A DNA stretch of 64,000 nucleotides, taken from Phycisphaeraceae bacterium (lineage in GTDB: Bacteria; Planctomycetota; Phycisphaerae; Phycisphaerales; Phycisphaeraceae). This document shows, piece after piece, positions 1 to 64,000 of the stretch (its first letter is position 1; the number at the start of each line of letters is the position of its first letter). The stretch spans positions 1 to 64,000 of the forward strand of contig JAJDCU010000043.1 in assembly GCA_029260655.1 (NCBI GenBank). Direction: 5' to 3'. The position numbers were made by a program, and so were the translations under genes. The notes under the pieces were generated by a model. The model made no database searches and was not told where the DNA came from. It saw only the letters and a program-made list of their open reading frames with translations.

Positions 1-138
1 AAAGCCGCGCTCAAAAGGCGTGTGCCGGTGACGGGACTTGATGGAGCGCACCGCCCCGGCTTATACGCGATCATCAGTACACGGGCCCGACCAGGTCCCG
101 CTGATCCCGTGGCTGCCGCTACCGCTGGAGCGTCGTGA
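1..138 (+). CDS. possible C-terminal fragment of a gene cut by the window edge
   Basis: Frame 1 is open from the first base to a TGA at 136-138, about 45 codons; the other two forward frames stop within about 45 bases. No start is visible and no family is recognised. Third-position GC is mixed, so this may be chance. The call rests only on the open frame. Confidence 0.18.
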   Translation, partial: KAALKRRVPVTGLDGAHRPGLYAIISTRARPGPADPVAAATAGAS

Positions 139-274
139 GGATGCATAGATGCGTGACACGAAGACCGTATTTAGCCTAAATACAAAATTATGTGACAAGG
201 CCAAGAAAGGCGGAAATGCAGAACGATTGAAATCAGGTGGCGCGAACCATCAAGTGTTTGCTTAGCTGATCGAC
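139..274. other. non-coding stretch, nothing recognised
   Basis: Together with the doubtful fragment before it, this fills the left edge up to the terminator of the RRM gene. I see no convincing ORF, RNA gene or repeat here. Confidence 0.4.
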
Positions 275-318
275 TAAAAAAACACAACGCCGTGACATCA
301 GTGTCGACGGCGTCGTGT
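275..318 (-). terminator. Rho-independent terminator of the RRM gene
   Basis: On the minus strand ACACGACGCCGT and ACGGCGTTGTGT form a 12-bp stem with one G-U pair and a 13-nt loop, followed directly by a run of seven T. It lies about 25 bases after the stop codon of the RRM gene. Confidence 0.8.
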
Positions 319-344
319 CGGTTTTAGTTGTGTTGCGGGCAGGC

Positions 345-671
345 TTAGCCGCCGGAGTGGTTGGAGTAACCATCGCCGCCGCCACCACCGCCGCCGTAGC
401 CACCACCACCACCGCCACCGGTGCGTGGTGCACGGGGTCGGGCCTCGTTGACGGTCATCTGGCGTCCGCTGAAATCGGATTCGTTCAGCTCGGCGATAGC
501 CTTTTTGCCTTCTTCTTCGTTTTCCATCTCAACGAAGCCGAACCCCCGGGAACGTCCGGTCTCCCGGTCGGTGATCACGGCCGCCCGGCTGATCTGGCCG
601 AACTGCGAAAACAGGTCTTCAAGTTCTTGGTCGGTGGTTGAGAAAGGTAGGTTCCCCACATAGATATTCAT
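345..671 (-). CDS. single-RRM glycine-rich RNA-binding protein
   Basis: Small cytoplasmic RNA-binding protein of the bacterial RRM type (108 aa from the chosen start). It opens with the RNP2 motif IYVGNLPF, has the RNP1 motif RGFGFVEM near residue 45, and ends in a Gly-Tyr-rich tail after about residue 85. This matches cyanobacterial and planctomycete glycine-rich RRM proteins, often linked to cold response or RNA chaperoning. I chose the internal ATG (MNIYVGNL) over the ORF-track start because RRM proteins of this type begin right at the RNP2 strand. It is monocistronic, with its own terminator. The tail codons form an imperfect GGN repeat. The RNA target is unknown. Confidence 0.92.
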   Translation of the reverse strand: MNIYVGNLPFSTTDQELEDLFSQFGQISRAAVITDRETGRSRGFGFVEMENEEEGKKAIAELNESDFSGRQMTVNEARPRAPRTGGGGGGGYGGGGGGGDGYSNHSGG

Positions 672-974
672 CACGATCAGCCCCAATGCAGTTGCTTGCC
701 CGGTTGTGTGATAACCCCAGCGGGGCTTTCGGGCCGAAACCGCGCCGGGGGGTTGACAATCGTGTGTGTTAGGCGTGCGCTCCTAGGTGGGTGCATGTCC
801 TGCCCGCCATATCTTACGGGTGAAAATTACCATAACTTCCACCCTTCTAAGATGCAAGAAAAATTGTTAAACTAGGGTACCTTTTCAGTCCCCGGGCCCC
901 CTGTATGGTGGTATATCGCCTTTTTGGGTCTTCCGGGACTTGTATTCGGATGAAACACCCTCGGGAGTCCGCCG
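672..974. other. intergenic region between divergent genes
   Basis: About 300 bp separating the RRM gene from the DUF4190 gene. A TTGACA hexamer lies at 753-758 on the plus strand, but no TATAAT-like box follows at 16-18 bp, so I do not call a promoter. The leader of the RRM gene must start here. Confidence 0.4.
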
Positions 975-1919
975 ATGAACGATCCATATGACCCTGACCC
1001 ACGGAGTGATTCCGCCAATCCGTCCGATTCAGCTCGCCCAGCCCCCAGCGCCGCGCCAAACACTCACCCGGGCTCAACTCCCGGCTCGGCGGTGCCGATC
1101 CCTTTGACCCAAAAGTCCAGCGGACTGGCGATCGCGGCCCTGGTGGTCGGGATCCCCGGCCTGTGCTTTGCGCCCTTGGGGATCGCCGCCCTGATCATGG
1201 GGATCGTCGCGCTGACCCAGATCGGCGACCCGCGACGCGCCCTCACCGGCCGGGGCATGGCGATCACCGGCACCGTCCTGGGCGGGCTGAGCCTCGTCTT
1301 CGTCCCGTTTGTCCTGATCGGGATCATGTTGCCGGCCCTTGGCGCCGCTCGAAGGACGGCCCGGAAGATGGCGAACACCACCCAGGTGCGCGGTATCCAG
1401 CAAGCGATGATCAGCTACGGCAGCAGCAACGGCAGCTTCTACCCCGGGCTGGATAGTAAAGGCAGACCGGTAGACCTCACCGTCGAAGAGCGGTTCTTTG
1501 TGCTGCTGGATCAGAACTCCTTCTCCGGCTCCTACCTCATCAGCCCCGCCGAGAGCGATCCCGCCAAACACGACTGGCTCTCCGGGCAGGTCACACAAGA
1601 TCACTACTCCTACGCCATGCTCGACGTCTCCGATCCCGGCAGCCGGCGCAGGGAATGGCAGCAGACGCTCAGCAGCCTGGCCATCACGCTCAGCGACCGT
1701 AACACCGACACCTCCGGCGTCCCCACCCACGCGCAGAGCATCCATAGCCCCTTCCCAGGCCAATGGCAGGGCGCGGTCGCCAGAAACGATGGCAGCGCAA
1801 CCATCGAACACACCCACATCCTCTCGACGAAGTACCGCTCGTCACCCGGGCACACAAACGACGACATCTTCGAGATGGCCGGCAACGACGACGCGGCGAT
1901 GATCCATAGCGGGGAGTGA
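975..1919 (+). CDS. DUF4190 membrane protein with prepilin-like C-terminal part
   Basis: 314 aa. A Pro/Ser-rich cytoplasmic head (about residues 1-45) is followed by a DUF4190 module with two membrane helices (SGLAIAALVVGIPGLCFAPL to about residue 115). After that comes MLPALGAARRTARKMANTTQV, which resembles the helix and downstream segment of planctomycete prepilin-like (DUF1559-type) proteins, then a soluble domain. The function is unknown; this class is abundant in Planctomycetes. It is the first of three tandem related genes, suggesting local duplication. ATG start at 975. The soluble domain holds few residues I can assign a role to. Confidence 0.75.
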   Translation: MNDPYDPDPRSDSANPSDSARPAPSAAPNTHPGSTPGSAVPIPLTQKSSGLAIAALVVGIPGLCFAPLGIAALIMGIVALTQIGDPRRALTGRGMAITGTVLGGLSLVFVPFVLIGIMLPALGAARRTARKMANTTQVRGIQQAMISYGSSNGSFYPGLDSKGRPVDLTVEERFFVLLDQNSFSGSYLISPAESDPAKHDWLSGQVTQDHYSYAMLDVSDPGSRRREWQQTLSSLAITLSDRNTDTSGVPTHAQSIHSPFPGQWQGAVARNDGSATIEHTHILSTKYRSSPGHTNDDIFEMAGNDDAAMIHSGE

Positions 1920-1966
1920 AAGCTGCACATTAAGTCCGACCTCAACTTTCTTTGCGATAGACACCC

Positions 1967-2671
1967 TTGAACGACACAAACGATTTCGATCCAGCCAGCG
2001 GCGCGCCTACCCCGAAAGCAACCGCCGACAAGAACTCAGGGCTGGCGATCGCCTCCTTGGTGTTGGGTATGCTCGGCCTGTGCATCACGCCGCTTGGGAT
2101 CGTCGCGCTATTCCAGATCGCCGACCCGCAGCGACAACTCACGGGCAAAGGCTCGGCTGTGGCTGGCATGATCCTCGGCGGACTGAGCATTGTGGTGCTG
2201 ATCGCCATTATCCTGCCTGTCCTAAGCGCGGCACGAAACTCGGCTAGGAACTCGGTGGATCTATCGAACCTCAGAGAGATCGCCCATGCAATGCATAGCT
2301 ATGCAGCCGGCAACGGTGATGTGCTGCCCGACCATCCGCGGGATGTAATGACCCATCTGGTGAAATTTGTGGTCCATCCGCAAGATGCTTTCATCAGCCG
2401 CCATCACGACCCGAACACCGTATTGGAGCGCGGCGATTCCGACGGCACCGCCGTGCGCTACGGCAGCTACGTCTTCCTCCTGCCCGGCGTATCGTTAGAC
2501 GACATCGACTCCCCGAGCTATACGGTTTTGGCATACACAGCCAGAGCATCAGATAGCCAGCGCCAACGTGCCGTGCTCTTTGTCGGCGGCCACTGCGAAC
2601 TGATGGAAGAGCAAGACTTCCGCGCCCTGATTCCGCCGGAAGTTGATGTCGATGCGCTGGATGGGCCGTAG
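1967..2671 (+). CDS. DUF4190/prepilin-like membrane protein, paralogue 2
   Basis: 234 aa, probably starting at TTG 1967 (reads MNDTNDFD). It has a shorter head than its upstream neighbour, then the same DUF4190 helix pair (NSGLAIASLVLGMLGLCITPL) and an ILPVLSAARNSARNSVDLSNLREI segment like the region after the helix of pseudopilins. The C-terminal half closely resembles that of the next gene: NGDVLPDHPRDV versus NKDVFPNHPRDA, and a shared ending PEVDVDALDGP. Function unknown; a cell-envelope role is inferred from the helices. Confidence 0.72.
   Translation: MNDTNDFDPASGAPTPKATADKNSGLAIASLVLGMLGLCITPLGIVALFQIADPQRQLTGKGSAVAGMILGGLSIVVLIAIILPVLSAARNSARNSVDLSNLREIAHAMHSYAAGNGDVLPDHPRDVMTHLVKFVVHPQDAFISRHHDPNTVLERGDSDGTAVRYGSYVFLLPGVSLDDIDSPSYTVLAYTARASDSQRQRAVLFVGGHCELMEEQDFRALIPPEVDVDALDGP
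2645..2669 (+). repeat. 25-bp direct repeat ending two paralogues (copy 1; copy 2 at 3296-3320)
   Basis: The last 25 coding bases before the stop, encoding DVDALDGP, are identical in the 1967 and 2738 genes although the stop codons differ (TAG and TGA). This fits duplication or gene conversion between neighbours. Confidence 0.85.
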
Positions 2672-2737
2672 GCGGGGGCTGAGTGTCTATAGTTGTGTGG
2701 TGTGATGTCGCACTGTTGGCCTGTTGGAGAGTATCCT

Positions 2738-3322
2738 ATGAATGAAGGTCACTTATATTCACCCCAAAAGCCTGCCAAGCAACTTGTGCGGAACAGCTTG
2801 GCGCTTACACGGAATGAATTACTGGTTGTTATCGCGGCGATAGCTCTGTTGATTTGGATCTTGCCAGGTATGTTGGGCGGACACGATCATCGCGGTCATC
2901 GCGAGATCGTGGACATATCACGCTTGCGACAAATTGGAATCGCGATGTTCGAATACGCAGTTGATAACAAGGATGTGTTTCCCAACCACCCGCGAGATGC
3001 AACGGGTATTTTTGATGATCCATCTACCATTAAGCAGGTCTATCTCAACCCCTATCAAAATGAGGGCGCGATGCTTGATCGGGGCGACTTCGAGGGGCCG
3101 GCCGTACGTTTCGGTGGCTACGTCTTTGTGAATCTCGGGTTAGGGCTTGACGACATCGAGACTCCTACCGAAGTAATTCTTGCGTACACGGCAAAAATTT
3201 CTTCCAAGCAAGCAACTCGCAGCGTCTTGTTTGCGGACGGCCACACTGAGAAGTGGGAAGAAAAAGAGCTGCGGAATGCGCTGCCTGATGAGGTCGATGT
3301 CGATGCGCTGGATGGGCCGTGA
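2738..3322 (+). CDS. prepilin-type N-methylation protein, paralogue 3
   Basis: 194 aa from ATG 2738. That ATG is preceded by GGAGA at a 7-base spacing, which is why I prefer it to the earlier ORF-track start. Residues from about 27 read LTRNELLVVIAAIALLIWIL, a type IV prepilin/pseudopilin signature with the conserved Glu of the E-L-L-V-V-I motif, though the residue before the usual cleavage point is atypical. There is no DUF4190 module. The soluble half is homologous to that of the 1967 gene. It is probably an inner-membrane pseudopilin-like protein. Base composition is lower in GC than in its neighbours. Confidence 0.72.
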   Translation: MNEGHLYSPQKPAKQLVRNSLALTRNELLVVIAAIALLIWILPGMLGGHDHRGHREIVDISRLRQIGIAMFEYAVDNKDVFPNHPRDATGIFDDPSTIKQVYLNPYQNEGAMLDRGDFEGPAVRFGGYVFVNLGLGLDDIETPTEVILAYTAKISSKQATRSVLFADGHTEKWEEKELRNALPDEVDVDALDGP

Positions 3323-3368
3323 TGTGAGGTGGGTTCATGCGCTATGAAGCGGCGTGACTTGTCGCGGT

Positions 3369-3394
3369 CCCATGCCCGGAGGGCGTGGGCTTTA
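3369..3394 (+). terminator. possible terminator after the prepilin-like cluster
   Basis: CCCATGCCC and GGGCGTGGG form a 9-bp stem (one G-U) around a GGA loop, followed by CTTTA. The T-run is short, so termination is plausible but unproven. Confidence 0.35.
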
Positions 3395-3434
3395 GGGGGG
3401 GTGTGAAGATTAAACGAGGCGTGTTACTGCCGCG

Positions 3435-7049
<3,615 letters not shown>

Positions 7050-7201
7050 ATATAAGTCCGCGGGGATACACAAAACCGTGCGAGTCCCTAAGCTTAGGGA
7101 ACCTGACGCCCGGGAGCAATCCCATGGCACGTGAATCCTGCTTCGCCGACGGCCCCGAGCCGACCCCAACCCCGCAATGAGGCCGACCAGACCGGTTTTT
7201 C

Positions 7202-8065
7202 ATGAATGAGCAGCTCCTAATATTGCCCACAGGATTAGCCGTGCTGGCGGTGCTGGCCTGGCGGGGGTGCTTCCGGCGCGACGCCCTGAGGCTGGGCCCG
7301 GACCGGTCGGTGGGGCTGGTCCCGGCCGACCTGATCGTCGCCCTGGGGTTGATGCTGGTCGGTCAGGCTTTGGGGGTATTGCTGGCCCAGCGGTTTGTAC
7401 CTGTAGACCCTCAGGGTGATGCAGAGAATCTGCCCGCCCTGGCCCGGGTCTTGCGCGTGCTGATCAGCCAGGGGATGGGGCAACTGCCCCCGGTGGCGTA
7501 TCTGCTGTGGCGCGCGGCCGGCAAGGACCGCGGCCTTAGACGGATCGGCGCGGTCCCCAGGCATCCGTTTCGTGATGTCGCCTGGGGCGCGCTTGGTCTG
7601 CTGGCGGCGATCCCGCTGGTGATGAGCACGATGTTGATCGCCACGATGATCGGCCAATCCCTGGGCTATCCCCCCGAGCCGATCGGGCACAAGCTCTTGG
7701 AGCTGTTGGGCGAATCAGACTCGATGCTCGCTTCGGCGCTGATGGTCGTCTCGGCGGCGGTTATCGCGCCTGTCCTGGAAGAAATGTTCTACCGGGGCCT
7801 ACTCCAATCGGTGGTGGTCGAGGCATTGGGCAAAGACAAACGCTGGATCGCCGTGCTGTCTGTGGGGCTGTTCTTTCCATTGGCCCATCTAGGCGGTGTC
7901 AGTTGGCAGGCGCTGCCGGGGTTGTTTGTGTTCGGGGTCCTGCTGGGCTGGCTGTACGAGCGGTCCGGGAGCTTGTGGCCCAGCATCTTCGTACACGCCG
8001 GCTTTAACAGCTTCAATATCGTTCTCGCGCTGCTCCTCCAGGCCCAGCCGGCGGGATCGCCCTGA
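7202..8065 (+). CDS. CPBP-family intramembrane metalloprotease
   Basis: 287 aa, multi-pass membrane protein of the CPBP/Rce1 family. The catalytic signatures are present: EEMFYR (EExxxR, residues 193-198), the His of FFPLAHLG (229) and HAGFN (HxxxN, 265-269). These motifs build a glutamate-based membrane protease site like that of CAAX proteases. Substrates of bacterial members are mostly unknown. It diverges from the helicase gene, with the starts about 150 bp apart. mtnA follows 24 bp downstream and may be co-transcribed. Confidence 0.9.
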   Translation: MNEQLLILPTGLAVLAVLAWRGCFRRDALRLGPDRSVGLVPADLIVALGLMLVGQALGVLLAQRFVPVDPQGDAENLPALARVLRVLISQGMGQLPPVAYLLWRAAGKDRGLRRIGAVPRHPFRDVAWGALGLLAAIPLVMSTMLIATMIGQSLGYPPEPIGHKLLELLGESDSMLASALMVVSAAVIAPVLEEMFYRGLLQSVVVEALGKDKRWIAVLSVGLFFPLAHLGGVSWQALPGLFVFGVLLGWLYERSGSLWPSIFVHAGFNSFNIVLALLLQAQPAGSP

Positions 8066-8089
8066 CCCGAACTTAACTAGGATACGTTC

Positions 8090-9154
8090 ATGGCCTCTAC
8101 CCCCGTCCCCATCCCCGGCCCGCGCAACATCGAATGGGTCGGCGACGCCGATACCGGCTACCTGCGCCTGCTGGATCAGACCCGGTTGCCCAACGAGGTG
8201 GTCTACCTGGATTGCCGTGACGTGCAGACGGTCTGGGACGCGATCAAACGTCTGAGCGTCCGCGGCGCGCCGGCGATCGGGGTTGCCGCGGCGTTTGGGT
8301 GTGTGATCGGCGCGCAGCAAGGCGCGTTCGACAAGGCCGCCGAGCATCTGGCCACCAGCCGCCCGACCGCCGTGAACCTGTTCTGGGCGATCGATCGGAT
8401 GAAGTGCGTCACCCCCAGCACGCCGGAAAAGTTGCTTGACGAAGCAATAGCGATCCACGCTGAAGACGCCGAGATGTGTCAGCGCATCGGCGAACACGCT
8501 TTGGGTTTGATCAAGCAACTTATCCCCGAACCCCCAACCCCCAATCCCAAATCCCCCCTCACCTTCCTCACCCACTGCAACGCCGGGGCGCTTGCGACCG
8601 GCGGGATCGGGACCGCGACCTCGCCGATGTACCTGGCGCATCAGCGTGGCCAGCCGGTCCGCGTTTTCGCCGACGAGACCCGGCCTCTGCTTCAGGGCGC
8701 TCGGCTGACCGCTTTCGAGTTGGGCGCCGGGGGGCTTAACGTAACGTTGATCTGCGACGGGATGGCCGGGCAGGTGCTGCGCGAGGGCAAGGTCGATGTG
8801 GTTATCACCGGCGCGGACCGGATCGCCGACAACGGCGACGCCGCGAACAAGATCGGGACTTATCCCCTAGCGGTCCTGGCCGATTACCACAACGTCCCGT
8901 TCCTCGTGGCCGCGCCCAGTTCGACGTTTGACCTATCAGCCCCGGATGGCGGCGCGATCCCGATCGAGCAGCGCGCCGCCGAGGAGATCACCGAGGGCTT
9001 TGGAACACGCACCGCGCCACAGGATGTCCAGACCTACAGCCCCGCGTTCGACGTCACCCCCGCGAAGTTGATCACCGCGATCATCACGGAGCGGGGCGTG
9101 ATCCGGCCGGTGGACGCCGAGCATGTCCGCTCGATCGTCGGGCCCGAAAAATAA
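8090..9154 (+). CDS. mtnA: S-methyl-5-thioribose-1-phosphate isomerase
   Basis: 354 aa cytoplasmic enzyme of methionine salvage, converting 5-methylthioribose-1-phosphate to methylthioribulose-1-phosphate. The catalytic Cys lies in THCNAGALATGG (C163) and the catalytic Asp in ITGADRIADNGD (D243), matching the known C/D pair of bacterial MtnA. Start at ATG 8090 with AGGA upstream. Odd point: just before the catalytic Cys (residues about 147-157) the protein carries PEPPTPNPKSP. It is encoded by a C-rich repeat also present in the Hsp70 gene 18 kb away, so a short repeat seems to have entered a surface loop without breaking the frame. No other met-salvage gene is adjacent. Confidence 0.95.
   Translation: MASTPVPIPGPRNIEWVGDADTGYLRLLDQTRLPNEVVYLDCRDVQTVWDAIKRLSVRGAPAIGVAAAFGCVIGAQQGAFDKAAEHLATSRPTAVNLFWAIDRMKCVTPSTPEKLLDEAIAIHAEDAEMCQRIGEHALGLIKQLIPEPPTPNPKSPLTFLTHCNAGALATGGIGTATSPMYLAHQRGQPVRVFADETRPLLQGARLTAFELGAGGLNVTLICDGMAGQVLREGKVDVVITGADRIADNGDAANKIGTYPLAVLADYHNVPFLVAAPSSTFDLSAPDGGAIPIEQRAAEEITEGFGTRTAPQDVQTYSPAFDVTPAKLITAIITERGVIRPVDAEHVRSIVGPEK
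8532..8553 (+). repeat. 22-bp C-rich repeat inside mtnA (second copy at 26332-26353)
   Basis: CCCCAACCCCCAATCCCAAA followed by TC occurs identically here and in the Hsp70 gene, in the same plus-strand orientation although the two genes run in opposite directions. In mtnA it is read as a Pro/Thr/Asn loop insertion. Confidence 0.85.
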
Positions 9155-9180
9155 AAAGCGCCGCCCGGAAAAGCGGCGCG
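9152..9180 (-). terminator. Rho-independent terminator of the SOD gene
   Basis: On the minus strand GCGCCGC and GCGGCGC form a 7-bp stem around an 8-nt loop, followed by TTTTTA. It abuts the mtnA stop codon on the other strand, separating the two convergent genes. Confidence 0.8.
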
Positions 9181-9216
9181 GGTGCTTGGGAAGTGTTGTC
9201 TACGAGGCTCTTTGTC

Positions 9217-9777
9217 TTACTCGCCCTTGGCGATGCCGATGACGCCCATGGCGATGCGTGCGCCGGCGTTGCCGGTGGGCTGGCCTCCGTCGTCAACCTT
9301 GGCGTGGACGATGACGCCCCGGCCGATCACGGGGTTATGGAGCCCTGCGATGGAGAGGTTGTCGGCGGTCATCTCAAAATGCACGTTGCCGTTGTCGTCG
9401 GCGATGATGTTGCCAAGATCCCCGGCGTGGCGGGCTTGCACATGGGGCAGGCCGTGGTCATGCCCCTCGGGGTTGTAGTGCCCCCCCGCGGTCTTGCCGT
9501 CGGCGCCGGTGATGTCGCCGTACTGGTGGACGTGGATCGCGTGGGTTGATCCGGGTTCGACCCCGCTCAGTTCCACATCAACGATCACGCCATCCTCGCC
9601 CTGATGAAAGTACACAACGCCCCGCGCGGTGCTGCCTTCGGTGGGAACGAGCACCGCGACGGCGTCGTTGATCGAGATCATCTGCGCCCCGTGGGCGTGT
9701 GCGTCGGGCTGGGTCGCGGCGTGCTGCGCGATGGCGGATAGTGCGATGGCGGCGGTGGCGATGAGTGTCTTGTTCAT
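9217..9777 (-). CDS. sodC: Cu/Zn superoxide dismutase without the structural disulfide
   Basis: 186 aa with an N-terminal signal peptide, so exported; it converts superoxide to H2O2 and O2. All metal ligands can be placed: H82, H84 (HVH), H100 (GGHYNP), H108, H117, D120 and H158 (GVIVHAK), plus the channel Arg R174. The mature protein has no cysteine: the two positions that form the conserved intrasubunit disulfide (normally in the GD-C and LACGVIG contexts) read GDIT and IAMGVIG. A His-rich stretch after the signal peptide (DAHAHG) and H104/H106/H112 add possible extra metal sites. Monocistronic with its own terminator. Confidence 0.93.
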   Translation of the reverse strand: MNKTLIATAAIALSAIAQHAATQPDAHAHGAQMISINDAVAVLVPTEGSTARGVVYFHQGEDGVIVDVELSGVEPGSTHAIHVHQYGDITGADGKTAGGHYNPEGHDHGLPHVQARHAGDLGNIIADDNGNVHFEMTADNLSIAGLHNPVIGRGVIVHAKVDDGGQPTGNAGARIAMGVIGIAKGE

Positions 9778-9849
9778 GGGGAGCCTCTCTCGGTTGGTTA
9801 TTCGGTGGTGTCTGTTCGTGGGTGATTATATCGCTAAGCCGCAAGCGGC

Positions 9850-10737
9850 TTACATGGTGATCGCGGCGAGGGGGACGATCGCTTCGATCAGTTGTTCCTG
9901 ATCGTAGGCGCGGGACAGGTCGATGGGCAAGGCGACGCCGTGGCTGTGGTTGGACGCGAGGATGAGCATGGTGTCTTCCTGGGGTTCGTAGCCCATGTCC
10001 GCCGGCTGATGCCCCATGACGAACTGCTTACACCCCCAGACCTTGGCCAGCGCATCGGCGGTCTGTTGTTTTTGGTTTCGGCCCCAGACCATGTGGTAGA
10101 CGTCGCCTTTCTCTGACAGGTCTTGCGGGGCCGGGGCGCGGTCGATGATGGCCGGGTCGAAGCGGCGCATCTTGCTGTTGGAGGGGATGCTGTGGCAGGC
10201 AAACACGCCGTTGGCGCAACGCACAGCCAGCGGCAGGCTCTGGATGTATCCGTTCATCGCCTGACGTACCGCGTCGGCTTTACCGGCATAAAGAAACTCG
10301 ATGCCCTCGTCGAAACTCCCGACCGTGTCTCTACCTTCTTTGAGGATGCCCTCGCCGCGAAGCTGGGCCAGCTCGTGGTTGGACTGCAGGACGTAGACCT
10401 GCTGGGGGAACCGGCACTTCAGCGCGGCGACATTGGCCAGCATCCTGACCGACAGGTCCAGCCCGTTGACCAGGTCCAGGCCGTGGATCACCTCGTGGAG
10501 GATCAGCCTGTTGGCCGAGTCCGAACCCAGCTGCGCGAGCTTGCGTATCCGCTGGTAGTTTTGTGTGTGGTCGTGCAGGTCGCCGGTCATCAAAAGCCGG
10601 CCCCGATCGCCTAGGTCGACCACGGACCCGGATAGGCCGTGGGTATCCAGATTGGCCTTGGCGGCCTGGATAAACAGGTCGGCGACGGCGTCTGGGTCGC
10701 GCAGATCCGGCTCATGGTGGCTTGGGTCTTGGGCCAT
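9850..10737 (-). CDS. metallophosphoesterase (calcineurin-like)
   Basis: 295 aa, no signal peptide. The dinuclear metal site motifs appear as GDLHDH (residues about 52-57, for GDxHG), QSNHE (for GNHD/E), the His of FACHS, and GHQP near the C-terminus. The set is close to Ser/Thr protein phosphatase-like members, but the substrate cannot be read from sequence. The gene lies alone, divergent from the sigma factor gene with the starts about 130 bp apart. Confidence 0.8.
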   Translation of the reverse strand: MAQDPSHHEPDLRDPDAVADLFIQAAKANLDTHGLSGSVVDLGDRGRLLMTGDLHDHTQNYQRIRKLAQLGSDSANRLILHEVIHGLDLVNGLDLSVRMLANVAALKCRFPQQVYVLQSNHELAQLRGEGILKEGRDTVGSFDEGIEFLYAGKADAVRQAMNGYIQSLPLAVRCANGVFACHSIPSNSKMRRFDPAIIDRAPAPQDLSEKGDVYHMVWGRNQKQQTADALAKVWGCKQFVMGHQPADMGYEPQEDTMLILASNHSHGVALPIDLSRAYDQEQLIEAIVPLAAITM

Positions 10738-10866
10738 AGGGTCGGCAGTATGGGCGATCCGGCGGGGCTGTGCGAGTTGGGGGGGCGGCTAGGGCTTCCC
10801 TGGCCTGGAAATCTGGCGATAATGGCAATAACCTCAGGTCAGGGGCGTTTTTCTACAGGAGCGTGC

Positions 10867-11532
10867 ATGGGCCGACAGCCTTTGGAACTGCCGGTGGAAC
10901 AAGTGCTTAGGCGGGCGGCCCGTGGCGATGCCGAGGCTTGGCGTACGCTGGTCGAGGCCTACACGCCCCGGCTGTACGGCCTGTTGGTCAATCAGTGCCG
11001 GGACCGGGAGCTGGCAGAGGAGTTGACCCAGGCCACGTTCGTGAAGGTCGTGAAGAAGCTCGATGGCCAGGGCGGATACAAGGAGACAGGCCGGTTTGAA
11101 GCATGGCTGTTTCGGATCGCGATGAACGGCCTGCGTGACGAGATGCGTCGGCGCAAGCGTCAGGCGAAGCCGACGGACATGAGCCCGGGGGCGGCCAGCG
11201 GCCGGGACGAACAGACGGGGGGCTGGTCTTCGGCCCAGCAGTCGATCGTGTCCGGTGGCCCATCGATGCCCGACGACCCGGCCCAGGCCGTGATCAAGGC
11301 CGAACAAGTCCAACGCCTCCGTGAGGCGATTCAAGAGTTAAGTGAGGCCGACCAGGAGATACTTCACCTAAGACATACCGCCGGCCTGAGTTTCGCCCAG
11401 ATCGCCGACACCTTGGACCAGCCCCTGGGCACGGTCCTCTCCCGCGGGCACCGGGCGCTGGGCAAGCTCAAGAAGCTGATGACCGAAACAGAAAAACACG
11501 CCGAGCAGACCCCGCAACGCCAAGACGGATAG
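10867..11532 (+). CDS. ECF-type RNA polymerase sigma factor
   Basis: 221 aa from ATG 10867, which is preceded by AGGAG at a 5-base spacing; the longer ORF-track start overlaps the divergent promoter and is rejected. Region 2 includes AEELTQATFVKVVKKL and GRFEAWLFRIAMNGLRDEMRRRKR; after a linker, region 4 has the helix-turn-helix LSFAQIADTLDQPLGTVLSRGHRAL. It directs core polymerase to a specific promoter set, which is unknown. The next gene begins 7 bp downstream and is a small membrane protein, the usual arrangement for a sigma/anti-sigma pair. Confidence 0.9.
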   Translation: MGRQPLELPVEQVLRRAARGDAEAWRTLVEAYTPRLYGLLVNQCRDRELAEELTQATFVKVVKKLDGQGGYKETGRFEAWLFRIAMNGLRDEMRRRKRQAKPTDMSPGAASGRDEQTGGWSSAQQSIVSGGPSMPDDPAQAVIKAEQVQRLREAIQELSEADQEILHLRHTAGLSFAQIADTLDQPLGTVLSRGHRALGKLKKLMTETEKHAEQTPQRQDG

Positions 11533-11539
11533 ATAGATC

Positions 11540-12061
11540 ATGGACACCCGGCAACCACAACCCGACACGACCGACCCGGCGCTGGATGCGCTGCTGGACG
11601 AGGCGCTGTCACACCGCGCGACGCCCGCGGACCCGGCGCTGGCCGACCGGATCATCCGGGAAACCTTGCCGATGCTGGGCCGACCGCCCGTGCTTGCGCG
11701 GATCGGGCCGACCCTGTTGCGCATCGCCGCGGCGGTATTGATCGTTGTCGGTGCGGGCATCGCGGCGACGATGCTGACCCGTGACCAGGCCGTGACTACA
11801 CCGATCGATCCAGGCGCCCTGGCACAGATCGACTCGACGGTGCAGGCGATCGCCCAGGCCGACGAGCCCGGCCGGACATGGATCGACGAGCAGTTGGACA
11901 TACTCGCGATGCGGGTTGATTACGCCAGCACCGACAGTGTCTGGAGCCCCGCCGGGCAGGACATCAACGACCAGCTTGAAGAAGCGGTCGCCCGGTTTGA
12001 GTTCGACCGGTTCACCGACGATGCTGTGTTCCTGTCGACCAACGGTTCGGTGCTGTTCTAA
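11540..12061 (+). CDS. small membrane protein, probable anti-sigma partner
   Basis: 173 aa. The N-terminal 60 or so residues are predicted cytoplasmic, followed by one membrane helix (LLRIAAAVLIVVGAGIAATML, about residues 55-76) and an extracytoplasmic tail. No zinc-binding HxxxCxxC anti-sigma motif is visible. The anti-sigma role is inferred from position (7 bp after the ECF gene), topology and size only. In planctomycetes such ECF-linked proteins are often too divergent to recognise by sequence. Confidence 0.6.
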   Translation: MDTRQPQPDTTDPALDALLDEALSHRATPADPALADRIIRETLPMLGRPPVLARIGPTLLRIAAAVLIVVGAGIAATMLTRDQAVTTPIDPGALAQIDSTVQAIAQADEPGRTWIDEQLDILAMRVDYASTDSVWSPAGQDINDQLEEAVARFEFDRFTDDAVFLSTNGSVLF

Positions 12062-12192
12062 TGATGGATGCGCATGCATTGTGTGCCAGGACCTGAACGT
12101 TTAACCCCGCTCGTCACGGCGGCACACATCGTTGCACGGCATCGAGACCCAAGGAAAACCCGGACGGACATTTCTTGACGAAAGGCAATGTG

Positions 12193-12840
12193 ATGAGATC
12201 GGCGCGTATTTCCGCTGTGGTGCTTTTGATCTTGAGCACCTGTGTATCTGTTGACAGCTTATCCGCACAGCAGGCCGACGAACCTGCTCCCCCGCGGGCA
12301 AAGCCCGGCGAGATGGATCGGCCACATCGCGGTCATTGGGGGGCCGGGCGCGAACGGCCTATGAATGAGGACGAGGTCCGCGAGGCGATCGAGGTCCTGC
12401 GTGAGATCGACCCGGAAAAGGCCGAGAAGCTCGCTCAACATGTGCATGAAGACCCTCACCGCGTCGGCCAAGCCCTGCACGAGCACTTCCCCAACCTGGG
12501 CCGGTTCCTGGCGATGCGCCGGCACGACCCGCAGATGTTTGAGCTGCGGATCGACGACCTGCGATTGAATCACCAGGCCCACGAAATCGCTCGGCGGGTG
12601 CATGAGGCGGAGGCCTCCCAGGACGATATGCTGGCCGCTGCCGAGGGGGTCAGGCTCGAGCAGATTGTCGTCGAGCACTTCGAAGTCCGTCAGCAGATTC
12701 GAGAGCGCGAGTTAATGAAACTTCAGCAACGGATCGAGCAGATGCGCGATCAGTTAGAGCAGCGCGCGGCCGACCGCGATGCACTGATCACCGAGAGGTT
12801 AGATGAATTGACAGGCGAAGACGCGGGCAACAGTTGGTGA
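12193..12840 (+). CDS. exported coiled-coil protein of unknown function
   Basis: 215 aa from ATG 12193, preceded by AAAGG at 7 bases (preferred to TTG 12175). An N-terminal signal peptide (VVLLILSTCVSVDSLSAQQ) leads into a His/Glu/Arg-rich, strongly helical protein; the last 80 residues read as a coiled coil (HFEVRQQIRERELMKLQQRIEQ). This resembles, at a general level, periplasmic helical stress proteins of the CpxP/heavy-metal resistance type, but the LTxxQ motif is not seen. It lies 131 bp after the sigma/anti-sigma pair and may be part of the same response unit. Confidence 0.6.
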   Translation: MRSARISAVVLLILSTCVSVDSLSAQQADEPAPPRAKPGEMDRPHRGHWGAGRERPMNEDEVREAIEVLREIDPEKAEKLAQHVHEDPHRVGQALHEHFPNLGRFLAMRRHDPQMFELRIDDLRLNHQAHEIARRVHEAEASQDDMLAAAEGVRLEQIVVEHFEVRQQIRERELMKLQQRIEQMRDQLEQRAADRDALITERLDELTGEDAGNSW

Positions 12841-12880
12841 ATGCGCCGCTGAGGTTGTCTTCGAGCCTGATATGGGGGTG

Positions 12881-13522
12881 TCACAGCGGGGCGTTGGCTT
12901 TCCGCTCGATCGGGTCGACCATCCCGGAGGCCTGGAACGCGGCTTTGCGCCGCCGACAACCCGGGCACGCGCGGCAGGGGATGTCCGCCTGACCCAGGCA
13001 GGACCACGACTGCTCCCAGGGCACGTCCAGCTCGGCGCCTAACTCGATTACCTGCCGGTCGGTCAACTCAAGCAGCGGTGTGACGATGTGCGGAGCGCCG
13101 CCCTGTTCGAAGTCACCGAATTGATCGGCCAGGATCGCCTGTTCGGTTGCCTGGGCCATCGCCTTGACGTTCCCGTCGAACGACACCGGCCAGATCACCT
13201 GCTGGGCCTGCTGGAACCGGGCGTGGCTCAACGCCGCCAGCAGGAGTTGAGGCACCACGAATGCCCCCATCGGCTCACCTTCGGGGCCCTTGCCATGGCC
13301 GTGCCCGTACAGGTGCGCCAGGTCCATCTCATTGACCCGGGTGATCGCGAAGTGCTCGGCCTGGCGGTGGACGTGGTCCAGCCGGTTGTAGGTATTGTCG
13401 CGCCCATCGTTCAGGTGTAGCAGGGTCAGCCGGGCCTTATCGTCGTTCTCGAGGGTCAAGGCGGTGGCGACCAGGCTCCGCAGGCCGCCGCTGTGCAGGA
13501 TAAGGGCGTGGGGTGAAGACAT
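12881..13522 (-). CDS. QueC-like PP-loop protein with altered PP-loop
   Basis: 213 aa from ATG 13522; the ORF-track start would overlap the divergent gene. It resembles 7-cyano-7-deazaguanine synthase QueC: an N-terminal nucleotide loop (ILHSGGLRS) and a C-terminal zinc site CX7CX2CX2C (SCLGQADIPCRACPGC) followed by RRRKAAF. QueC uses ATP to turn CDG into preQ0, and its loop is SGGxDS. Here the conserved Asp is Arg, so ordinary activity is doubtful. A QueD-like gene lies at 27 kb, also lacking a key residue. It may be a diverged paralogue with another substrate. Confidence 0.75.
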   Translation of the reverse strand: MSSPHALILHSGGLRSLVATALTLENDDKARLTLLHLNDGRDNTYNRLDHVHRQAEHFAITRVNEMDLAHLYGHGHGKGPEGEPMGAFVVPQLLLAALSHARFQQAQQVIWPVSFDGNVKAMAQATEQAILADQFGDFEQGGAPHIVTPLLELTDRQVIELGAELDVPWEQSWSCLGQADIPCRACPGCRRRKAAFQASGMVDPIERKANAPL

Positions 13523-13679
13523 GGCAGTATTATCGGCCACGGCCGCCCCGGTGCGTGAGCCGACAAGCCGAGTTTTGGCCCGCCGGCCCAGGCATCTGCT
13601 AACATCCTGACCGCACGGGCCCGGATCATCAGGCCCAGTAGACTCGTCCGCACACCTGACACAAACACAGGAGCCGGCC

Positions 13680-14444
13680 ATGGCGATTGTCGTCTTCGAG
13701 CATCACGCGATGGAAACCTCCGCCCGGCTGGGACAGGTCCTGCGGGATCACGGCCATCAACTGCGGGTCGTCCGGCTCTACGCCGGGGATAACGTTCCGG
13801 ACGACCTGGATGATGTCGACGGCGTGGTCAGCATGGGCGGGCCGATGAACGTCGACCAGACCCAGACATATCCCTGGATCGAGCAGGAGTGTGCGTTCAT
13901 CAAGGCCTCGCACGAGGCCGGGCTGCCCATCGTCGGCGTGTGTCTTGGGGCGCAGCTCATCGCTAGCGCCCTGGGCGGCAAGGTCGACAGGATGGATCAG
14001 CCCGAGATCGGCTGGCACACGCTCAGCCAGTTCCGCCCCGGGTTCCCCGACACGGTCTTCGGCGGGATACCCTGGAAAACAGATCAACTGCATACCCACG
14101 GCTACGAGGTCGTCGAACTTCCCCCCGGCGGGGTCTTGCTGGCAAGCTCAAAGGCCAGCAAGCACCAGGCCTTCCGCGTCGGACTGAAGACCTACGCCTT
14201 CCAGTACCACTTTGAATGGACCCGGTCGGACATCGACGGCGTCCTTGGCCAGTTCGCAAAGTGGTTCAGCGATGCCGGGCACAACACCGATGCGATCCGC
14301 AGCGACACCGACGACAAATACGACCTGTACCGCCACATGGGCGACCGCCTGTGTCAGACGCTGGCGTCCTGCGTCTTCTGCATCGAGCACCGCCTGGGCC
14401 ACACCAAAGGCCCCGCAGCCAACTTCGACGCCTCGCAGTCATAA
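13680..14444 (+). CDS. class I glutamine amidotransferase-like protein
   Basis: 254 aa cytoplasmic protein of the GMP-synthase-like amidotransferase family. The nucleophile elbow is GVCLGAQLIASALGG (Cys near 82) and the His/Glu of the triad lie in FQYHFEW near 178, where the usual F-H-P-E is altered. No synthetase domain is attached, so it either supplies ammonia to an unknown partner or hydrolyses a gamma-glutamyl compound. It diverges from the QueC-like gene, with the starts about 160 bp apart. A terminator-like hairpin follows 40 bp downstream. Confidence 0.85.
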   Translation: MAIVVFEHHAMETSARLGQVLRDHGHQLRVVRLYAGDNVPDDLDDVDGVVSMGGPMNVDQTQTYPWIEQECAFIKASHEAGLPIVGVCLGAQLIASALGGKVDRMDQPEIGWHTLSQFRPGFPDTVFGGIPWKTDQLHTHGYEVVELPPGGVLLASSKASKHQAFRVGLKTYAFQYHFEWTRSDIDGVLGQFAKWFSDAGHNTDAIRSDTDDKYDLYRHMGDRLCQTLASCVFCIEHRLGHTKGPAANFDASQS

Positions 14445-14484
14445 CTTATGAGTGACAACCCGTGCCATCAATTTCACAATCAAG

Positions 14485-14511
14485 CCCACGGTCTATGACC
14501 GTGGGTCTTTT
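14485..14511 (+). terminator. hairpin with T-run after the amidotransferase gene
   Basis: CCCACGGTC and GACCGTGGG form a perfect 9-bp stem with a TAT loop, followed by TCTTTT. It works as a terminator on paper and lies directly before the preferred start of the glycosylase. A hairpin with the same AAGCCCACG...CGTGGG outline occurs at 24002-24024, so this may instead belong to a mobile palindrome family. Confidence 0.6.
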
Positions 14512-14514
14512 AAC

Positions 14515-15477
14515 ATGACGCGCCAAACCTCCAACCTCACCCTACCCGTCCCGCGCGGGTTCGACCTCCAGGCCGCGGTGTGCAGCTACGGCTACTTCAT
14601 CCTCGCGCCCAACCGCTGGGACCCGGATACACGCACGTTGACCCGCCCGTTAAACGGCAGACGCGGCAGGGCGGTCCGCGTCACCATCAGCCAACCCGGG
14701 TCCAGGTCTAGCCGGCAGACGCTGAAGCTCGCCTGCAACAAGCGCCTTGACGCAAACGAACGCACATCAATCAAAGCGCAGACCCGCCGGATGCTCCGAA
14801 TCAATGAAGACTTCTCCGGCTGGTTCAGGATGCACCCGATCGCCCGGCGTAAGAAGTTCGGCCGGCTGTTCTGCTCGCCGACGCTTTTCGAGGACATCGT
14901 CAAGACCATCACCGGCTGTAACGTCACATGGTCCAACACCGTCCAGATGAACAAGCTGCTGTGCGCCAAGGCCGGGACCCGCGGCGCGTTCCCGACACCC
15001 AAACAACTCGCCGACGTCACCCCCGCCTGGCTCAAGGCCAACTGCAAGGTCGGCTACCGCGCCGAGCGGATCGTCCGCCTGGCGCGCGATGTCCATACAG
15101 GCCGGCTCGACCTCGCCTGGTTCGAGCAGCCCGGACACACCGCCGACGAAGTCTACAAGGCGCTACTTAAAATCTACGGCCTGGGCCCCTTCGCCGCCGC
15201 CAACATCTGCCAGCTTCTGGGCCACTACGACCGCATCGCCATCGACACCGAGACCTACCGACACTTCTGTAAGACCTATGGCGTGAAGCGCCCCAAAGAC
15301 CCTTTAAAACTCCACCCACGCATCGAAAAACACTACGCCCAATACACCCCGTACCAGTTCCTGGCCTACTGGTTCGAGTTGTGGTGCGGTTACGAGGCCG
15401 CCAACGGCAAGCCCGCGCCTAAGTGGCTCCCCCACGAGGCCGGCGACTTTACCGCCAATAAACTCAACTCAAAATGA
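14515..15477 (+). CDS. HhH-GPD base-excision DNA glycosylase-like protein
   Basis: 320 aa from ATG 14515; the ORF-track start lies ahead of a terminator hairpin and would place it inside the gene. The C-terminal half carries the helix-hairpin-helix and Pro/Asp loop: KIYGLGPFAAANICQLLG followed by RIAIDTETYRHF. The Asp of the GPD motif (IDTET) is present, whereas the Lys that gives OGG1-type enzymes lyase activity is replaced by Phe, so a monofunctional glycosylase is expected. The N-terminal part resembles the OGG/AlkA N-domain only loosely. The damaged base cannot be told from sequence. Confidence 0.8.
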   Translation: MTRQTSNLTLPVPRGFDLQAAVCSYGYFILAPNRWDPDTRTLTRPLNGRRGRAVRVTISQPGSRSSRQTLKLACNKRLDANERTSIKAQTRRMLRINEDFSGWFRMHPIARRKKFGRLFCSPTLFEDIVKTITGCNVTWSNTVQMNKLLCAKAGTRGAFPTPKQLADVTPAWLKANCKVGYRAERIVRLARDVHTGRLDLAWFEQPGHTADEVYKALLKIYGLGPFAAANICQLLGHYDRIAIDTETYRHFCKTYGVKRPKDPLKLHPRIEKHYAQYTPYQFLAYWFELWCGYEAANGKPAPKWLPHEAGDFTANKLNSK

Positions 15478-15495
15478 ATGCTCAAGCTTGGATGG

Positions 15496-15630
15496 AACCG
15501 CCAAGACGCCAAAAACACCAAGGCAGTGAGATAGCCGCAAATGAACGCGGATGAACGCAAATAGGATGAGATAAACGCCCGGTCATATTCGCGTTTATTT
15601 GCGGCTCATCTTCTTGGCGTCTTGGCGGTT
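15496..15630. repeat. 135-bp imperfect palindrome (MITE/REP-like)
   Basis: The 15-base ends AACCGCCAAGACGCC and GGCGTCTTGGCGGTT are perfect inverted repeats. Inside them GCCGCAAAT (15534) and ATTTGCGGC (15597) form a second inverted pair, with the GAACGCGGATGAACGCAAAT type of motif between. The right end overlaps the lpxI stop codon. No ORF lies within. It looks like a non-autonomous mobile element or REP-type sequence; no target duplication is obvious. Confidence 0.7.
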
Positions 15631-16483
15631 ATCCCGCCCCTGCCTGATCCGGCTGCACCCCGACAATGGCGATCCCCGCTTCGTCCGCGGCGGCGATGAC
15701 CTGGTCTTTCTCCGCCAAAATCACCGAACCCGACGCGACCGCCAGGCACGAACCGCCGGCGGCTTTGAGCGCTTGAATTGTCTGCACGCCTACCGTCGGG
15801 ACATCGAATCGTCGGTCCTTGTCGGGCCTGGGGCCCTTGAGCATGACCCAGCCGCCGGACTTACACAACTCGCCGGCGCGGCGGATCATCCCGTCGGTCC
15901 CCTCGATGGCTTCGACCGCGATCACGTCCCGGCCCTTCACCGCGATCGCCTGGCCGATGTCCAGGTCGTTCATCCGCATCAGGATCGGCCAGCCGAACGT
16001 GATGTCCGCCATCTGCTGCGCGCCGGGCTGCCTGCGCGTCATCACGCCCGCGCCGGCCATATGCTCCGGGATATAACGTGTCGTGTCGATCAGTTCGACC
16101 CCTTGGCTGAATAAGTCGTCCGCCACCGCGGTGAGTAATACCTGGCTCCGTCGGTCGTGACGCAGCACACGATACCACAGCCGAAGCGCCCGCAGGTCCG
16201 GCAGCGAACGCACCGCGGCCAGCGGGTCGTACATCCGGGTCTTACTCACCACCCCGACCATCACCGCCTCGCGCGCCCCCCAGCGCTTCAGCAGCTTCAC
16301 CCACCGCCCCGGCCGAAGGGCCCCCGCACGGGCGAACCCGTCGCACAGACCCGGCAGGTCGCCGTCGTATTGATCGCCCAGCGCCACGCACACCACCCGC
16401 CGGTTTGCGGCGCGGATACCCTCCGCCTCCAGCACCGGCAGCCGTCCCCCTCCCGCGATCAGACCGATCGGCCGTTCGTCCAT
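15629..16483 (-). CDS. lpxI: LpxI-family UDP-2,3-diacylglucosamine diphosphatase
   Basis: 284 aa from ATG 16483 (MDERPIGLIAGGGRLP). LpxI hydrolyses UDP-2,3-diacylglucosamine to lipid X in lipid A synthesis, at the membrane surface. The N-terminal Rossmann-like start GLIAGGGRLP and the C-terminal DUF1009 signature VIAVEAIEGTDGMIRRAG, with the Asp that binds Mg, are clear, and the length is normal. Its presence implies a lipid A-bearing outer membrane, relevant to the beta-barrel and lipoproteins later in the window. No other lpx gene is next to it. The stop codon sits on the end of a palindromic repeat. Confidence 0.9.
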   Translation of the reverse strand: MDERPIGLIAGGGRLPVLEAEGIRAANRRVVCVALGDQYDGDLPGLCDGFARAGALRPGRWVKLLKRWGAREAVMVGVVSKTRMYDPLAAVRSLPDLRALRLWYRVLRHDRRSQVLLTAVADDLFSQGVELIDTTRYIPEHMAGAGVMTRRQPGAQQMADITFGWPILMRMNDLDIGQAIAVKGRDVIAVEAIEGTDGMIRRAGELCKSGGWVMLKGPRPDKDRRFDVPTVGVQTIQALKAAGGSCLAVASGSVILAEKDQVIAAADEAGIAIVGVQPDQAGAG

Positions 16484-16597
16484 GACCAGATGATAAGGGG
16501 ATCGCCTCCGGCCCCCAAGCATCAGACCCAGTCAACTATCACAAGGAAAAGCATCAACCGAAGTGAAAAAACTCGGAAGTACGGTGTTCTCCGTATT

Positions 16598-16672
16598 GTT
16601 TAGCGGCGGATCGGAGATCCGCGTGTTGGGGTGGCAGGGGCAAGCCCGGCGATCTGCGATCACCCGCTAAAC
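16598..16672. repeat. 75-bp REP-like palindrome
   Basis: The 22-base arms begin GTTTAGCGG and end CCGCTAAAC, with three mismatches and about 30 bases between. It lies between the divergently placed lpxI start and the lexA end. A second palindrome with GTTTAGC arms occurs at 30109-30165. Confidence 0.6.
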
Positions 16673-16697
16673 GATTCGCGTTGAGGTCTTGTGCAAC

Positions 16698-17327
16698 TCA
16701 GTACGCCCGGACGACCCCGATGACCAGGCCCTGGAGGGTGACGTCCCGGGGGTCGGCGAAGATCGGCTCGAATTGATCGTTGGCGGGCTGGAGGCGTATC
16801 TGGCCGTTGCGCTCCTTGTAGAACTTCTTGAGGGTCGCTTCGCCGTTGTCTAATAGGGCGACGACGGTCTGGCCGTTGCGGTAGGTGGTGCGCTGCTCGC
16901 AGATGACGAAGTCGCCGTCGCGGATCTGCTCGTCGATCATCGAGTCGCCGCGGACTTTCAGGACGAAGGTCTCGCCGGTCTTGGCGCTTGAGCGGATAAA
17001 CAGTTCTTCGAGGTCCAGGTGCTCGCGTTCTTCGACGGCCTCGATCGGGAACCCCGCGGCGATCGTCCCGACCAGGGGCAGCCGACTGTTGCGCTGCTCG
17101 TCGGGCAGGCCGGCGCTTGGGCTAACCTCCAAAGAGCGCGCCTTGTTGGCTTTCCTGACCAGTGCGCCTTTTTTGATCAAGGCCTCGACGTGTTCGAAGA
17201 CGGTGACCTTGGAGACTTTCAATTCGTCGGCGAGCTCCTGCATCGTCGGCGAATAGCCGCGTGACAGCCGGATGTCGCGGATCCGTGTGAGGATGTGCAG
17301 TTGCTTGGGTGTGAGGTTCATGCTCAT
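16698..17327 (-). CDS. lexA: LexA SOS repressor
   Basis: 209 aa transcriptional repressor of the DNA-damage response. Winged-helix DNA-binding domain at residues 1-65 (TMQELADELKVSKVTVFEHVEAL), Ala91-Gly92 cleavage site in GTIAAGFPIEA, and the S24 latent peptidase domain with Ser129 (VRGDSMID) and Lys167 (ATLKKF). RecA filaments trigger self-cleavage. I could not find a convincing GAAC-N4-GTTC-type operator upstream. The start lies inside the 3' part of an upstream overlapping ORF. The helix that reads DNA (SKVTVFEHV) differs from the E. coli type, so the box may be unusual. Confidence 0.95.
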   Translation of the reverse strand: MSMNLTPKQLHILTRIRDIRLSRGYSPTMQELADELKVSKVTVFEHVEALIKKGALVRKANKARSLEVSPSAGLPDEQRNSRLPLVGTIAAGFPIEAVEEREHLDLEELFIRSSAKTGETFVLKVRGDSMIDEQIRDGDFVICEQRTTYRNGQTVVALLDNGEATLKKFYKERNGQIRLQPANDQFEPIFADPRDVTLQGLVIGVVRAY

Positions 17328-17910
17328 GATTCGTCTCCGCGTGTTTTAGCCGGTCGGCCGGGCGTGGGATCGAGGGATAAGGCGGGCCCGCCGGCAAGGG
17401 TTCGACCCGGATGGTGATGTCGGCGTTGCTCTCGGCGGTACTGTTTCCTGAGGCGCTGTTCCCGGGGGTACTGCCGGGGGCGCTGCTCCCGGGGGCGGGG
17501 GTCACCGCCGGTTTCATCATGGCCCGGACCCATTCGCCAAAGCGCTGCACCGCCTGCTGTTGATGCGATAGCCAGGCTCCCGCCGCCGTGAGCACAGCCA
17601 GCCTGCCGGGCTGGGCGCTGAGCGTGCCTTGCTGGGTATACACATCCGTCGGGGCTTGGTCGGGCACATGCTCGAACCGGTCGCCCGCCGGCCTGAGCCC
17701 CCCGGCTAGCCCCTGATCCGTGCCCGCCTGAGGGTCGAGTCCGCCATCTGGTCGCCGCCACCGGCCCCACTGGGCGTTGCCCCCGGCCGACTCCCCCTGC
17801 GGGTCGTGCCCCCGCGCGGAGCCCGTCTGACGGGTCAAACCCCGCCCACGCACGTTCAGGGTCGTCGTAAAGTCGCCTCCAGGGCCCAGCATCACAAGGG
17901 GAACAGTCAT
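17122..17910 (-). CDS. unknown protein overlapping lexA out of frame
   Basis: 262 aa from ATG 17910, preceded by GGAGG at 10 bases. The part before lexA (to about residue 195) has high third-position GC and a plausible composition (MTVPLVMLGPGGDF..., DITIRVEPLPAGPPYP), so it looks like a true gene. The same frame stays open for another 206 bases inside lexA, where its codons become the shifted reading of LexA. So either the two genes share 206 bases, or a frameshift hides an earlier stop. No family is recognised. The alternative frame 17324-18010, which ends in an ATGA overlap with lexA, has poorer composition. Co-transcription with lexA is likely. Confidence 0.5.
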   Translation of the reverse strand: MTVPLVMLGPGGDFTTTLNVRGRGLTRQTGSARGHDPQGESAGGNAQWGRWRRPDGGLDPQAGTDQGLAGGLRPAGDRFEHVPDQAPTDVYTQQGTLSAQPGRLAVLTAAGAWLSHQQQAVQRFGEWVRAMMKPAVTPAPGSSAPGSTPGNSASGNSTAESNADITIRVEPLPAGPPYPSIPRPADRLKHAETNHEHEPHTQATAHPHTDPRHPAVTRLFADDAGARRRIESLQGHRLRTRRGLDQKRRTGQESQQGALFGG

Positions 17911-18210
17911 GGCGGTGTCGCCTCCATAGGGGTGAACAGCTCGGCAAGCCCCAACATCTTGGGGATCCTGCCCTCGAACCGCTCCTACCTTCGACGCACA
18001 CCTTAGCCATGCTTGAACATTAGCTCCAAATTCTGTTCGGTAAACGTTACCCCAAAAACCACCGAACGTCAAGTGGAAAGTTCAAGCTGAGATGAAACCG
18101 TGAGTTAAGCTGTTTTCCACCGCGAAAAAGACGACCCGAAAGGGGTTCGGGCTTATCGGGCATTGTGAGGTTGGAAGGCTAGGGCGTATCGTGAGATCAT
18201 CAACCAGAAG
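17911..18210. other. intergenic region upstream of the lexA unit
   Basis: Holds GGTAA-ACG-TTACC at 18039-18051, a short perfect inverted repeat, nested within GTTCGGT (18035) and ACCGAAC (18061). Either could be an operator for the lexA unit, but no known LexA box consensus is matched. Nothing else was recognised. Confidence 0.35.
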
Positions 18211-18705
18211 TTGATTTTAAGAGCTCATGGAGATGTGATTAACGAAAGGTATGGGACGCTGATGGCGGTTGATTCCGGGAGAATCTGGCTCGATGGCGAA
18301 GTCATCCGTTACCGATCGAAGACGTACGGTAATTTGGACATACCGCTGTCGGACGTGCGGGTGATCGGTGAAGCGACCAATCAAAGTGGCCCGTTTGTCG
18401 ACGACTATTTTTTCTGTTTCGCGACCGGCCCGGACTGCTGGTATGAGACGTCGTACTATGCCAAAGGCTGTGGCGAGTTTTTTACTGCGTTATCTGATCG
18501 ACTTCATTTTCAGCTCCAAACAGGCCTGGCTAACTCCACCGACTTCGCCAGCCGTGTGCTTTGGCCGCTTGATCTAGTAGGTGAACCGATGTTCACCTAT
18601 ACGGATGTGGAGCCTAAGACATGGCTAGGCAGATTGTTCTGGCCTTTGCGTAACGAGCAGACCTATACCGATGCGATTATGGATTATCTCAATGATCGCG
18701 GCTGA
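18211..18705 (+). CDS. hypothetical protein, about 164 aa
   Basis: Probable TTG start at 18211; an internal ATG at 18262 is the alternative. There is no signal peptide or membrane helix. The sequence is acidic and aromatic-rich (FVDDYFFCFATGPDCWYETSYYAKGCGEFF, WLGRLFWPLRNEQTYTDAIMDYLNDRG). It resembles no family I can name. Its base composition is lower in GC than the neighbours, which may mean recent transfer. It is isolated, with no operon partner. Confidence 0.55.
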   Translation: MILRAHGDVINERYGTLMAVDSGRIWLDGEVIRYRSKTYGNLDIPLSDVRVIGEATNQSGPFVDDYFFCFATGPDCWYETSYYAKGCGEFFTALSDRLHFQLQTGLANSTDFASRVLWPLDLVGEPMFTYTDVEPKTWLGRLFWPLRNEQTYTDAIMDYLNDRG

Positions 18706-18758
18706 TATTCAACTGGGCGGGAATGGCTCGATCGCCATATTTCAAAGTAGCACGATAA

Positions 18759-20909
18759 TTAGGAGTCACGTCGCCTCAACATGACCCCCATCACACCCAC
18801 ACCGATCACCACCGCGCTCATCGGCTCGGGGACGGCGGCGGTTAGGGCTTTGGATTTGTAGCGGACGTTGTTGTTTCGGCCGCTGTTGCCTCGGCTGTTT
18901 GAGGTGAATGACTGGTTCTGCCAGGGGTTGGCGTTGCTGTAGATATCGGCCAGGTCTTCGAGTTCGTGGCGGTCCAGTTCGCGGCGGACTTCGCCCAGGC
19001 TCAGTTGGCCGTGGGACACGGCGTCGTGGTCGTCGAAGTCGTCGTCGAGGCCGATCAGGTGGAGGATTTCGTGTTCGGCGGCGGTCTGGTAGTCGTACTG
19101 GTTGTCGTCGATTTCGTCTGCGTCTTCGCCGGTGAACCAGTTGACGGAGCTGTTCATCCGGGCGATGGCCTTGCCGCCGAGGTCTGCGGCGTCCTGCCCG
19201 AGGCGCATCTGGTTGCCGTGGTCGTCCTCTGAGATAGCGAACTCGGCGATCCCGAGCTTGCCTCCGAGGGCAACGTTGTCGGCCTCGCCGAACAGGATGT
19301 TGTGATCGGCGGTCGGGTCGGTGGTCAGCTCTATTATCATGTCCATGTCCGCGGCTTGCATGGACTGGTTGATCTGGCGGATCGCGCTACCCAGGGCGTT
19401 TAGCTTGTCAGACCCGAGATTGCTGTAGTCATCAACCAGCACGATCAGCGGCTTGGTTGCCTTGCTCGACGGGGCGGCGGGGGTTGCCTGGCTGGGTTGG
19501 TAGCTGGCTTGGGCCGGGAGGGCGATCTTTTCGGGCTTGGCGTGATCGTCATGACGGTCGTGTTCGTAGGCATCGTCTTCGTGCTGCTTCGGAGCCGAGG
19601 TAGCTGCTGCCTGCTTGGGGAGCGCTGCGGAGGTCGGTGTCGTGGCTTGAGGGCGGTGGGTATTGGTGACAGGGGCATAGACCTGCTTAGTCAGCGCACC
19701 GCGGGAATCATCGTCGTCCCTATGGCTTAGGCTTGACGGGGTGGTGGGGCGGTTTGCCTTCGCGGTCGACTGGCCGGCGTGGTCGTCCTTTTCGTAGCCG
19801 TCACCGTGGTCGTCCTCGTAGGCATCGCGGTCGTGCGAATCGCCTTTGGGCTTTGCAGCGGTCGTCGGCCGCTGTGGGATGGCGGAGGCGAAGGGCGCGT
19901 GGGGCGCTACGGGAATGGCCGAACCTGTCACGGTAGCGGCGGGCCTTGTCGTGAAAGCGTGCCTGTCGTCATCGTCATCATCCACGTCATCCTTGTGGTC
20001 GACCCGGGCGATGGAATAGGTCGGGCTGATCGACGGCGCCTTGTCCTTGGGCGTGGCCACTGCGATGTGGGAGCTTACGGCGATTGTTCGTTCATTTTCG
20101 TCGGGCTCGGTCTTCGCGACGGGTGCGGATTTCTGCGCGATAGGCAGCCCCGGCCGGGATGCCTGGGACGGGATGATCGTGGCGGTGGGGGGGCTCGCGG
20201 TCACCGGGGCGACTTTCGGCGAGGCGTCTTGGGTCTGCGCAAGTGTTACGGTCGCCACGTCCTGCGTAGCGACCAGAGCGGTGTCTGGCCCATCGGTGCT
20301 CGGGGCCTGTGCTTCAGCGCCTTCGGCATCCTCATCTGCATCCGCCGCGGGGAGAAGTGATGAAGTCACGAGGTTTGCATCGACGAGGAACGAGCTCTCG
20401 GTCAGTTGTTCGCTGTCGACCTGGCCGTACCCAAGGATGAGGTACTCACGTTCGGGCAGCGCTTCGGGTCGGCGCCAGACCAGCGGGTTGAAGGAAATCA
20501 TGTACTCATCTTCGGGCGTGACATATGGCTGGTCGGTGTGGATGAGGTTGGACTGGTCGACCCGCCGGACCATACGCCTGTGCTGGCCGGCCTGATCGTG
20601 ATCCAAAGCCTGTTGCTGATCCTGTTCGACTTCGTCCTGCTCCTGCTGTTTCTGTTGAAGTTTCATCCTCAGGAACCTGAGCCGGGCCCGCGACATCAGG
20701 TCGTGGAGGCTTTGGCCGTTGAGTTGTCTGTGCGATGTGGCATAGGTGTCATGGCCGAAAGTCTGAAGCTCGGCCTGCTGCGGATCGGGTTGGTGATAGC
20801 CGGGCGATGGGTCATGGCCAGGCGTTGACAGGACGATCGTCAGGCACACCGCGGAACCCGCTAGCAGCAGGGCGTGGGGGGCGTACTTTTTCAGATGGAT
20901 ATGCGCCAT
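18759..20909 (-). CDS. PEP-CTERM exported matrixin-like metalloprotease, Asp/His-rich
   Basis: 716 aa. An N-terminal signal peptide or anchor (HALLLAGSAVCLTIVLS), a long low-complexity middle with several Asp/His-rich blocks (DDVDDDDDDRHAF, HEDDAYEHDRHDDH), then a metzincin zinc motif AAEHEILHLIGLDDDFDDH near residue 625. The C-terminal tail VPEPMSAVVIGVGVMGVMLRRR is a PEP-CTERM sorting signal, cut and handled by exosortase. The protein is thus probably a secreted or surface-attached zinc protease. The third zinc ligand is uncertain because the usual H-x5-H is extended. Its neighbours to 23.9 kb are also exported, and one is Asp/His-rich. Confidence 0.8.
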   Translation of the reverse strand: MAHIHLKKYAPHALLLAGSAVCLTIVLSTPGHDPSPGYHQPDPQQAELQTFGHDTYATSHRQLNGQSLHDLMSRARLRFLRMKLQQKQQEQDEVEQDQQQALDHDQAGQHRRMVRRVDQSNLIHTDQPYVTPEDEYMISFNPLVWRRPEALPEREYLILGYGQVDSEQLTESSFLVDANLVTSSLLPAADADEDAEGAEAQAPSTDGPDTALVATQDVATVTLAQTQDASPKVAPVTASPPTATIIPSQASRPGLPIAQKSAPVAKTEPDENERTIAVSSHIAVATPKDKAPSISPTYSIARVDHKDDVDDDDDDRHAFTTRPAATVTGSAIPVAPHAPFASAIPQRPTTAAKPKGDSHDRDAYEDDHGDGYEKDDHAGQSTAKANRPTTPSSLSHRDDDDSRGALTKQVYAPVTNTHRPQATTPTSAALPKQAAATSAPKQHEDDAYEHDRHDDHAKPEKIALPAQASYQPSQATPAAPSSKATKPLIVLVDDYSNLGSDKLNALGSAIRQINQSMQAADMDMIIELTTDPTADHNILFGEADNVALGGKLGIAEFAISEDDHGNQMRLGQDAADLGGKAIARMNSSVNWFTGEDADEIDDNQYDYQTAAEHEILHLIGLDDDFDDHDAVSHGQLSLGEVRRELDRHELEDLADIYSNANPWQNQSFTSNSRGNSGRNNNVRYKSKALTAAVPEPMSAVVIGVGVMGVMLRRRDS

Positions 20910-21272
20910 GACTTACCTCTCCCAAAAGTTCGAACCGGCCGGACATGCACGTAGACAACCACCGATACCGGGACCGACGTTTTTCATCGATCCTCTGGGA
21001 TGGGTGTGTCCCGCCTGACGGGCGACGATGCATTCACGCCACCGGCCGCCGTCTTCCCTCCAGAACGGCGATCAGATATCGGTGACGATAGACCCTACCA
21101 GTATAAACCACGTCCTGGCTGATTAGAATGTTTTTTGTTGCGAAAGTCGCGTATCGGAAAAGGCGGCTATGGGGCGTAGCGATCTGGGGAGATAGGGGGT
21201 TTTGGTGGTCTGGATTGACTGGGCAGGCCTCGATCCTAAGCGGCCTAAGTGACTTAGCGGATTTAAGCCATG
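20910..21272. other. non-coding upstream region of the PEP-CTERM protease gene
   Basis: About 360 bp with no credible ORF. It must contain the promoter of the 18759-20909 gene, but no clear -35/-10 or sigma-54 element was seen. Confidence 0.35.
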
Positions 21273-21302
21273 AAAAAAACGACGGCCCATTACGGGCCGC
21301 CG
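21273..21302 (-). terminator. Rho-independent terminator of the 21370 gene
   Basis: On the minus strand CGGCGGCCC and GGGCCGTCG form a 9-bp stem with one G-U pair and a GTAAT loop, followed by seven T. It lies 68 bases after the stop codon. Confidence 0.85.
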
Positions 21303-21369
21303 CTTCACTTGGAGGAAAAACTTGTCAGGTGGCCGGTCGGTTGCACCGGCACATCACGCCTATCACCGA

Positions 21370-22092
21370 TCAATCGTACGACGCATCGACCATGTCGCCG
21401 GCTTCCAGAGCCTCGGGCGTGGTGCCCAGAGTTACCAGGACGACCAGGTCCTGGAAGTCCGCGTAGGCAGAGTCCACGTCGTCCGTGGCCAACTCGAACA
21501 GGTAGATGACCTGATTGATATCCAGGGACATCGTGTTGGTGTCGGTGTCGATGTAGGTAGCAACCAGATCAGCGGCGTCGGCCTGATCCCCAAAACCATC
21601 AATATTGGGTACCGGGTCGCCGTTACGCAGAACCATGACCATGTCCGACGGCTGACTCGTGTTGCGCGACTTCCATTCACTCAAGTCGAAATGCCAGCTC
21701 GTACTGGCGACAGCGATAGATACGGACGGGTCGAAGACCTGTGGAACGATGAAGTGCCGCGGGGGTGAGTGGTCGTTGACGTCACCCGCTTCCGGGTCGT
21801 CCAGCGGGCCGAAGGGCTCGTAGATCTGGCCATCGACGATCAGCTGTGTGGTCACGGGAAAATCGGTGCCGTTATACGAGATCGCCGCGCCAAGGACTGA
21901 TACCTTCACGGCAAAGTCTTCGGTGGGGACCACCCGGTCATCGCTGATGGTAAAGTCGATCGGGGTGTCGGCCTGCGCCCACGCGGCGGGGGCCAGGACG
22001 GCTCCAAGACACACTAGTCCGGCCCATTTAGGGAGGCGGGCGGAGGCGGGCCGGTCTCCGCTGGCCGTTGGCTTACGACGAGAAACAATCAT
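21370..22092 (-). CDS. exported protein of unknown function
   Basis: 240 aa from ATG 22092 (MIVSRRKP), with AAGGG about 10 bases upstream; earlier ATGs in the ORF track give an unlikely leader. Signal peptide WAGLVCLGAVLAPAAWAQA. The mature part looks beta-rich and acidic (TDDVDSAYADFQDLVVLVTLG), with no cysteines after the signal and no PEP-CTERM tail. The C-terminus DASYD resembles the ending of the divergent neighbour (SDSYD). The family is not recognised. The gene pairs head to head with the Asp/His-rich gene. Confidence 0.7.
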   Translation of the reverse strand: MIVSRRKPTASGDRPASARLPKWAGLVCLGAVLAPAAWAQADTPIDFTISDDRVVPTEDFAVKVSVLGAAISYNGTDFPVTTQLIVDGQIYEPFGPLDDPEAGDVNDHSPPRHFIVPQVFDPSVSIAVASTSWHFDLSEWKSRNTSQPSDMVMVLRNGDPVPNIDGFGDQADAADLVATYIDTDTNTMSLDINQVIYLFELATDDVDSAYADFQDLVVLVTLGTTPEALEAGDMVDASYD

Positions 22093-22500
22093 GTTACTAC
22101 CACCCTTCTGCATCACCTCCATGAACGATTGATCACTGCGGCCGGGCGACACTGCCTGCGCCGGGGCCACACGCCGCTTGCATGCCGCTGGATCGTGCGG
22201 AGCGGGACCGAGGTAACTATCCAATACAAGGCGAGCCGGTCAAACGCTGGGCCAGAACTACTTTAGCCTTCAGGCTGCCGCGTATCGGTTGTATGGGATA
22301 TCCCGTCCAGGGTGGTTATCGGCTGTGCGGGCGGGGGCGGGTGTCGGCCTTGACGCCTCGCAACCCGTTCGCCAAAAGGTTTTTATCGCATGGGGCGGTT
22401 TTTGTATTTGCCCCTCTAGTGGATTGAATCGTACGGTTTCCCTGCGACTTGTTTAGTCGACGCCGGGTGGATGGTTTTACCGACTCAAAAGGGCGACACT
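22093..22500. other. divergent promoter region of two exported-protein genes
   Basis: About 400 bp between the starts of the 21370-22092 and 22501-23895 genes. I see no strong palindrome or consensus promoter. Shared regulation is possible but not shown by sequence. Confidence 0.35.
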
Positions 22501-23895
22501 TTGAAGAAATCGACGAAAGTAAAGATCGGGGTTGCCGGGACGAGCCTGCTGCTGACGATGGGGACGCTTGAAGCGTTCTGGACCAATACCGACGGGGTGT
22601 CGCCCACCGACGGGAAGGTGTTGTACGGGATCAACCGGGATTCCGGGCAACTGTTCCGGTACGGCTTTGATGCGCAATGGCCCAGCAACGTCGGGGTGAT
22701 CACGGACGCGGACGGCAACACCATGGCAGGGATCGACGCCTCGGCCTCCATCCCCGGACATCAGAATATCTACGGCTTCTGGACCGACCCGGACGAAGGG
22801 TTGGTCCACTTGGTGTACGTCAACGCTGAGACGGCCGCCGGCACACCCGTCGGGGACGACCTGGGCCAGGGACAGGTTACCGGCGCGACCGCGGCACAGG
22901 TGGCGTTCGTTGACGACCACGACCACGACGACCACGACGACGATGATGATGGCCACGACGATGATCACGACGACGATGATGAACACGACGACGATGATCA
23001 CGGCCACGGTTCCCACGGCGATGACGACGATGATCACGGCCATCACGATGACGATGATGACCACGGTGACCATGACGATGACGACGACGATGATCACGGT
23101 GACCATGACGACGATGATGACGAAGACGATGACGATGACGACGACCACCACCACCATGCCCATGACGAGGCCGCCCTGGGATGGTCCCTCTTCGCGGTGC
23201 AGACCCTAGAAACAGAGCCGGATGACGACGACGATGACCACGAGGATCATGGCCATGGAAACGACGACGACGGGGTCGATGATGACAACCCCGGTAACAG
23301 CGACGGCGTGAACGAACACGGCCAGGGCCACGGCGCCCACGACGGCGACGGTGATGATGACCACGGCCATGACGACGGCCACGATGACCATGATGGCGAT
23401 GACGACGACCATGATGATCACGCCGACCACGATGAGGATGACCATGATGATCACGCCGATGATGATGAACACGGCGACGACGATGACGACGAGCACGAAT
23501 CCGCCTCGGTGACCGGGTACCGCCTGATCCAGGTGGATCACCACTCGGGTGACGTGACAGAGTTGATGACACTGAGCCGGTCGTACGACGGGCTGGCGAC
23601 CACGGACGGGCTGACGTTCATGGGCACCAGCGGATCGGACCTGTACCTGATCGACCCGGTCGCTCAGACCGAGACCCTTGTGGGCGCTTCGGGCCTGGAC
23701 GAGATGTTCGGCCTGGAGTTCGCGGATTCAACACTGATCGGGTTCGAGAACGTGGGCGATCGTCTCGTGCCCGTGGATGTGACGACGGGTTCGCAGTTGG
23801 GTTCACCGGTGAATATCGGCGCATCCAACCTGGGGACGATCGTCTTCATGAACGCATCGGTCGACCCGGCCAGCAACTCGGATTCATACGATTGA
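22501..23895 (+). CDS. exported Asp/His-rich propeller-like protein
   Basis: 464 aa from TTG 22501, which has AAAAGGG at a 7-base spacing and gives a standard signal peptide (MKKSTKVKIGVAGTSLLLTMG); ATG 22471 is the alternative. Flanking parts resemble the DUF4394-type beta structure of secreted proteins (GKVLYGINRDSGQLFRYG; DLYLIDPVAQTETLVG). The middle (about residues 138-335) is two blocks made almost only of Asp and His with some Glu and Gly, separated by AALGWSLFAVQTLE. Such a region should bind divalent metals in quantity. The DNA is a degenerate GAC/CAC/GAT triplet array. The role is unknown; metal capture or mineral contact is a guess. Confidence 0.8.
   Translation: MKKSTKVKIGVAGTSLLLTMGTLEAFWTNTDGVSPTDGKVLYGINRDSGQLFRYGFDAQWPSNVGVITDADGNTMAGIDASASIPGHQNIYGFWTDPDEGLVHLVYVNAETAAGTPVGDDLGQGQVTGATAAQVAFVDDHDHDDHDDDDDGHDDDHDDDDEHDDDDHGHGSHGDDDDDHGHHDDDDDHGDHDDDDDDDHGDHDDDDDEDDDDDDDHHHHAHDEAALGWSLFAVQTLETEPDDDDDDHEDHGHGNDDDGVDDDNPGNSDGVNEHGQGHGAHDGDGDDDHGHDDGHDDHDGDDDDHDDHADHDEDDHDDHADDDEHGDDDDDEHESASVTGYRLIQVDHHSGDVTELMTLSRSYDGLATTDGLTFMGTSGSDLYLIDPVAQTETLVGASGLDEMFGLEFADSTLIGFENVGDRLVPVDVTTGSQLGSPVNIGASNLGTIVFMNASVDPASNSDSYD
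22909..23503 (+). repeat. degenerate GAY/CAY triplet array encoding Asp/His tracts
   Basis: Almost every codon is GAC, GAT, CAC or CAT over about 250 bases, then a 60-base break, then again about 280 bases. The mix of synonymous codons shows it is an old or selected array and not a fresh slippage product. Confidence 0.8.
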
Positions 23896-23930
23896 CCCGT
23901 GCTGCCTGAAACATAATGACCCTATAGAAA

Positions 23931-23961
23931 GCGGGGCGTCGAAAGGCGTCCCGCCTTTTTT
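23931..23961 (+). terminator. Rho-independent terminator of the Asp/His-rich gene
   Basis: GCGGGGCGTC and GGCGTCCCGC form a 10-bp stem with two G-U pairs and a GAAA loop, followed by CTTTTTTG. It lies 36 bases after the stop codon. Confidence 0.88.
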
Positions 23962-24001
23962 GTGTAATACACCTTCGGATTAACCCCCGTGCTTTTGCGA
24001 A

Positions 24002-24048
24002 GCCCACGTTCTTTAAACGTGGGCATTGCGTCGTGCATGAATGCACGA
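24002..24048. repeat. two adjacent hairpins, REP or IS200/IS605-end-like
   Basis: GCCCACGTT/AACGTGGGC (24002-24024) and TCGTGCAT/ATGCACGA (24031-24048) are two perfect small hairpins 6 bases apart. The first shares its AAGCCCACG outline with the hairpin at 14485. Subterminal hairpins of IS200/IS605 elements and REP sequences look like this, but no transposase gene is near. Confidence 0.45.
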
Positions 24049-24086
24049 GTATTTGTGAGATGGTGTATAAGCGGCGCAATAGTGAT

Positions 24087-24905
24087 TCAGGTTATGTCCT
24101 GCCTGACCGCGATCAGGGCCGCCTGCCTGCCGGTTCGGCCGTGGTCCCGCCGGTGGCTGAAGAAGTCTTCTTCGTGGTCAAATGTGCAGCGGTCGGTCCG
24201 GTCGATCTGGTGTGACGGGATGCCGGACCGCTCAAGCTCAAGCCCTACCGCGCCGGGCAGGTCGATGTGCGGTTTGTTCCAGCCGGACCGGTGCACCGCC
24301 CGCCCAAGCCCCGCGTCTTCAAACGCCTGCGCCACCTCCGGCCCGACCTCATAGCGGTTGCCCCCGATGCAGGGACCGACCGCCGCGAACAGATCGCCGG
24401 GCCCGACGCCAAATGATCGAACCAGTGTTTCAACGGCGCTTGGCGCGACACCCGTCACAACGCCGCGCCAACCAGCGTGGATCGCAGACACCACACGCCC
24501 TGTTCGATCACTCAGCAGCACCGGTACGCAGTCCGCTACACGCACCATCAGAAGCAGCCCCGGCTTGTCGGTGGCGATCGCATCGGCGCGGGGCGCATCC
24601 ACCGGCCTGACCGGCTCGGCAGGGGGGAGCCAGACCTCCCGGCCATGCACCTGGTTCACCTGCACGCGGACATGCCGACGGCAACCCAGCGCCCGGCGCA
24701 CCCGGCGGAAGTTCTCCGCGACGTTCGTGTTCGCGTCGGCATCAGGGTCGTTCATCAGTGATGCCAGATTCAATGAAGCGAAAGGCTCGGGGCTGACCCC
24801 GCCTAGCCGGGTTGTGAACCCGTGGGGCACCCCGACGCCGCGCAGCAAGGGCGATTGGTAGGTCACCACCGCGTTCTCGTGTTCGGTGCGAAGAAGCTGG
24901 GGCAT
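24087..24905 (-). CDS. pgeF: YfiH/PgeF-family purine nucleoside phosphorylase / peptidoglycan editing factor
   Basis: 272 aa 'multicopper polyphenol oxidase (laccase)' family protein. The zinc site is intact: QVHGRE (H87), VADCVPVL (C126) and IHAGWRG (H143), with FFSHRRD near the C-terminus. E. coli YfiH edits miscoded UDP-MurNAc peptides; other members act on adenosine and inosine. It starts 2 bases after the Hsp70 stop codon, so it is the second gene of that operon. Normal length, nothing missing. Confidence 0.92.
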   Translation of the reverse strand: MPQLLRTEHENAVVTYQSPLLRGVGVPHGFTTRLGGVSPEPFASLNLASLMNDPDADANTNVAENFRRVRRALGCRRHVRVQVNQVHGREVWLPPAEPVRPVDAPRADAIATDKPGLLLMVRVADCVPVLLSDRTGRVVSAIHAGWRGVVTGVAPSAVETLVRSFGVGPGDLFAAVGPCIGGNRYEVGPEVAQAFEDAGLGRAVHRSGWNKPHIDLPGAVGLELERSGIPSHQIDRTDRCTFDHEEDFFSHRRDHGRTGRQAALIAVRQDIT

Positions 24906-24907
24906 GG

Positions 24908-26920
24908 TCAGTCGGTCGGACGCTTGGCCGGGGTGATCTGATCTTCGCGCAGCGTCTTGGCGATCGCCAATTCCGCCAGCCGGACCGTTGCTTTATCCAT
25001 CGCGTCCAAAACTTCGTGGAACCTGTCGGGGTCGGTTGACGCCGTATCGGCAAGGGCTCGTACCTGCGATACTTTTTCTTCGATCGCCTGCCGGGACGCC
25101 GTGTCCAGCTCGTCACCGACCTTGTCTAACTGTTTCTCGATCGCGCGGATGTCCAGCCGGGCCTGGTTGCGCAGGTCGATCAGCCGGTGGGCGGTCATGT
25201 CCTCAGCCGCGTGCTCGTAGCTCTCGGCCTCCATCCGCTGAACCTCCGCCTGGGTCAGCCCGTGGTTGGGGACGATCTGGATCGACGCGCGCTTGCCGCT
25301 GCGCTGCTCCACCGCCTGCACGCTCAAGACCCCGTTGGCGTCGACCAGAAAAGTCACATGGACCTTCGGCAGGCCCGCGGGCATCGGGGGGATCCCCTTG
25401 AGCTCGAACTCGCCCAGCGATCGGCAATCGCTGACCAACTCACGTTCGCCCTGCAGGACGTGGACCTTGATGTTGGTCTGCCCGTCGGCGTAGGTCGAAA
25501 ACATCTCCGTCGCCTGCGCGGGGATCGTCGAGTTCGCCATCACCAGCTTCGACACCGCGCCGCCCATCGTCTCGATCCCAAGGCTCAGGGGGATCACGTC
25601 CAGCAGCAGCATGTCACGGTTGATCCCCGCCAGGATCGACCCCTGCACCGCCGCGCCCAGGGCCACCACCTCGTCGGGGTTCAGCGCGGTGTACGGCTCG
25701 GTCTTGAATAGCTCGCCGACGCGCCGGCGCACCAGCGGGATCCGCGTAGATCCGCCGACCATCACGACACGGTCGAGATCGTCCGCCGAACACTTGGCGC
25801 TCCGCAGCGCATCTCGGCAGCAACGCAGGGTCTTGTCGATCCAGGGCCCGATCATCTTCTCAAGCTCGCTGCGCGTCAGTGTCCGTTGATACACCCGCGG
25901 CTTGGCTCCATCATCTGCGCCCAGATCGACCTCGATCTGCGCCGATGCTTCATTCGTTAGCCGGACCTTCGTCGCCTCGGCGAAGTTGCGGAAAGCCTGC
26001 CGCGTCGACGCCGGGAACTCGATCTGCTCGCCGAACTGTTCGCGGACCCCCTCTTGGATCAACTCGACGATCATCCGGTCGACATCGTCGCCGCCTAAGT
26101 GCGTGTCCCCCGCGGTCGAAAGCACCTGGTCGACCCGGCCGTCTTCGGTCTGCATCAGCCGCAGGACCGACACGTCGAACGTCCCGCCGCCAAGGTCGAA
26201 GACAGCGACGGTTTGTCTTGGGGGTTGGGGGTTGGGGGTTGGGGATTGGGGTTCCGTACTACAAGCCTCGGGATTGAGCTTGGTGCTTAGTGTGACCGAT
26301 CCGTCAGCTTTCTTCTGCCCCAAATCCGAATCCCCAACCCCCAATCCCAAATCATACGCCAGCGCCGCGGCGGTCGGTTCGTTGACGATCCGTACCACCT
26401 CGAGCCCGGCGATCCGTCCGGCGTCTCTTGTGGCCTGGCGCTGCGCGTCGTCGAAGTAGGCAGGCACCGTCACCACCGCCTTGCGCACCGGCTGATCCAG
26501 CGCAGACTCCGCCCACGACCGCAACTCTTTTAAGATCGTCGCGCTGACCTCCTGCGGGCTCTTGATGCTGCCGCCGATCTTCACCCGGGCCGTGTCGTGT
26601 TCACCTTCAACGATCTCGTACGGCAGATATCCAAGCTCGCCTTGCAGATCTGCGATCCCCCGGCCCATCAGCCGTTTGACGCTGAAAACCGTGTTGGTCG
26701 GGTGCTCCACCGCGTGGCCATGCGCTTCTTGCCCGACGGCCTGAACCGATCCGTCCGACACGCCGTAACGCACCACGCTGGGCATCAGCCGCTGCCCGCC
26801 GGGCCCTTCTAAGATCCTCGGCCCACGCTCATCGCAGTACGCCACCAGCGAGTTGGTCGTCCCCAGATCAATCCCGATGATCGGCTCGGCTGGCGCCTTG
26901 GTTTGCTTCGATCCCGTCAT
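24908..26920 (-). CDS. Hsp70 chaperone, HscA-like DnaK paralogue, with C-rich repeat insertion
   Basis: 670 aa. Nucleotide-binding domain: [10 protein letters not shown] (residues 15-24), [52 protein letters not shown]. Substrate-binding domain from about residue 450 ([10 protein letters not shown]). The phrase [16 protein letters not shown] and the short helical lid point to HscA-type or other specialised Hsp70s rather than the main DnaK. Between [11 protein letters not shown] and the [10 protein letters not shown] strand there is an unusual extra segment (about residues 193-236: [11 protein letters not shown]...[13 protein letters not shown]), partly encoded by G-rich repeats shared with mtnA. 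The frame is kept, and the insertion falls in a surface loop of the ATPase domain. Confidence 0.88.
26218..26353 (-). repeat. G-rich telomere-like repeats inside the Hsp70 gene
   Basis: Plus-strand GGGGGTTGGGGGTTGGGGG at 26218-26250 and, inverted, CCCCAACCCCCAATCCCAAA from 26332 bracket about 80 bases. The second is identical over 22 bp to the copy in mtnA at 8532. The two halves form an inverted pair, as if one mobile hairpin had inserted in frame. Confidence 0.8.
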
Positions 26921-27020
26921 AGGGCGAAAGTGTAGGCCACCTAGGGTGCCCGGACCAGCCCGAGAATACCCCCGCGATTTCCCCCGGTATCACCCCCGGG
27001 ACTGCCCCGACGGATACAGC

Positions 27021-27398
27021 ATGCCGACCTACCAGATCATTATCGAAGCGACTTTCACCGCGTCCCACGCCCTGCGCCTGCCCGATGGCGGCTACGAGCC
27101 AACGCACAGCCACGACTGGCCCGTCGCTGTGACCGTGCAGAGCGACAAGCTCGACGCCATGGCCTGCGTGATGGACTTCCACGATCTGGAAAGGATCGTC
27201 GCTGATGTGCTTGACCCCTGGCGAGACCAGCACCTCAATGATGTGGCCCCGTTTGCTAACGAAGCGCTGAACCCAAGCGCCGAGCGCATCGCCGAGCAGA
27301 TCGCCCTGGCGGTCGCCAAGCAACTACCGCCGGGCGTTTCACTCACCGAGGCCCGCGTCGGGGAAGCGCAAGGATGTACGGCGGTATACCGGGTGTGA
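27021..27398 (+). CDS. QueD-like 6-pyruvoyl-tetrahydropterin synthase family protein
   Basis: 125 aa from ATG 27021; the longer ORF-track start crosses the Hsp70 promoter. Zinc ligands: TASHAL and THSHDW (for HGHxY). The MDFHDLER and LNDVAPF...PSAERIA motifs of the family are clear, and Glu near residue 113 (EARVGEAQG) fits the substrate anchor. The catalytic Cys that normally precedes the HGH motif by a few residues is absent (GGYEPTHSH). Such Cys-lacking members may do only part of the reaction or use another pterin. A queuosine role is possible given the QueC-like gene at 13 kb, but both are degenerate at key sites. Confidence 0.8.
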   Translation: MPTYQIIIEATFTASHALRLPDGGYEPTHSHDWPVAVTVQSDKLDAMACVMDFHDLERIVADVLDPWRDQHLNDVAPFANEALNPSAERIAEQIALAVAKQLPPGVSLTEARVGEAQGCTAVYRV

Positions 27399-27407
27399 GA
27401 TTTGTAT

Positions 27408-28439
27408 TTAAGCGCGGCTGCGCGGTCGGTTGATCATCACCGCGAGCCCAAGGCCCAGCACGCCGATTGCTGCCGGTTCGGGGATAACGGCCGGCGGCGG
27501 TGGGGATCCCAAGTTCCAAGTGTCCATGATGATGCTCAGGTCGTCGATCCCGACAAAGCCGTCACCGGAAGGGTCGTCCCCGTCGCCGGGCGTGACTTCC
27601 AGGCCCCAACGACTACTCAGTTCCTTTGGATCGGTGATCCCGACGAATCCGTCGCCATTAAGATCTCCCCACGGGTTGGGTGTGGCGAGGATCGGCCTGG
27701 GTAAGATGCCGGCGTTCCAATTGCTCAGCACGATGTTCAGGTCTTCGATCCCGATAAACTCACCGCTACAAGGCCAGATCAAGCACCACGGGTCCACGAC
27801 GGTCTGGTTCCAGTTGGCCAAGACGTAATTCAGGTCTTCGATCCCGACAAAGCCGTCTCGGTTCAAGTCGCCTTGAAGAGGCACAATAGACATCGTGTCT
27901 GCGGTGATCGGGTTATTCAGGAACTTGGCCTGCGGGGTTCCCAACTCGATGGCCCCGAAGGACCAGGTGCCAACCGCGTCGTCGGAAAGTGTGACACGCA
28001 TCGCCAGTTGTGTGCCTGAGCTGGAGAGCCCGGCGAAGTCGAACTGGTTTTGCGGCGTCCCCCAGGACCGGTCGATGCCGACCGTATCCGCCGGGAAGGT
28101 TTGCGTCCCGCCGACGTCGGTAGCGCCGTTGCCCTGGCCAACGTCCGGCAAGGCGTAGTAGGTATCAAACTCCAGACCGCCGAGGCCGATCTGTGCTGGA
28201 TCCGGCGCATTGAATCCAGCCCCCAACGCATCTTGATAGACCGACCCCTGCTCCAGCTCCAGGAACATCGCGGACGTGGTCCATTGACTTGTGGTCGTGA
28301 TGATCAGGTCGAAGGTGCGGAACCCGTTGAGGATGGGGTTGGCGCTGTTGTCGACCTCGACAAGATCGATGTTGATCGATGCCGTAGCGGTGGTGGTCAG
28401 AAGCCCCGCGATCACGACAGACCAAATGCGATTCAGCAT
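27408..28439 (-). CDS. PEP-CTERM protein with dockerin-like calcium-binding repeats
   Basis: 343 aa. Signal peptide (WSVVIAGLLTTTATASI), then a beta-rich domain to about residue 190, then four dockerin-like repeats (GDLNRDGFVGIEDLNYVLANWN, FIGIEDLNIVLSNWN, GDLNGDGFVGITD, GDPSGDGFVGIDDLSIIMDTWN) and the PEP-CTERM tail IPEPAAIGVLGLGLAVMINRPR. Each repeat offers a D-x-N-x-D-G-type Ca loop except the second, which lacks its loop residues. Likely exported and anchored by the exosortase route; the ligand is unknown. It is convergent with the QueD-like gene, with only 9 bases between the stops. Confidence 0.85.
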   Translation of the reverse strand: MLNRIWSVVIAGLLTTTATASINIDLVEVDNSANPILNGFRTFDLIITTTSQWTTSAMFLELEQGSVYQDALGAGFNAPDPAQIGLGGLEFDTYYALPDVGQGNGATDVGGTQTFPADTVGIDRSWGTPQNQFDFAGLSSSGTQLAMRVTLSDDAVGTWSFGAIELGTPQAKFLNNPITADTMSIVPLQGDLNRDGFVGIEDLNYVLANWNQTVVDPWCLIWPCSGEFIGIEDLNIVLSNWNAGILPRPILATPNPWGDLNGDGFVGITDPKELSSRWGLEVTPGDGDDPSGDGFVGIDDLSIIMDTWNLGSPPPPAVIPEPAAIGVLGLGLAVMINRPRSRA

Positions 28440-28602
28440 GATAAAGCCTCCCTGTTGCTATCCCCCACAGCCGATAGTTTATCTTCACCGGGGGTCGGGG
28501 ACAATCAAAAAACCGGAAGATCATACGATTCTTCAGCCTTTTCCTATGGCCCCGGATAGGTGTCGATCTTGACACGCCGGGCACAGCCTGGATGATCCAG
28601 CG

Positions 28603-30015
28603 ATGCTCGACCGCGTTTTCAGGCTCCGTGAAAATCAGACCACCGCGCGGACAGAAGTTGTCGCGGGGGTGACGACGTTTGTGACGATGGCGTACATCAT
28701 CTTCGTGCAGCCGGCGATGCTGTCCGGTGAGATGAGCGGTTCGCCGACGGGGATGGACGCCGGGGCGGTGATGACGGCGACGTGCCTGGCGTCGGCGCTG
28801 GCGACGCTGGTGATGGGGCTGTGGGCGCGGTACCCGATTGCGCTTGCGCCCGGGATGGGGGTGAATGCGTTTTTTATCTTTACGCTGCTGCCTGCGATCG
28901 CGGCGACGGGCCACGATCGGCCTTGGGCGGTGGGGCTGGGCGTGGTGCTGGTGTCGGGGTCGGTCTTCCTTGCGCTGACGCTGCTGGGGGTTCGTGAGAA
29001 GATCATGGACGCGATCAGTCCGAGCATGAAGCACGCGATCGCGGCGGGGATCGGTTTGTTCATCGCCTTCATCGGGCTCAAGAACGCCGGGCTCATCGTG
29101 GCCGACCCGGCGACGTTTGTGTCCATGAACGATGAACTGTTTTCGCCGGGCCTGTTGGTGTTCTTCACCGGTCTGATCGTGGCGGCGGCGCTTGGGGCCA
29201 GGCGTGTTCGGGGCTCGATCCTGATCGGTATCGCGGCGGCGACGTTGGTGGCGGTGGGTTTGAAGTACGGCCTGCCGTGGCTGCCTGAAAGCCTAAGCCC
29301 GTATCCGTCGGCGGACGGGGCCGACCCGTTGCCTGGGTTCGCCCTTGCGGAACGGGTTATCCAGACCCCGCCGGACGTCCGCCCGACCCTGATGCAGCTG
29401 GACGTCGCCGCGGTGTTCACCCGCCAGGTGCTGCCGTTCGTGGTGGTGTTTTTATTCATAGATATGTTCGACACGATCGGGACGCTGATCGGCGTGACGC
29501 AGCAGGCGGGTCTGATGAAGGACGGCAGGCTCCCGCGTGCCGGGCGTGCGCTTAGCGCGGATGCGGTCGGGACGGTGGTGGGTGCATGTCTTGGCACCTC
29601 GACGGTGACCAGCTACGTCGAGTCGGGCGCGGGTGTTCAGCAGGGCGGCCGGACGGGGCTGACCAGCGTGACGGTGGCGGGCTTGTTTCTCTTGGCGATG
29701 TTCTTCTGGCCGGTGATCGCGATGATCGGGTCCTACCCGCCGATCACTGCCGGGGCATTGGTCCTGGTCGGGGTGATGATGCTGCGGGGCGCGGCACGGA
29801 TCGACTGGGACGATCCGACCGAGGCGCTGCCGGCGTTCCTGATCGTCATCGGCATTCCGTTGACGTTTTCGATCGGGGACGGGATCGCGCTGGGTTTCAT
29901 GGCCTACCCGGTTGTGAAACTACTTAGCGGGCGCGGTCGATCGATCCATCCGGTGATGGCATTGCTGGCGGTCCTACTGTTTGCGTATTTCTACTTAGTC
30001 CGCTCGGGGCTGTGA
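28603..30015 (+). CDS. NCS2/AzgA-type purine permease
   Basis: 470 aa inner-membrane transporter with about 12-14 helices. Family marks: TARTEVVAGVTTFVTMAYIIFV at the N-terminus, ALAPGMGVNAFF in helix 3, FIDMFDTIGTLIGV and GTSTVTSYVESGAGVQQGGRTGLTS, which together point to the AzgA branch (adenine, guanine, hypoxanthine with proton). Length is typical. Monocistronic. I did not recognise a purine riboswitch in the 160-bp leader. The substrate is inferred from the family. Confidence 0.92.
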   Translation: MLDRVFRLRENQTTARTEVVAGVTTFVTMAYIIFVQPAMLSGEMSGSPTGMDAGAVMTATCLASALATLVMGLWARYPIALAPGMGVNAFFIFTLLPAIAATGHDRPWAVGLGVVLVSGSVFLALTLLGVREKIMDAISPSMKHAIAAGIGLFIAFIGLKNAGLIVADPATFVSMNDELFSPGLLVFFTGLIVAAALGARRVRGSILIGIAAATLVAVGLKYGLPWLPESLSPYPSADGADPLPGFALAERVIQTPPDVRPTLMQLDVAAVFTRQVLPFVVVFLFIDMFDTIGTLIGVTQQAGLMKDGRLPRAGRALSADAVGTVVGACLGTSTVTSYVESGAGVQQGGRTGLTSVTVAGLFLLAMFFWPVIAMIGSYPPITAGALVLVGVMMLRGAARIDWDDPTEALPAFLIVIGIPLTFSIGDGIALGFMAYPVVKLLSGRGRSIHPVMALLAVLLFAYFYLVRSGL

Positions 30016-30108
30016 GTTGTTTGTCAAAGCCAACCGCGGATTCGGTTCGAGGTCAACGGCGGATGAAGTGAACCCGTTGTGGAGTTGTTCCGGTTCAACC
30101 GTAGCGGG

Positions 30109-30165
30109 AAATGTTTAGCTGTCGCGGCGGCGCGTTCCGGGCGTAGCCGTGATGGCTAAACATTT
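30109..30165. repeat. 57-bp REP-like palindrome
   Basis: AAATGTTTAGC at the left and GCTAAACATTT at the right are perfectly complementary; counting 20-base arms there are three mismatches. The GTTTAGC core is shared with the palindrome at 16598-16672. Confidence 0.6.
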
Positions 30166-30233
30166 TGGCACATCGCAACGAGGAGAGAAAAACTGCGCTA
30201 TGAAAAAGCACAGATCATTAAACCGGTTTGATA

Positions 30234-30276
30234 TAAAAATAAGGCCCGGCAAGAACCGAAGTCCAAGCCGAGCCTT
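30234..30276 (-). terminator. possible minus-strand terminator after the NrfD operon
   Basis: On the minus strand AAGGCTCGGC and GCCGGGCCTT pair over 10 bases with one mismatch, followed by ATTTTTAT. It lies 600 bases beyond the NrfD stop, so assignment to that operon is uncertain. Confidence 0.4.
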
Positions 30277-30447
30277 TCCGGGGGCGATTTAATTGGCTCG
30301 CATAGCGGGCCAGCCGGGTTTCAGGCAACGCCTAATTAAGTCGTTGCCGGTCCCAACACCGGTCATAATACCAAACTCCGGCGCGGGGTCAAGTCCCGAT
30401 TGAGCGAGTGTGGGATATCGCTTTCTGCCTGCCGTCAAAAGGATTAT

Positions 30448-30501
30448 ATGTCTTATGATGATTTGACTGTTTCATTTACGCTGATCGAAGTTGTTATATA
30501 A
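30448..30501 (+). pseudogene. 17-codon prepilin-like micro-ORF, probable remnant
   Basis: ATG 30448, with AAAGGA a few bases upstream, encodes MSYDDLTVSFTLIEVVI and then stops. SFTLIEVVI is the prepilin cleavage/methylation motif. No continuation of a pilin gene follows in any frame I checked by eye. It is most simply a gene remnant, though a chance match cannot be excluded. Confidence 0.4.
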
Positions 30502-30882
30502 ATATAGGTGATTGTATATAAATGAATTACGATCGCAATTGGGGTTGGCGGCGTCCTTGGCTACGGACTCATTCGAGGCAATTCCAAGGCGTATAGACCG
30601 GCCCTGGGCATAAAAAATGTTTTTTGGGGGGGGGAGACGACGTTTTGGCCCGCTCTTGTCGAAAAAAGGCTTTTTAATTGCCCCTGTCAGCGCCATGGGC
30701 CCTGAGATGGGTGGACGCGAACTTGGGCCAGACACGAAGCGAGCGAGTGAGTTAGATCAGTGGGTGCAAAAGTCCGTGGTCTTGGGCGATATCCCGCGAT
30801 GGGGGGCGGGTTTGCTGGGCGTAACCCTTGGCTAGCCAGCTCATGGCGGCGATGGCGTTTTGCGTGCGCTTGCCAAAACAGA

Positions 30883-32157
30883 TCAGGGCATTTCGGCTTG
30901 TCGGTAGGCGTTGAGTGATTCCCGTCCGGTGAAGATGGGGATCCCGATCTTCAGCGCGATGGTGAAGACCATCAGCCCAAGGGCCCAGATGCCCGCGGTG
31001 ATGCGCCACTCGGTGAGGCTCGGGGCGTACTCAACGATCTCGTGAAGCGTCGAGGGGATAAACGCGGGGATGATCAGCCCCATGCCCTTTTCGATCCACA
31101 GGCCGACGAACGCGAAGACGCAGGCCGTGGCGAGTATGCTCGGTTTGTTGTAGATCTTCGGCGACAGCAGCAGTATCGCGGCGATGACGGTCAGCACGAC
31201 CGAGGTCCATATCCAAGGCACCAGCCCGTAGTGGCCGTGCAGCCCGAAGTAGAGGTACTGGGCGCTGGCGGTGTGGCTGCCGCCTGCGTAGAACTCGGTG
31301 AAGACCTCGGACGCGACCATCAGCAGGCTGACGAGGATCGTGACGCGCATGATGTTGACGAGCGTGCGGACGGGCCTGTCCCCGAATTGGACGCCGCTGA
31401 AGCGTCTGAGCGCCAGAAGTGTGAGGACGATGAACGCGGGCCCGGCGACGAACGCGGTGGCGAGGAACCTCGGGGCCATCATCGCGGTGTTCCAGAAGGG
31501 GCGGCTGGGCAGCCCGCAGTAGAGGAACGCGGTGACCACGTGGACCGAGACCGCCCAGGCGATCGACAGGTAGACGAACGGCAGGTACCAGCGCCGCGCC
31601 GGGCGCTGCCCACGGAACCGCATGTACAGCAGATAACCTGTGATGTGCAGGTTCAGCAGCAGGTAGCCGTTGAGCACGAGCACATCCCAGGTGAGTATGG
31701 ACATCGGCCAGTTGAACCGGCCGATCCCGGGGATCATGTGCCAGAACCGGTCGGGCCGACCCAGGTCCACGGTGACGAACGCCAGGCACATCGTGATCGC
31801 CGCGATGGCGAGCATCTCCCCGACGATCACCAGGTCGTGCATCGCATCGTCGCGGTAGAGGTACGCCGGGATGACCATCATCACCGCCCCGGCGGCGACG
31901 CCGACCATGAACGTGAAGTTGGCGATGTACAGCCCCCAGGAGACGTGGTCGGTCATGTTCGTCATGACCATGCCGTCGCGGACCTGGGTCGCCCAGGCGT
32001 GGACCCCGACCAGGCAGACGGCGGTCAGCAGGATCATCCAGCCGTAGAACATCGGCGACCCGTCGGTCGCCAGGCGCAGCGAGCGGGCGATGAACCTGGG
32101 GTACGTAAGCAGGTGCCTGGGTGCCTGGGCGGTCGCGATGGCGGCGTCCGAACTCAT
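30883..32157 (-). CDS. NrfD/DsrP-type quinone-interacting membrane subunit
   Basis: 424 aa with about ten membrane helices. It belongs to the NrfD/PsrC/DsrP group, which exchanges electrons between the quinone pool and a periplasmic FeS/cytochrome partner and has no haem itself. Features include WGLYIANFTFMVGVAAGAVMM in an early helix, LGRPDRFWHMIPGIGRFNWPMSILTWDV, and the C-terminal WIEKGMGLIIPAFIPSTLHEI. Last gene of a four-gene operon; its ATG overlaps the cupin stop codon (ATGA). With the ferredoxin and tetrahaem cytochrome upstream it forms a likely quinol dehydrogenase module serving the divergent Nap system. That link is inferred. Confidence 0.88.
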   Translation of the reverse strand: MSSDAAIATAQAPRHLLTYPRFIARSLRLATDGSPMFYGWMILLTAVCLVGVHAWATQVRDGMVMTNMTDHVSWGLYIANFTFMVGVAAGAVMMVIPAYLYRDDAMHDLVIVGEMLAIAAITMCLAFVTVDLGRPDRFWHMIPGIGRFNWPMSILTWDVLVLNGYLLLNLHITGYLLYMRFRGQRPARRWYLPFVYLSIAWAVSVHVVTAFLYCGLPSRPFWNTAMMAPRFLATAFVAGPAFIVLTLLALRRFSGVQFGDRPVRTLVNIMRVTILVSLLMVASEVFTEFYAGGSHTASAQYLYFGLHGHYGLVPWIWTSVVLTVIAAILLLSPKIYNKPSILATACVFAFVGLWIEKGMGLIIPAFIPSTLHEIVEYAPSLTEWRITAGIWALGLMVFTIALKIGIPIFTGRESLNAYRQAEMP

Positions 32158-32498
32158 TTGTTGTGTTCCTTTACCATCGTCAGGAGGAATCGCGTCGGCT
32201 CGACCGCATCCAGGTCGTGGGGCTTATCCGCCGGCATCACCAGCCAGTCGTTGCCGGCGAGCCTGCGTGTCTCACCATCCACCCCAAAGCTAAGCTCGCC
32301 GTCGAGTACCTGAACCACCGCGACAAACGGCGCACGGTGCTCGCTCATCGACTGGCCCTTGTCCATCGCGAAAACGATCTGACGGAGCGTGCCGTTATCG
32401 ACCAGCGGCTTGCTGACGGTCGCGCCTTCCACGATCGGAGCCAGCTCCAAGAGGTTGGCGTGGGCGGTTTGTTCGGCGTTGTGCAGGGCTTTCGCCAT
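32154..32498 (-). CDS. small cupin-fold protein
   Basis: 114 aa, single-domain cupin. Motif 1 appears as SEHRAPFVAVVQVLDGELSFGVDGE and motif 2 as LVMPADKPHDLDA; only some of the usual metal-binding His are present (SEHRA, KPHDL). It is cytoplasmic, with no signal. It sits between the ferredoxin and NrfD genes, 5 bases after the former and overlapping the latter, so it is tightly tied to the complex. It might be a sensor, assembly factor or ligand-binding protein. A cupin inside an NrfD operon is unusual. Confidence 0.75.
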   Translation of the reverse strand: MAKALHNAEQTAHANLLELAPIVEGATVSKPLVDNGTLRQIVFAMDKGQSMSEHRAPFVAVVQVLDGELSFGVDGETRRLAGNDWLVMPADKPHDLDAVEPTRFLLTMVKEHNK

Positions 32499-32503
32499 GT
32501 TGA

Positions 32504-33445
32504 TTACTTATCAAAGAAGTAGAAGAACTGCGGCTTGGTGCCCAGCTCTTCCTTGAGGACGAAGACCCGCTTGTTTTGCAGCACCCAGCGGATCTCCGAG
32601 TCCGGGTCGAGGATGTTGCCGAACACGCGCGACCCGGTCGGGCAGGCCTCCAGGCAGGCGGGCATGCGGCCTTCGCGTGTGCGGTGCAGGCAGAAGGTGC
32701 ACTTTTCCATCACCCCCTGAGGCCGGATGCGGTTGCTGAGGTACCCCTGCTCGGGGTTGATCTCCTCGGCGGGGATCTGCGGCTTGGTCCAGTTGAACCG
32801 CCGGGCGTGATACGGGCACGCCGCTTCGCAGTACCGACAGCCGATGCACCAGTTGTAGTCAACCACCACGATCCCGTCGTCTTCCTTCCAGGTCGCCTCG
32901 ACCGGGCAGACGCTGACGCAAGGCGGGGCGTCGCACTGCTGACACTGCACCGGCATGTAGAACTTGTCGTCCTGTGGGACCGGGTGGTCGTAGTCGGCGG
33001 TGCCCTTTTCCATGTCCATGCTGCCCTTGCTCATCTCCAGTACGCGGATGTATGAGTTGTGGCTGGGCCGGTCGTGGTTGTTTTCCTTGTGGCAGGCCTC
33101 GGCGCACTTCCGGCAGCCGATGCAGATCGACAGGTTCAGCGCGTAGGCAAACTTGACCCCGGGCGTGGGTTTGGGGTCGCTGATGCGGACTTCTTCGGCG
33201 CCGTATTTTTCCCTGGCGTCTTCTTCCAGCCGTGCGATGACCGCGTCCATCTCACCGGGGCCCAGCTCCTTGTAGTGCTTTTGCAGCATCTCATCCATGG
33301 AGGTGTTCTGCCCGGCCCATTCGGCGATAGGGGAGAGCGCCTTGGCGAACGCAGCGATACCCAGCGTCGCGCCCGCAGCCTTGATCGCGGTACGGCGGGT
33401 CATGTTGTTCAGCACCGGCAGGGCGGTGTGCTTGCCTTCACTCAT
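32504..33445 (-). CDS. Tat-exported 4Fe-4S ferredoxin subunit (DsrO/NrfC-like)
   Basis: 313 aa. A Tat-type signal (MTRRTAIKAAGATLGIAAF) is followed by several cluster-binding groups: CIGCRKCAEACH, CQQCDAPPCVSVCP, CIGCRYCEAACP and the CTFCLHR...CLEACP group, as in four-cluster DsrO/NrfC/PsrB proteins. It transfers electrons in the periplasm between the NrfD subunit and cytochromes. In the first group the final Pro of the usual CxxCxxCxxxCP is His (EACHKEN). The start overlaps the end of the tetrahaem gene by 8 bases. Confidence 0.9.
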   Translation of the reverse strand: MSEGKHTALPVLNNMTRRTAIKAAGATLGIAAFAKALSPIAEWAGQNTSMDEMLQKHYKELGPGEMDAVIARLEEDAREKYGAEEVRISDPKPTPGVKFAYALNLSICIGCRKCAEACHKENNHDRPSHNSYIRVLEMSKGSMDMEKGTADYDHPVPQDDKFYMPVQCQQCDAPPCVSVCPVEATWKEDDGIVVVDYNWCIGCRYCEAACPYHARRFNWTKPQIPAEEINPEQGYLSNRIRPQGVMEKCTFCLHRTREGRMPACLEACPTGSRVFGNILDPDSEIRWVLQNKRVFVLKEELGTKPQFFYFFDK

Positions 33446-34109
33446 GGGCGTTCTCGCTGGGCCCTGTTCTAAGGAAGCGGTCGTTCGGCGGTAGCACGGG
33501 CATCATCTTCGGGTATTGCGGGGCGTGGGGGTCGTGGCAATCGGTGCAGGTGTTGCGTTGCCTGGGGCCCCGCGTCAGGTCCCAGTACCCGGTCATCCCG
33601 CCGTGGGCGCCGTGTTGGTAGTCCTTGAATTGCGGGCCGTGGCACTGGGCACACAGCGTCATCACCTGCTCAAACGCGAGCGGCCGCCCGTCGGCTAACC
33701 TCAATTGGCCGTAGTCCTGCGCGTGGTGACAGGTCAGGCAGGTCGACGTGCCGTGGTTCGTGGTCAGCCCCTGGTGAAAGGATTTCAGTTGATCCCCGTC
33801 GGTTAGCCGCGGGTTTGGCGGCTTGGTTGCGTGACAGGTGGTGCAGTTGGCGAAGATCGGCTGGCCCATCTCGTCGACCTCGCCGGTGTCAATCGCGGGG
33901 GGGGCGTCGGGTTGGTGGATCGTTGTGGAAAACAGTTTCGCAGACGGGGCCGGTGGAGAACTCACGGGGTCGGCTTTGGGTGAATCCAGCGCCTGGGCCG
34001 TGAGCAAAGCCGCCGCACAGGCTAAGAGAGTAACCCCCAGGAACCAGCTTAAACGTGTGAATTGTGCTTTCTTTTCAGGCAATCGGAACACTCCGATCAG
34101 ATCCCGCAA
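33438..34109 (-). CDS. membrane-anchored tetrahaem cytochrome c
   Basis: About 223 aa, probably starting at TTG 34109; GTG 34091 is an alternative. An N-terminal helix (LSWFLGVTLLACAAALLTAQAL) anchors or exports it. Four CXXCH motifs: CTTCH, CLTCH, CAQCH and CTDCHDPHAP, the last of doubled-CXXCH style. It fits the DsrJ/NrfB-like electron carrier of an NrfD complex. First gene of the minus-strand operon, divergent from napD, with a strong palindrome between them. Confidence 0.85.
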   Translation of the reverse strand: MRDLIGVFRLPEKKAQFTRLSWFLGVTLLACAAALLTAQALDSPKADPVSSPPAPSAKLFSTTIHQPDAPPAIDTGEVDEMGQPIFANCTTCHATKPPNPRLTDGDQLKSFHQGLTTNHGTSTCLTCHHAQDYGQLRLADGRPLAFEQVMTLCAQCHGPQFKDYQHGAHGGMTGYWDLTRGPRQRNTCTDCHDPHAPQYPKMMPVLPPNDRFLRTGPSENAHE

Positions 34110-34172
34110 AGCCCGTCGCGCGCCGCGCCGGTTCGTCTTGATCGAAGAATCTAATAGCCCGGGGCATAAAGA

Positions 34173-34200
34173 TCAAGAATTAACGACCTTTAATTCTTGA
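34173..34200. promoter_or_regulatory. 28-bp perfect palindrome in the nap divergent promoter
   Basis: TCAAGAATTAA, a 6-base spacer, then TTAATTCTTGA: 11-bp perfect half-sites. It lies 63 bases before the tetrahaem start and 68 bases before napD, nearly midway. AT-rich, dyad-symmetric and placed between divergent operons, it fits an operator for a dimeric regulator. It does not match FNR (TTGAT-N4-ATCAA) or a typical NarL arrangement. A terminator role is unlikely because no T-run follows. Confidence 0.7.
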
Positions 34201-34268
34201 AGATCAGACCAAGCCCTGTTAACTTCTCCGGCGCCGGTCTTACCCGGCTACAGCCCCGGAGCCCCGCC

Positions 34269-34568
34269 ATGCCCATCAGTGGACTGGTTGTCACTCTCAA
34301 ACCCGACACCGCCCGGCGCGCCGTTGAGCAGATACGCCATCGACCGGAGATCCAACTCGGCGAACGCCAGGGGCAGCGACTGCCCGTGGTGGTGGATACC
34401 CCCGACCCCGAGGCGGACAAGGCCTGTTGGCGGTGGCTTAACGCATTGGAAGGCGTACACCACGTGGACGTCGCCTTCGTTCATTTCGAAGAGGCCGACG
34501 CTCCCTCAGCCTTTTGTAGTGCTATCACGGATCAACCGCTCACCCAGCCGACGATCGGAGAGACTTAA
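34269..34568 (+). CDS. napD: NapD, chaperone for periplasmic nitrate reductase
   Basis: 99 aa from ATG 34269 (MPISGLVVTL). NapD is a small cytoplasmic ferredoxin-fold protein that binds the Tat signal of NapA and holds it until the cofactor is inserted. The opening strand ISGLVVTL, and the DTPDPEADKACWRWLNALEGVHHVDVAFVHFEE part ending in an acidic strand, match the family in order and length. The gene ends 2 bases before napA. The ORF-track start would lie within the palindrome. Confidence 0.88.
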   Translation: MPISGLVVTLKPDTARRAVEQIRHRPEIQLGERQGQRLPVVVDTPDPEADKACWRWLNALEGVHHVDVAFVHFEEADAPSAFCSAITDQPLTQPTIGET

Positions 34569-34570
34569 GC

Positions 34571-37075
34571 ATGGAACTTAAGCGACGCGAGTTTATACAG
34601 ATCGCTGCGATGACCGCCGCCACCGGTTTAGCCGGGTCGATGGCCGACCGGGCCCGGGCTTCGGGCGCCCCGCCGCTGCCGGATCAACCCGATATCCCCG
34701 GCGTGAATTGGGAAAAAGCCCCTTGCCGGTTCTGCGGCACCGGCTGTCACGTGCAGGTCGGGGTGAAGGACGACAAGGTCGTCGCCATCGCCGGTGACCG
34801 CGAGGCCGACGTCAACAAGGGCCTGCTGTGCGTCAAGGGCTACCACGTCGGGATGATCCTCTACGGCGAAGACCGGCTGACCAAGCCCATGGCCCGGCGC
34901 GAGGGGCAACTGGTTCCGATTGAATGGGACGAGGCGATCGACATCGCCGCCCGGCGGATCATGGAATCCGGCAGCAAGTTCGGGTTCTACATCTCCGGGC
35001 AGTCCACCATCCCCGAGGGCTACGCCGCACAGAAACTTATGAAGGGCGGGCTCTCAAACAACCACATCGAGGCCAACGCCCGGCTTTGCATGGCCTCGGC
35101 TGTCACCGGGTTCTTAAGCACCTACGGCGTAGATGAGCCCGCAAGCTGCTACGACGATCTGGATACCTGCGACACCCTGATCCTCTGGGGCAACAACCCC
35201 GCCGAGATGCACCCGATCCTCTTTAGCCGGGTCATGGACCGCCAGGCGCGCGGCGATAAGGTCACGCTGATCGACATCGGCACGCGCCACACACGCACCA
35301 CCGAACGGGCCGACCACTTCCTGAAGATGCAAGGCAACGGCGACCTCGCCATCGCCAACTGCATCGCACAGCAACTGATCGAAAATGACACCTACGACCA
35401 CGCGTTCGTCGAGAAACACTGCAACTTCCGCGCCGACCGCGACCCGTCCAAGGCGTTCGATTCGGTGATCGATCACGACACTTACGTCGCGCACGTGAAA
35501 GAAGCCGGGGCGTCCGGCTTGTTTGGTGAGGCGATCAGCTTCGAGCAGTACAAGAAGCTGGTTTCCTACTACACCCCCGAGAAGGCCGAGGAGCTCTCCG
35601 GCGTGCCGGCCGATCAACTCCGCATGCTCGCGGACGTCTTCGCAGACAAGTCCAAGAAGATCGTTTCGCTGTGGTGCATGGGGATGAACCAGCACACCGC
35701 AGGGACCGCGGTCAACAACCTCGTCCACAACGTCCACCTGATGTCCGGGCACTGGGGCAAGCCAGGCGACGGGCCTCAGTCACTGACCGGCCAGCCCGCG
35801 GCGTGCGGGACCGTCCGCGAGGTCGGCACACTTGCCCACGCCCTGCCCGGCGGGCGGATCGTCGCCAAGGAAGCCCACCGCGACCACGCCGAAGGCTTTT
35901 GGAACCTTCCCAAGGGACGGGTTAACCCCAAACCCGGCTACCACACCGTCAAGATGTTTCAGATGTTATCTACCCCCACCGACCAGGGCGGGGACATCGA
36001 CACCGTCTGGGTCCAGGTCACCAACCCGGGCCAGACCCTGCCGAATACGAAAAAACTCTTCAAGGCCAAGGCCGAGCTTAAAGACAAGTTCCTGATCGTC
36101 TCGGAGGTCTACCCCACAGCGACGACCGAGCTGGCCGACCTCGTCTTGCCCGCGGCGATGTGGGTCGAGAAGAACGGGATCTACGGCAACTCAGAACGCA
36201 GAACCCAGCAGTGGTTCAAGATGGTCACCCCGCCCGGCGAGGCGCGCGACGACTGCTGGCAGACACTCGCGGTCGCACGGCGTCTATTCGAGCTGGGACA
36301 CCCCGGCCTGAAGGATAAGGACGGTGAATACCTCTTCCGCATCAACGACGAAGACGGTAAAGAAGTCCCCTACTGGCAGTGGGAGCACTACTACGACGTC
36401 AATGTCGACAAGGCGCTGTTCGACGATTACCGCCGGTTCACGTTCATGAAGCACAAGAACGTCGCCCCGTATGACGAGCTGGTCAAGCACCGGGGCCTGC
36501 GCTGGCCGGTCGTCGAGACCGAGCCTGGCAAGTTCCGCGAGACCCGGTGGCGTTTTGTCGAGGGGGACGACCCCTACGTCGAAAAAGGAGCCGGGATCCA
36601 GTTCTATCACTCGACGACCAAAGACCACAAGGCGCAGCTCTGGTTCCGTCCCCACCAGTGGCCGGCCGAGATGCCCGACGATGCGCTGCCTCTGAACCTG
36701 GTGACCGGCCGGGTCATCGAGCATTGGCACTCCGGGACGATGACGATGCGCATCCCGCAACTTCGCCGGGCGATGCCTGGCGCGTATGTTGAGATGAACC
36801 CCGACGACGCCCGCGAACGTGGCATCACCAACGGCGACATGGTCCGCGTGACCACACGCAGAGGCGAGTTGAATCTGCCCGCCTGGATCAACGGCCGGGC
36901 CAACCCACAGCGGGGTCATGTCTTCGTCCCCTTCTTCGATGAATCGGCGCAGATCAATGACCTGACCCTCGGCGAGATCGACCCGTTCTCCAAGCAGCCG
37001 GACTACAAGAAGTGCGCCGCCGAGGTCACCCGGCTGGATCAGCCACATCCCTATTCACGGGAGGTTGTCCAGTGA
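34571..37075 (+). CDS. napA: NapA, periplasmic nitrate reductase catalytic subunit
   Basis: 834 aa, GGAGA upstream. Tat signal KRREFIQIAAM at the N-terminus. One 4Fe-4S cluster: C52, C55, C59 and C87 (CRFCGTGCH...LLCVKG). The Mo-ligating Cys is C173 in NARLCMASAVTGF, as in true NapA. C-terminal molybdopterin-binding domain from about residue 700 (NLVTGRVIEHWHSGTMT). It reduces nitrate to nitrite in the periplasm using bis-MGD. The next gene starts on the GTGA overlap. Length and all ligands are normal, so it should be active. Confidence 0.96.
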   Translation: MELKRREFIQIAAMTAATGLAGSMADRARASGAPPLPDQPDIPGVNWEKAPCRFCGTGCHVQVGVKDDKVVAIAGDREADVNKGLLCVKGYHVGMILYGEDRLTKPMARREGQLVPIEWDEAIDIAARRIMESGSKFGFYISGQSTIPEGYAAQKLMKGGLSNNHIEANARLCMASAVTGFLSTYGVDEPASCYDDLDTCDTLILWGNNPAEMHPILFSRVMDRQARGDKVTLIDIGTRHTRTTERADHFLKMQGNGDLAIANCIAQQLIENDTYDHAFVEKHCNFRADRDPSKAFDSVIDHDTYVAHVKEAGASGLFGEAISFEQYKKLVSYYTPEKAEELSGVPADQLRMLADVFADKSKKIVSLWCMGMNQHTAGTAVNNLVHNVHLMSGHWGKPGDGPQSLTGQPAACGTVREVGTLAHALPGGRIVAKEAHRDHAEGFWNLPKGRVNPKPGYHTVKMFQMLSTPTDQGGDIDTVWVQVTNPGQTLPNTKKLFKAKAELKDKFLIVSEVYPTATTELADLVLPAAMWVEKNGIYGNSERRTQQWFKMVTPPGEARDDCWQTLAVARRLFELGHPGLKDKDGEYLFRINDEDGKEVPYWQWEHYYDVNVDKALFDDYRRFTFMKHKNVAPYDELVKHRGLRWPVVETEPGKFRETRWRFVEGDDPYVEKGAGIQFYHSTTKDHKAQLWFRPHQWPAEMPDDALPLNLVTGRVIEHWHSGTMTMRIPQLRRAMPGAYVEMNPDDARERGITNGDMVRVTTRRGELNLPAWINGRANPQRGHVFVPFFDESAQINDLTLGEIDPFSKQPDYKKCAAEVTRLDQPHPYSREVVQ

Positions 37076-37917
37076 ATGACTCGCCGGGACTAGATCATTC
37101 GCCCAAACGCCAGGCACCAGACGGCGGGTCTCCCCGCGGCTGGATGGTGCATGCGGTGTTGGCGTGTGTTGGCGGCATTGCGATCGCGGGGATGGTCTTT
37201 GGTCTTTACGACCCCGTATCGCCATACCAGCAGCCGCACGTCGACGCGGCGCACGAAGCGCAGGGCGGGGTTGTCGGCAACGTGCCCGAAGCGGTGTCGT
37301 ATGCGCAGATCCCGTCGACACTTTTCGGGACTAACGCCGATTGGAAAACCGTCTGGCCCAAGACGGCTAAGGACCCGACAGCGTTCTATGGCTCACAGCC
37401 CGCCGATGCCGAAAGCCGCGGGTTGGCGATCGCCCAGCGTGTCCAGCGGCGCGCGTATAGCGGCGCCCCGCCGGTCGTCCCACACGCGATCGACCAGCAA
37501 AGCGCCGCGTCCTGCCTGGTCTGCCACGGGCAAGGCCTTGCGGTCGGCATGGTCATCGCGCCGCGGATGAGCCACCAGTCTTACAACAACTGCACCCAGT
37601 GCCACGTTGAATCGGTCAACCGCAGTCTCCCCCCGACCGCCGGGCTCCGTGTCGCCGGCAACCGTTTTCAGGGGCTGAGTTCCCCCGGCCCGGGCGAGCG
37701 CGCCTGGCCCGGTGCGCCGCCGACGATCCCTCACACCACCTGGATGCGAGAGAACTGCAATAGCTGCCACGGAGAATTGGCGAGCGCGGGGCTGCGTACG
37801 AGCCACCCCTGGCGCGGCAGCTGCCTGCAGTGTCACGGCCCGTCCGCCGCGTTCGACCAGCGGTGGGGCGTTTTCGCTGAGCGTCCGCCGGTCGGTTCGC
37901 GGGAGGCCCGGCCGTGA
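37072..37917 (+). CDS. tetrahaem NapB-like protein built of two NapB units
   Basis: 281 aa from GTG 37072, overlapping the napA stop. N-terminal membrane helix (AVLACVGGIAIAGMVFGL). Two copies of the NapB pattern follow: APPVVPHAIDQQSAASCLVCHG ... MSHQSYNNCTQCHVE, then APPTIPHTTWMRENCNSCHG ... TSHPWRGSCLQCHG. NapB normally has just one such unit with two haems and passes electrons to NapA. Here the tandem gives four haems and a membrane anchor, so it may also replace the missing NapC wire. The duplication is visible directly in the sequence; the functional reading is inferred. Confidence 0.85.
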   Translation: MNDSPGLDHSPKRQAPDGGSPRGWMVHAVLACVGGIAIAGMVFGLYDPVSPYQQPHVDAAHEAQGGVVGNVPEAVSYAQIPSTLFGTNADWKTVWPKTAKDPTAFYGSQPADAESRGLAIAQRVQRRAYSGAPPVVPHAIDQQSAASCLVCHGQGLAVGMVIAPRMSHQSYNNCTQCHVESVNRSLPPTAGLRVAGNRFQGLSSPGPGERAWPGAPPTIPHTTWMRENCNSCHGELASAGLRTSHPWRGSCLQCHGPSAAFDQRWGVFAERPPVGSREARP

Positions 37918-38240
37918 GCCGTCAAGCAAGACCCACACGCCGAGACGTGCTGTTCGGCCGGCTCGGGGCTGCGGTACGCCGTGTTGGGCCCAAGCAGGGC
38001 GACGAGCTCAAACGCGCCGTCATCCAGGGCCGACACTGCCTGGCGTACCGAGAGCTGATGTGCTCGACCTGCTACGAGCGTTGCCCGGAAGAAGGCGCGA
38101 TCGTGATGGACCGGGGCATCCCAAGCGTTGTGGCCGACCGCTGCACCGGCTGCGGCGATTGTCAAGGGGTCTGCCCCGCCCCGGTCAATGCGGTGTTGAT
38201 GATCCGCGCCCAGCCCGTCATCCAGCGGAGTAAGCCATGA
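37914..38240 (+). CDS. NapF-like small ferredoxin
   Basis: 108 aa, GTG start with GGGAGG upstream, overlapping the previous stop. Two cluster-binding groups: C-x7-C-x2-CYERCP and CTGCGDCQGVCP. An N-terminal RRDVLFGR resembles NapF, which stays in the cytoplasm and assists NapA maturation. It is shorter than E. coli NapF (164 aa), which carries more clusters. Translation is coupled to its neighbours by ATGA/GTGA overlaps. Confidence 0.8.
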   Translation: MSRQARPTRRDVLFGRLGAAVRRVGPKQGDELKRAVIQGRHCLAYRELMCSTCYERCPEEGAIVMDRGIPSVVADRCTGCGDCQGVCPAPVNAVLMIRAQPVIQRSKP

Positions 38241-38548
38241 ACGAGCTTGCGCCCCTGCACGAATCCATCCTGGACGACGCGACCGTCGATCAGTTGTTCC
38301 AAGACATCGCGTCGCTTACCCAGGTGATCGAGGTCATCCCCAAGACCTCCGACCGGGGGTACGTGCCCGAGCATTCGATCCCGCTTGAAGATGCCCGGGA
38401 GATGCTCCGGCAAGGCGCGGTCCGCGCGGTGCAGATACGCTATGTGTACGACGGTGTTCAGTGGTGGGACACGCTGATGGTTCACCCCAGAGGCGTCCGC
38501 GTGGTGCGTATCAGCCATGACCCAAACGAACATGCTGGATGTAACTGA
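38237..38548 (+). CDS. conserved-looking unknown protein of the nap operon
   Basis: 103 aa, acidic, soluble, no Cys cluster except a lone C-terminal Cys. It resembles no family I can name. ATG 38237 overlaps the ferredoxin stop (ATGA), and its 3' end overlaps moaA by 32 bases, so it is embedded in the operon. The beta-rich centre (AVRAVQIRYVYDGVQWWDTLMVHPRGVRVVRISHD) suggests a small compact domain. A role in nitrate reductase assembly or cofactor supply is a positional guess. Confidence 0.7.
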   Translation: MNELAPLHESILDDATVDQLFQDIASLTQVIEVIPKTSDRGYVPEHSIPLEDAREMLRQGAVRAVQIRYVYDGVQWWDTLMVHPRGVRVVRISHDPNEHAGCN

Positions 38549-39500
38549 CAGACCGATCCGCTATCTGAGGCTGTCTCTGACCGAGGCCTGCCAGATGCGA
38601 TGCGTGTACTGCCGACCGGCCTTCCTCACGGGGGCTCGAGGCGGCGGCGGGCTTGCGCCAAAAGAGATCGGGTCCATGGTCCGGCACCTGGTGACCGAGC
38701 ACGGCCTGACGAAGGTGCGCCTCACCGGCGGCGACCCCACCGCACGGGCCGACCTGCTTGACATTATCCGACAGGTTTCAAGGATCCAAGGCGTCGGCGA
38801 CCTGGCGATGACCACGAACGGCCTGACGCTCGCCAGACACGCTGCCGACTACGCCGCCGCCGGGCTTGGCAGGGTCAACATCAGCCTTGATTCGCTGGAC
38901 CGCAAACGCTTCGCCGACATGACCGGGGTTGACGGGATGGACCGTGTGATCGCCGGGATCGATACCGCGCTGATTGCCGGGCTCACACCCGTGAAGATTA
39001 ACACCGTGGTCTTGCGCGACGGCAACCTCGCGGACCTGCCCGCGCTGGTCGACTTCGCCGCGTCGAGGCAGGTCGAGGTCCGCTTTATCGAGCTGATGCC
39101 GATGGGGCCTTTGGGCGACCAATGGGCCGACCGGTATGTCCCCGCCTCGGTGATGCGAAACCGTCTCGAATCCGTGGTGCATTGCTGGGAGCCCCTGCCC
39201 CAGGGCTCGGACTCCGCCCTGCGTTACCGCGTGACCCTGCGCGACGGACGAAGCGCGTGCATCGGGTTCATCACCCCGATGAGTTGTAACTTCTGCTCGG
39301 CGTGCAACCGGCTTCGGATCACGTCCGACGGCTCGGTGTACCCCTGCCTGATGGACCAACCACGAGGAAGTATCATGCACGCGGTCCGGCCCCGCTTGGA
39401 TACCCAGCGGTTCGACCGGGTCCTTGAACAAGCCTTGCAAGACAAGGCCCCCGAGCACCCCACGACCGGCTTCGCGGTGATGACACAGATCGGAGGCTGA
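38517..39500 (+). CDS. moaA: MoaA, GTP 3',8-cyclase
   Basis: 327 aa radical SAM enzyme, first step of molybdenum cofactor synthesis (GTP to 3',8-cH2GTP). N-terminal cluster C25/C29/C32 (CQMRCVYC), SAM motif VRLTGGDPTARADL (the usual GGEP is GGDP), C-terminal cluster CNFCSACNRLRITSDGSVYPC and the C-terminal Gly-Gly (TQIGG) needed for catalysis. Its place in the nap operon ties cofactor supply to NapA. The start overlaps the preceding gene by 32 bases. No other moa gene is in the window. Confidence 0.95.
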   Translation: MTQTNMLDVTDRPIRYLRLSLTEACQMRCVYCRPAFLTGARGGGGLAPKEIGSMVRHLVTEHGLTKVRLTGGDPTARADLLDIIRQVSRIQGVGDLAMTTNGLTLARHAADYAAAGLGRVNISLDSLDRKRFADMTGVDGMDRVIAGIDTALIAGLTPVKINTVVLRDGNLADLPALVDFAASRQVEVRFIELMPMGPLGDQWADRYVPASVMRNRLESVVHCWEPLPQGSDSALRYRVTLRDGRSACIGFITPMSCNFCSACNRLRITSDGSVYPCLMDQPRGSIMHAVRPRLDTQRFDRVLEQALQDKAPEHPTTGFAVMTQIGG

Positions 39501-39504
39501 CACG

Positions 39505-39846
39505 ATGAGCGACAGCAAAACCAAATTGCCCAAGACGTACAAAGACTTCATCTCCAAGTTCCCCGCGCTGGGCGCTTCGCACGAGTCGGTCGCCAAGGCC
39601 GTCGACAGCGCCGGGCCGCTGGACCGCAAGCAGTGCGAGCTGATTAAGATGGGCATCTGCGTCGGTGCGAACCTGGAATCCGCCTTCCGCAGCCACGTCC
39701 GCCGGGCTATCGAGCACGGCGCGACCGAGGATGAGATCGAGCAGGCTCTGCTGCTTGGGATGAACACGGTCGGTTTCCCCCGGACCGTCGCCGCCTGGCA
39801 GTGGGCGTGGAAGCAGATACAGCGGGACCGCGATGAGACGGGATGA
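39505..39846 (+). CDS. carboxymuconolactone decarboxylase-family protein (AhpD-like)
   Basis: 113 aa all-helical protein. The central helix motif KMGICVGANLESAFRSHVRRAIEHGATEDEIEQAL is typical of the CMD family, but the CXXC redox pair of AhpD is absent (one Cys only). So it is either a decarboxylase-type or a non-redox member. GGAGG lies at the end of moaA, and the 4-base gap to moaA puts it last in the nap operon. Its job there is unknown. Confidence 0.8.
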   Translation: MSDSKTKLPKTYKDFISKFPALGASHESVAKAVDSAGPLDRKQCELIKMGICVGANLESAFRSHVRRAIEHGATEDEIEQALLLGMNTVGFPRTVAAWQWAWKQIQRDRDETG

Positions 39847-40212
39847 TGCGCGTGCTTGAGATCGCTATCCCAAACCGGTGGTGATCGTCACGATTTCCGC
39901 GATTCAATTCTCACATCCAGTAACCCTCGCTTCTTAGGTCATCAGACCCATCATCGCTTCGGGAAAAGCTGAGCCGTAGGCGCGTCCGGTTTCAAAGCAG
40001 CGCGGGTCAGGTCGGAGCCTGGTCCATGTGTCGGCCGCCGCAACCGGGCCCTTGCGGCGTCTGAAGGGTCCTGGCGGAGGCCGCGGCAGGCATGGGCGTC
40101 TCCCGGTACCGTGGATGGCAGAATCAGGGGTTTTGTGGCGCGGCATTTGTAGGTAATTTGAGGGCCGGCCCCGCTTGGGGGCCCCGGGAGCGATCTATTG
40201 GCGCTAAGGCGG
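39847..40212. other. non-coding region after the nap operon
   Basis: About 365 bp. It is GC-rich with several short complementary stretches, but I see no clear terminator with a T-run and no known riboswitch. A 70-codon minus ORF (39934-40146) has no support. It must contain the promoter of the sensor operon. Confidence 0.4.
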
Positions 40213-41214
40213 ATGCGTATCTCGATGACGGTGCTCAGCACGACACTTGTGGTGTTGGTCCTGGCGATGCTGGTTTGGCTGGGCTGGTCGCCCGTCGGGC
40301 TGTCTGCGTCGAACCACCTAGCCGATGACTCCCTTAGCGACACCCAGGAGAGCCAAGTATTTCGACTTGGGGTGATCCCCGAGCGGGACATCTTCGCACA
40401 GCGTCTGCGATACCACGCCCTGGCCGACTACCTGTCGTCGGAGCTTGGTGTCCCCATGTTGCTGGTCACGCCCAATACCTACCGGGGGGTGCTGGACGAC
40501 CTGGCTCACGGGCGGATCGACGGCGCGTTTATGGGGTCGATGGTGGCGAAGTTGGCGCAGGATAACCTCGATGCGCGTGTGCTTGTCAAGCCCGAGTTGG
40601 CGGGGGGCGTGACGACCTACCGCGGCGTGGTTTTTGTGCGTGAGGGCTCGCCGATCGTTTCCCCAGGCGATCTGTCGGGCAGCTCGATCGCGATGGTCAG
40701 GACGACGACAGCGGGGCATCTGTACCCGATGTACATCCTGAAGAAACACGATCTGCTTTCGTCAGACCAGCCGCCGAAGGCGCGTTGGGTGGGTACACAC
40801 GACCAGGTGATCCTCGCGGTGTTCGACGGCCAGGTCGACGCCGGCGCCGCCAAGGACCTGCGTATCGACGCCTTTGAACAGGCCCACGCGGGCTACCGTT
40901 TCCGGCGGATTTCAGTCGGCCAGGCGGTGCCCAACAACGCGCTGCTGGTGCGGAGCGACCTGGACACCGAGCTTGCGAGCCGTCTGGAACAGGCCCTCCT
41001 GGCGATGGACCAATCCAAGCCGGGGCGTGATGCCCTGGCGGCATTTGGGGCTACACGCTTCGCCCCCTGCGATAGCCGGGAGTACCGAACGATTGACGAA
41101 ATGACTCGTGATCTGGGCCCCGGTTGGGAGCAGGTGGGTTCGCCGGGGGTTGAACACACCGCGTCCGCTACCGAACCGATGTCCATTGTGGATGATCCGT
41201 TGACAAGGCCTTAG
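40213..41214 (+). CDS. PhnD-like periplasmic substrate-binding protein, membrane-anchored
   Basis: 333 aa from ATG 40213 (AAGG upstream). An N-terminal helix (TLVVLVLAMLVWLGW) without a clear cleavage site suggests an anchor. The body is of the phosphate/phosphonate-binding PhnD/PtxB fold: FRLGVIPERDIFAQRLRYHALADYLSSELG, TPNTYRGVLDDLAHGRIDGAFMGSM, VFDGQVDAGAAKDL. No ABC permease or ATPase gene is near; instead two sensor-kinase genes follow at once (2-base gap). It therefore probably detects a ligand for signalling. The ligand is unknown; an oxyanion such as nitrate is a guess from the nap neighbourhood. Confidence 0.82.
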   Translation: MRISMTVLSTTLVVLVLAMLVWLGWSPVGLSASNHLADDSLSDTQESQVFRLGVIPERDIFAQRLRYHALADYLSSELGVPMLLVTPNTYRGVLDDLAHGRIDGAFMGSMVAKLAQDNLDARVLVKPELAGGVTTYRGVVFVREGSPIVSPGDLSGSSIAMVRTTTAGHLYPMYILKKHDLLSSDQPPKARWVGTHDQVILAVFDGQVDAGAAKDLRIDAFEQAHAGYRFRRISVGQAVPNNALLVRSDLDTELASRLEQALLAMDQSKPGRDALAAFGATRFAPCDSREYRTIDEMTRDLGPGWEQVGSPGVEHTASATEPMSIVDDPLTRP

Positions 41215-41216
41215 AT

Positions 41217-42260
41217 ATGCTGCGACACAAGCTTCTGATGATCCTGTTTTCGCTGACCGCCCTGCTGATGGTGTTGGCGGTGACGGCGCTGTGGTCATTG
41301 CAGCGGGTCTTTGTCGAACTGGATCACCTCAACAGCAACGCCGCGGTCGTCGTCAGGCAGGTGAATGAATTAAACACGGCCTTGTCGGGGATTGAGGTCG
41401 AGCTGTATGCCCTTCAGTCCGGGCGACAAAATCATTTAGACCGCTTGATCGGCTCGGTGCAGGCGGTCCGTGATCTGTCCGAGCAACTCGACGAGCACTA
41501 CGTGCTGCAGGATGCGGCCATCCGGCCGGCCTACCGGGAGATGGTCGATCATCTCGACGGGTTCGAGACGATTGTCGGTGTTCTGGCGACGTCCCAGGAC
41601 CGCCAGCTCGCGTTGGCACACAATTTGGGTGCGCTGGACATCGCCGCGCAGATGCGCCGGCACCTCCTTGAGATCGGTCGGCACGTTCAGGACCACTCCC
41701 AGAGCGAGCAGGCGGCGCTGACCGGCAGGTTCCGTTGGCTGGTGGTGGCGATGGCGGTCGGTTTCCTGATCGTGATCAATGCGTCGATCCTGCTGCTGCT
41801 GCGCACCGCGGGGATGATCCTCCGCCCGGTTGATCGGCTCGTGCAGGCAAGCCGGGAACTGGCCAATGGAAACTTCGCTCACCGCGTCACGCTGGGACAG
41901 GTAGATGAGTTCGACGAGTTGGCGCAGGCGTACAACGACCTGGCCGGGCAGCTCGAAGAAAAAGAACGGAACCGGATCGAGACGCTCCAGCAGACGGCCC
42001 TGACGCTGAATCACGAACTGAACAACGCGATCGAGATCATCGAGTTGCAGTTGAGCCTGCTAAGGCGCCAATCCAGCGGAGACGAGGCGTTCGAGGGTCG
42101 GCTGCGTCAGATCCACGACAACCTCCAGCGCATGGCGCGGGTGGTCGGGTCGCTCAAGAACCTGCGGCGGGTGGTTCTGACCGACTACGTCGGGGGTGTG
42201 AAGATGTTGGACTTGGCCGAGTCGATCCGGGAAGATGAGCCGGCGGCGACCAAGCGATAG
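41217..42260 (+). CDS. HAMP-domain sensor with histidine-box but no ATPase domain
   Basis: 347 aa. Two membrane helices (about residues 6-28 and 171-195) flank a 140-residue helical periplasmic domain, followed by HAMP (LRPVDRLVQASRELANGNFAHRV). Then comes a dimerisation/phosphoacceptor-like helix with LTLNHELNNAIEIIELQLSLL, resembling an H-box with NHELNN. The protein ends about 60 residues later without any N/G1/F/G2 boxes, so it cannot bind ATP by itself. It lies between the PhnD-like protein and a full kinase, suggesting the three form one signalling unit. The end is natural, with no frameshift seen. Confidence 0.78.
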   Translation: MLRHKLLMILFSLTALLMVLAVTALWSLQRVFVELDHLNSNAAVVVRQVNELNTALSGIEVELYALQSGRQNHLDRLIGSVQAVRDLSEQLDEHYVLQDAAIRPAYREMVDHLDGFETIVGVLATSQDRQLALAHNLGALDIAAQMRRHLLEIGRHVQDHSQSEQAALTGRFRWLVVAMAVGFLIVINASILLLLRTAGMILRPVDRLVQASRELANGNFAHRVTLGQVDEFDELAQAYNDLAGQLEEKERNRIETLQQTALTLNHELNNAIEIIELQLSLLRRQSSGDEAFEGRLRQIHDNLQRMARVVGSLKNLRRVVLTDYVGGVKMLDLAESIREDEPAATKR

Positions 42261-42284
42261 CACCCCGAGGCGGGCCCAGCGTGT

Positions 42285-43613
42285 ATGGCCGAGACGACAC
42301 CGATTAAGTCCAAGCGTCTGCTGACGAATCAACTTCGGTGGCTGGTGCGCCTGCGCTGGGTGGCGGCGGCGGCGGTGGTCAGCGGGTCGGCGCTAGATGT
42401 CGGTTGGCTTCACTGGCACGCGTCGGCGCGGTGGATGGCGGCGGTGGGTGTTTTGATCCTGGTCTACAACGTCGGGCTCTGGGCGATGGCGCGGTGGTGC
42501 GACGGCCGATGGCTGCCGGGGACGAAAACCGTCTGGCTTCACATCCTTCCGGACCTGGGGTGTCTGGCGGCCCTGTCCGCCTGGACCGGGGGCGCGTCCA
42601 GCCCGCTTCTGGGTCTGTTCGTCTTGCACATGGTGTTCACCAGCATGATGCTTGCGCCGATCCAGGCCTACGGCGGCGTGGCCGGGGCGCTGGCCATGCT
42701 GGCGGTGAGCCTGGAGCTGACCGGACAATGGCCCGCCGATCGTCCCCAGCGCCTGGTCATCATCGGTTGGGCCGTGACCCTGTTGATGACGGTCTACCTG
42801 ACCAACCACATCACCACCGCGCTACGTCGGCACCGTGCCCGGTTGATGGCGCAGAACAAGCGCAACCGTGAGTTGGTCCACCGCCTGCGTCAGCAGCAGC
42901 AGGCCATGATTCAGCAGGAGAAGATGGTGGGGCTTGGGCAGATGGCGGCCGGGGTCGCACACGAGATATCCAACCCGCTGGCGAGCATGGACGGGGTGCT
43001 GCAACTGATGCAGCGCCACGAGCGCCACCTCTCGCCCGACAACATCACCAAACTCCGCCAGCAGGTCCAGCGGATCAAGCAGACCGTCCAGCAGTTGACC
43101 GACTTCGCCCACCCCACGGAGTATCGCTGGGAGCGGGTCTTGATCAACGAGGTGGTCGAGGAGGCGTTGCAGATGGTGCGGTTCGACCACCGCCAGCGCG
43201 TGGTGAGGATCCACCGGGATCTGACAACAAGCGACACCGAGATCTATGTCCAGCCCCACGCGCTGGTGCAGGTGTTGACGAATCTGCTGTTTAACGCTCT
43301 GGACGCGGTCGATCAGGCGCCCGACCCGCAGTTGATCATCACCACAGGGTACGAAAAACAGGTGTGCCTGATCTCCATCAGCGACAACGGCACGGGGATC
43401 GCGCCGCAGCACCTGGACCGGGTCTTCGAGCCGTTTTTTACCACCAAGCCGGTCGGCAAGGGCACGGGGCTGGGCTTGGCGATCAGCTACAACCTCGTCC
43501 AACACCAAGGTGGCCGGCTCGAGTTTGCCAACCGGCCGGACCGGGGCGTCACCGTCACCATCCGTCTGCCGCTGCGACCGGCCCCGCCCGATGAACCGCT
43601 CCCGGTCTCTTGA
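42285..43613 (+). CDS. NtrB-like membrane histidine kinase
   Basis: 442 aa. About five or six N-terminal helices (to residue 175), a coiled linker ([26 protein letters not shown]), the H-box [15 protein letters not shown] with H226, the N-box [12 protein letters not shown], and G1 DNGTGI / G2 [10 protein letters not shown] with F-box FEPFFTTK. A classic HisKA plus HATPase kinase of the family that often partners NtrC-type regulators. No response regulator gene is adjacent. Since sigma-54-type promoters lie just downstream, an NtrC-class partner elsewhere in the genome is a reasonable expectation. It might phosphorylate the H-box of the preceding protein. Confidence 0.88.
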
Positions 43614-43710
43614 CCACGAGAAGGCCCACAGACCAGCGTTCCTGGATATGGGAATCCGCTGGCCGGCTACCCTGCCAAGGCCATTTTCCGGGTCGTAACC
43701 TCTCTATTCA

Positions 43711-43728
43711 CTGGCACGCAGTATGCAT
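43711..43728 (+). promoter_or_regulatory. sigma-54 (-24/-12) promoter of the multihaem operon
   Basis: CTGGCACGCAGTATGCAT has the invariant GG and GC separated by exactly 10 bases, and TGGCAC at -24 matches the consensus; the -12 part ATGCA is one base off TTGCA. It lies about 170 bases before the first 15-haem gene and is nearly the same sequence as the site at 49444. Confidence 0.7.
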
Positions 43729-43826
43729 ATCGCTTTAGGGGGTACATGTTGCTCACGTCTTGGACGTGATGGCGGTCTATGAGTTTAGGTTGATGGGGGT
43801 CGTGCCGGGTGGGTACAGATGAGCAT

Positions 43827-43853
43827 GTGCCGTGGTTTCTTTGACCACGGCAC
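43827..43853 (+). promoter_or_regulatory. perfect 10-bp hairpin in the leader of the first 15-haem gene
   Basis: GTGCCGTGGT, loop TTCTTTG, ACCACGGCAC. No T-run follows, so it is more likely an mRNA structure or operator than a terminator. Confidence 0.5.
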
Positions 43854-43895
43854 TTCGAGAGGTCAGGTGATCCAGTGGCGTCGCGAGGAACCAGT

Positions 43896-45446
43896 ATGCG
43901 GTGGCGTAGGCCAAGCCCCGCCAGCGCCGGACCGATCGGGTTATTGCCGATGGCTGGGGTGACCGGGGACCAGAACCAATCACAGGCATCGTCCGCGCCT
44001 CAAGCCCCCGGCCCGGCCACGGCGAGCTACCGGGTAAAGCCTGGGGCTGTAGGGAACAAGCTCATACGTCTATTCACCCGGATCGGCGTGTGTGTGCTGC
44101 TCATGTCGGTGAATCTCTGGACGGCTGGCGCAGCGGTCGGTCAGGACCTGTCCATGCCCACCGCCGAAACCGCGACCTGCCAGACCGAGGCCTGTCACGC
44201 CAACACCGCGAACTCGAAGTTCGCCCACGGCCCGGTCGCACAGGGCAAGTGCCAGGCCTGCCACGCTTTCGACACGCCCGCCAACCACACATTCAAGCTC
44301 ACCCGCCCGGCTTCCGAGCTCTGCCAGAGCTGCCACACGCTCAACCACCGCGATGTCATCCACAAGCCGGTGCAGCAAGGGCGGTGCATGGACTGTCACG
44401 AACCCCACGGGTCCGACCACCGGATGATGCTGATCGACGACCCGACAAGGGGGCTGTGTATCGGGTGTCACAAGCAGGAGGGCTTTTCTGACAAGCAGTT
44501 CAAGCACGGCCCTGTCGCCGCCGGCGCCTGCATCCTCTGCCACGAACCCCACTCGTCCTGGCAGCCCAAGCTCCTGGTGGAAAAACAAGACACCCTGTGT
44601 CTGACCTGCCACGCGCAGGAGCTTCGGCCTAAGTCCGACGGGGCTTGGCACGAACACGCACCGCTTAAAGGCGGATGCACCGACTGCCACGACCCCCACG
44701 CCTCGGATATCCGCCACCAGCTACATCAGGACAGCCCGGGCCTGTGCTTTTCATGCCACGACCAGATGCAAGAGCAGTTGGCCCAGGCGCCGATCGTCCA
44801 CGGCGCCCTGACCCAGGCCGGCGGTTGTCTGCGCTGCCACGCGCCGCACGGCTCGCCGCTGCCCAAGCTCCAGCGCGCCGCTCAGACCGAATTATGCCTG
44901 GACTGTCACAACAAGCCGCTTCAGACCGCCGACGGCCGGACGCTTACCGACATGGCGGAACTACTCAGCGATAACCCCGATCATCATGGCCCGATCCGTG
45001 AAGGCGAGTGCAGCGCCTGCCACCAGCCCCACGCGGGCGAACGCCACAACATGCTTATCCAGGCCTACCCCCCACAGTTTTACGCGCCCTTCTCCGATGA
45101 GCGCTACGAGCTTTGTTTTGGCTGCCACCAGGCGCAGATGGTCAAGGACAAGCGGGGCACCGGGCTGACCCGGTTCCGCGACGGCGATACGAACCTGCAC
45201 TGGCTTCACGTCAACCGCGAGAAGGGGCGCACCTGCCGGGCCTGCCACGAGGTGCACGCCTCGGGGAATCCTTTCCACATCCGTGACGCCGTGCCGTTTG
45301 GCAACAGCGACTGGATGCTCGAGATCCGTTTCGAAGTTTCGCCGGCCGGCGGGAGTTGTGCGCCGGGATGCCATCAGCCCAGGTCGTACGACCGCGGACC
45401 CGGGCGGGCCGACCCGGCGTCAAACTATTCAGGAGAATCACCGTGA
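43896..45446 (+). CDS. 15-haem cytochrome c, paralogue A
   Basis: 516 aa from ATG 43896, which has GAGGA at a 6-base spacing. The signal helix (IGVCVLLMSVNLWTAGAAVG) comes unusually late, after about 60 residues. Fifteen haem-type motifs follow: CQTEACH (CX4CH), thirteen CXXCH of doubled-CXXCH style with HGP/HAP/HEP spacers, and CAPGCH (CX3CH). The region FRDGDTNLHWLHVNREKGRTCRACHEVH is nearly repeated in paralogues B and C. It is expected to be a periplasmic haem wire. Its stop overlaps the next start (GTGA). The redox partner is unknown. Confidence 0.9.
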   Translation: MRWRRPSPASAGPIGLLPMAGVTGDQNQSQASSAPQAPGPATASYRVKPGAVGNKLIRLFTRIGVCVLLMSVNLWTAGAAVGQDLSMPTAETATCQTEACHANTANSKFAHGPVAQGKCQACHAFDTPANHTFKLTRPASELCQSCHTLNHRDVIHKPVQQGRCMDCHEPHGSDHRMMLIDDPTRGLCIGCHKQEGFSDKQFKHGPVAAGACILCHEPHSSWQPKLLVEKQDTLCLTCHAQELRPKSDGAWHEHAPLKGGCTDCHDPHASDIRHQLHQDSPGLCFSCHDQMQEQLAQAPIVHGALTQAGGCLRCHAPHGSPLPKLQRAAQTELCLDCHNKPLQTADGRTLTDMAELLSDNPDHHGPIREGECSACHQPHAGERHNMLIQAYPPQFYAPFSDERYELCFGCHQAQMVKDKRGTGLTRFRDGDTNLHWLHVNREKGRTCRACHEVHASGNPFHIRDAVPFGNSDWMLEIRFEVSPAGGSCAPGCHQPRSYDRGPGRADPASNYSGESP

Positions 45447-46519
45447 CCGTCACCCCAAGACGAACCATACCCCCCGGTCCGGGCCGACTGCGCACAGTCT
45501 CTGTGTTAGCGGCGGCCTGGGCCATTTTGATATTCACAGCCTGCGCCGACCCGGTGCTTGCGGTCACCCACCTGGCGCGCGGCATGCAAGCGCCAGGGAT
45601 CGCGCTGAACACGATCGACGGCCTGGCTGTCAACACCGATGACCTGCGAGGCCAAGCCGTGGTCCTGATCTTCGGTGAGCTGTACCACGGCAAGACCGCT
45701 GAGGCCTGTGACCTGATCCGTACGACCCAGGCGGACGAACGCCTGCGCGATGAACCGGTCACCACCTTGCTGATCGTCGCCCAACAGACCGGGACCGATG
45801 ACCTCAAGGACGCCGCGGCCGACAACGGACACGTCCCGGAAACGATCTTGCACGACCCGGGCCGCGAGGCGTTCGGGGATTATCGCGTAACGGTCCTGCC
45901 CAGCGTGGTGGTGGTTGACGAACATGGCCGAGTCGTTCACGTCATCGCGGGTCTGACGACCGGGTTCGCCGACAGACTCGCCGATGCGCTGCTGCTGGCG
46001 ACCGGAAAGATCACCGCGGAGACGTTTGATAGCAGGCGTCGCCCACAAGACGGCCCGGTGCTCAGCGAAAACGAGGTCAAGGCGATTCGGCTGACCCAAT
46101 TAGCCGGGCAACTATCCAACAGGGGCATGGCGGCGCTGGCCGAGGAAAAATACACCGAGGCGCTTGAGTTGAGTCCCGCCAACGCGCCGGCTCACCTGGG
46201 GATGGGGATGTTGCAGTTGAAGCGGGGGCGGTTAGCCGAGGCGGAAAAACGCTTCCGGAAAGTCATGGAACTGGACCCGGACTCGGTCGAGGCGTCGCTG
46301 GGCCTGGCGTATGTCATGACGATGCGCGGCGACGAGGAATTGGCGTCCGCGGAGAAGCTGACGCGCCGTGTGCTGGCGCTCAACCCCGCTCAGCCCCGGG
46401 CGCATTACCTGTTGGGGTTGATCCAGCAGCAGGGCGGGGACATCGAGGCCGCCGCCGCCAGCTTCAAGAAGTCAGCCGAACTTTTGTTGGACCGGTACGA
46501 ACAGGAGGCTTCGCCATGA
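45443..46519 (+). CDS. exported thioredoxin-fold TPR protein 1 (no CXXC)
   Basis: 358 aa from GTG 45443 (AGGAGA upstream). Signal peptide, then a TlpA/peroxiredoxin-like domain (ARGMQAPGIALNTIDGLAVNTDDLRGQAVVLIFGELYHGKTAEAC ... VLPSVVVVDEHGRVVHVIAG) in which the CXXC active site is missing, then three or so TPR units from about residue 215 (MAALAEEKYTEALELSPANAPAHLGMGML). Probably a periplasmic docking or assembly protein for the adjacent cytochrome, not a redox enzyme. The same pairing with a 15-haem cytochrome recurs at 56299. Confidence 0.85.
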   Translation: MTVTPRRTIPPGPGRLRTVSVLAAAWAILIFTACADPVLAVTHLARGMQAPGIALNTIDGLAVNTDDLRGQAVVLIFGELYHGKTAEACDLIRTTQADERLRDEPVTTLLIVAQQTGTDDLKDAAADNGHVPETILHDPGREAFGDYRVTVLPSVVVVDEHGRVVHVIAGLTTGFADRLADALLLATGKITAETFDSRRRPQDGPVLSENEVKAIRLTQLAGQLSNRGMAALAEEKYTEALELSPANAPAHLGMGMLQLKRGRLAEAEKRFRKVMELDPDSVEASLGLAYVMTMRGDEELASAEKLTRRVLALNPAQPRAHYLLGLIQQQGGDIEAAAASFKKSAELLLDRYEQEASP

Positions 46520-46959
46520 GCAGCGACAAGCCGTGTGAAAAAGGCAACGGTCGGCGCGGATTCTGCAAGGCCTGTATCGGCGCGATGACGGCGGCGTCGA
46601 CGGCGATGGTGGGATACCCGGTCGTGTCCTTCGTTATCAGCCAGCCATCGCGGATCGGAGAGGACAAGCCGCTGGAAGTCCCGATCGACCAGTTGACGCT
46701 GGGACAGGCGCGCTACGAGCAATGGCGCGGCCTGCAGGTCATCATCCTGGCGACCGCCGATGGCCCGATGGTCTTCAGCGCTTCGTGTCCGCACCTGGGC
46801 TGTGCAGTCGGTTGGGACACGGCCGACTCGGTGTTCCGCTGCCCGTGTCACGGAGCGGTCTTCACCGCCCAGGGCGAAGTCGTCAGCGGGCCGGTCAGCG
46901 ATTCGCTAAAGCAGATCCCCTTCGAGATCAAGGACGGCAAGATCATCATCACCGCGTGA
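46516..46959 (+). CDS. Rieske 2Fe-2S protein
   Basis: 147 aa. An N-terminal Cys-containing head and a membrane helix (ACIGAMTAASTAMVGYPVVSFVI) are followed by the soluble domain with the cluster sequences CPHLGC and CPCHG; both Cys of each box are also those of the structural disulfide. It accepts electrons from quinol in bc/b6f-type complexes. It forms an operon with cytochrome b (46969) and subunit IV (47674). ATGA overlap with the preceding gene. Confidence 0.95.
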   Translation: MSSDKPCEKGNGRRGFCKACIGAMTAASTAMVGYPVVSFVISQPSRIGEDKPLEVPIDQLTLGQARYEQWRGLQVIILATADGPMVFSASCPHLGCAVGWDTADSVFRCPCHGAVFTAQGEVVSGPVSDSLKQIPFEIKDGKIIITA

Positions 46960-46968
46960 GGCCAAGCT

Positions 46969-47628
46969 ATGCGTTTGTTTCAAGCAATCTACGGGTGGTT
47001 CGATCGGCGGTACCAAGTGACCCCGCTGATCGAGAAGAACGTGACCCACAAGCGTGTGCCCCGGACCCTGGGTTGGGCCGCGTGCTTCGGGGGGCTGTCG
47101 CTGTTGATCTTCCTGGTCCAGGTCTTCACCGGCATGCTCTTGCTGATGTATTACAAGCCCGACCCCGCCAACGCCTGGGACAGCGTGACGTTCATCAAGT
47201 CCAACGTCTCGATGGGTTGGCTGGTTCAGCGGATCCACACCGTCAGCGCGAACCTGATGATCGTGATGGTCCTGATGCATATGGCCAGGATCGCCTATTA
47301 CAAGGTCTACCGCTCGCCGCGCGAGCTGCACTGGGTCAGCGGGGTGGTGCTGCTGATGCTGACGCTGGTCCTGGCGTTTACCGGCTATCTGCTGCCCTGG
47401 ACGCAGCTAAGCTACTGGGGCGCGAAGGTCGGGACGGAGATCCCCGGCGCGATCCCGGTGATCGGGCGAGACATCGTGCAGTGGATGCGGCGCGGCGAAG
47501 CGATCAGCGGCGAGACGCTGGGTTTCTTCTTTGCGCTGCACATCTGGATCATCCCCGCGACGATCAGCGCGTTCATGGGCATGCACTTTGCCATGATCCG
47601 CCGGACGGGGATCTCCAGGCCGTTGTAG
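46969..47628 (+). CDS. cytochrome b6-like subunit
   Basis: 219 aa, four main helices. Haem b ligands are the paired His of helices B and D: RIHTVSAN / MHMAR and ALHIW / GMHFAMIR. GGVVLL-type packing and the FTGYLLPWTQLSYWG Qo-site region are conserved. The size and the separate subunit IV make this a split cytochrome b of b6f style. The spacing of the two helix-D His should decide between b6f and bc1 type but needs an alignment. Electron path: quinol to Rieske and to haems b. Confidence 0.93.
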   Translation: MRLFQAIYGWFDRRYQVTPLIEKNVTHKRVPRTLGWAACFGGLSLLIFLVQVFTGMLLLMYYKPDPANAWDSVTFIKSNVSMGWLVQRIHTVSANLMIVMVLMHMARIAYYKVYRSPRELHWVSGVVLLMLTLVLAFTGYLLPWTQLSYWGAKVGTEIPGAIPVIGRDIVQWMRRGEAISGETLGFFFALHIWIIPATISAFMGMHFAMIRRTGISRPL

Positions 47629-47673
47629 CGGGCGTCAACACCCGCCAAGGGCGGGAGCGATTGGGAGTATCAC

Positions 47674-48327
47674 ATGGCCGTCGACTATAAGAAACAATAC
47701 CGACCGGACCAGTTGGAGCCGTTCTGGCCCAATGAGATCATCAAGATGGCGGTGGTCGTGCTGTGTACGCTGTCGGTGATCATGGTGCTGGCGGTTTTGC
47801 CGGAGATCCTGGACATGGTCGGCATGCGTGGGGTGGTTCACCAGGAGGAGCCGGCCAACCCAGCCGGATCGACACCCGCGGGGATCAAGCCCGAGTGGTA
47901 CTTCCTGGCGGTCTACCAGCACCTGCGTCTGATGCCGACACAGTTCCTGGGGATCAGTGGCAAGACGCTGGGCGTGCTCAGCCAGGGCCCGGTCGTGCTT
48001 CTTGTGTTGACGCTGCCGTTTTGGTACCGCAAGGGCTCGCACCGTCGGCCGGGCTGGGCCTACCGGCTGATCGTAACCGCCAGCGTGTTCCTGCTGCTTG
48101 GGCTGACGATCTGGGGCGGCTGGCCCGAGCACCACGTCGACGGGAAAGAGCAGCTTGCGCCGTTGAGCGAATACATCGGCCATCACCCGATCATGTTCGC
48201 CATGATCGCCGCGACGATCGTGGTGTTCTACTTCATGATCGCGCACGAGCGGCGGGCGATACGAAAGATCCTCGACGCGCCGCCGCCTGAACCATCCGAG
48301 TCGACGGATCAGGAGGAGCAGCCATGA
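47674..48327 (+). CDS. cytochrome b C-terminal half / subunit IV
   Basis: 217 aa with three to four helices. The Qo-site PEWY motif is present (IKPEWYFLAVYQHLRL). The extra helices at the end and a Pro/Glu-rich cytoplasmic tail make it longer than plant subunit IV. GGGAG sits 6 bases before the ATG, and the gene ends in an ATGA overlap with the pentahaem cytochrome gene, so the two are co-translated. Confidence 0.92.
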   Translation: MAVDYKKQYRPDQLEPFWPNEIIKMAVVVLCTLSVIMVLAVLPEILDMVGMRGVVHQEEPANPAGSTPAGIKPEWYFLAVYQHLRLMPTQFLGISGKTLGVLSQGPVVLLVLTLPFWYRKGSHRRPGWAYRLIVTASVFLLLGLTIWGGWPEHHVDGKEQLAPLSEYIGHHPIMFAMIAATIVVFYFMIAHERRAIRKILDAPPPEPSESTDQEEQP

Positions 48328-49280
48328 CGCGCCTGATTTTGTCAGCCTGCCTGCTGGCGGTCCTGGCCGGGGCCGATCGTGTCAGCGCCTCACAGGATCA
48401 AGCCGAGGTCGTCGCGGCGGCGCCGACCGACCCCTATGCAAAAAACGCCTGTGTCCAGTGCCACAGCGACCTGCCGGGACGGTCCAGCGAGATCGTCGAG
48501 CTTGAGTGGAAACACAGCGTGCACTTTACGGCGAACGTCGGGTGTGACGGCTGTCACGGCGGCGATGCGAGTGTCCGGCCCGAACAGTTCGGCTCGGCCG
48601 AGGCGCTCAAGCGGGCCGCCCACCTGCAGCGCAGCCCCGAGTTTCTGACCATGCGCCAGTCGCGCGACAGTTTTGTCAGCGCCGCCAGCGGACGCAGCGT
48701 CTCTTACTTCTGCGGCAAGTGCCACGCTCAGATCAAGGAAAAACACCTGGGCAGTCCCCACGGCGACTTCGGAGACCCGACCTGCCTGTACTGTCACGGC
48801 CAGGGGTCTCACAAGATCACCGACGCGACCCCGCAGATCATCGACCCCCGAGGCCGCGCCGAAGCCGGCCGATGCAGCCCCTGCCATGCGGCTTCGACCA
48901 TGGAGGTGGTCCGCCAGATCAAGACCACCTTGATAGAGACCGAGCAGCGGATCGCCGAGACCACCGAGACCTACAGCGAGCTGGAGGGCTGGGGCTACCG
49001 CAACCTGGAGCTTGAGGAGCTTTCCCACCACGCCAAGGAGGTCAGTTCGAAGCTTCGGCAGATCTTCCACAGCTTTAACATGCGGGAGATCAACAACTTC
49101 GCCGCGGAGGTCCAGGAGGTGTCGGACCAGGCCAAGGCCACCTACGAGTTGATCACCCACCTGCAATCGGTCCGGCGCAACCAGACGATCGTGGGGGTGC
49201 TCGCAGTCGGGCTACTCTTAAGTTTTGCCTGCGTGCTGGTCTACTACAAACACAGTTTCCTGGACCCGTTGCACGGCTGA
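48324..49280 (+). CDS. membrane-anchored pentahaem cytochrome c of the b/Rieske complex
   Basis: 318 aa, AGGAGG upstream. Signal peptide, then five CXXCH (CVQCH, CDGCH, CGKCH, CLYCH, CSPCH) in the first 195 residues. A long helical stretch follows (IKTTLIETEQRIAETTETYSELEGWG...), then a C-terminal membrane helix (TIVGVLAVGLLLSFACVLVYY). It takes the place of cytochrome c1 or f in this operon. The helical stalk could hold the haem head away from the membrane. Similar b-Rieske-multihaem sets are known in anaerobic bacteria; this arrangement is not one I can name. Confidence 0.88.
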   Translation: MTRLILSACLLAVLAGADRVSASQDQAEVVAAAPTDPYAKNACVQCHSDLPGRSSEIVELEWKHSVHFTANVGCDGCHGGDASVRPEQFGSAEALKRAAHLQRSPEFLTMRQSRDSFVSAASGRSVSYFCGKCHAQIKEKHLGSPHGDFGDPTCLYCHGQGSHKITDATPQIIDPRGRAEAGRCSPCHAASTMEVVRQIKTTLIETEQRIAETTETYSELEGWGYRNLELEELSHHAKEVSSKLRQIFHSFNMREINNFAAEVQEVSDQAKATYELITHLQSVRRNQTIVGVLAVGLLLSFACVLVYYKHSFLDPLHG

Positions 49281-49557
49281 ACACGCCTTGGCTATCGGTC
49301 GAGCACGATTCGATGATCCTTCACCAACCTGCCGGGCATGCATCGCGGCTCTTGCGATCGGGAGCCGGGGGATTCACTGATTCTCATCCGCGAGAACTCG
49401 CCCGGATAACAGATTAATATACCTAAACTTATGGCCTCATTGATTGGCACGCGGTGTGCAATTTATCTGTGGGGCATGTCAGGCGTGGCCATGCCCTGCC
49501 GACCTTTATCCCTCAAAAGGCTCAGCCCACGCCCAAGCGCCGAACGCGAGTTCCGTC
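49281..49557. other. regulatory gap within the multihaem cluster
   Basis: About 280 bp before the CbcL-like gene. A sigma-54-type promoter lies at 49444-49460. It separates the Rieske/cytochrome b operon from the next transcription unit. Nothing else was recognised. Confidence 0.6.
49444..49460 (+). promoter_or_regulatory. sigma-54 (-24/-12) promoter of the CbcL-like operon
   Basis: TTGGCACGCGGTGTGCA: GG-N10-GC with a perfect TTGGCACG -24 box and GTGCA at -12. It differs from the 43711 site at just a few bases. Its position also shows that the ORF-track start at 49444 cannot be the true start of the downstream gene. Confidence 0.72.
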
Positions 49558-51816
49558 ATGCTCGGGCTCATCCTTCCAGATATCGGCGGCCGCAAGCTCG
49601 GTTTCCTCTCTCGTGGAGCCGGCCTGCGCCTGCGTCTGTGCCTGCGCGGTGGGGGTTCGGTGGGGCGGGGGGGCTTGATCCGTGCTCTGCGTCTCTTGGC
49701 GATCTTGGCGGTCTTGCTTTCGTCGGCCCACGCCCGGGCGGTCGAAATGACCGATGCGGACATAGAGAACAAGCGCTGCTTCAACTGCCACGGGCAGAGC
49801 CGGATCACGGACCTGGCGCCCAGCGAATGGCGGACGATGGTCTCGGACCCGGGTTCGATGGATGCACGTGCGCGGGTGGCCGAGCCCAGGCCGGGCCTAT
49901 TCACCCCGCCGGATGCGCTGCATGACGGGCCCCACGCCGACCTGACATGTATCCGGTGCCACGAGGACGCCGACGAACTTCCTCACACCGCGTTGCTGAA
50001 GCAGGCCCGATGTGACAACGGCTGCCACGCTCCGGCGGCGGCGGCGTACCGAAACGGGATCCACGCCGAGGCGCTGGCCGATGCGGACGACCGGGCCCCC
50101 GGCTGCGCCGATTGTCACGGCGGCCACGACATCCGTGTCAAGACCGATCGGCGATCGCGGATGTACCCGTTGAACGTCAACGCCCTCTGCGCCGACTGCC
50201 ACAAGCAGCACAACGGGCTGACAACCAACGGCCAAAACAAAAAGCAGTACGTCGACAGCTACATGCAGAGCGTTCACGGCCAGGCGGTCAGCGGGGCCGG
50301 GCTGATCGTCGCGGCGACGTGTGTGGACTGCCACCGCGGGCACGACGTACAGCCCTCGAACGATGAAAACGCATCGACTCACCGCATGCAGATCCCCGAC
50401 ACCTGCGGGCGATGTCACGAGGGCATCAAGGAGGTTTACACGAGGAGCATCCACGGCCAGACACTCCTCGAGGATGACTCCGGGGCCCCGGTCTGCACGG
50501 ACTGCCACACCGCCCACTCGATCACCCATGCCTCGACCGACACGTTCAACCGAGACATCGTCGGCGAGTGCGGCCAGTGCCACGACAAACCATCAGACAA
50601 CGGGGGGCTGTCGCTGTACGAGACCTACCGGCGCAGCTACCACGGCCAGGTGACCGAACTGGGCTCGTACCGCGCGGCACGTTGCAGCGACTGCCACGGG
50701 ACCCACGACATCCGCCCGATCGCCGACCCGGTTTCCCGCTTGCATCTAAACAACCGGGTCCAGACCTGCGCGGCCTGCCACAAATCGGCGAACGCCAATT
50801 TCGTCCAGTTCATGCCCCACGCCGACTTCCACGACGGCCAGCGGTACCCACTGCTGCACGGTGTCTGGCTCTACTTCATCATCCTGATGACCGTCACGTT
50901 CGTGTTCTACGGGGTCCATTCGCTTTTGTGGCTGATACGTTCGCTGATCGAGAGACGCCGGCACACCACACGCAAGGCCCGGGTCCATCCCCAGGCGCAG
51001 GGTTACGCCATCAAGCGCTTCCGCAAGACCAACCGTGTCAACCACGCGCTGGTCGCCTTCACCTTCTTCGGGCTGACGCTGACGGGGATGCCTTTGTTGT
51101 TCTCCGACCAGGGATGGGCCAAGGTCCTGGCCGGGGCGCTGGGCGGGGTCGACAACGCGGGGGTCTGGCACCGTTTCTTCGCGGTGATCCTTGGGATCAA
51201 CTTCGTGATCCACTTCACCGGGATGTACAAGCGCTTCCGCCGACAGTCCGCCAAGTTACTGCTGGTCGGGCCCTACACCCTGCTGCCGAGGATGAAAGAC
51301 GTCTACGACTGCCTGGGGATGTTCCGCTGGTTCTTCACCGGCCGGGGCAAGCCGGCGTTTGACCGGTGGACGTACTGGGAGAAGTTCGACTACTGGGCCG
51401 AGATCATCGGGACCCTGATCATCGGCGGGACCGGGCTGATGCTGTGGTTCCCCGGCCTGTTTTCGCTGTTGATCCCCGGCTGGGGTTTCAACGTCGCGTC
51501 GGTGATCCACGGGTACGAGGCCATGCTGGCGGTGGGGTTCATCTTCACGATCCACTTCTTCAACGCGAACCTTCGGCCGGAGAAGTTCCCGGTCGATGAT
51601 GTGATCTTCACCGGGGTGGTCAGTGAGGACGAGCTGCGTCACGAGCGCCCCGCCGAGTACCACCGGCTCAAGCAGACCGGGGAGCTGTCCGCCATGCGTG
51701 TGCCTGCGCCGCCTCGTTGGCAGCGCACAGCCGCGATCGTGGTGGGCGTTACGGCGATGGCGATCGGTATGTCGATGGTCGCGCTGATTATTTTGGCGGG
51801 TTTACGGTTGATCTAG
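49558..51816 (+). CDS. multihaem c - cytochrome b fusion (CbcL-like quinol oxidase)
   Basis: 752 aa from ATG 49558; TTG 49675, directly before the signal helix LIRALRLLAILAVLLSSAHA, is a good alternative. The periplasmic part holds ten CXXCH and one CX3CH (CDNGCH). After about residue 445 come a helix (LYFIILMTVTFVFYGVHSLLWLI) and a four-helix cytochrome b561/FdnI-type domain with His in NHALVAF, WHRFFAV, VIHFTG, VIHGYEA and IHFFNAN. The same domain order defines Geobacter CbcL, an inner-membrane quinone-linked cytochrome for low-potential metal reduction, which has fewer c haems. The activity is inferred from this likeness. Confidence 0.87.
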   Translation: MLGLILPDIGGRKLGFLSRGAGLRLRLCLRGGGSVGRGGLIRALRLLAILAVLLSSAHARAVEMTDADIENKRCFNCHGQSRITDLAPSEWRTMVSDPGSMDARARVAEPRPGLFTPPDALHDGPHADLTCIRCHEDADELPHTALLKQARCDNGCHAPAAAAYRNGIHAEALADADDRAPGCADCHGGHDIRVKTDRRSRMYPLNVNALCADCHKQHNGLTTNGQNKKQYVDSYMQSVHGQAVSGAGLIVAATCVDCHRGHDVQPSNDENASTHRMQIPDTCGRCHEGIKEVYTRSIHGQTLLEDDSGAPVCTDCHTAHSITHASTDTFNRDIVGECGQCHDKPSDNGGLSLYETYRRSYHGQVTELGSYRAARCSDCHGTHDIRPIADPVSRLHLNNRVQTCAACHKSANANFVQFMPHADFHDGQRYPLLHGVWLYFIILMTVTFVFYGVHSLLWLIRSLIERRRHTTRKARVHPQAQGYAIKRFRKTNRVNHALVAFTFFGLTLTGMPLLFSDQGWAKVLAGALGGVDNAGVWHRFFAVILGINFVIHFTGMYKRFRRQSAKLLLVGPYTLLPRMKDVYDCLGMFRWFFTGRGKPAFDRWTYWEKFDYWAEIIGTLIIGGTGLMLWFPGLFSLLIPGWGFNVASVIHGYEAMLAVGFIFTIHFFNANLRPEKFPVDDVIFTGVVSEDELRHERPAEYHRLKQTGELSAMRVPAPPRWQRTAAIVVGVTAMAIGMSMVALIILAGLRLI

Positions 51817-51828
51817 GAGTAACAGGTG

Positions 51829-53361
51829 ATGAGTGGCGACAGCCCGGCAACAACGAAGCAAACACCCGAGCGGCCCCCGGCCCCGGGTTGGTGGAAGTGG
51901 GTGGGTCTGCGCCGCCGGAGCGGGCGTTTGTTGAGGATCGTCCCCAACCGGTGGGGCTGGGTCATGCTGATCGGTGTAAGCCTGATTTCCGGGGCGCTGG
52001 GTTTCGCCGAATACTCTATGCAGCCGGAATTCTGCCGGTCCTGTCACATCATGGAGCCGTACTACCAGGCCTGGCACGAGTCGACCCACGCCGACGTGGC
52101 TTGTGTTCTATGCCACTTCGAGCCGGGGCTTGAGAAGACGCTCGAGGGCAAGTGGCAGGCGTCCAGCCAGGGCGTGAAATACATCACCAACACCTACGGG
52201 TCCAAGCCGCACGCCGAGGTCCGCGACAGCTCCTGCATGCGCGATGGCTGCCACGATCGCCGCCTGCTCGAAGGCAAAGCCGACTGGGAGGTCCCGACCC
52301 AGCGGGGCACGAAGATCACGATCAAGTTCGACCACACGCCGCATCTGACCGAGCTGCGCCGCGGCAAGGAACTTCGGTGTGTTTCCTGTCACTCGCAGAT
52401 CGTTCAGGGCCAGCACCTGGTCGTCACGCTGGACACCTGTTTCCTGTGCCACTTCAAGGGTCTCAAGCACGGCCGGGACGACGAGACACTCGGCGGCTGT
52501 CGGTCTTGCCACGAAACGCCCAAGGACGAGATACGGCTGACCAACGGGATCTTCAACCACGAGAGCTACATCGACCGGGGCGTGAGCTGCGAGAACTGCC
52601 ACGTCGACGCGGTTTCGGGCGACGGGGCCGTCCCCAAACAGCTTTGCTGGACCTGTCACAACCAGCCGGCGCAGATCGCTCGCTACGGCGAAACGAACTT
52701 CATGCACCAGAGCCACGTCACCGACAACAAGGTCGAGTGCTCGAGCTGCCACGTGCAGATCGTCCATCACCTGACCGCTGGCCCGGCGGCGTCGGGGAGC
52801 CTGCTGACCACGCTGGATTCACACGAGCAGGGCGATCAGAACGCCTGCTCCCAGTGCCACGACATGTCTCACAACGGCCCGCTGAACCTGTACCGAGGCG
52901 CGGCCGGCCGGGGCGTCCCGGACATGCCCAGCCCGATGTTTAACGCCCAGGTCGACTGCGTCGCGTGCCACAAGCAGCGCAAGTCGTCTCGGGATGTCGC
53001 CGGCGTCATGGGGCAGACCTACATCGCGGTCCAGGATTCGTGCGACGAATGCCACGGCGGTCATTACGAAGGCGTGTTGGACGAATGGCGGCAGACGGTC
53101 GGCCTGCACCTGGCTCAGGCCGAGCAGGCCAACGAACGGGCGCACGAAGTGATTGAATCGGCGAACATCCCCCCGGCCGAGTTACTCAAGCTCAAGCGGC
53201 TGCTGGATGACGCGGTCCACAACGTCCGGCTGGTCAAGCTCGGCCACGGCGTCCACAATGTCACCTATGCCACCGCGCTGCTCAACGTCGCCATCGAAAA
53301 CTGCAAGCAGATAGATGCCGCGGTCCACAACGACCCAGGAAAGGTTCAGGCCAGTCCGTGA
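51829..53361 (+). CDS. NapC/NirT-type multihaem quinol dehydrogenase, 12 haem motifs
   Basis: 510 aa from ATG 51829 (AGGAGT 8 bases upstream). One N-terminal helix (WGWVMLIGVSLISGALGFAEY) is followed by the NapC/NirT signature CRSCHIMEPYYQAWHES and CVLCHFEPG. In all there are eleven CXXCH and one CX4CH (CMRDGCH). A Cys-poor helical tail of about 100 residues ends the protein. NapC has four haems and ImcH of Geobacter seven; this one is much larger. It should take electrons from quinol and pass them into the periplasm. Co-transcribed with the CbcL-like gene and, by GTGA overlap, with 15-haem paralogue B. Confidence 0.88.
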   Translation: MSGDSPATTKQTPERPPAPGWWKWVGLRRRSGRLLRIVPNRWGWVMLIGVSLISGALGFAEYSMQPEFCRSCHIMEPYYQAWHESTHADVACVLCHFEPGLEKTLEGKWQASSQGVKYITNTYGSKPHAEVRDSSCMRDGCHDRRLLEGKADWEVPTQRGTKITIKFDHTPHLTELRRGKELRCVSCHSQIVQGQHLVVTLDTCFLCHFKGLKHGRDDETLGGCRSCHETPKDEIRLTNGIFNHESYIDRGVSCENCHVDAVSGDGAVPKQLCWTCHNQPAQIARYGETNFMHQSHVTDNKVECSSCHVQIVHHLTAGPAASGSLLTTLDSHEQGDQNACSQCHDMSHNGPLNLYRGAAGRGVPDMPSPMFNAQVDCVACHKQRKSSRDVAGVMGQTYIAVQDSCDECHGGHYEGVLDEWRQTVGLHLAQAEQANERAHEVIESANIPPAELLKLKRLLDDAVHNVRLVKLGHGVHNVTYATALLNVAIENCKQIDAAVHNDPGKVQASP

Positions 53362-54938
53362 TTCATCGTAGGGTCCATCCCGGCGCACAGCACCCCGCAG
53401 ATCTGCGGCGCGGGTTTGTTGTTTTTGTTGCGGGTCTGTCGCTGTTAGCGATGGTTTGCGCCGGGTTGTCCGGCTGCGGGCATGAAGAACCTGCCGAGCC
53501 CGGTGACGACCACCGTGAACAGGTCGCCGCCGCGACGGCCGACCGCTACGACCCGGCGCTGGCCTCGGAGCCTCAAGCGCCCACTGCCGAAGCGATTTCA
53601 TTCAACACCCCGGCGCTCGAGAAACCCACCGAGCCCTTGCCCAAGGACGCATCCTGCATCACCCCCGGCTGCCACATCACCCTGGTCGACGCCAAGCACG
53701 TCCACGGCCCGGTCGCGGTCGCCGACTGCCAGTCCTGCCACGGGCAAGATGTCGGCGGGCATCAATACCCGCTGAAGCGCCCGGGCAACCAGACCTGCAT
53801 GTTTTGTCACCCCGTCGTCGGCGCACGCGAGCACGAGCACGAAGCGATCAGCGCCTCGGGGTGTGTGGCCTGTCACGATCCGCACCGCTCGGACACCAAC
53901 TTTCTGCTCGCGGAGTCGTCTATCGAGTTGACCTGCGCCTCATGTCACGACACCCCGCTGAAGAAACACGCCCACGGCCCGTTCGCCGCCGGGCAGTGCA
54001 CGGTCTGTCATCAGCCGCACGAGGCCAACGCCTCGAACCTGCTTCGAAGCGGTGATCAGCCCGAGCACTGCTACGGCTGCCACAGCGAGATCGACTTGCG
54101 CGTGGGCAATTCCCCGTTTGTCCACGAGCCGCTTAAGGAAGGTTGCACGGCCTGCCACGACGCCCACACCAGCGATTTTCCCTTCCAACTGGCCGCGCCG
54201 ATCACGCAGAGCTGCCTGGACTGCCACGAGCAGATGGCCAAGCGAGTCAGGGATGAGCCCGTTTCGCACGATGCGCTTTTCATCGCCGACGGCTGCGCTA
54301 ACTGCCACGATCCGCACGCCTCGGCCGATCCTAACCTGCTGCGTGACCGGGCGGACCACCTTTGCCTGGCCTGTCACGAGGACCCGGTCGAGGCCTCGGA
54401 CGGCAGGACGATCGTGGGCATGAAGCCGACGCTCAACCGCCGATTCCTGCACGGGCCGGTGAGGGCCGGGGACTGCGCCGCCTGCCACAGCGTCCACGGC
54501 GGGCAGAACGCTCGGCTGTTGCTGGAGAAGTTCCCCGACACCTTCTACGCATCGTTTGAGCTTAGCAGCTACGCCCTGTGCTTTAGCTGTCACAGCCCCG
54601 ACCTGGTGATGACCGAGAACACGGCCGAACTCACCGGGTTCCGCGACGGCGATACGAACCTGCACTACACCCATGTCCACCGTGACAAGAAGGGGCGGAC
54701 CTGTAAGACCTGCCACGACATCCACGGTAGCGACCTGCCCCAGCACATGGCCAGCGAGGTCCCCTTCGAGGGTTCGAGGTGGTCGATGCCGATCAACTTC
54801 ACCAAGGTCCAGGGCGGCGGGTCCTGCGCCCCGGGCTGCCACGAACCCAAGACGTATCGTCGAGGGCCTGCCACGACCCCCGCGCCGCCGCTGCCGACCC
54901 AGCCCGACGACGCCTCAATTACGGGTGAGCCATCATGA
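53358..54938 (+). CDS. 15-haem cytochrome c, paralogue B, lipoprotein
   Basis: 526 aa from GTG 53358. The signal ends in a lipobox (LLAMVCAGLSGC), so the mature protein should be lipid-anchored. Haem motifs: CITPGCH (CX4CH), thirteen CXXCH, CAPGCH (CX3CH), the same 15-motif order as paralogues A and C. A Glu/Pro-rich linker follows the lipid Cys. An outer-membrane or surface location is possible because no inner-membrane retention Asp is seen after the Cys (CGHEEP). The next gene starts on the ATGA overlap. Confidence 0.9.
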   Translation: MIHRRVHPGAQHPADLRRGFVVFVAGLSLLAMVCAGLSGCGHEEPAEPGDDHREQVAAATADRYDPALASEPQAPTAEAISFNTPALEKPTEPLPKDASCITPGCHITLVDAKHVHGPVAVADCQSCHGQDVGGHQYPLKRPGNQTCMFCHPVVGAREHEHEAISASGCVACHDPHRSDTNFLLAESSIELTCASCHDTPLKKHAHGPFAAGQCTVCHQPHEANASNLLRSGDQPEHCYGCHSEIDLRVGNSPFVHEPLKEGCTACHDAHTSDFPFQLAAPITQSCLDCHEQMAKRVRDEPVSHDALFIADGCANCHDPHASADPNLLRDRADHLCLACHEDPVEASDGRTIVGMKPTLNRRFLHGPVRAGDCAACHSVHGGQNARLLLEKFPDTFYASFELSSYALCFSCHSPDLVMTENTAELTGFRDGDTNLHYTHVHRDKKGRTCKTCHDIHGSDLPQHMASEVPFEGSRWSMPINFTKVQGGGSCAPGCHEPKTYRRGPATTPAPPLPTQPDDASITGEPS

Positions 54939-56302
54939 CGCGCTACCTCTCGATCCTCGCCGCTATCACGGTCGCCGCGACATCCCTTAGCGCGGCCCCG
55001 GTTCCGCCCACCATCGAGGTGGCGTCCCAGGGGTGTGTCACCGCCGACTGCCACGCAAACATTAAGCGGCACAACGTCGTCCACGGCCCGGTGAACGTCG
55101 ACGCCTGCGACGCCTGCCACACCCTCACCGATGCCAAGACACACACCTATCGACCCACACGCGATGCGTCGGAGACCTGTACCTTCTGCCACGTGGTTGA
55201 GACGGAGGGCGCCGCGGTCGTGCATGAACCGCTGACGACCAGGCAATGCACCGGTTGCCACGATCCGCACGGCGGGTTCGACCGCAACTTCCTCAAGGCC
55301 GAGTCGATGAACGGGCTGTGCGCCTCTTGCCATCAGGACGTGACCGGTGACAAGCAGACGGTCCACGGCCCGGTCGCCGCCGGCGCTTGCGGGATGTGCC
55401 ACCAGCCGCACACATCGCAGTACCCCAAACTCCTTGTCGAGCAGGGCCGGACGCTTTGTATCGGATGCCACAGCGAGATGCAGCAGCAGATCGAGCAGGT
55501 CGGGTTCGTCCACCAGCCGGTCCAGGAAGACTGTACGGCCTGCCACAACGCCCACGCCTCAGACCACCCGATGATGCTCAAGCAGGCGCCGGGACAGCTC
55601 TGCACGACCGCCTGTCACGAGGATGTGAAAAAGGCCGTCACCCAGGCCACGCATCAGCACTCGGCGGTGACACAGGACAACGGCTGCGTCAACTGCCACA
55701 CGCCTCACGGCGGGGATCTGGCCAAGCTGATGAAGGACAAGCCGATCCAACTGTGTCTGCGCTGTCACAACCAACCGATCAACACCGACTCCGGTGAGAT
55801 CGTCCAGGCGGTATCCGAGCTTGCCGACCCGGAACTCAACAAACACGGGCCGGTGAAAGAGGGTAGCTGCGGCGGGTGCCACAACGTCCACGGCTCTGAC
55901 ATCGCGAACCTGCTGATCCTTGAGTACCCAGGCACGTTCTACCAGTCGTTCGATCTTAAAAAATACAGTCTCTGCTTCGAGTGCCACGACAAGCAGTTGG
56001 TCCTGACGCCCAGCGCCCAGGGGCTGACCGGTTTCCGCAACGGCGATCAGAACCTTCACTACTTGCACGTGAACAAGGACAAGCGCGGCCGAAGCTGCCG
56101 GGCCTGTCACAGCGTCCACGCCAGCGCCCACCCGGTGCATCTGCGCGAGTCGGTCCCCTACGGGCAGTGGGAGTTGCCGATCAAATACAGCCCGACTCCC
56201 ACCGGCGGCGGCTGCGCCCCGGGCTGCCACCTGCCCAAGGACTACGACCGCGAACGGCCCGTCGATTACAACCCCAAGCCCAGTGAGGGCACATCACCAT
56301 GA
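54935..56302 (+). CDS. 15-haem cytochrome c, paralogue C
   Basis: 455 aa with a standard signal peptide (MTRYLSILAAITVAATSLSAA), hence soluble and periplasmic. Motifs: CVTADCH (CX4CH), twelve CXXCH, CTTACH (CX3CH, at the ninth position where A and B have CXXCH) and CAPGCH (CX3CH). It shares GFRNGDQNLHYLHVNKDKRGRSCRACH with its paralogues. It is shorter than A and B because it lacks the long head or lipobox linker. It is followed, with ATGA overlap, by a thioredoxin-fold TPR protein, as in the A unit. Confidence 0.9.
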   Translation: MTRYLSILAAITVAATSLSAAPVPPTIEVASQGCVTADCHANIKRHNVVHGPVNVDACDACHTLTDAKTHTYRPTRDASETCTFCHVVETEGAAVVHEPLTTRQCTGCHDPHGGFDRNFLKAESMNGLCASCHQDVTGDKQTVHGPVAAGACGMCHQPHTSQYPKLLVEQGRTLCIGCHSEMQQQIEQVGFVHQPVQEDCTACHNAHASDHPMMLKQAPGQLCTTACHEDVKKAVTQATHQHSAVTQDNGCVNCHTPHGGDLAKLMKDKPIQLCLRCHNQPINTDSGEIVQAVSELADPELNKHGPVKEGSCGGCHNVHGSDIANLLILEYPGTFYQSFDLKKYSLCFECHDKQLVLTPSAQGLTGFRNGDQNLHYLHVNKDKRGRSCRACHSVHASAHPVHLRESVPYGQWELPIKYSPTPTGGGCAPGCHLPKDYDRERPVDYNPKPSEGTSP

Positions 56303-57372
56303 CACACCCGACACATAACCTGTTGACCTTCCCACTCGCGCTCAGATCGGCACTGACCGGTCTTGCCCTTGCACTGATGCTGCCCACAGGCGTTGTCATG
56401 GCAGACGACAGCGCCTCGCCCGGCGAAGCGGACGACCGGGCACAGGCCGCTGCGCCGCAAGTTCAATGGCAAGCTCAAGACACCGTCGGCAATCCTGTCG
56501 TGGTCCCCGCGCCCGAGCGCACAAGCGTGTTGCTGTTCCTGATGGCCGACCAGAGCCGCAGCACCTACGCGGTAGATCAGGTTCGCGCCTTGTTGGCGGA
56601 TGAGCCCGGCGTCCAGGCGGTGGCGATTTTCAGCGGTCATGAGGCGGGCGTCGGTGCCGCCCAGATAACCGAATCGGGCACGTGGCCCAGGCCGATCGTG
56701 GTTGATCCTGAGTATAAAGCGTCCGGGTTGATGAGCGTCCGTGTCTGGCCGACCACCGTCATCGTCAATGCCGCCGGCGAGCAGGTCGCCCACCTCGGCG
56801 GGCTGCGCGCGTCGTACACCAAAGACATGCGCGCTTACCTGGACTATTGCAACGGCTCGATTGATAAGCAGGCCTTGAAGCAGCGTCTTACGTCCAACGG
56901 CCTGGTCGCGTCCACCTCCGACCACGTCGCGTCGCGTCACCTGCAACTGGCGCTTCGGCTTTTGGGAAAAGGTCAGGTTGCCATGGCCCGCGAGGAGCTT
57001 GATCGCGGCCTGGCGGTGGAGCCGGACAACACGCAATTGCTTTTGGCTTCGGTGCGGGTGCATCTATTGACCGGTAAGCCCAACGAGGCGATACAGACGT
57101 TGGATCGCCTGCCAGACGGCGCGGTGTCCTGGCGGGTCAAGACGTTGCGTGGCCGAGCGATGGTCGCGCTTGGACAATGGGACCAGGCGCGCGAGGTTTT
57201 AACCGATGCCTTGAAGGTCAACCCCGATCCGGCGGAGGCCTACTACTTCCTGGGCCGGGTCCATCAGCACCATCAGGACTGGTCTGAGGCGGCGCATGCA
57301 TACCGTAGCGCGTTTGAAAAAAGCACCGCGTCCCACGGCCTGGCCGAGTCGGAAACCCAAGAAGACGACTGA
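56299..57372 (+). CDS. exported thioredoxin-fold TPR protein 2 (no CXXC)
   Basis: 357 aa. Signal peptide (GLALALMLPTGVVMA), a thioredoxin-like domain (SVLLFLMADQSRSTYAVDQVRALLADEPGV ... VWPTTVIVNAAGEQVAHLGG, with the cis-Pro WP-T present but no CXXC), then TPR units from about residue 215 to 345. It has the same architecture as the 45443 protein but clearly different sequence. Probably a periplasmic scaffold or maturation factor for the 15-haem proteins. Last gene of the CbcL-like operon. Confidence 0.82.
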   Translation: MTHPTHNLLTFPLALRSALTGLALALMLPTGVVMADDSASPGEADDRAQAAAPQVQWQAQDTVGNPVVVPAPERTSVLLFLMADQSRSTYAVDQVRALLADEPGVQAVAIFSGHEAGVGAAQITESGTWPRPIVVDPEYKASGLMSVRVWPTTVIVNAAGEQVAHLGGLRASYTKDMRAYLDYCNGSIDKQALKQRLTSNGLVASTSDHVASRHLQLALRLLGKGQVAMAREELDRGLAVEPDNTQLLLASVRVHLLTGKPNEAIQTLDRLPDGAVSWRVKTLRGRAMVALGQWDQAREVLTDALKVNPDPAEAYYFLGRVHQHHQDWSEAAHAYRSAFEKSTASHGLAESETQEDD

Positions 57373-57744
57373 TCACACCGGGTTAGGTAGACCAGCGAAT
57401 AGGTTTGCATGTATCGGGCCGCGTCGACATTGATCGATGATTTCAAGTCCATCGCAGGGCTATCGGTGCGGCGTGATTCTCAGATACAGGAACGCTTGCG
57501 GGGACAAGTGAAAATAGGCGGTTTCTCGGAGTTTGGGCTCGTGCGTCTGGTGATTTCTCATTTGTGATCGGCACAGGGACCGCCGAGGCGGAACTGGCTA
57601 ATCCTACAACCTAAAAACCCACTTTAGAGTCTAAGAAGGGCCTTGTTTTTCGGTATGCCGTTTGCGATGTACCTGAGTGACGAAACAATTCGGACGTGAG
57701 CGTTCCCGTCCGAGCGACACATCCATCAAACGGAGACATCTACA
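57373..57744. other. non-coding region before the tetrahaem gene
   Basis: 372 bp. A weaker sigma-54-like site lies at 57650-57667. No ORF, repeat or terminator with T-run was recognised in the rest. Confidence 0.5.
57650..57667 (+). promoter_or_regulatory. weak sigma-54-like site before the tetrahaem gene
   Basis: TCGGTATGCCGTTTGCGA keeps the GG-N10-GC spacing and a good -12 box (TTTGC), but the -24 box (CGGTAT) departs from TGGCAC. It lies about 80 bases before ATG 57745. Confidence 0.35.
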
Positions 57745-58365
57745 ATGAAGCCCAGACTACTCATCTTCACAATGGCCATCGGATTGGTCATCACTACGAG
57801 TGCCCAGGCGGCCATCTCAGGTTCCGACCACGACTTCAGCGGTCAGGCCTGGTCTGGCGGGACGATCTGCCAGCCCTGTCACGCCCCGCACGACGGGCCC
57901 AATGCCAGTTCGCTCGGTCTGCTGTGGAACCACGAGGTTCCCTCCTATGCCAACTACACCCTTTACGAAGGTGCGACCTCCAACGATGGTTTCGCCGGAC
58001 TGGACCGCGACAGCCAGGCATGCATGAGCTGCCACGACGGATCGATCGCATTGGACAGCTTTGGCGGCACGACCAACGGCACCCAGTTCATCGGCGCCAG
58101 CAAGCAGATCGGCGCCGGCACGGGCGACCTCAGCAACGATCACCCGATCGGCGCCGTGGCCGTGTATGACGTCACCTCCACCTCGCTGACTCCCGACCCC
58201 AAAGCCAACGGTGTTCGGATCCGTTCCATGACCGTCGCTGGCCAGGCCGAGAGCGTCGTCAGCTGCGCATCGTGCCACTCGGTCCACAATAAGGCAAGCC
58301 TGCCCCAGTTGCTCCGCGTCACTAACTCCGGCAGCCAGTTGTGCCTGGCCTGCCACGTCAAGTAA
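57745..58365 (+). CDS. periplasmic tetrahaem cytochrome c (doubled-CXXCH type)
   Basis: 206 aa with a cleavable signal peptide (AIGLVITTSAQAAISG). Four CXXCH: CQPCHAPHDG, CMSCHDGSIALD, CASCHSVHN and CLACHVK at the very C-terminus. The spacing is typical of NrfB/doubled-CXXCH carriers seen next to NHL-repeat proteins. GGAG precedes the ATG. It has its own strong terminator, so it is probably made separately and perhaps in large amounts, as a soluble shuttle. Confidence 0.9.
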   Translation: MKPRLLIFTMAIGLVITTSAQAAISGSDHDFSGQAWSGGTICQPCHAPHDGPNASSLGLLWNHEVPSYANYTLYEGATSNDGFAGLDRDSQACMSCHDGSIALDSFGGTTNGTQFIGASKQIGAGTGDLSNDHPIGAVAVYDVTSTSLTPDPKANGVRIRSMTVAGQAESVVSCASCHSVHNKASLPQLLRVTNSGSQLCLACHVK

Positions 58366-58385
58366 ACCCCAGCCTCAATCCAAAT

Positions 58386-58433
58386 CCACTGGCGGGCTGG
58401 TCGATCACGACCAGCCCGACCAGTGGTTTTATA
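58386..58433 (+). terminator. strong Rho-independent terminator after the tetrahaem gene
   Basis: CCACTGG plus CGGGCTGGTCG pair with CGACCAGCCCG plus CCAGTGG (one bulged base) around an ATCA loop, an 18-bp stem, followed by TTTTAT. Confidence 0.88.
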
Positions 58434-58568
58434 AAAAGCGCTAATATCTGCTCAGCCGTCCGCGTGTTTCGTCTATTGCGGAACGGGCACCGCGGCTTGA
58501 GAACCGATATGATAACCCGTTGTGAGTGGTTCATTTTGCAATGAGACATCTTGCGGGAGCACCGGGTT

Positions 58569-60029
58569 ATGAAAACCAATAACAATCGCATCCTCGACCT
58601 ACGCCCCTGGTTCACTGCGGCCCTGCTGATAGGCGCTGCCATGCTAGGCGGTTGCAGCGGCGCCCCTTCCACCGAGAAGACCGCACAGACATTCGCCTTC
58701 TGGCCGCCGTACCCCGATGAGCCAAGGATCCAATTCCTCACGTCCTACCAGTTCAGCAAGGACATCGAAGAGCCGGGTACCAAACTCGAAGAGTTGATCT
58801 ATGGCGAAGCCGGCCAGCAGGTGCTGCCGATCAACAAGCCCTACGGCGTCGCCATGAATCAAGGCCGGATCTATGTCTGTGATATCCGCAGCCCAAGCGT
58901 GGTCGTGCTGGACCTGCGCAAGCGTCAGACCCGTGTGATCGGCACCACCGGGGTCGCCCGCCTGGAACGTCCGACAGACGTCGCCATCGCGCCTGACGGT
59001 TTGATCTACATCGCCGATATCGGCGGTAACCGCATTGTCGTGTTCGACCAGAACGAGCGTTATGTCACACGGTTTCAGCCCCCGCAGTTCAAGCCCGGGG
59101 CCCTGGCTGTGACCCAGGAACATATCTACGTCAGCGACTACGTCAGCAAGCAGATCCTGGTGTTGGACCGTTTAACGGGGCAGGAACTCAGACGGATCGG
59201 CACCCCCGACGGCGGTGGCAATGACGGGCAGTTCATCCGGCCCCTGGGCGTCACCGTCGATAAGCAAGGGCGCCTCATCGTCAGCGATGTCCTGAAAGCC
59301 CGTATCCAGATTTTCTCGCCCGAGGGTAAGTTCCTGTCCGGATTCGGGGAGATATCCACCGGGATCGGTGGGTTCGTCCGGCCCAAGCACCTGGTGACCG
59401 ATTCAGATGATCGGATCTACGTGGTGGACGCCGCGTTTCAGAACGTCCAGATCTTTACCTACGAGGGCAAGCTGCTGACGTGGTTCGGCAACGCCGGCGA
59501 ACACCCCGGCGCGATGTTCCTGCCCGTCGGCATCGCCGAGCATGAAGGCGACCTGGACCTGTTCCAGAATTATTTGCACCCGTCCTTCCAGGCCGAGCGC
59601 CTGCTGATTGTGACCAACCAGTTCGGCCCGGCCAAGGTCGCGGTCTATGCCCTGGGCCGGCTCAAGCCCGGCGCTACGGTCGAAGACATCCGCGTCGATC
59701 TCGCCGAGGTGAACCTCGGGCTCGACGACAGCAAGCCCGACCCAACCCCCTCGCCGCCGCGCAAGCCCGGGGACGAACCCGGAGCGGAACCCAAAGCAGA
59801 ACCAGTAGCTGAGCCCAAGGCAGAACCAGAAGCTGAGCCCAAAGCGGAACCCAAAGCGGAACCAGAAGCTGAGCCCGCCGTTGAGCCCACAGATGAACCC
59901 GTTGCAGAACCCACAGCAGAGCCCGAAGCAGAGCCCGAAGCGGAACCCGTCGCCTCGCCCAAGATGAACCCGTCGCCGCAAGCGGCCGATATACCCGCAG
60001 GCAACCGCGCTGTCGGGTCCGAGAAATGA
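58569..60029 (+). CDS. NHL-repeat propeller lipoprotein 1 with EPxAEP tail
   Basis: 486 aa from ATG 58569. Lipobox LLIGAAMLGGC. Residues about 40-385 form a six-bladed NHL propeller (INKPYGVAMNQGRIYVCDI, RPTDVAIAPDGLIYIADIGGNRIVVFD, FIRPLGVTVDKQGRLIVSDV). The last 100 residues are a Glu/Pro/Ala repeat (AEPKAEP-type), likely an extended spacer. No haem motif. NHL proteins accompany multihaem cytochrome clusters in several metal-respiring bacteria, where their job is unclear. The stop overlaps the next start (ATGA). Confidence 0.85.
   Translation: MKTNNNRILDLRPWFTAALLIGAAMLGGCSGAPSTEKTAQTFAFWPPYPDEPRIQFLTSYQFSKDIEEPGTKLEELIYGEAGQQVLPINKPYGVAMNQGRIYVCDIRSPSVVVLDLRKRQTRVIGTTGVARLERPTDVAIAPDGLIYIADIGGNRIVVFDQNERYVTRFQPPQFKPGALAVTQEHIYVSDYVSKQILVLDRLTGQELRRIGTPDGGGNDGQFIRPLGVTVDKQGRLIVSDVLKARIQIFSPEGKFLSGFGEISTGIGGFVRPKHLVTDSDDRIYVVDAAFQNVQIFTYEGKLLTWFGNAGEHPGAMFLPVGIAEHEGDLDLFQNYLHPSFQAERLLIVTNQFGPAKVAVYALGRLKPGATVEDIRVDLAEVNLGLDDSKPDPTPSPPRKPGDEPGAEPKAEPVAEPKAEPEAEPKAEPKAEPEAEPAVEPTDEPVAEPTAEPEAEPEAEPVASPKMNPSPQAADIPAGNRAVGSEK
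59778..59954 (+). repeat. minisatellite encoding AEPKAEP/AEPEAEP units
   Basis: About fifteen imperfect 12-base units (GCAGAACCCAAA-like) near the 3' end of the NHL gene. Unit variation shows expansion and drift; length could vary between strains. Confidence 0.8.
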
Positions 60030-60736
60030 ATGGCTATGCCCCAATCAGCAGGGTCAACCGTGGATCACAACTCAGCAGGCTTTTGCGCCTGCTGCCGGGG
60101 GCGGTTCTGGGTGTTTCGCTCTTGCTGGGGTTGACCGGCTGCGATCCTGAAAAACACTATGAGACGCTGTCGTTTTTCTTCGATGGCGTTCCCGATCCCA
60201 ACGCCCCGGTGGAGGACCTGTCCGATACGCCCGGCGCGCAGGCCCGCAGGCGGTTGGCGATCAAGCTGAAGTTTCACCCGCCCTACGCGGAGGAGAAATG
60301 TAATGCCTGCCACCTCTCACATGAGCCGGCGGCGCTGATGCCCGACGCCTCGGTCTGCCTGACCTGTCACGCCCAGGTACCCGAGCAATTCCAGATGATG
60401 CACGGCCCGGTCGCGGCCGGGTCCTGCCTGACCTGCCATAACCCCCACCAGTCCACCGACAACTACCTGCTCCGCAGACCCGCGCGGCAGATGTGCGCCA
60501 GTTGTCACGAACCGCCGGATACACTCGAACCGCTTCCACCGGCACACTTGGATCCGGAGCAATCGTGTATCAACTGCCACCACGGGCACGGGGGGGACAA
60601 TCCATACTTCCTGCGCGAACCGGGCCCGGAACAAACGGATACAGAGCAAACGGACGCGGAGCAAGCGGACCAGGAGTCGGACCCCGCCCCGTCCGCGCCG
60701 CCGACCGCCGATGACAACGGGGGGGCGCCTGGATGA
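60026..60736 (+). CDS. pentahaem cytochrome c lipoprotein
   Basis: 236 aa. Lipobox LLLGLTGC followed by DP; Asp at +2 would favour inner-membrane retention by E. coli rules, which may not apply here. Five CXXCH: CNACHLSHEP, CLTCHAQV, CLTCHNPHQS, CASCHEPP, CINCHHGHGG. An acidic Gln/Glu/Asp tail ends the protein. It lies between an NHL lipoprotein and the beta-barrel, with ATGA overlaps on both sides. That is the place a barrel-plugging cytochrome would take in a porin-cytochrome conduit. Confidence 0.88.
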   Translation: MNGYAPISRVNRGSQLSRLLRLLPGAVLGVSLLLGLTGCDPEKHYETLSFFFDGVPDPNAPVEDLSDTPGAQARRRLAIKLKFHPPYAEEKCNACHLSHEPAALMPDASVCLTCHAQVPEQFQMMHGPVAAGSCLTCHNPHQSTDNYLLRRPARQMCASCHEPPDTLEPLPPAHLDPEQSCINCHHGHGGDNPYFLREPGPEQTDTEQTDAEQADQESDPAPSAPPTADDNGGAPG

Positions 60737-62781
60737 CCCGCTGCCGCATCCAACCCCCTTGCCTACTCGGCGCGGTCTGGTTGATAACCGCGCTTGTGTC
60801 TGTCCTCATAGGCGCCGAAGCCGCGCTGGGGCAGAACGGGTCGATCATCATCAATCAGCGCCAGGAGTTGCCGCTCTTTGAGATCGAAGACATCCACGGC
60901 GCCGTCGGGCTGGAGTATCGCCAGCAGTCCGACACCTCTGACTCCGCCGGACAGTCCTCGATGACCGACACCGAGGAAGAGTGGAGTCAACTGTTTGAAC
61001 TTTCTACCAATGCCTTCATCAAGCACCCCAACTTCGTGGACCTGTCATTGTTCGGGTCGTTCCAGTTCGAGCAGGAGGACATCGACTCCGCGTCCCCCGG
61101 CGGCGACCTGCAACGGAACGAGACGGTCCAGGAATACGACGCCCGCGCGACGATCCTGCGGCGAAGCAGGGCCCCGCTTACCCTGTTCGGGACCCGGCTG
61201 CAGACCCAATTGGACCGGCAGTTTGGGCCGACCATCGAGAACATCGACACCTCCACCGGGTTCAACTGGGTGGTCAGCCTCCCAAGCTCAAATCACAACT
61301 TCGGGTTTACCCACCGGACCATAAGCCAGGACGATCCGTCGAATAATGCCTCCAACAGCTTCGATCAGGACGAAGACCTCGTAGACCTGTCCAGCCGGTT
61401 CAGCCTCGGGCCGAATAACCAACTGGATTTCAACTATCACTTTGACAAGATCGATCAGACCGCACCGGTCCGCACCGAGATCAGTTACTCCCGGCACGAC
61501 GGGGACCTGACCCACACGATCGACTTCGGCCCGGACCAGGGCCATAACCTCCGGTCACGGTTCGAGTACTTCGACCAGCAGGGCGACTTCCCCGAGCAGC
61601 GGTTCCGCTGGGACGAACGGCTTCGGCTGCACCACTCGGACACGCTCGAATCGATCTCACATCTGTCCGCGCTCGATCAGACCCGTGCCGGCGTGACCCA
61701 GCGCGCTTACGCCGGAGAAATGCTAATGCGCCACCGGCTCTACGACAGCCTGACCACCACCGCGCAGGTCGGCGGGCGCAGAGACGATTTCTCCGATGGG
61801 TTTACGATCGATGATTACTTCGGCGACCTGACCTTCGATTACACCAAGCTCGTTCCCGGCGGCCAGATCTCAGGGGACCTGCGTCTTCGGCACGACCAGC
61901 AGGACAACAGCGAGCGGGGTCAGCCCTTGCAGATCCTCCGCGAGCCGCACGCCTTCCTGGACCCCAGCCCGGCAACCTTGAGCCGGGCCAACATCGACAC
62001 GACCAGCATCGTCGTACACAACATCTCCAACCTGCTGGCGCCGCCGGTCTACAGCGAAGGGATCGATTACACCGTGCGCGTCCTGCCCAACCGCGTGGAG
62101 CTGCGCCGCGTCGTGACCGGCCGGATCGTCAACGGCGAGAGCGTCGAGATCGACTATATCATCAGCCCCGAGCCGGCCCACGAAACAACGTCCGACACGG
62201 TCGGGTTCGGGCTGCGCTACGACATCCGAGAGGGGCCCCTCGCGGGCCTGGCGCTGTACATGCGGCAATTGATAATCGACGAATCCATCAGCAGCGACAG
62301 GCCGACCGCCCTGGTCGCTAATTCCCTGGACGAGTTGACGCTGGGCGTGGAATACCGCTTCTGGGTCGTATTCCTCGAGGCCGAGCACATCACCCACGAC
62401 AGCGAGATCTCGCCGTTCAAGGAGCTGCGCTTCCAGGCGCTGGCTCACCACCGCCTGTCAGGCAGCGACTCGCTGGACCTGCGAGCTCAGTACACCGAGA
62501 CCGACTTCACGGACGAAGACAACGTCGCCAAGCTGCTATCCGCCAGCGGCACGTTGAACCATCAGTTCGACAACAGGCTCTCCGGTCAGCTCGAACTGCT
62601 TTGGTATCAGCTAAGCGAAGACATCTCGGAAGACAGCACGTCGTTTGAGCAGAGGCTGAACCTGGACTGGCGTCACCGTCAGACCAGTGTGTTCCTGCAG
62701 GTCCGCAACGAGGTATTTGAATCCGATTCGAGTGAAACGACGTCACAATCACTGTTTGCCGGGGTGCGCAGGGCGTTTTAA
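60733..62781 (+). CDS. probable outer-membrane beta-barrel (porin-cytochrome-type candidate)
   Basis: 682 aa. Signal peptide (LLGAVWLITALVSVLIGAEAALGQ). The body has alternating polar/apolar strands throughout (VDLSLFGSFQFEQED, LDFNYHFDKID, TLGVEYRFWVVFLEAEHI, TSVFLQVRNEVFESDSS) and ends in FAGVRRAF with terminal Phe, as in BAM-inserted barrels. Cys are confined to the signal region. The length is close to MtrB/PioB-type barrels (about 700 aa), but I see no direct sequence match to them. It is translationally coupled to the pentahaem lipoprotein. The barrel call is well supported; the conduit role is inferred. Confidence 0.75.
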   Translation: MTRCRIQPPCLLGAVWLITALVSVLIGAEAALGQNGSIIINQRQELPLFEIEDIHGAVGLEYRQQSDTSDSAGQSSMTDTEEEWSQLFELSTNAFIKHPNFVDLSLFGSFQFEQEDIDSASPGGDLQRNETVQEYDARATILRRSRAPLTLFGTRLQTQLDRQFGPTIENIDTSTGFNWVVSLPSSNHNFGFTHRTISQDDPSNNASNSFDQDEDLVDLSSRFSLGPNNQLDFNYHFDKIDQTAPVRTEISYSRHDGDLTHTIDFGPDQGHNLRSRFEYFDQQGDFPEQRFRWDERLRLHHSDTLESISHLSALDQTRAGVTQRAYAGEMLMRHRLYDSLTTTAQVGGRRDDFSDGFTIDDYFGDLTFDYTKLVPGGQISGDLRLRHDQQDNSERGQPLQILREPHAFLDPSPATLSRANIDTTSIVVHNISNLLAPPVYSEGIDYTVRVLPNRVELRRVVTGRIVNGESVEIDYIISPEPAHETTSDTVGFGLRYDIREGPLAGLALYMRQLIIDESISSDRPTALVANSLDELTLGVEYRFWVVFLEAEHITHDSEISPFKELRFQALAHHRLSGSDSLDLRAQYTETDFTDEDNVAKLLSASGTLNHQFDNRLSGQLELLWYQLSEDISEDSTSFEQRLNLDWRHRQTSVFLQVRNEVFESDSSETTSQSLFAGVRRAF

Positions 62782-62803
62782 GATCAAGACGAGGAAGTCA
62801 GCC

Positions 62804-63931
62804 ATGACAGATACTCAACGTGCTTCGGATCCGCGGCCGCCCCTGCGGGTGTTGGCGTCGGCTCGTCGGGCTTGCGCGCGGCGCTGGGTTTGTTGGCGCT
62901 GGATGGTTTTAGTCATGGTGGGGTGGGCCGTAGCCGGGTGCGCCGCGCCCGCGGGCCCGATCTTCCTCGCCCAGCCGGACGACCCGTTCTGGCCTGCGCC
63001 CCCCGAGCTGCCGCGGGTCAGGTACGTCGGGTCGCTGAGCACCGACCAAGACCTGAAGCCGGAAAAATCCTTGTTCACCCGCGTGGGCGAATCCTTGTTC
63101 GGGGACGAAGCGGCGCAGGGGATGCTCAGCCCTTATGCCTTGTGCACCGATGGCGGCGACCGGCTGTTCGTCGCCGACTCCAATGCGCAAGTTGTTCACG
63201 TCTTCGACCTTGCGACGCGCCAATACGCGCGGTGGGCGCCGCCGGGCCCCGATGGCGAGCCGGGGCGTTTCTCCCAGCCCGCCGGCGTGGCGTATGACCC
63301 GGCGGGGCGGTTAATCGTCTCCGACTCGGTCGAGGGCTCGTTGGTGGTGTTTGACGATCAGGGCGTCTACCTCGGTCGGATCGGCGAAGCGTCGCTGAAG
63401 CGCCCGGCCGGTCTCGCGATCGACCCCGATCGCCAACGTCTATTCGTCGCAGACGTACCCACCCATCAGGTCGTGGTGATGACACTCGAGGGTGAGTTGA
63501 TCCGCCGGCTGGGCCAGCGCGGCGCCGGGCCGGGCGAATTCAATTTTCCGACCAACGTCGCCGTCGACAGCGAGGGCCGGCTATACGTCAGCGATTCGCT
63601 GAACTTCCGCGTCCAGATGTTCGACGTCGAACTCCGCCCGACCCGTCAGATCGGCCGCGGCGGCAACCTGCCGGGGTACTTCTCCCAGCCCAAGGGAGTG
63701 TCGGTTGACCAGGACGGGCACATGTATGTGGTCGATGCTCATTTTGAGGCGGTTCAGATCTTCGACGCCACCGGGCGGCTGCTGCTGACCTTCGGGGAAG
63801 AGGGGCGCGGGCCCGGTCAGTTCTGGCTCCCGGCGGGGATCTTCATCGACCCGAGCAACCGGATCTGGATCGCAGACACGTACAACCGGCGCGTCCAGGT
63901 CTTCGACTACCTGGTGGAGGATCAGCCATGA
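62804..63931 (+). CDS. NHL-repeat propeller lipoprotein 2
   Basis: 375 aa from ATG 62804 (GAGGAA 8 bases upstream). Lipobox MVGWAVAGC after an Arg-rich start. Six NHL blades: RPAGLAIDPDRQRLFVADVPTHQVVVM, FNFPTNVAVDSEGRLYVSDSLNFRVQMFD, FSQPKGVSVDQDGHMYVVDAHFEAVQIFD, FWLPAGIFIDPSNRIWIADTYNRRVQVFD. It shares with the 58569 protein the segment before the propeller (FWPAPPELPRVRYVGSLS against FWPPYPDEPRIQFLTSYQ). No repeat tail. The two NHL proteins bracket the cytochrome/barrel pair. Confidence 0.88.
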   Translation: MTDTQRASDPRPPLRVLASARRACARRWVCWRWMVLVMVGWAVAGCAAPAGPIFLAQPDDPFWPAPPELPRVRYVGSLSTDQDLKPEKSLFTRVGESLFGDEAAQGMLSPYALCTDGGDRLFVADSNAQVVHVFDLATRQYARWAPPGPDGEPGRFSQPAGVAYDPAGRLIVSDSVEGSLVVFDDQGVYLGRIGEASLKRPAGLAIDPDRQRLFVADVPTHQVVVMTLEGELIRRLGQRGAGPGEFNFPTNVAVDSEGRLYVSDSLNFRVQMFDVELRPTRQIGRGGNLPGYFSQPKGVSVDQDGHMYVVDAHFEAVQIFDATGRLLLTFGEEGRGPGQFWLPAGIFIDPSNRIWIADTYNRRVQVFDYLVEDQP

Positions 63932-64000
63932 ACCGCTTTGTATTCGCCTTGCCCGTGATCCTGATCGCCGCTTCGGTTTATGGCCAGGCAGGCCGCGGCG
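63928..64000 (+). CDS. exported protein, cut by the window edge
   Basis: ATG 63928 overlaps the preceding stop (ATGA) and opens MNRFVFALPVILIAASVYGQAGRG, a typical signal peptide with a cleavage site after YGQA. Only 24 codons are in the window. From the operon it may be a further cytochrome or envelope component. Confidence 0.75.
   Translation, partial: MNRFVFALPVILIAASVYGQAGRG

Follow-up and report, generated by a model that had tools for sequence, protein, structure and literature searches.

Three paralogous cytochromes (A, B, and C), encoded in a 64,000-nucleotide stretch of a Phycisphaeraceae genome (the window), are probably MtrA-like wires of fifteen bis-His haems, which belong to an end-capped family and would link quinol oxidoreductases to a Uet-like conduit. 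All genes and motifs discussed below lie on the + strand. Cytochrome A (43875..45446) is read here from a GTG, with the ATG at 43896 in the same frame, and its gene is the first of a run that continues with redoxin-TPR, Rieske, and cytochrome b genes; cytochromes B (53358..54938) and C (54935..56302) lie further downstream. A scan of all six frames for haem motifs found CQTEACH (44178..44198), thirteen CXXCH, and CAPGCH (45357..45374) in A, and CITPGCH (53655..53675), thirteen CXXCH, and CAPGCH (54825..54842) in B. In C, the order is CVTADCH (55034..55054), seven CXXCH, CTTACH at site nine (55601..55618), five CXXCH, and CAPGCH (56213..56230). Alignment places the fifteen sites of the three proteins in identical order and register, with A sharing 39% identity with B and 44% with C; according to a genome search, these are the sole complete copies. 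The gene positions, the fifteen motifs in a common order, the CX4CH first and CX3CH last sites, and the additional CX3CH in C had all been reported in an earlier note made from the DNA alone, and the scan and the alignment bear them out.

The pattern extends well beyond the three paralogs. A search for further proteins carrying it, which the earlier note had proposed, retrieved 67 distinct homologs from several phyla that share CX4CH-(CX2-3CH)13-CX3CH; since so many proteins conserve it, chance can be excluded as its source. No description of a 15-haem family, or of wires ending in CX4CH and CX3CH, was found in the open-licence papers searched, and a search of a plasmid collection returned one weak partial match. 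In the same 67 homologs, a set picked by the pattern itself, 14 histidines outside the motifs are invariant and two more are kept in over 80%; all of them occur in A, B, and C. These numbers fit a complement of fifteen bis-His haems. As candidate distal ligands are thus available for every site, and as neither CXXCK nor any other catalytic site turned up, a catalytic multihaem reductase with an open haem is unlikely.

The first site is CX4CH in 57 of 67 complete 15-site homologs and CXXCH in the other ten, so that about 15% of the 15-site family can dispense with the wider spacing. Among the complete homologs that have the C-terminal module, a single one lacks CX3CH at the last site, and one homolog (L048) has lost the first cysteine of its last motif. 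Both the replacement of CX4CH and the loss in L048 could be taken to mean that no haem binds at the end sites, leaving A, B, and C with thirteen haems and with end motifs of a decorative or structural kind. This is very improbable: both cysteines and the histidine of the end sites are kept in nearly all homologs, the distal histidines are enough for fifteen haems, and CX4CH is swapped for CXXCH instead of decaying, which speaks for a haem site. In cytochrome c3, CX4CH sites are known to bind haem.

The family can be described as an end-capped repeat, in which three sites are followed by n "CxxCHxPH...CxxCH" pairs, the last of them closed by CX3CH. In short form, the layout reads ooo(Po)n, where n ranges from 3 to 11 and the C-terminal spacing does not change. 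Among relatives with 9 to 25 sites, the number of internal pairs varies, while the ends are fixed: the C-terminal spacing of 35, 40-41, and 39-41 residues and the first sites are kept. In the related families with 26, 16, and 42 sites, every site is CXXCH. Such a distribution supports a constraint on the ends other than that on the middle, and fixed ends around a variable middle are as expected if conserved docking ends flank a wire of variable length. The proposal that the wide-spaced sites mark special end haems for partner contact therefore stands in part. The ends do appear to be constrained separately from the middle, and contact with partners through the end haems is plausible; the signature, however, is not specific to these paralogs, and ten of 67 complete 15-site homologs do without CX4CH at site 1. 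A last CX3CH site may simply cap the C terminus of doubled-CXXCH cytochromes in general, because a separate 12-haem protein of the neighboring outer-membrane cassette also ends in CX3CH.

The genes between and around the paralogs encode predicted quinol-linked redox modules. Directly 3' of A lies a gene for a redoxin-fold protein with TPR repeats and no CXXC (45356..46519), followed by a Rieske [2Fe-2S] protein (46516..46959), a cytochrome b6-type subunit (46969..47628; 227 bits with the ExtP model, cut-off 290), a C-terminal cytochrome b half of the subunit IV type (47674..48327), and a five-site c-type cytochrome with a C-terminal membrane helix (48324..49280). Upstream of B, a CbcL-like protein (49444..51816) combines ten CXXCH and one CX3CH with a cytochrome b561/FdhI-like membrane domain. 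It has the CbcL/MtrH/MtoC layout, in which a multihaem c domain at the N terminus is joined to a HydC/FdnI-type b cytochrome: its eleven sites are followed by FdhI/FdnI-like matches, with a Ni_hydr_CYTB score of 27.9 bits, under the gathering score of 30.1. The next gene (51826..53361) encodes a NapC/NirT-type multihaem quinol dehydrogenase with twelve sites, in which the NapC/NirT N-terminal domain was found and site 3 is CX4CH (CMRDGCH). ImcH was considered for this protein and rejected: the hydropathy scan did not show the set of three membrane helices at the N terminus, and the one motif that departs from CXXCH is a CX4CH at site 3, not a CX3CH next to such helices. A second TPR protein, with a redoxin-like region devoid of CXXC (56299..57372), is encoded directly 3' of C.

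The outer-membrane cassette follows. It comprises a four-site cytochrome (h4b, 57745..58365), an NHL beta-propeller lipoprotein (58551..60029), a pentahaem lipoprotein with an LTGC lipobox (60026..60736), an outer-membrane beta-barrel of about 28 predicted strands with one inserted small domain (60733..62781), a second NHL beta-propeller lipoprotein (62687..63931), and the 12-haem protein (11 CXXCH and CX3CH), whose gene starts at the 3' end of the second NHL gene and ends at contig position 65541, just past the window. For the barrel, MtrB gives the best query-length TM-score among the matches listed; at TM 0.46 the match is nevertheless weak, and by E-value it is equalled by generic barrels.

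Parts of this cassette recur beside family members in other phyla. Around 49 named loci whose family member has the C-terminal cap, NHL genes were found at 32, the 12-haem gene at 25, the pentahaem lipoprotein at 22, and the barrel and redoxin-TPR genes at 19 each. The 23 contrast loci, whose proteins have at least 24 sites, all of them CXXCH, have NHL genes at 15 and the 12-haem gene at two, and none has the pentahaem, barrel, or redoxin-TPR gene. At several loci from Bacteroidota and Calditrichota, the family gene stands directly 3' of the barrel gene, like mtrB-mtrA, while at many homologous loci no barrel is detectable within 10 kb.

The neighborhood would also accommodate soluble periplasmic stores or shuttles that serve several partners, including NapA-like and DsrPO-like modules, and are no part of a conduit. 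A clusters with the bc-type module and not with the barrel, NapA-like and DsrP/DsrO-like proteins are likewise encoded in the window, and several homologous loci are devoid of barrel or NHL genes. Such a role is nonetheless unlikely given how strongly the family is linked, across phyla, to the porin/NHL/pentahaem/12-haem cassette and given the absence of barrel, pentahaem, and redoxin-TPR genes from the contrast group. Moreover, in two Geobacteraceae loci (L042 and L052, the latter from the cultured Geomesophilobacter sediminis), the family gene opens the cassette, and no bc, CbcL, Nap, or Dsr neighbor was found there.

The AlphaFold2 model of C, built without haem (pLDDT 88.6, pTM 0.77), has one significant fold match in the PDB, MtrA (6r2q_A, from the Mtr complex; E 1.7e-7), with only part of the protein aligned (TM 0.60 by target length and 0.38 by query length). 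MtrA is also the top sequence match among solved relatives. The paralogs share doubled-CXXCH repeats with the MtrA/DmsE decahaem cytochromes (MtrCAB, MtoAB), whose known members associate with a large outer-membrane barrel, and here a barrel gene is present in the cluster and, in some phyla, adjacent. They differ in having fifteen sites instead of ten, CX4CH and CX3CH ends, and a C-terminal cap that had no visible counterpart in MtrA. Plain membership in the decahaem family (TIGR03508) was rejected on both score (A 128, B 127, and C 147 bits, against a curated cut-off of 192.2) and number of sites (fifteen versus ten CXXCH). The best reading of these comparisons is that A, B, and C are probably MtrA-like wires, a variant form of a known kind.

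Multihaem proteins with conserved ends could also polymerise, the lipoprotein B could sit on the outer face, and the NHL propellers of the cassette are of a surface type. These features would suit surface-exposed or filament-forming extracellular cytochromes (nanowires or terminal reductases) whose end sites mediate contact between subunits. This alternative is unlikely, slightly more so than a shuttle. The fold match is to MtrA and not to a solved nanowire subunit; the nanowire chain 7tfs (OmcE) is a weak sequence match only. In addition, the 16 conserved histidines per chain leave no need for a ligand from a neighbor, and the cassette already has another large cytochrome in the 12-haem protein.

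In an MtrA-like wire, the haem chain of A, B, or C would carry electrons between the quinol pool and the conduit at the outer membrane, with the pool feeding or accepting them via the Rieske/b module for A and via the CbcL-like and NapC-type proteins for B and C. The wire would be located in the periplasm or partly within the barrel, the caps might serve as docking ends, and the repeat number might set its length. Flow could run either way, i.e., toward metal or humic reduction or as electron uptake from outside. A more far-reaching and clearly more tentative version holds that the family consists of ruler-like wires across phyla, whose specialised CX4CH/CX3CH caps dock dedicated partners while haem pairs are added or deleted (9 to 25 haems) to bridge envelope distances, possibly with the redoxin-TPR protein as an assembly factor. 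If the MtrA-like reading is right, a family defined by two end motifs would mark candidate extracellular electron transfer in phyla with few well-described systems of this kind (Planctomycetota, Nitrospirota, Calditrichota, and Bacteroidota), and a count restricted to CXXCH would overlook just the haems at the two ends. As relatives naturally range from 9 to 25 sites while their ends stay constant, both the relation of wire length to envelope geometry and the control of partner choice by end haems can be tested directly.

Several described conduits resemble the cassette. As described in PMC10734462, Uet (undecaheme electron transfer; Tenderiales, Gallionella; Eddie et al. 2022) comprises a barrel porin, NHL proteins, a tetrahaem cytochrome, and a doubled-CXXCH cytochrome with 11/12 motifs. 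In composition, the window cassette matches that description, with h4b, NHL1, barrel, NHL2, and the 11 CXXCH + CX3CH protein in order; the window differs in its pentahaem lipoprotein and three 15-haem proteins. Trihaem cytochromes such as UetDEG are missing, as none of the window's stop-to-stop frames contains exactly three CXXCH. At one locus (L072), a Uet-like and a window-type cassette stand side by side, and the sister cassette has trihaem cytochromes. PCC3 of neutrophilic iron oxidisers has periplasmic subunits with 21, 24, or 27 motifs and a conserved inner-membrane protein (PMC10734462). Like the window, it pairs a porin with long multihaem periplasmic and extracellular cytochromes of variable haem number, and its models are long and mostly linear; unlike the window, no NHL cassette is described for it in that paper. 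A cytochrome of PCC3 size (21, 24, or 27 motifs) is absent here, as no window frame exceeds 16 sites. The Ext/Omc conduits of Geobacter (ExtABCD and ExtEFG) combine a porin, a pentahaem lipoprotein, and a dodecahaem cytochrome as the window does (PMC6148476), but haem counts and NHL genes differ. OetABI (Geobacter and ANME-partner sulfate reducers) shares the porin and large multihaem cytochromes (PMC10553843). The all-CXXCH pairs of 26 and 16 sites, recovered as distant matches, may be of the OetABI type; they are without the CX3CH cap, the barrel homolog, and the pentahaem neighbor of the A/B/C family.

The paralogs had further been thought to differ in anchoring. The contrast holds for B, which has a lipobox (LSGC), and for C, which has an ordinary signal peptide. 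The "late helix" assigned to A corresponds to a hydrophobic stretch at residues 63-81, counted from the GTG start; because the ortholog of A at locus L029 begins with an ordinary signal peptide, this feature more likely reflects a start-codon problem than biology. The CX3CH at site nine of C might have been a functional mark; it is, however, patchy even among the nearest relatives and closest orthologs of C.

The three genes A (43875-45446), B (53358-54938) and C (54935-56302), all on the forward strand, constitute paralogous cytochromes with 15 haem-type motifs apiece. A six-frame reading of the window bears out the earlier note on their identical order (CX4CH, 13 inner sites, CX3CH) and on the one further deviation among the inner sites, a CX3CH at the ninth site of C. 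When the three proteins are aligned, as that note suggested, the 30 cysteines and every motif histidine fall in register; no further complete copy of this gene type was found in the whole genome. The proposed differences in anchoring hold for B (lipobox) and C (normal signal peptide) but probably not for A: as its orthologue at locus L029 has a normal signal peptide, the late hydrophobic stretch of A, taken for a signal helix, is probably an unusual or misread start.

Searching relatives and a set of 84,980 species genomes yielded many homologues, of which 67 distinct ones carry the motif pattern CX4CH-(CX2-3CH)13-CX3CH. Among these, 14 non-motif histidines are invariant and two more are conserved in 82% and 81%, which, judged from sequence, would be enough for fifteen bis-His haems. 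Since this set was selected by the pattern itself, conservation was tested a second time with a profile of the C-terminal module only. With a single exception, every complete ORF that matches the module strongly ends in a CX3CH site; the exception (L048) lacks the first cysteine of the last motif. This test gave its own set of 67 complete 15-site ORFs, distinct from the pattern-selected one; site 1 reads CX4CH in 57 of them and CXXCH in the other 10. In distant relatives, which have 26, 16 or 42 sites, every motif is CXXCH.

The same C-terminal cap is found on proteins of 9, 11, 13, 15, 17, 19, 21, 23 and 25 sites, with a few even counts (10, 12, 16) besides. Read site by site, most capped proteins alternate CxxCHxPH (P) and plain (o) sites as ooo(Po)n. 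Inner sites are spaced by about 23 residues, while the C-terminal spacing (about 35, 40-41 and 39-41 residues) is independent of protein length, and over the 9- to 25-site range the region of the last four sites remains 33-58% identical to C. The proteins have therefore most likely lengthened and shortened by adding or dropping haem pairs in the interior while their ends stayed conserved. The 25-site proteins are of two kinds: an end-capped repeat cut at the contig end (L071), and fusions in which a 10-site domain at the N-terminus precedes one of 15 sites (L019, L022, L023, L026). L019 and L022, whose complete sequences were read, continue into a redoxin-TPR domain.

A is followed by a redoxin-TPR protein (45356-46519), Rieske protein, cytochrome b, subunit IV, a five-site membrane cytochrome, a CbcL-like protein and a NapC/NirT-type 12-site protein (51826-53361), whose CX4CH at the third site is retained in L035, L046 and L049. 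After B and C come a second redoxin-TPR-like protein (56299-57372), a tetrahaem protein, an NHL lipoprotein, a pentahaem lipoprotein, a barrel (60733) and another NHL lipoprotein; directly past the window lies a 12-site cytochrome with 11 CXXCH and a final CX3CH (L111:749-2542, contig 63748-65541). In many phyla the cassette likewise ends with a relative of this cytochrome, and some of these relatives weakly share the C-terminal cap. The outer-membrane gene set recurs next to capped cytochromes across phyla: the 49 named loci contain NHL (32/49), the 12-haem protein (25/49), the pentahaem lipoprotein (22/49), redoxin-TPR (19/49) and the barrel (19/49, a lower bound because BLAST misses divergent barrels). 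By contrast, 23 loci with long all-CXXCH cytochromes contain NHL in 15 and the 12-haem protein in 2, and the pentahaem lipoprotein, barrel and redoxin-TPR in none (0/23 each). In some relatives the redoxin-TPR and 15-haem domains are fused. CXXC is absent from nearly all homologues of the redoxin-TPR proteins, and the TPR part of the 45356-46519 protein scores with CcmH/CycH TPR. These proteins could be dedicated assembly chaperones for capped cytochromes.

An AF2 model of C, built from C and 36 homologues (pLDDT 88.6, pTM 0.77), has MtrA in the Mtr complex as its sole significant PDB match. MtrA is also the top sequence match; the sequence file names that chain as an unrelated molecule. For the product of 60733, the prediction is a barrel of about 28 strands into which one small domain is inserted; its model matches generic outer-membrane barrels, MtrB having the top query-length TM-score among the matches listed. 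What the analysis shows is the haem-type sites with their candidate ligands, the order of the repeats, a predicted MtrA-type fold and the gene linkage. The haem chain may provide the electron path that joins the quinol modules to the outer-membrane conduit, the caps being putative docking ends and repeat number a possible length control. Such a fixed-end, variable-length series is a good testable idea.

As long periplasm-spanning cytochromes of variable haem number were already proposed for PCC3 (PMC10734462), the concept of such a wire has a precedent; no description of the end-capped, pair-stepped design was found in the open-licence papers searched. PMC10734462 also describes Uet, a porin-cytochrome complex of Tenderiales and Gallionella in which a barrel and NHL proteins accompany one tetrahaem, three trihaems and an undecahaem cytochrome with 11-12 motifs. 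A protein with 11 CXXCH and one CX3CH would count as undecahaem by plain motif counting; thus, the cassette is probably a Uet-like system, identified by composition. Relative to Uet as described there, the window adds the pentahaem lipoprotein and the capped cytochromes and lacks the trihaems. Two sister cassettes lie in tandem on a single MAG contig (L072:354-14523), one Uet-like with two trihaem proteins, the other with an 11-site capped cytochrome and a pentahaem lipoprotein. Adjacent all-CXXCH pairs of 26 + 16 sites (L084, L091, L092, L096, L098, L100, L102 and similar), some near NHL genes, are possibly of the OetAB type.

In a tree of 80 sequences, A, B and C fall into three separate well supported clades, each containing orthologues from relatives; the deep branches are weakly supported. 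Capped cytochromes occur in Planctomycetota, Nitrospirota, Thermodesulfobacteriota, Myxococcota, Bacteroidota, Calditrichota, Campylobacterota, Deferribacterota and others. The window's kinship with named Phycisphaerae loci points to an origin in Planctomycetota. Of 392 genomes sampled from this phylum, 34 contain a match with E <= 1e-20, in many cases only a partial one.

The window contains other redox modules. On the reverse strand, 30883-34109 encodes DsrP (425 bits; curated cut-off 350) and a DsrO-like protein beside a four-haem cytochrome. The region 34571-39500, adjoining the electron-conduit cluster, encodes a NapA-like molybdoenzyme (865 bits; cut-off 904), a NapB-like four-haem protein, a ferredoxin and a MoaA-like protein, and may represent a divergent periplasmic nitrate reductase.
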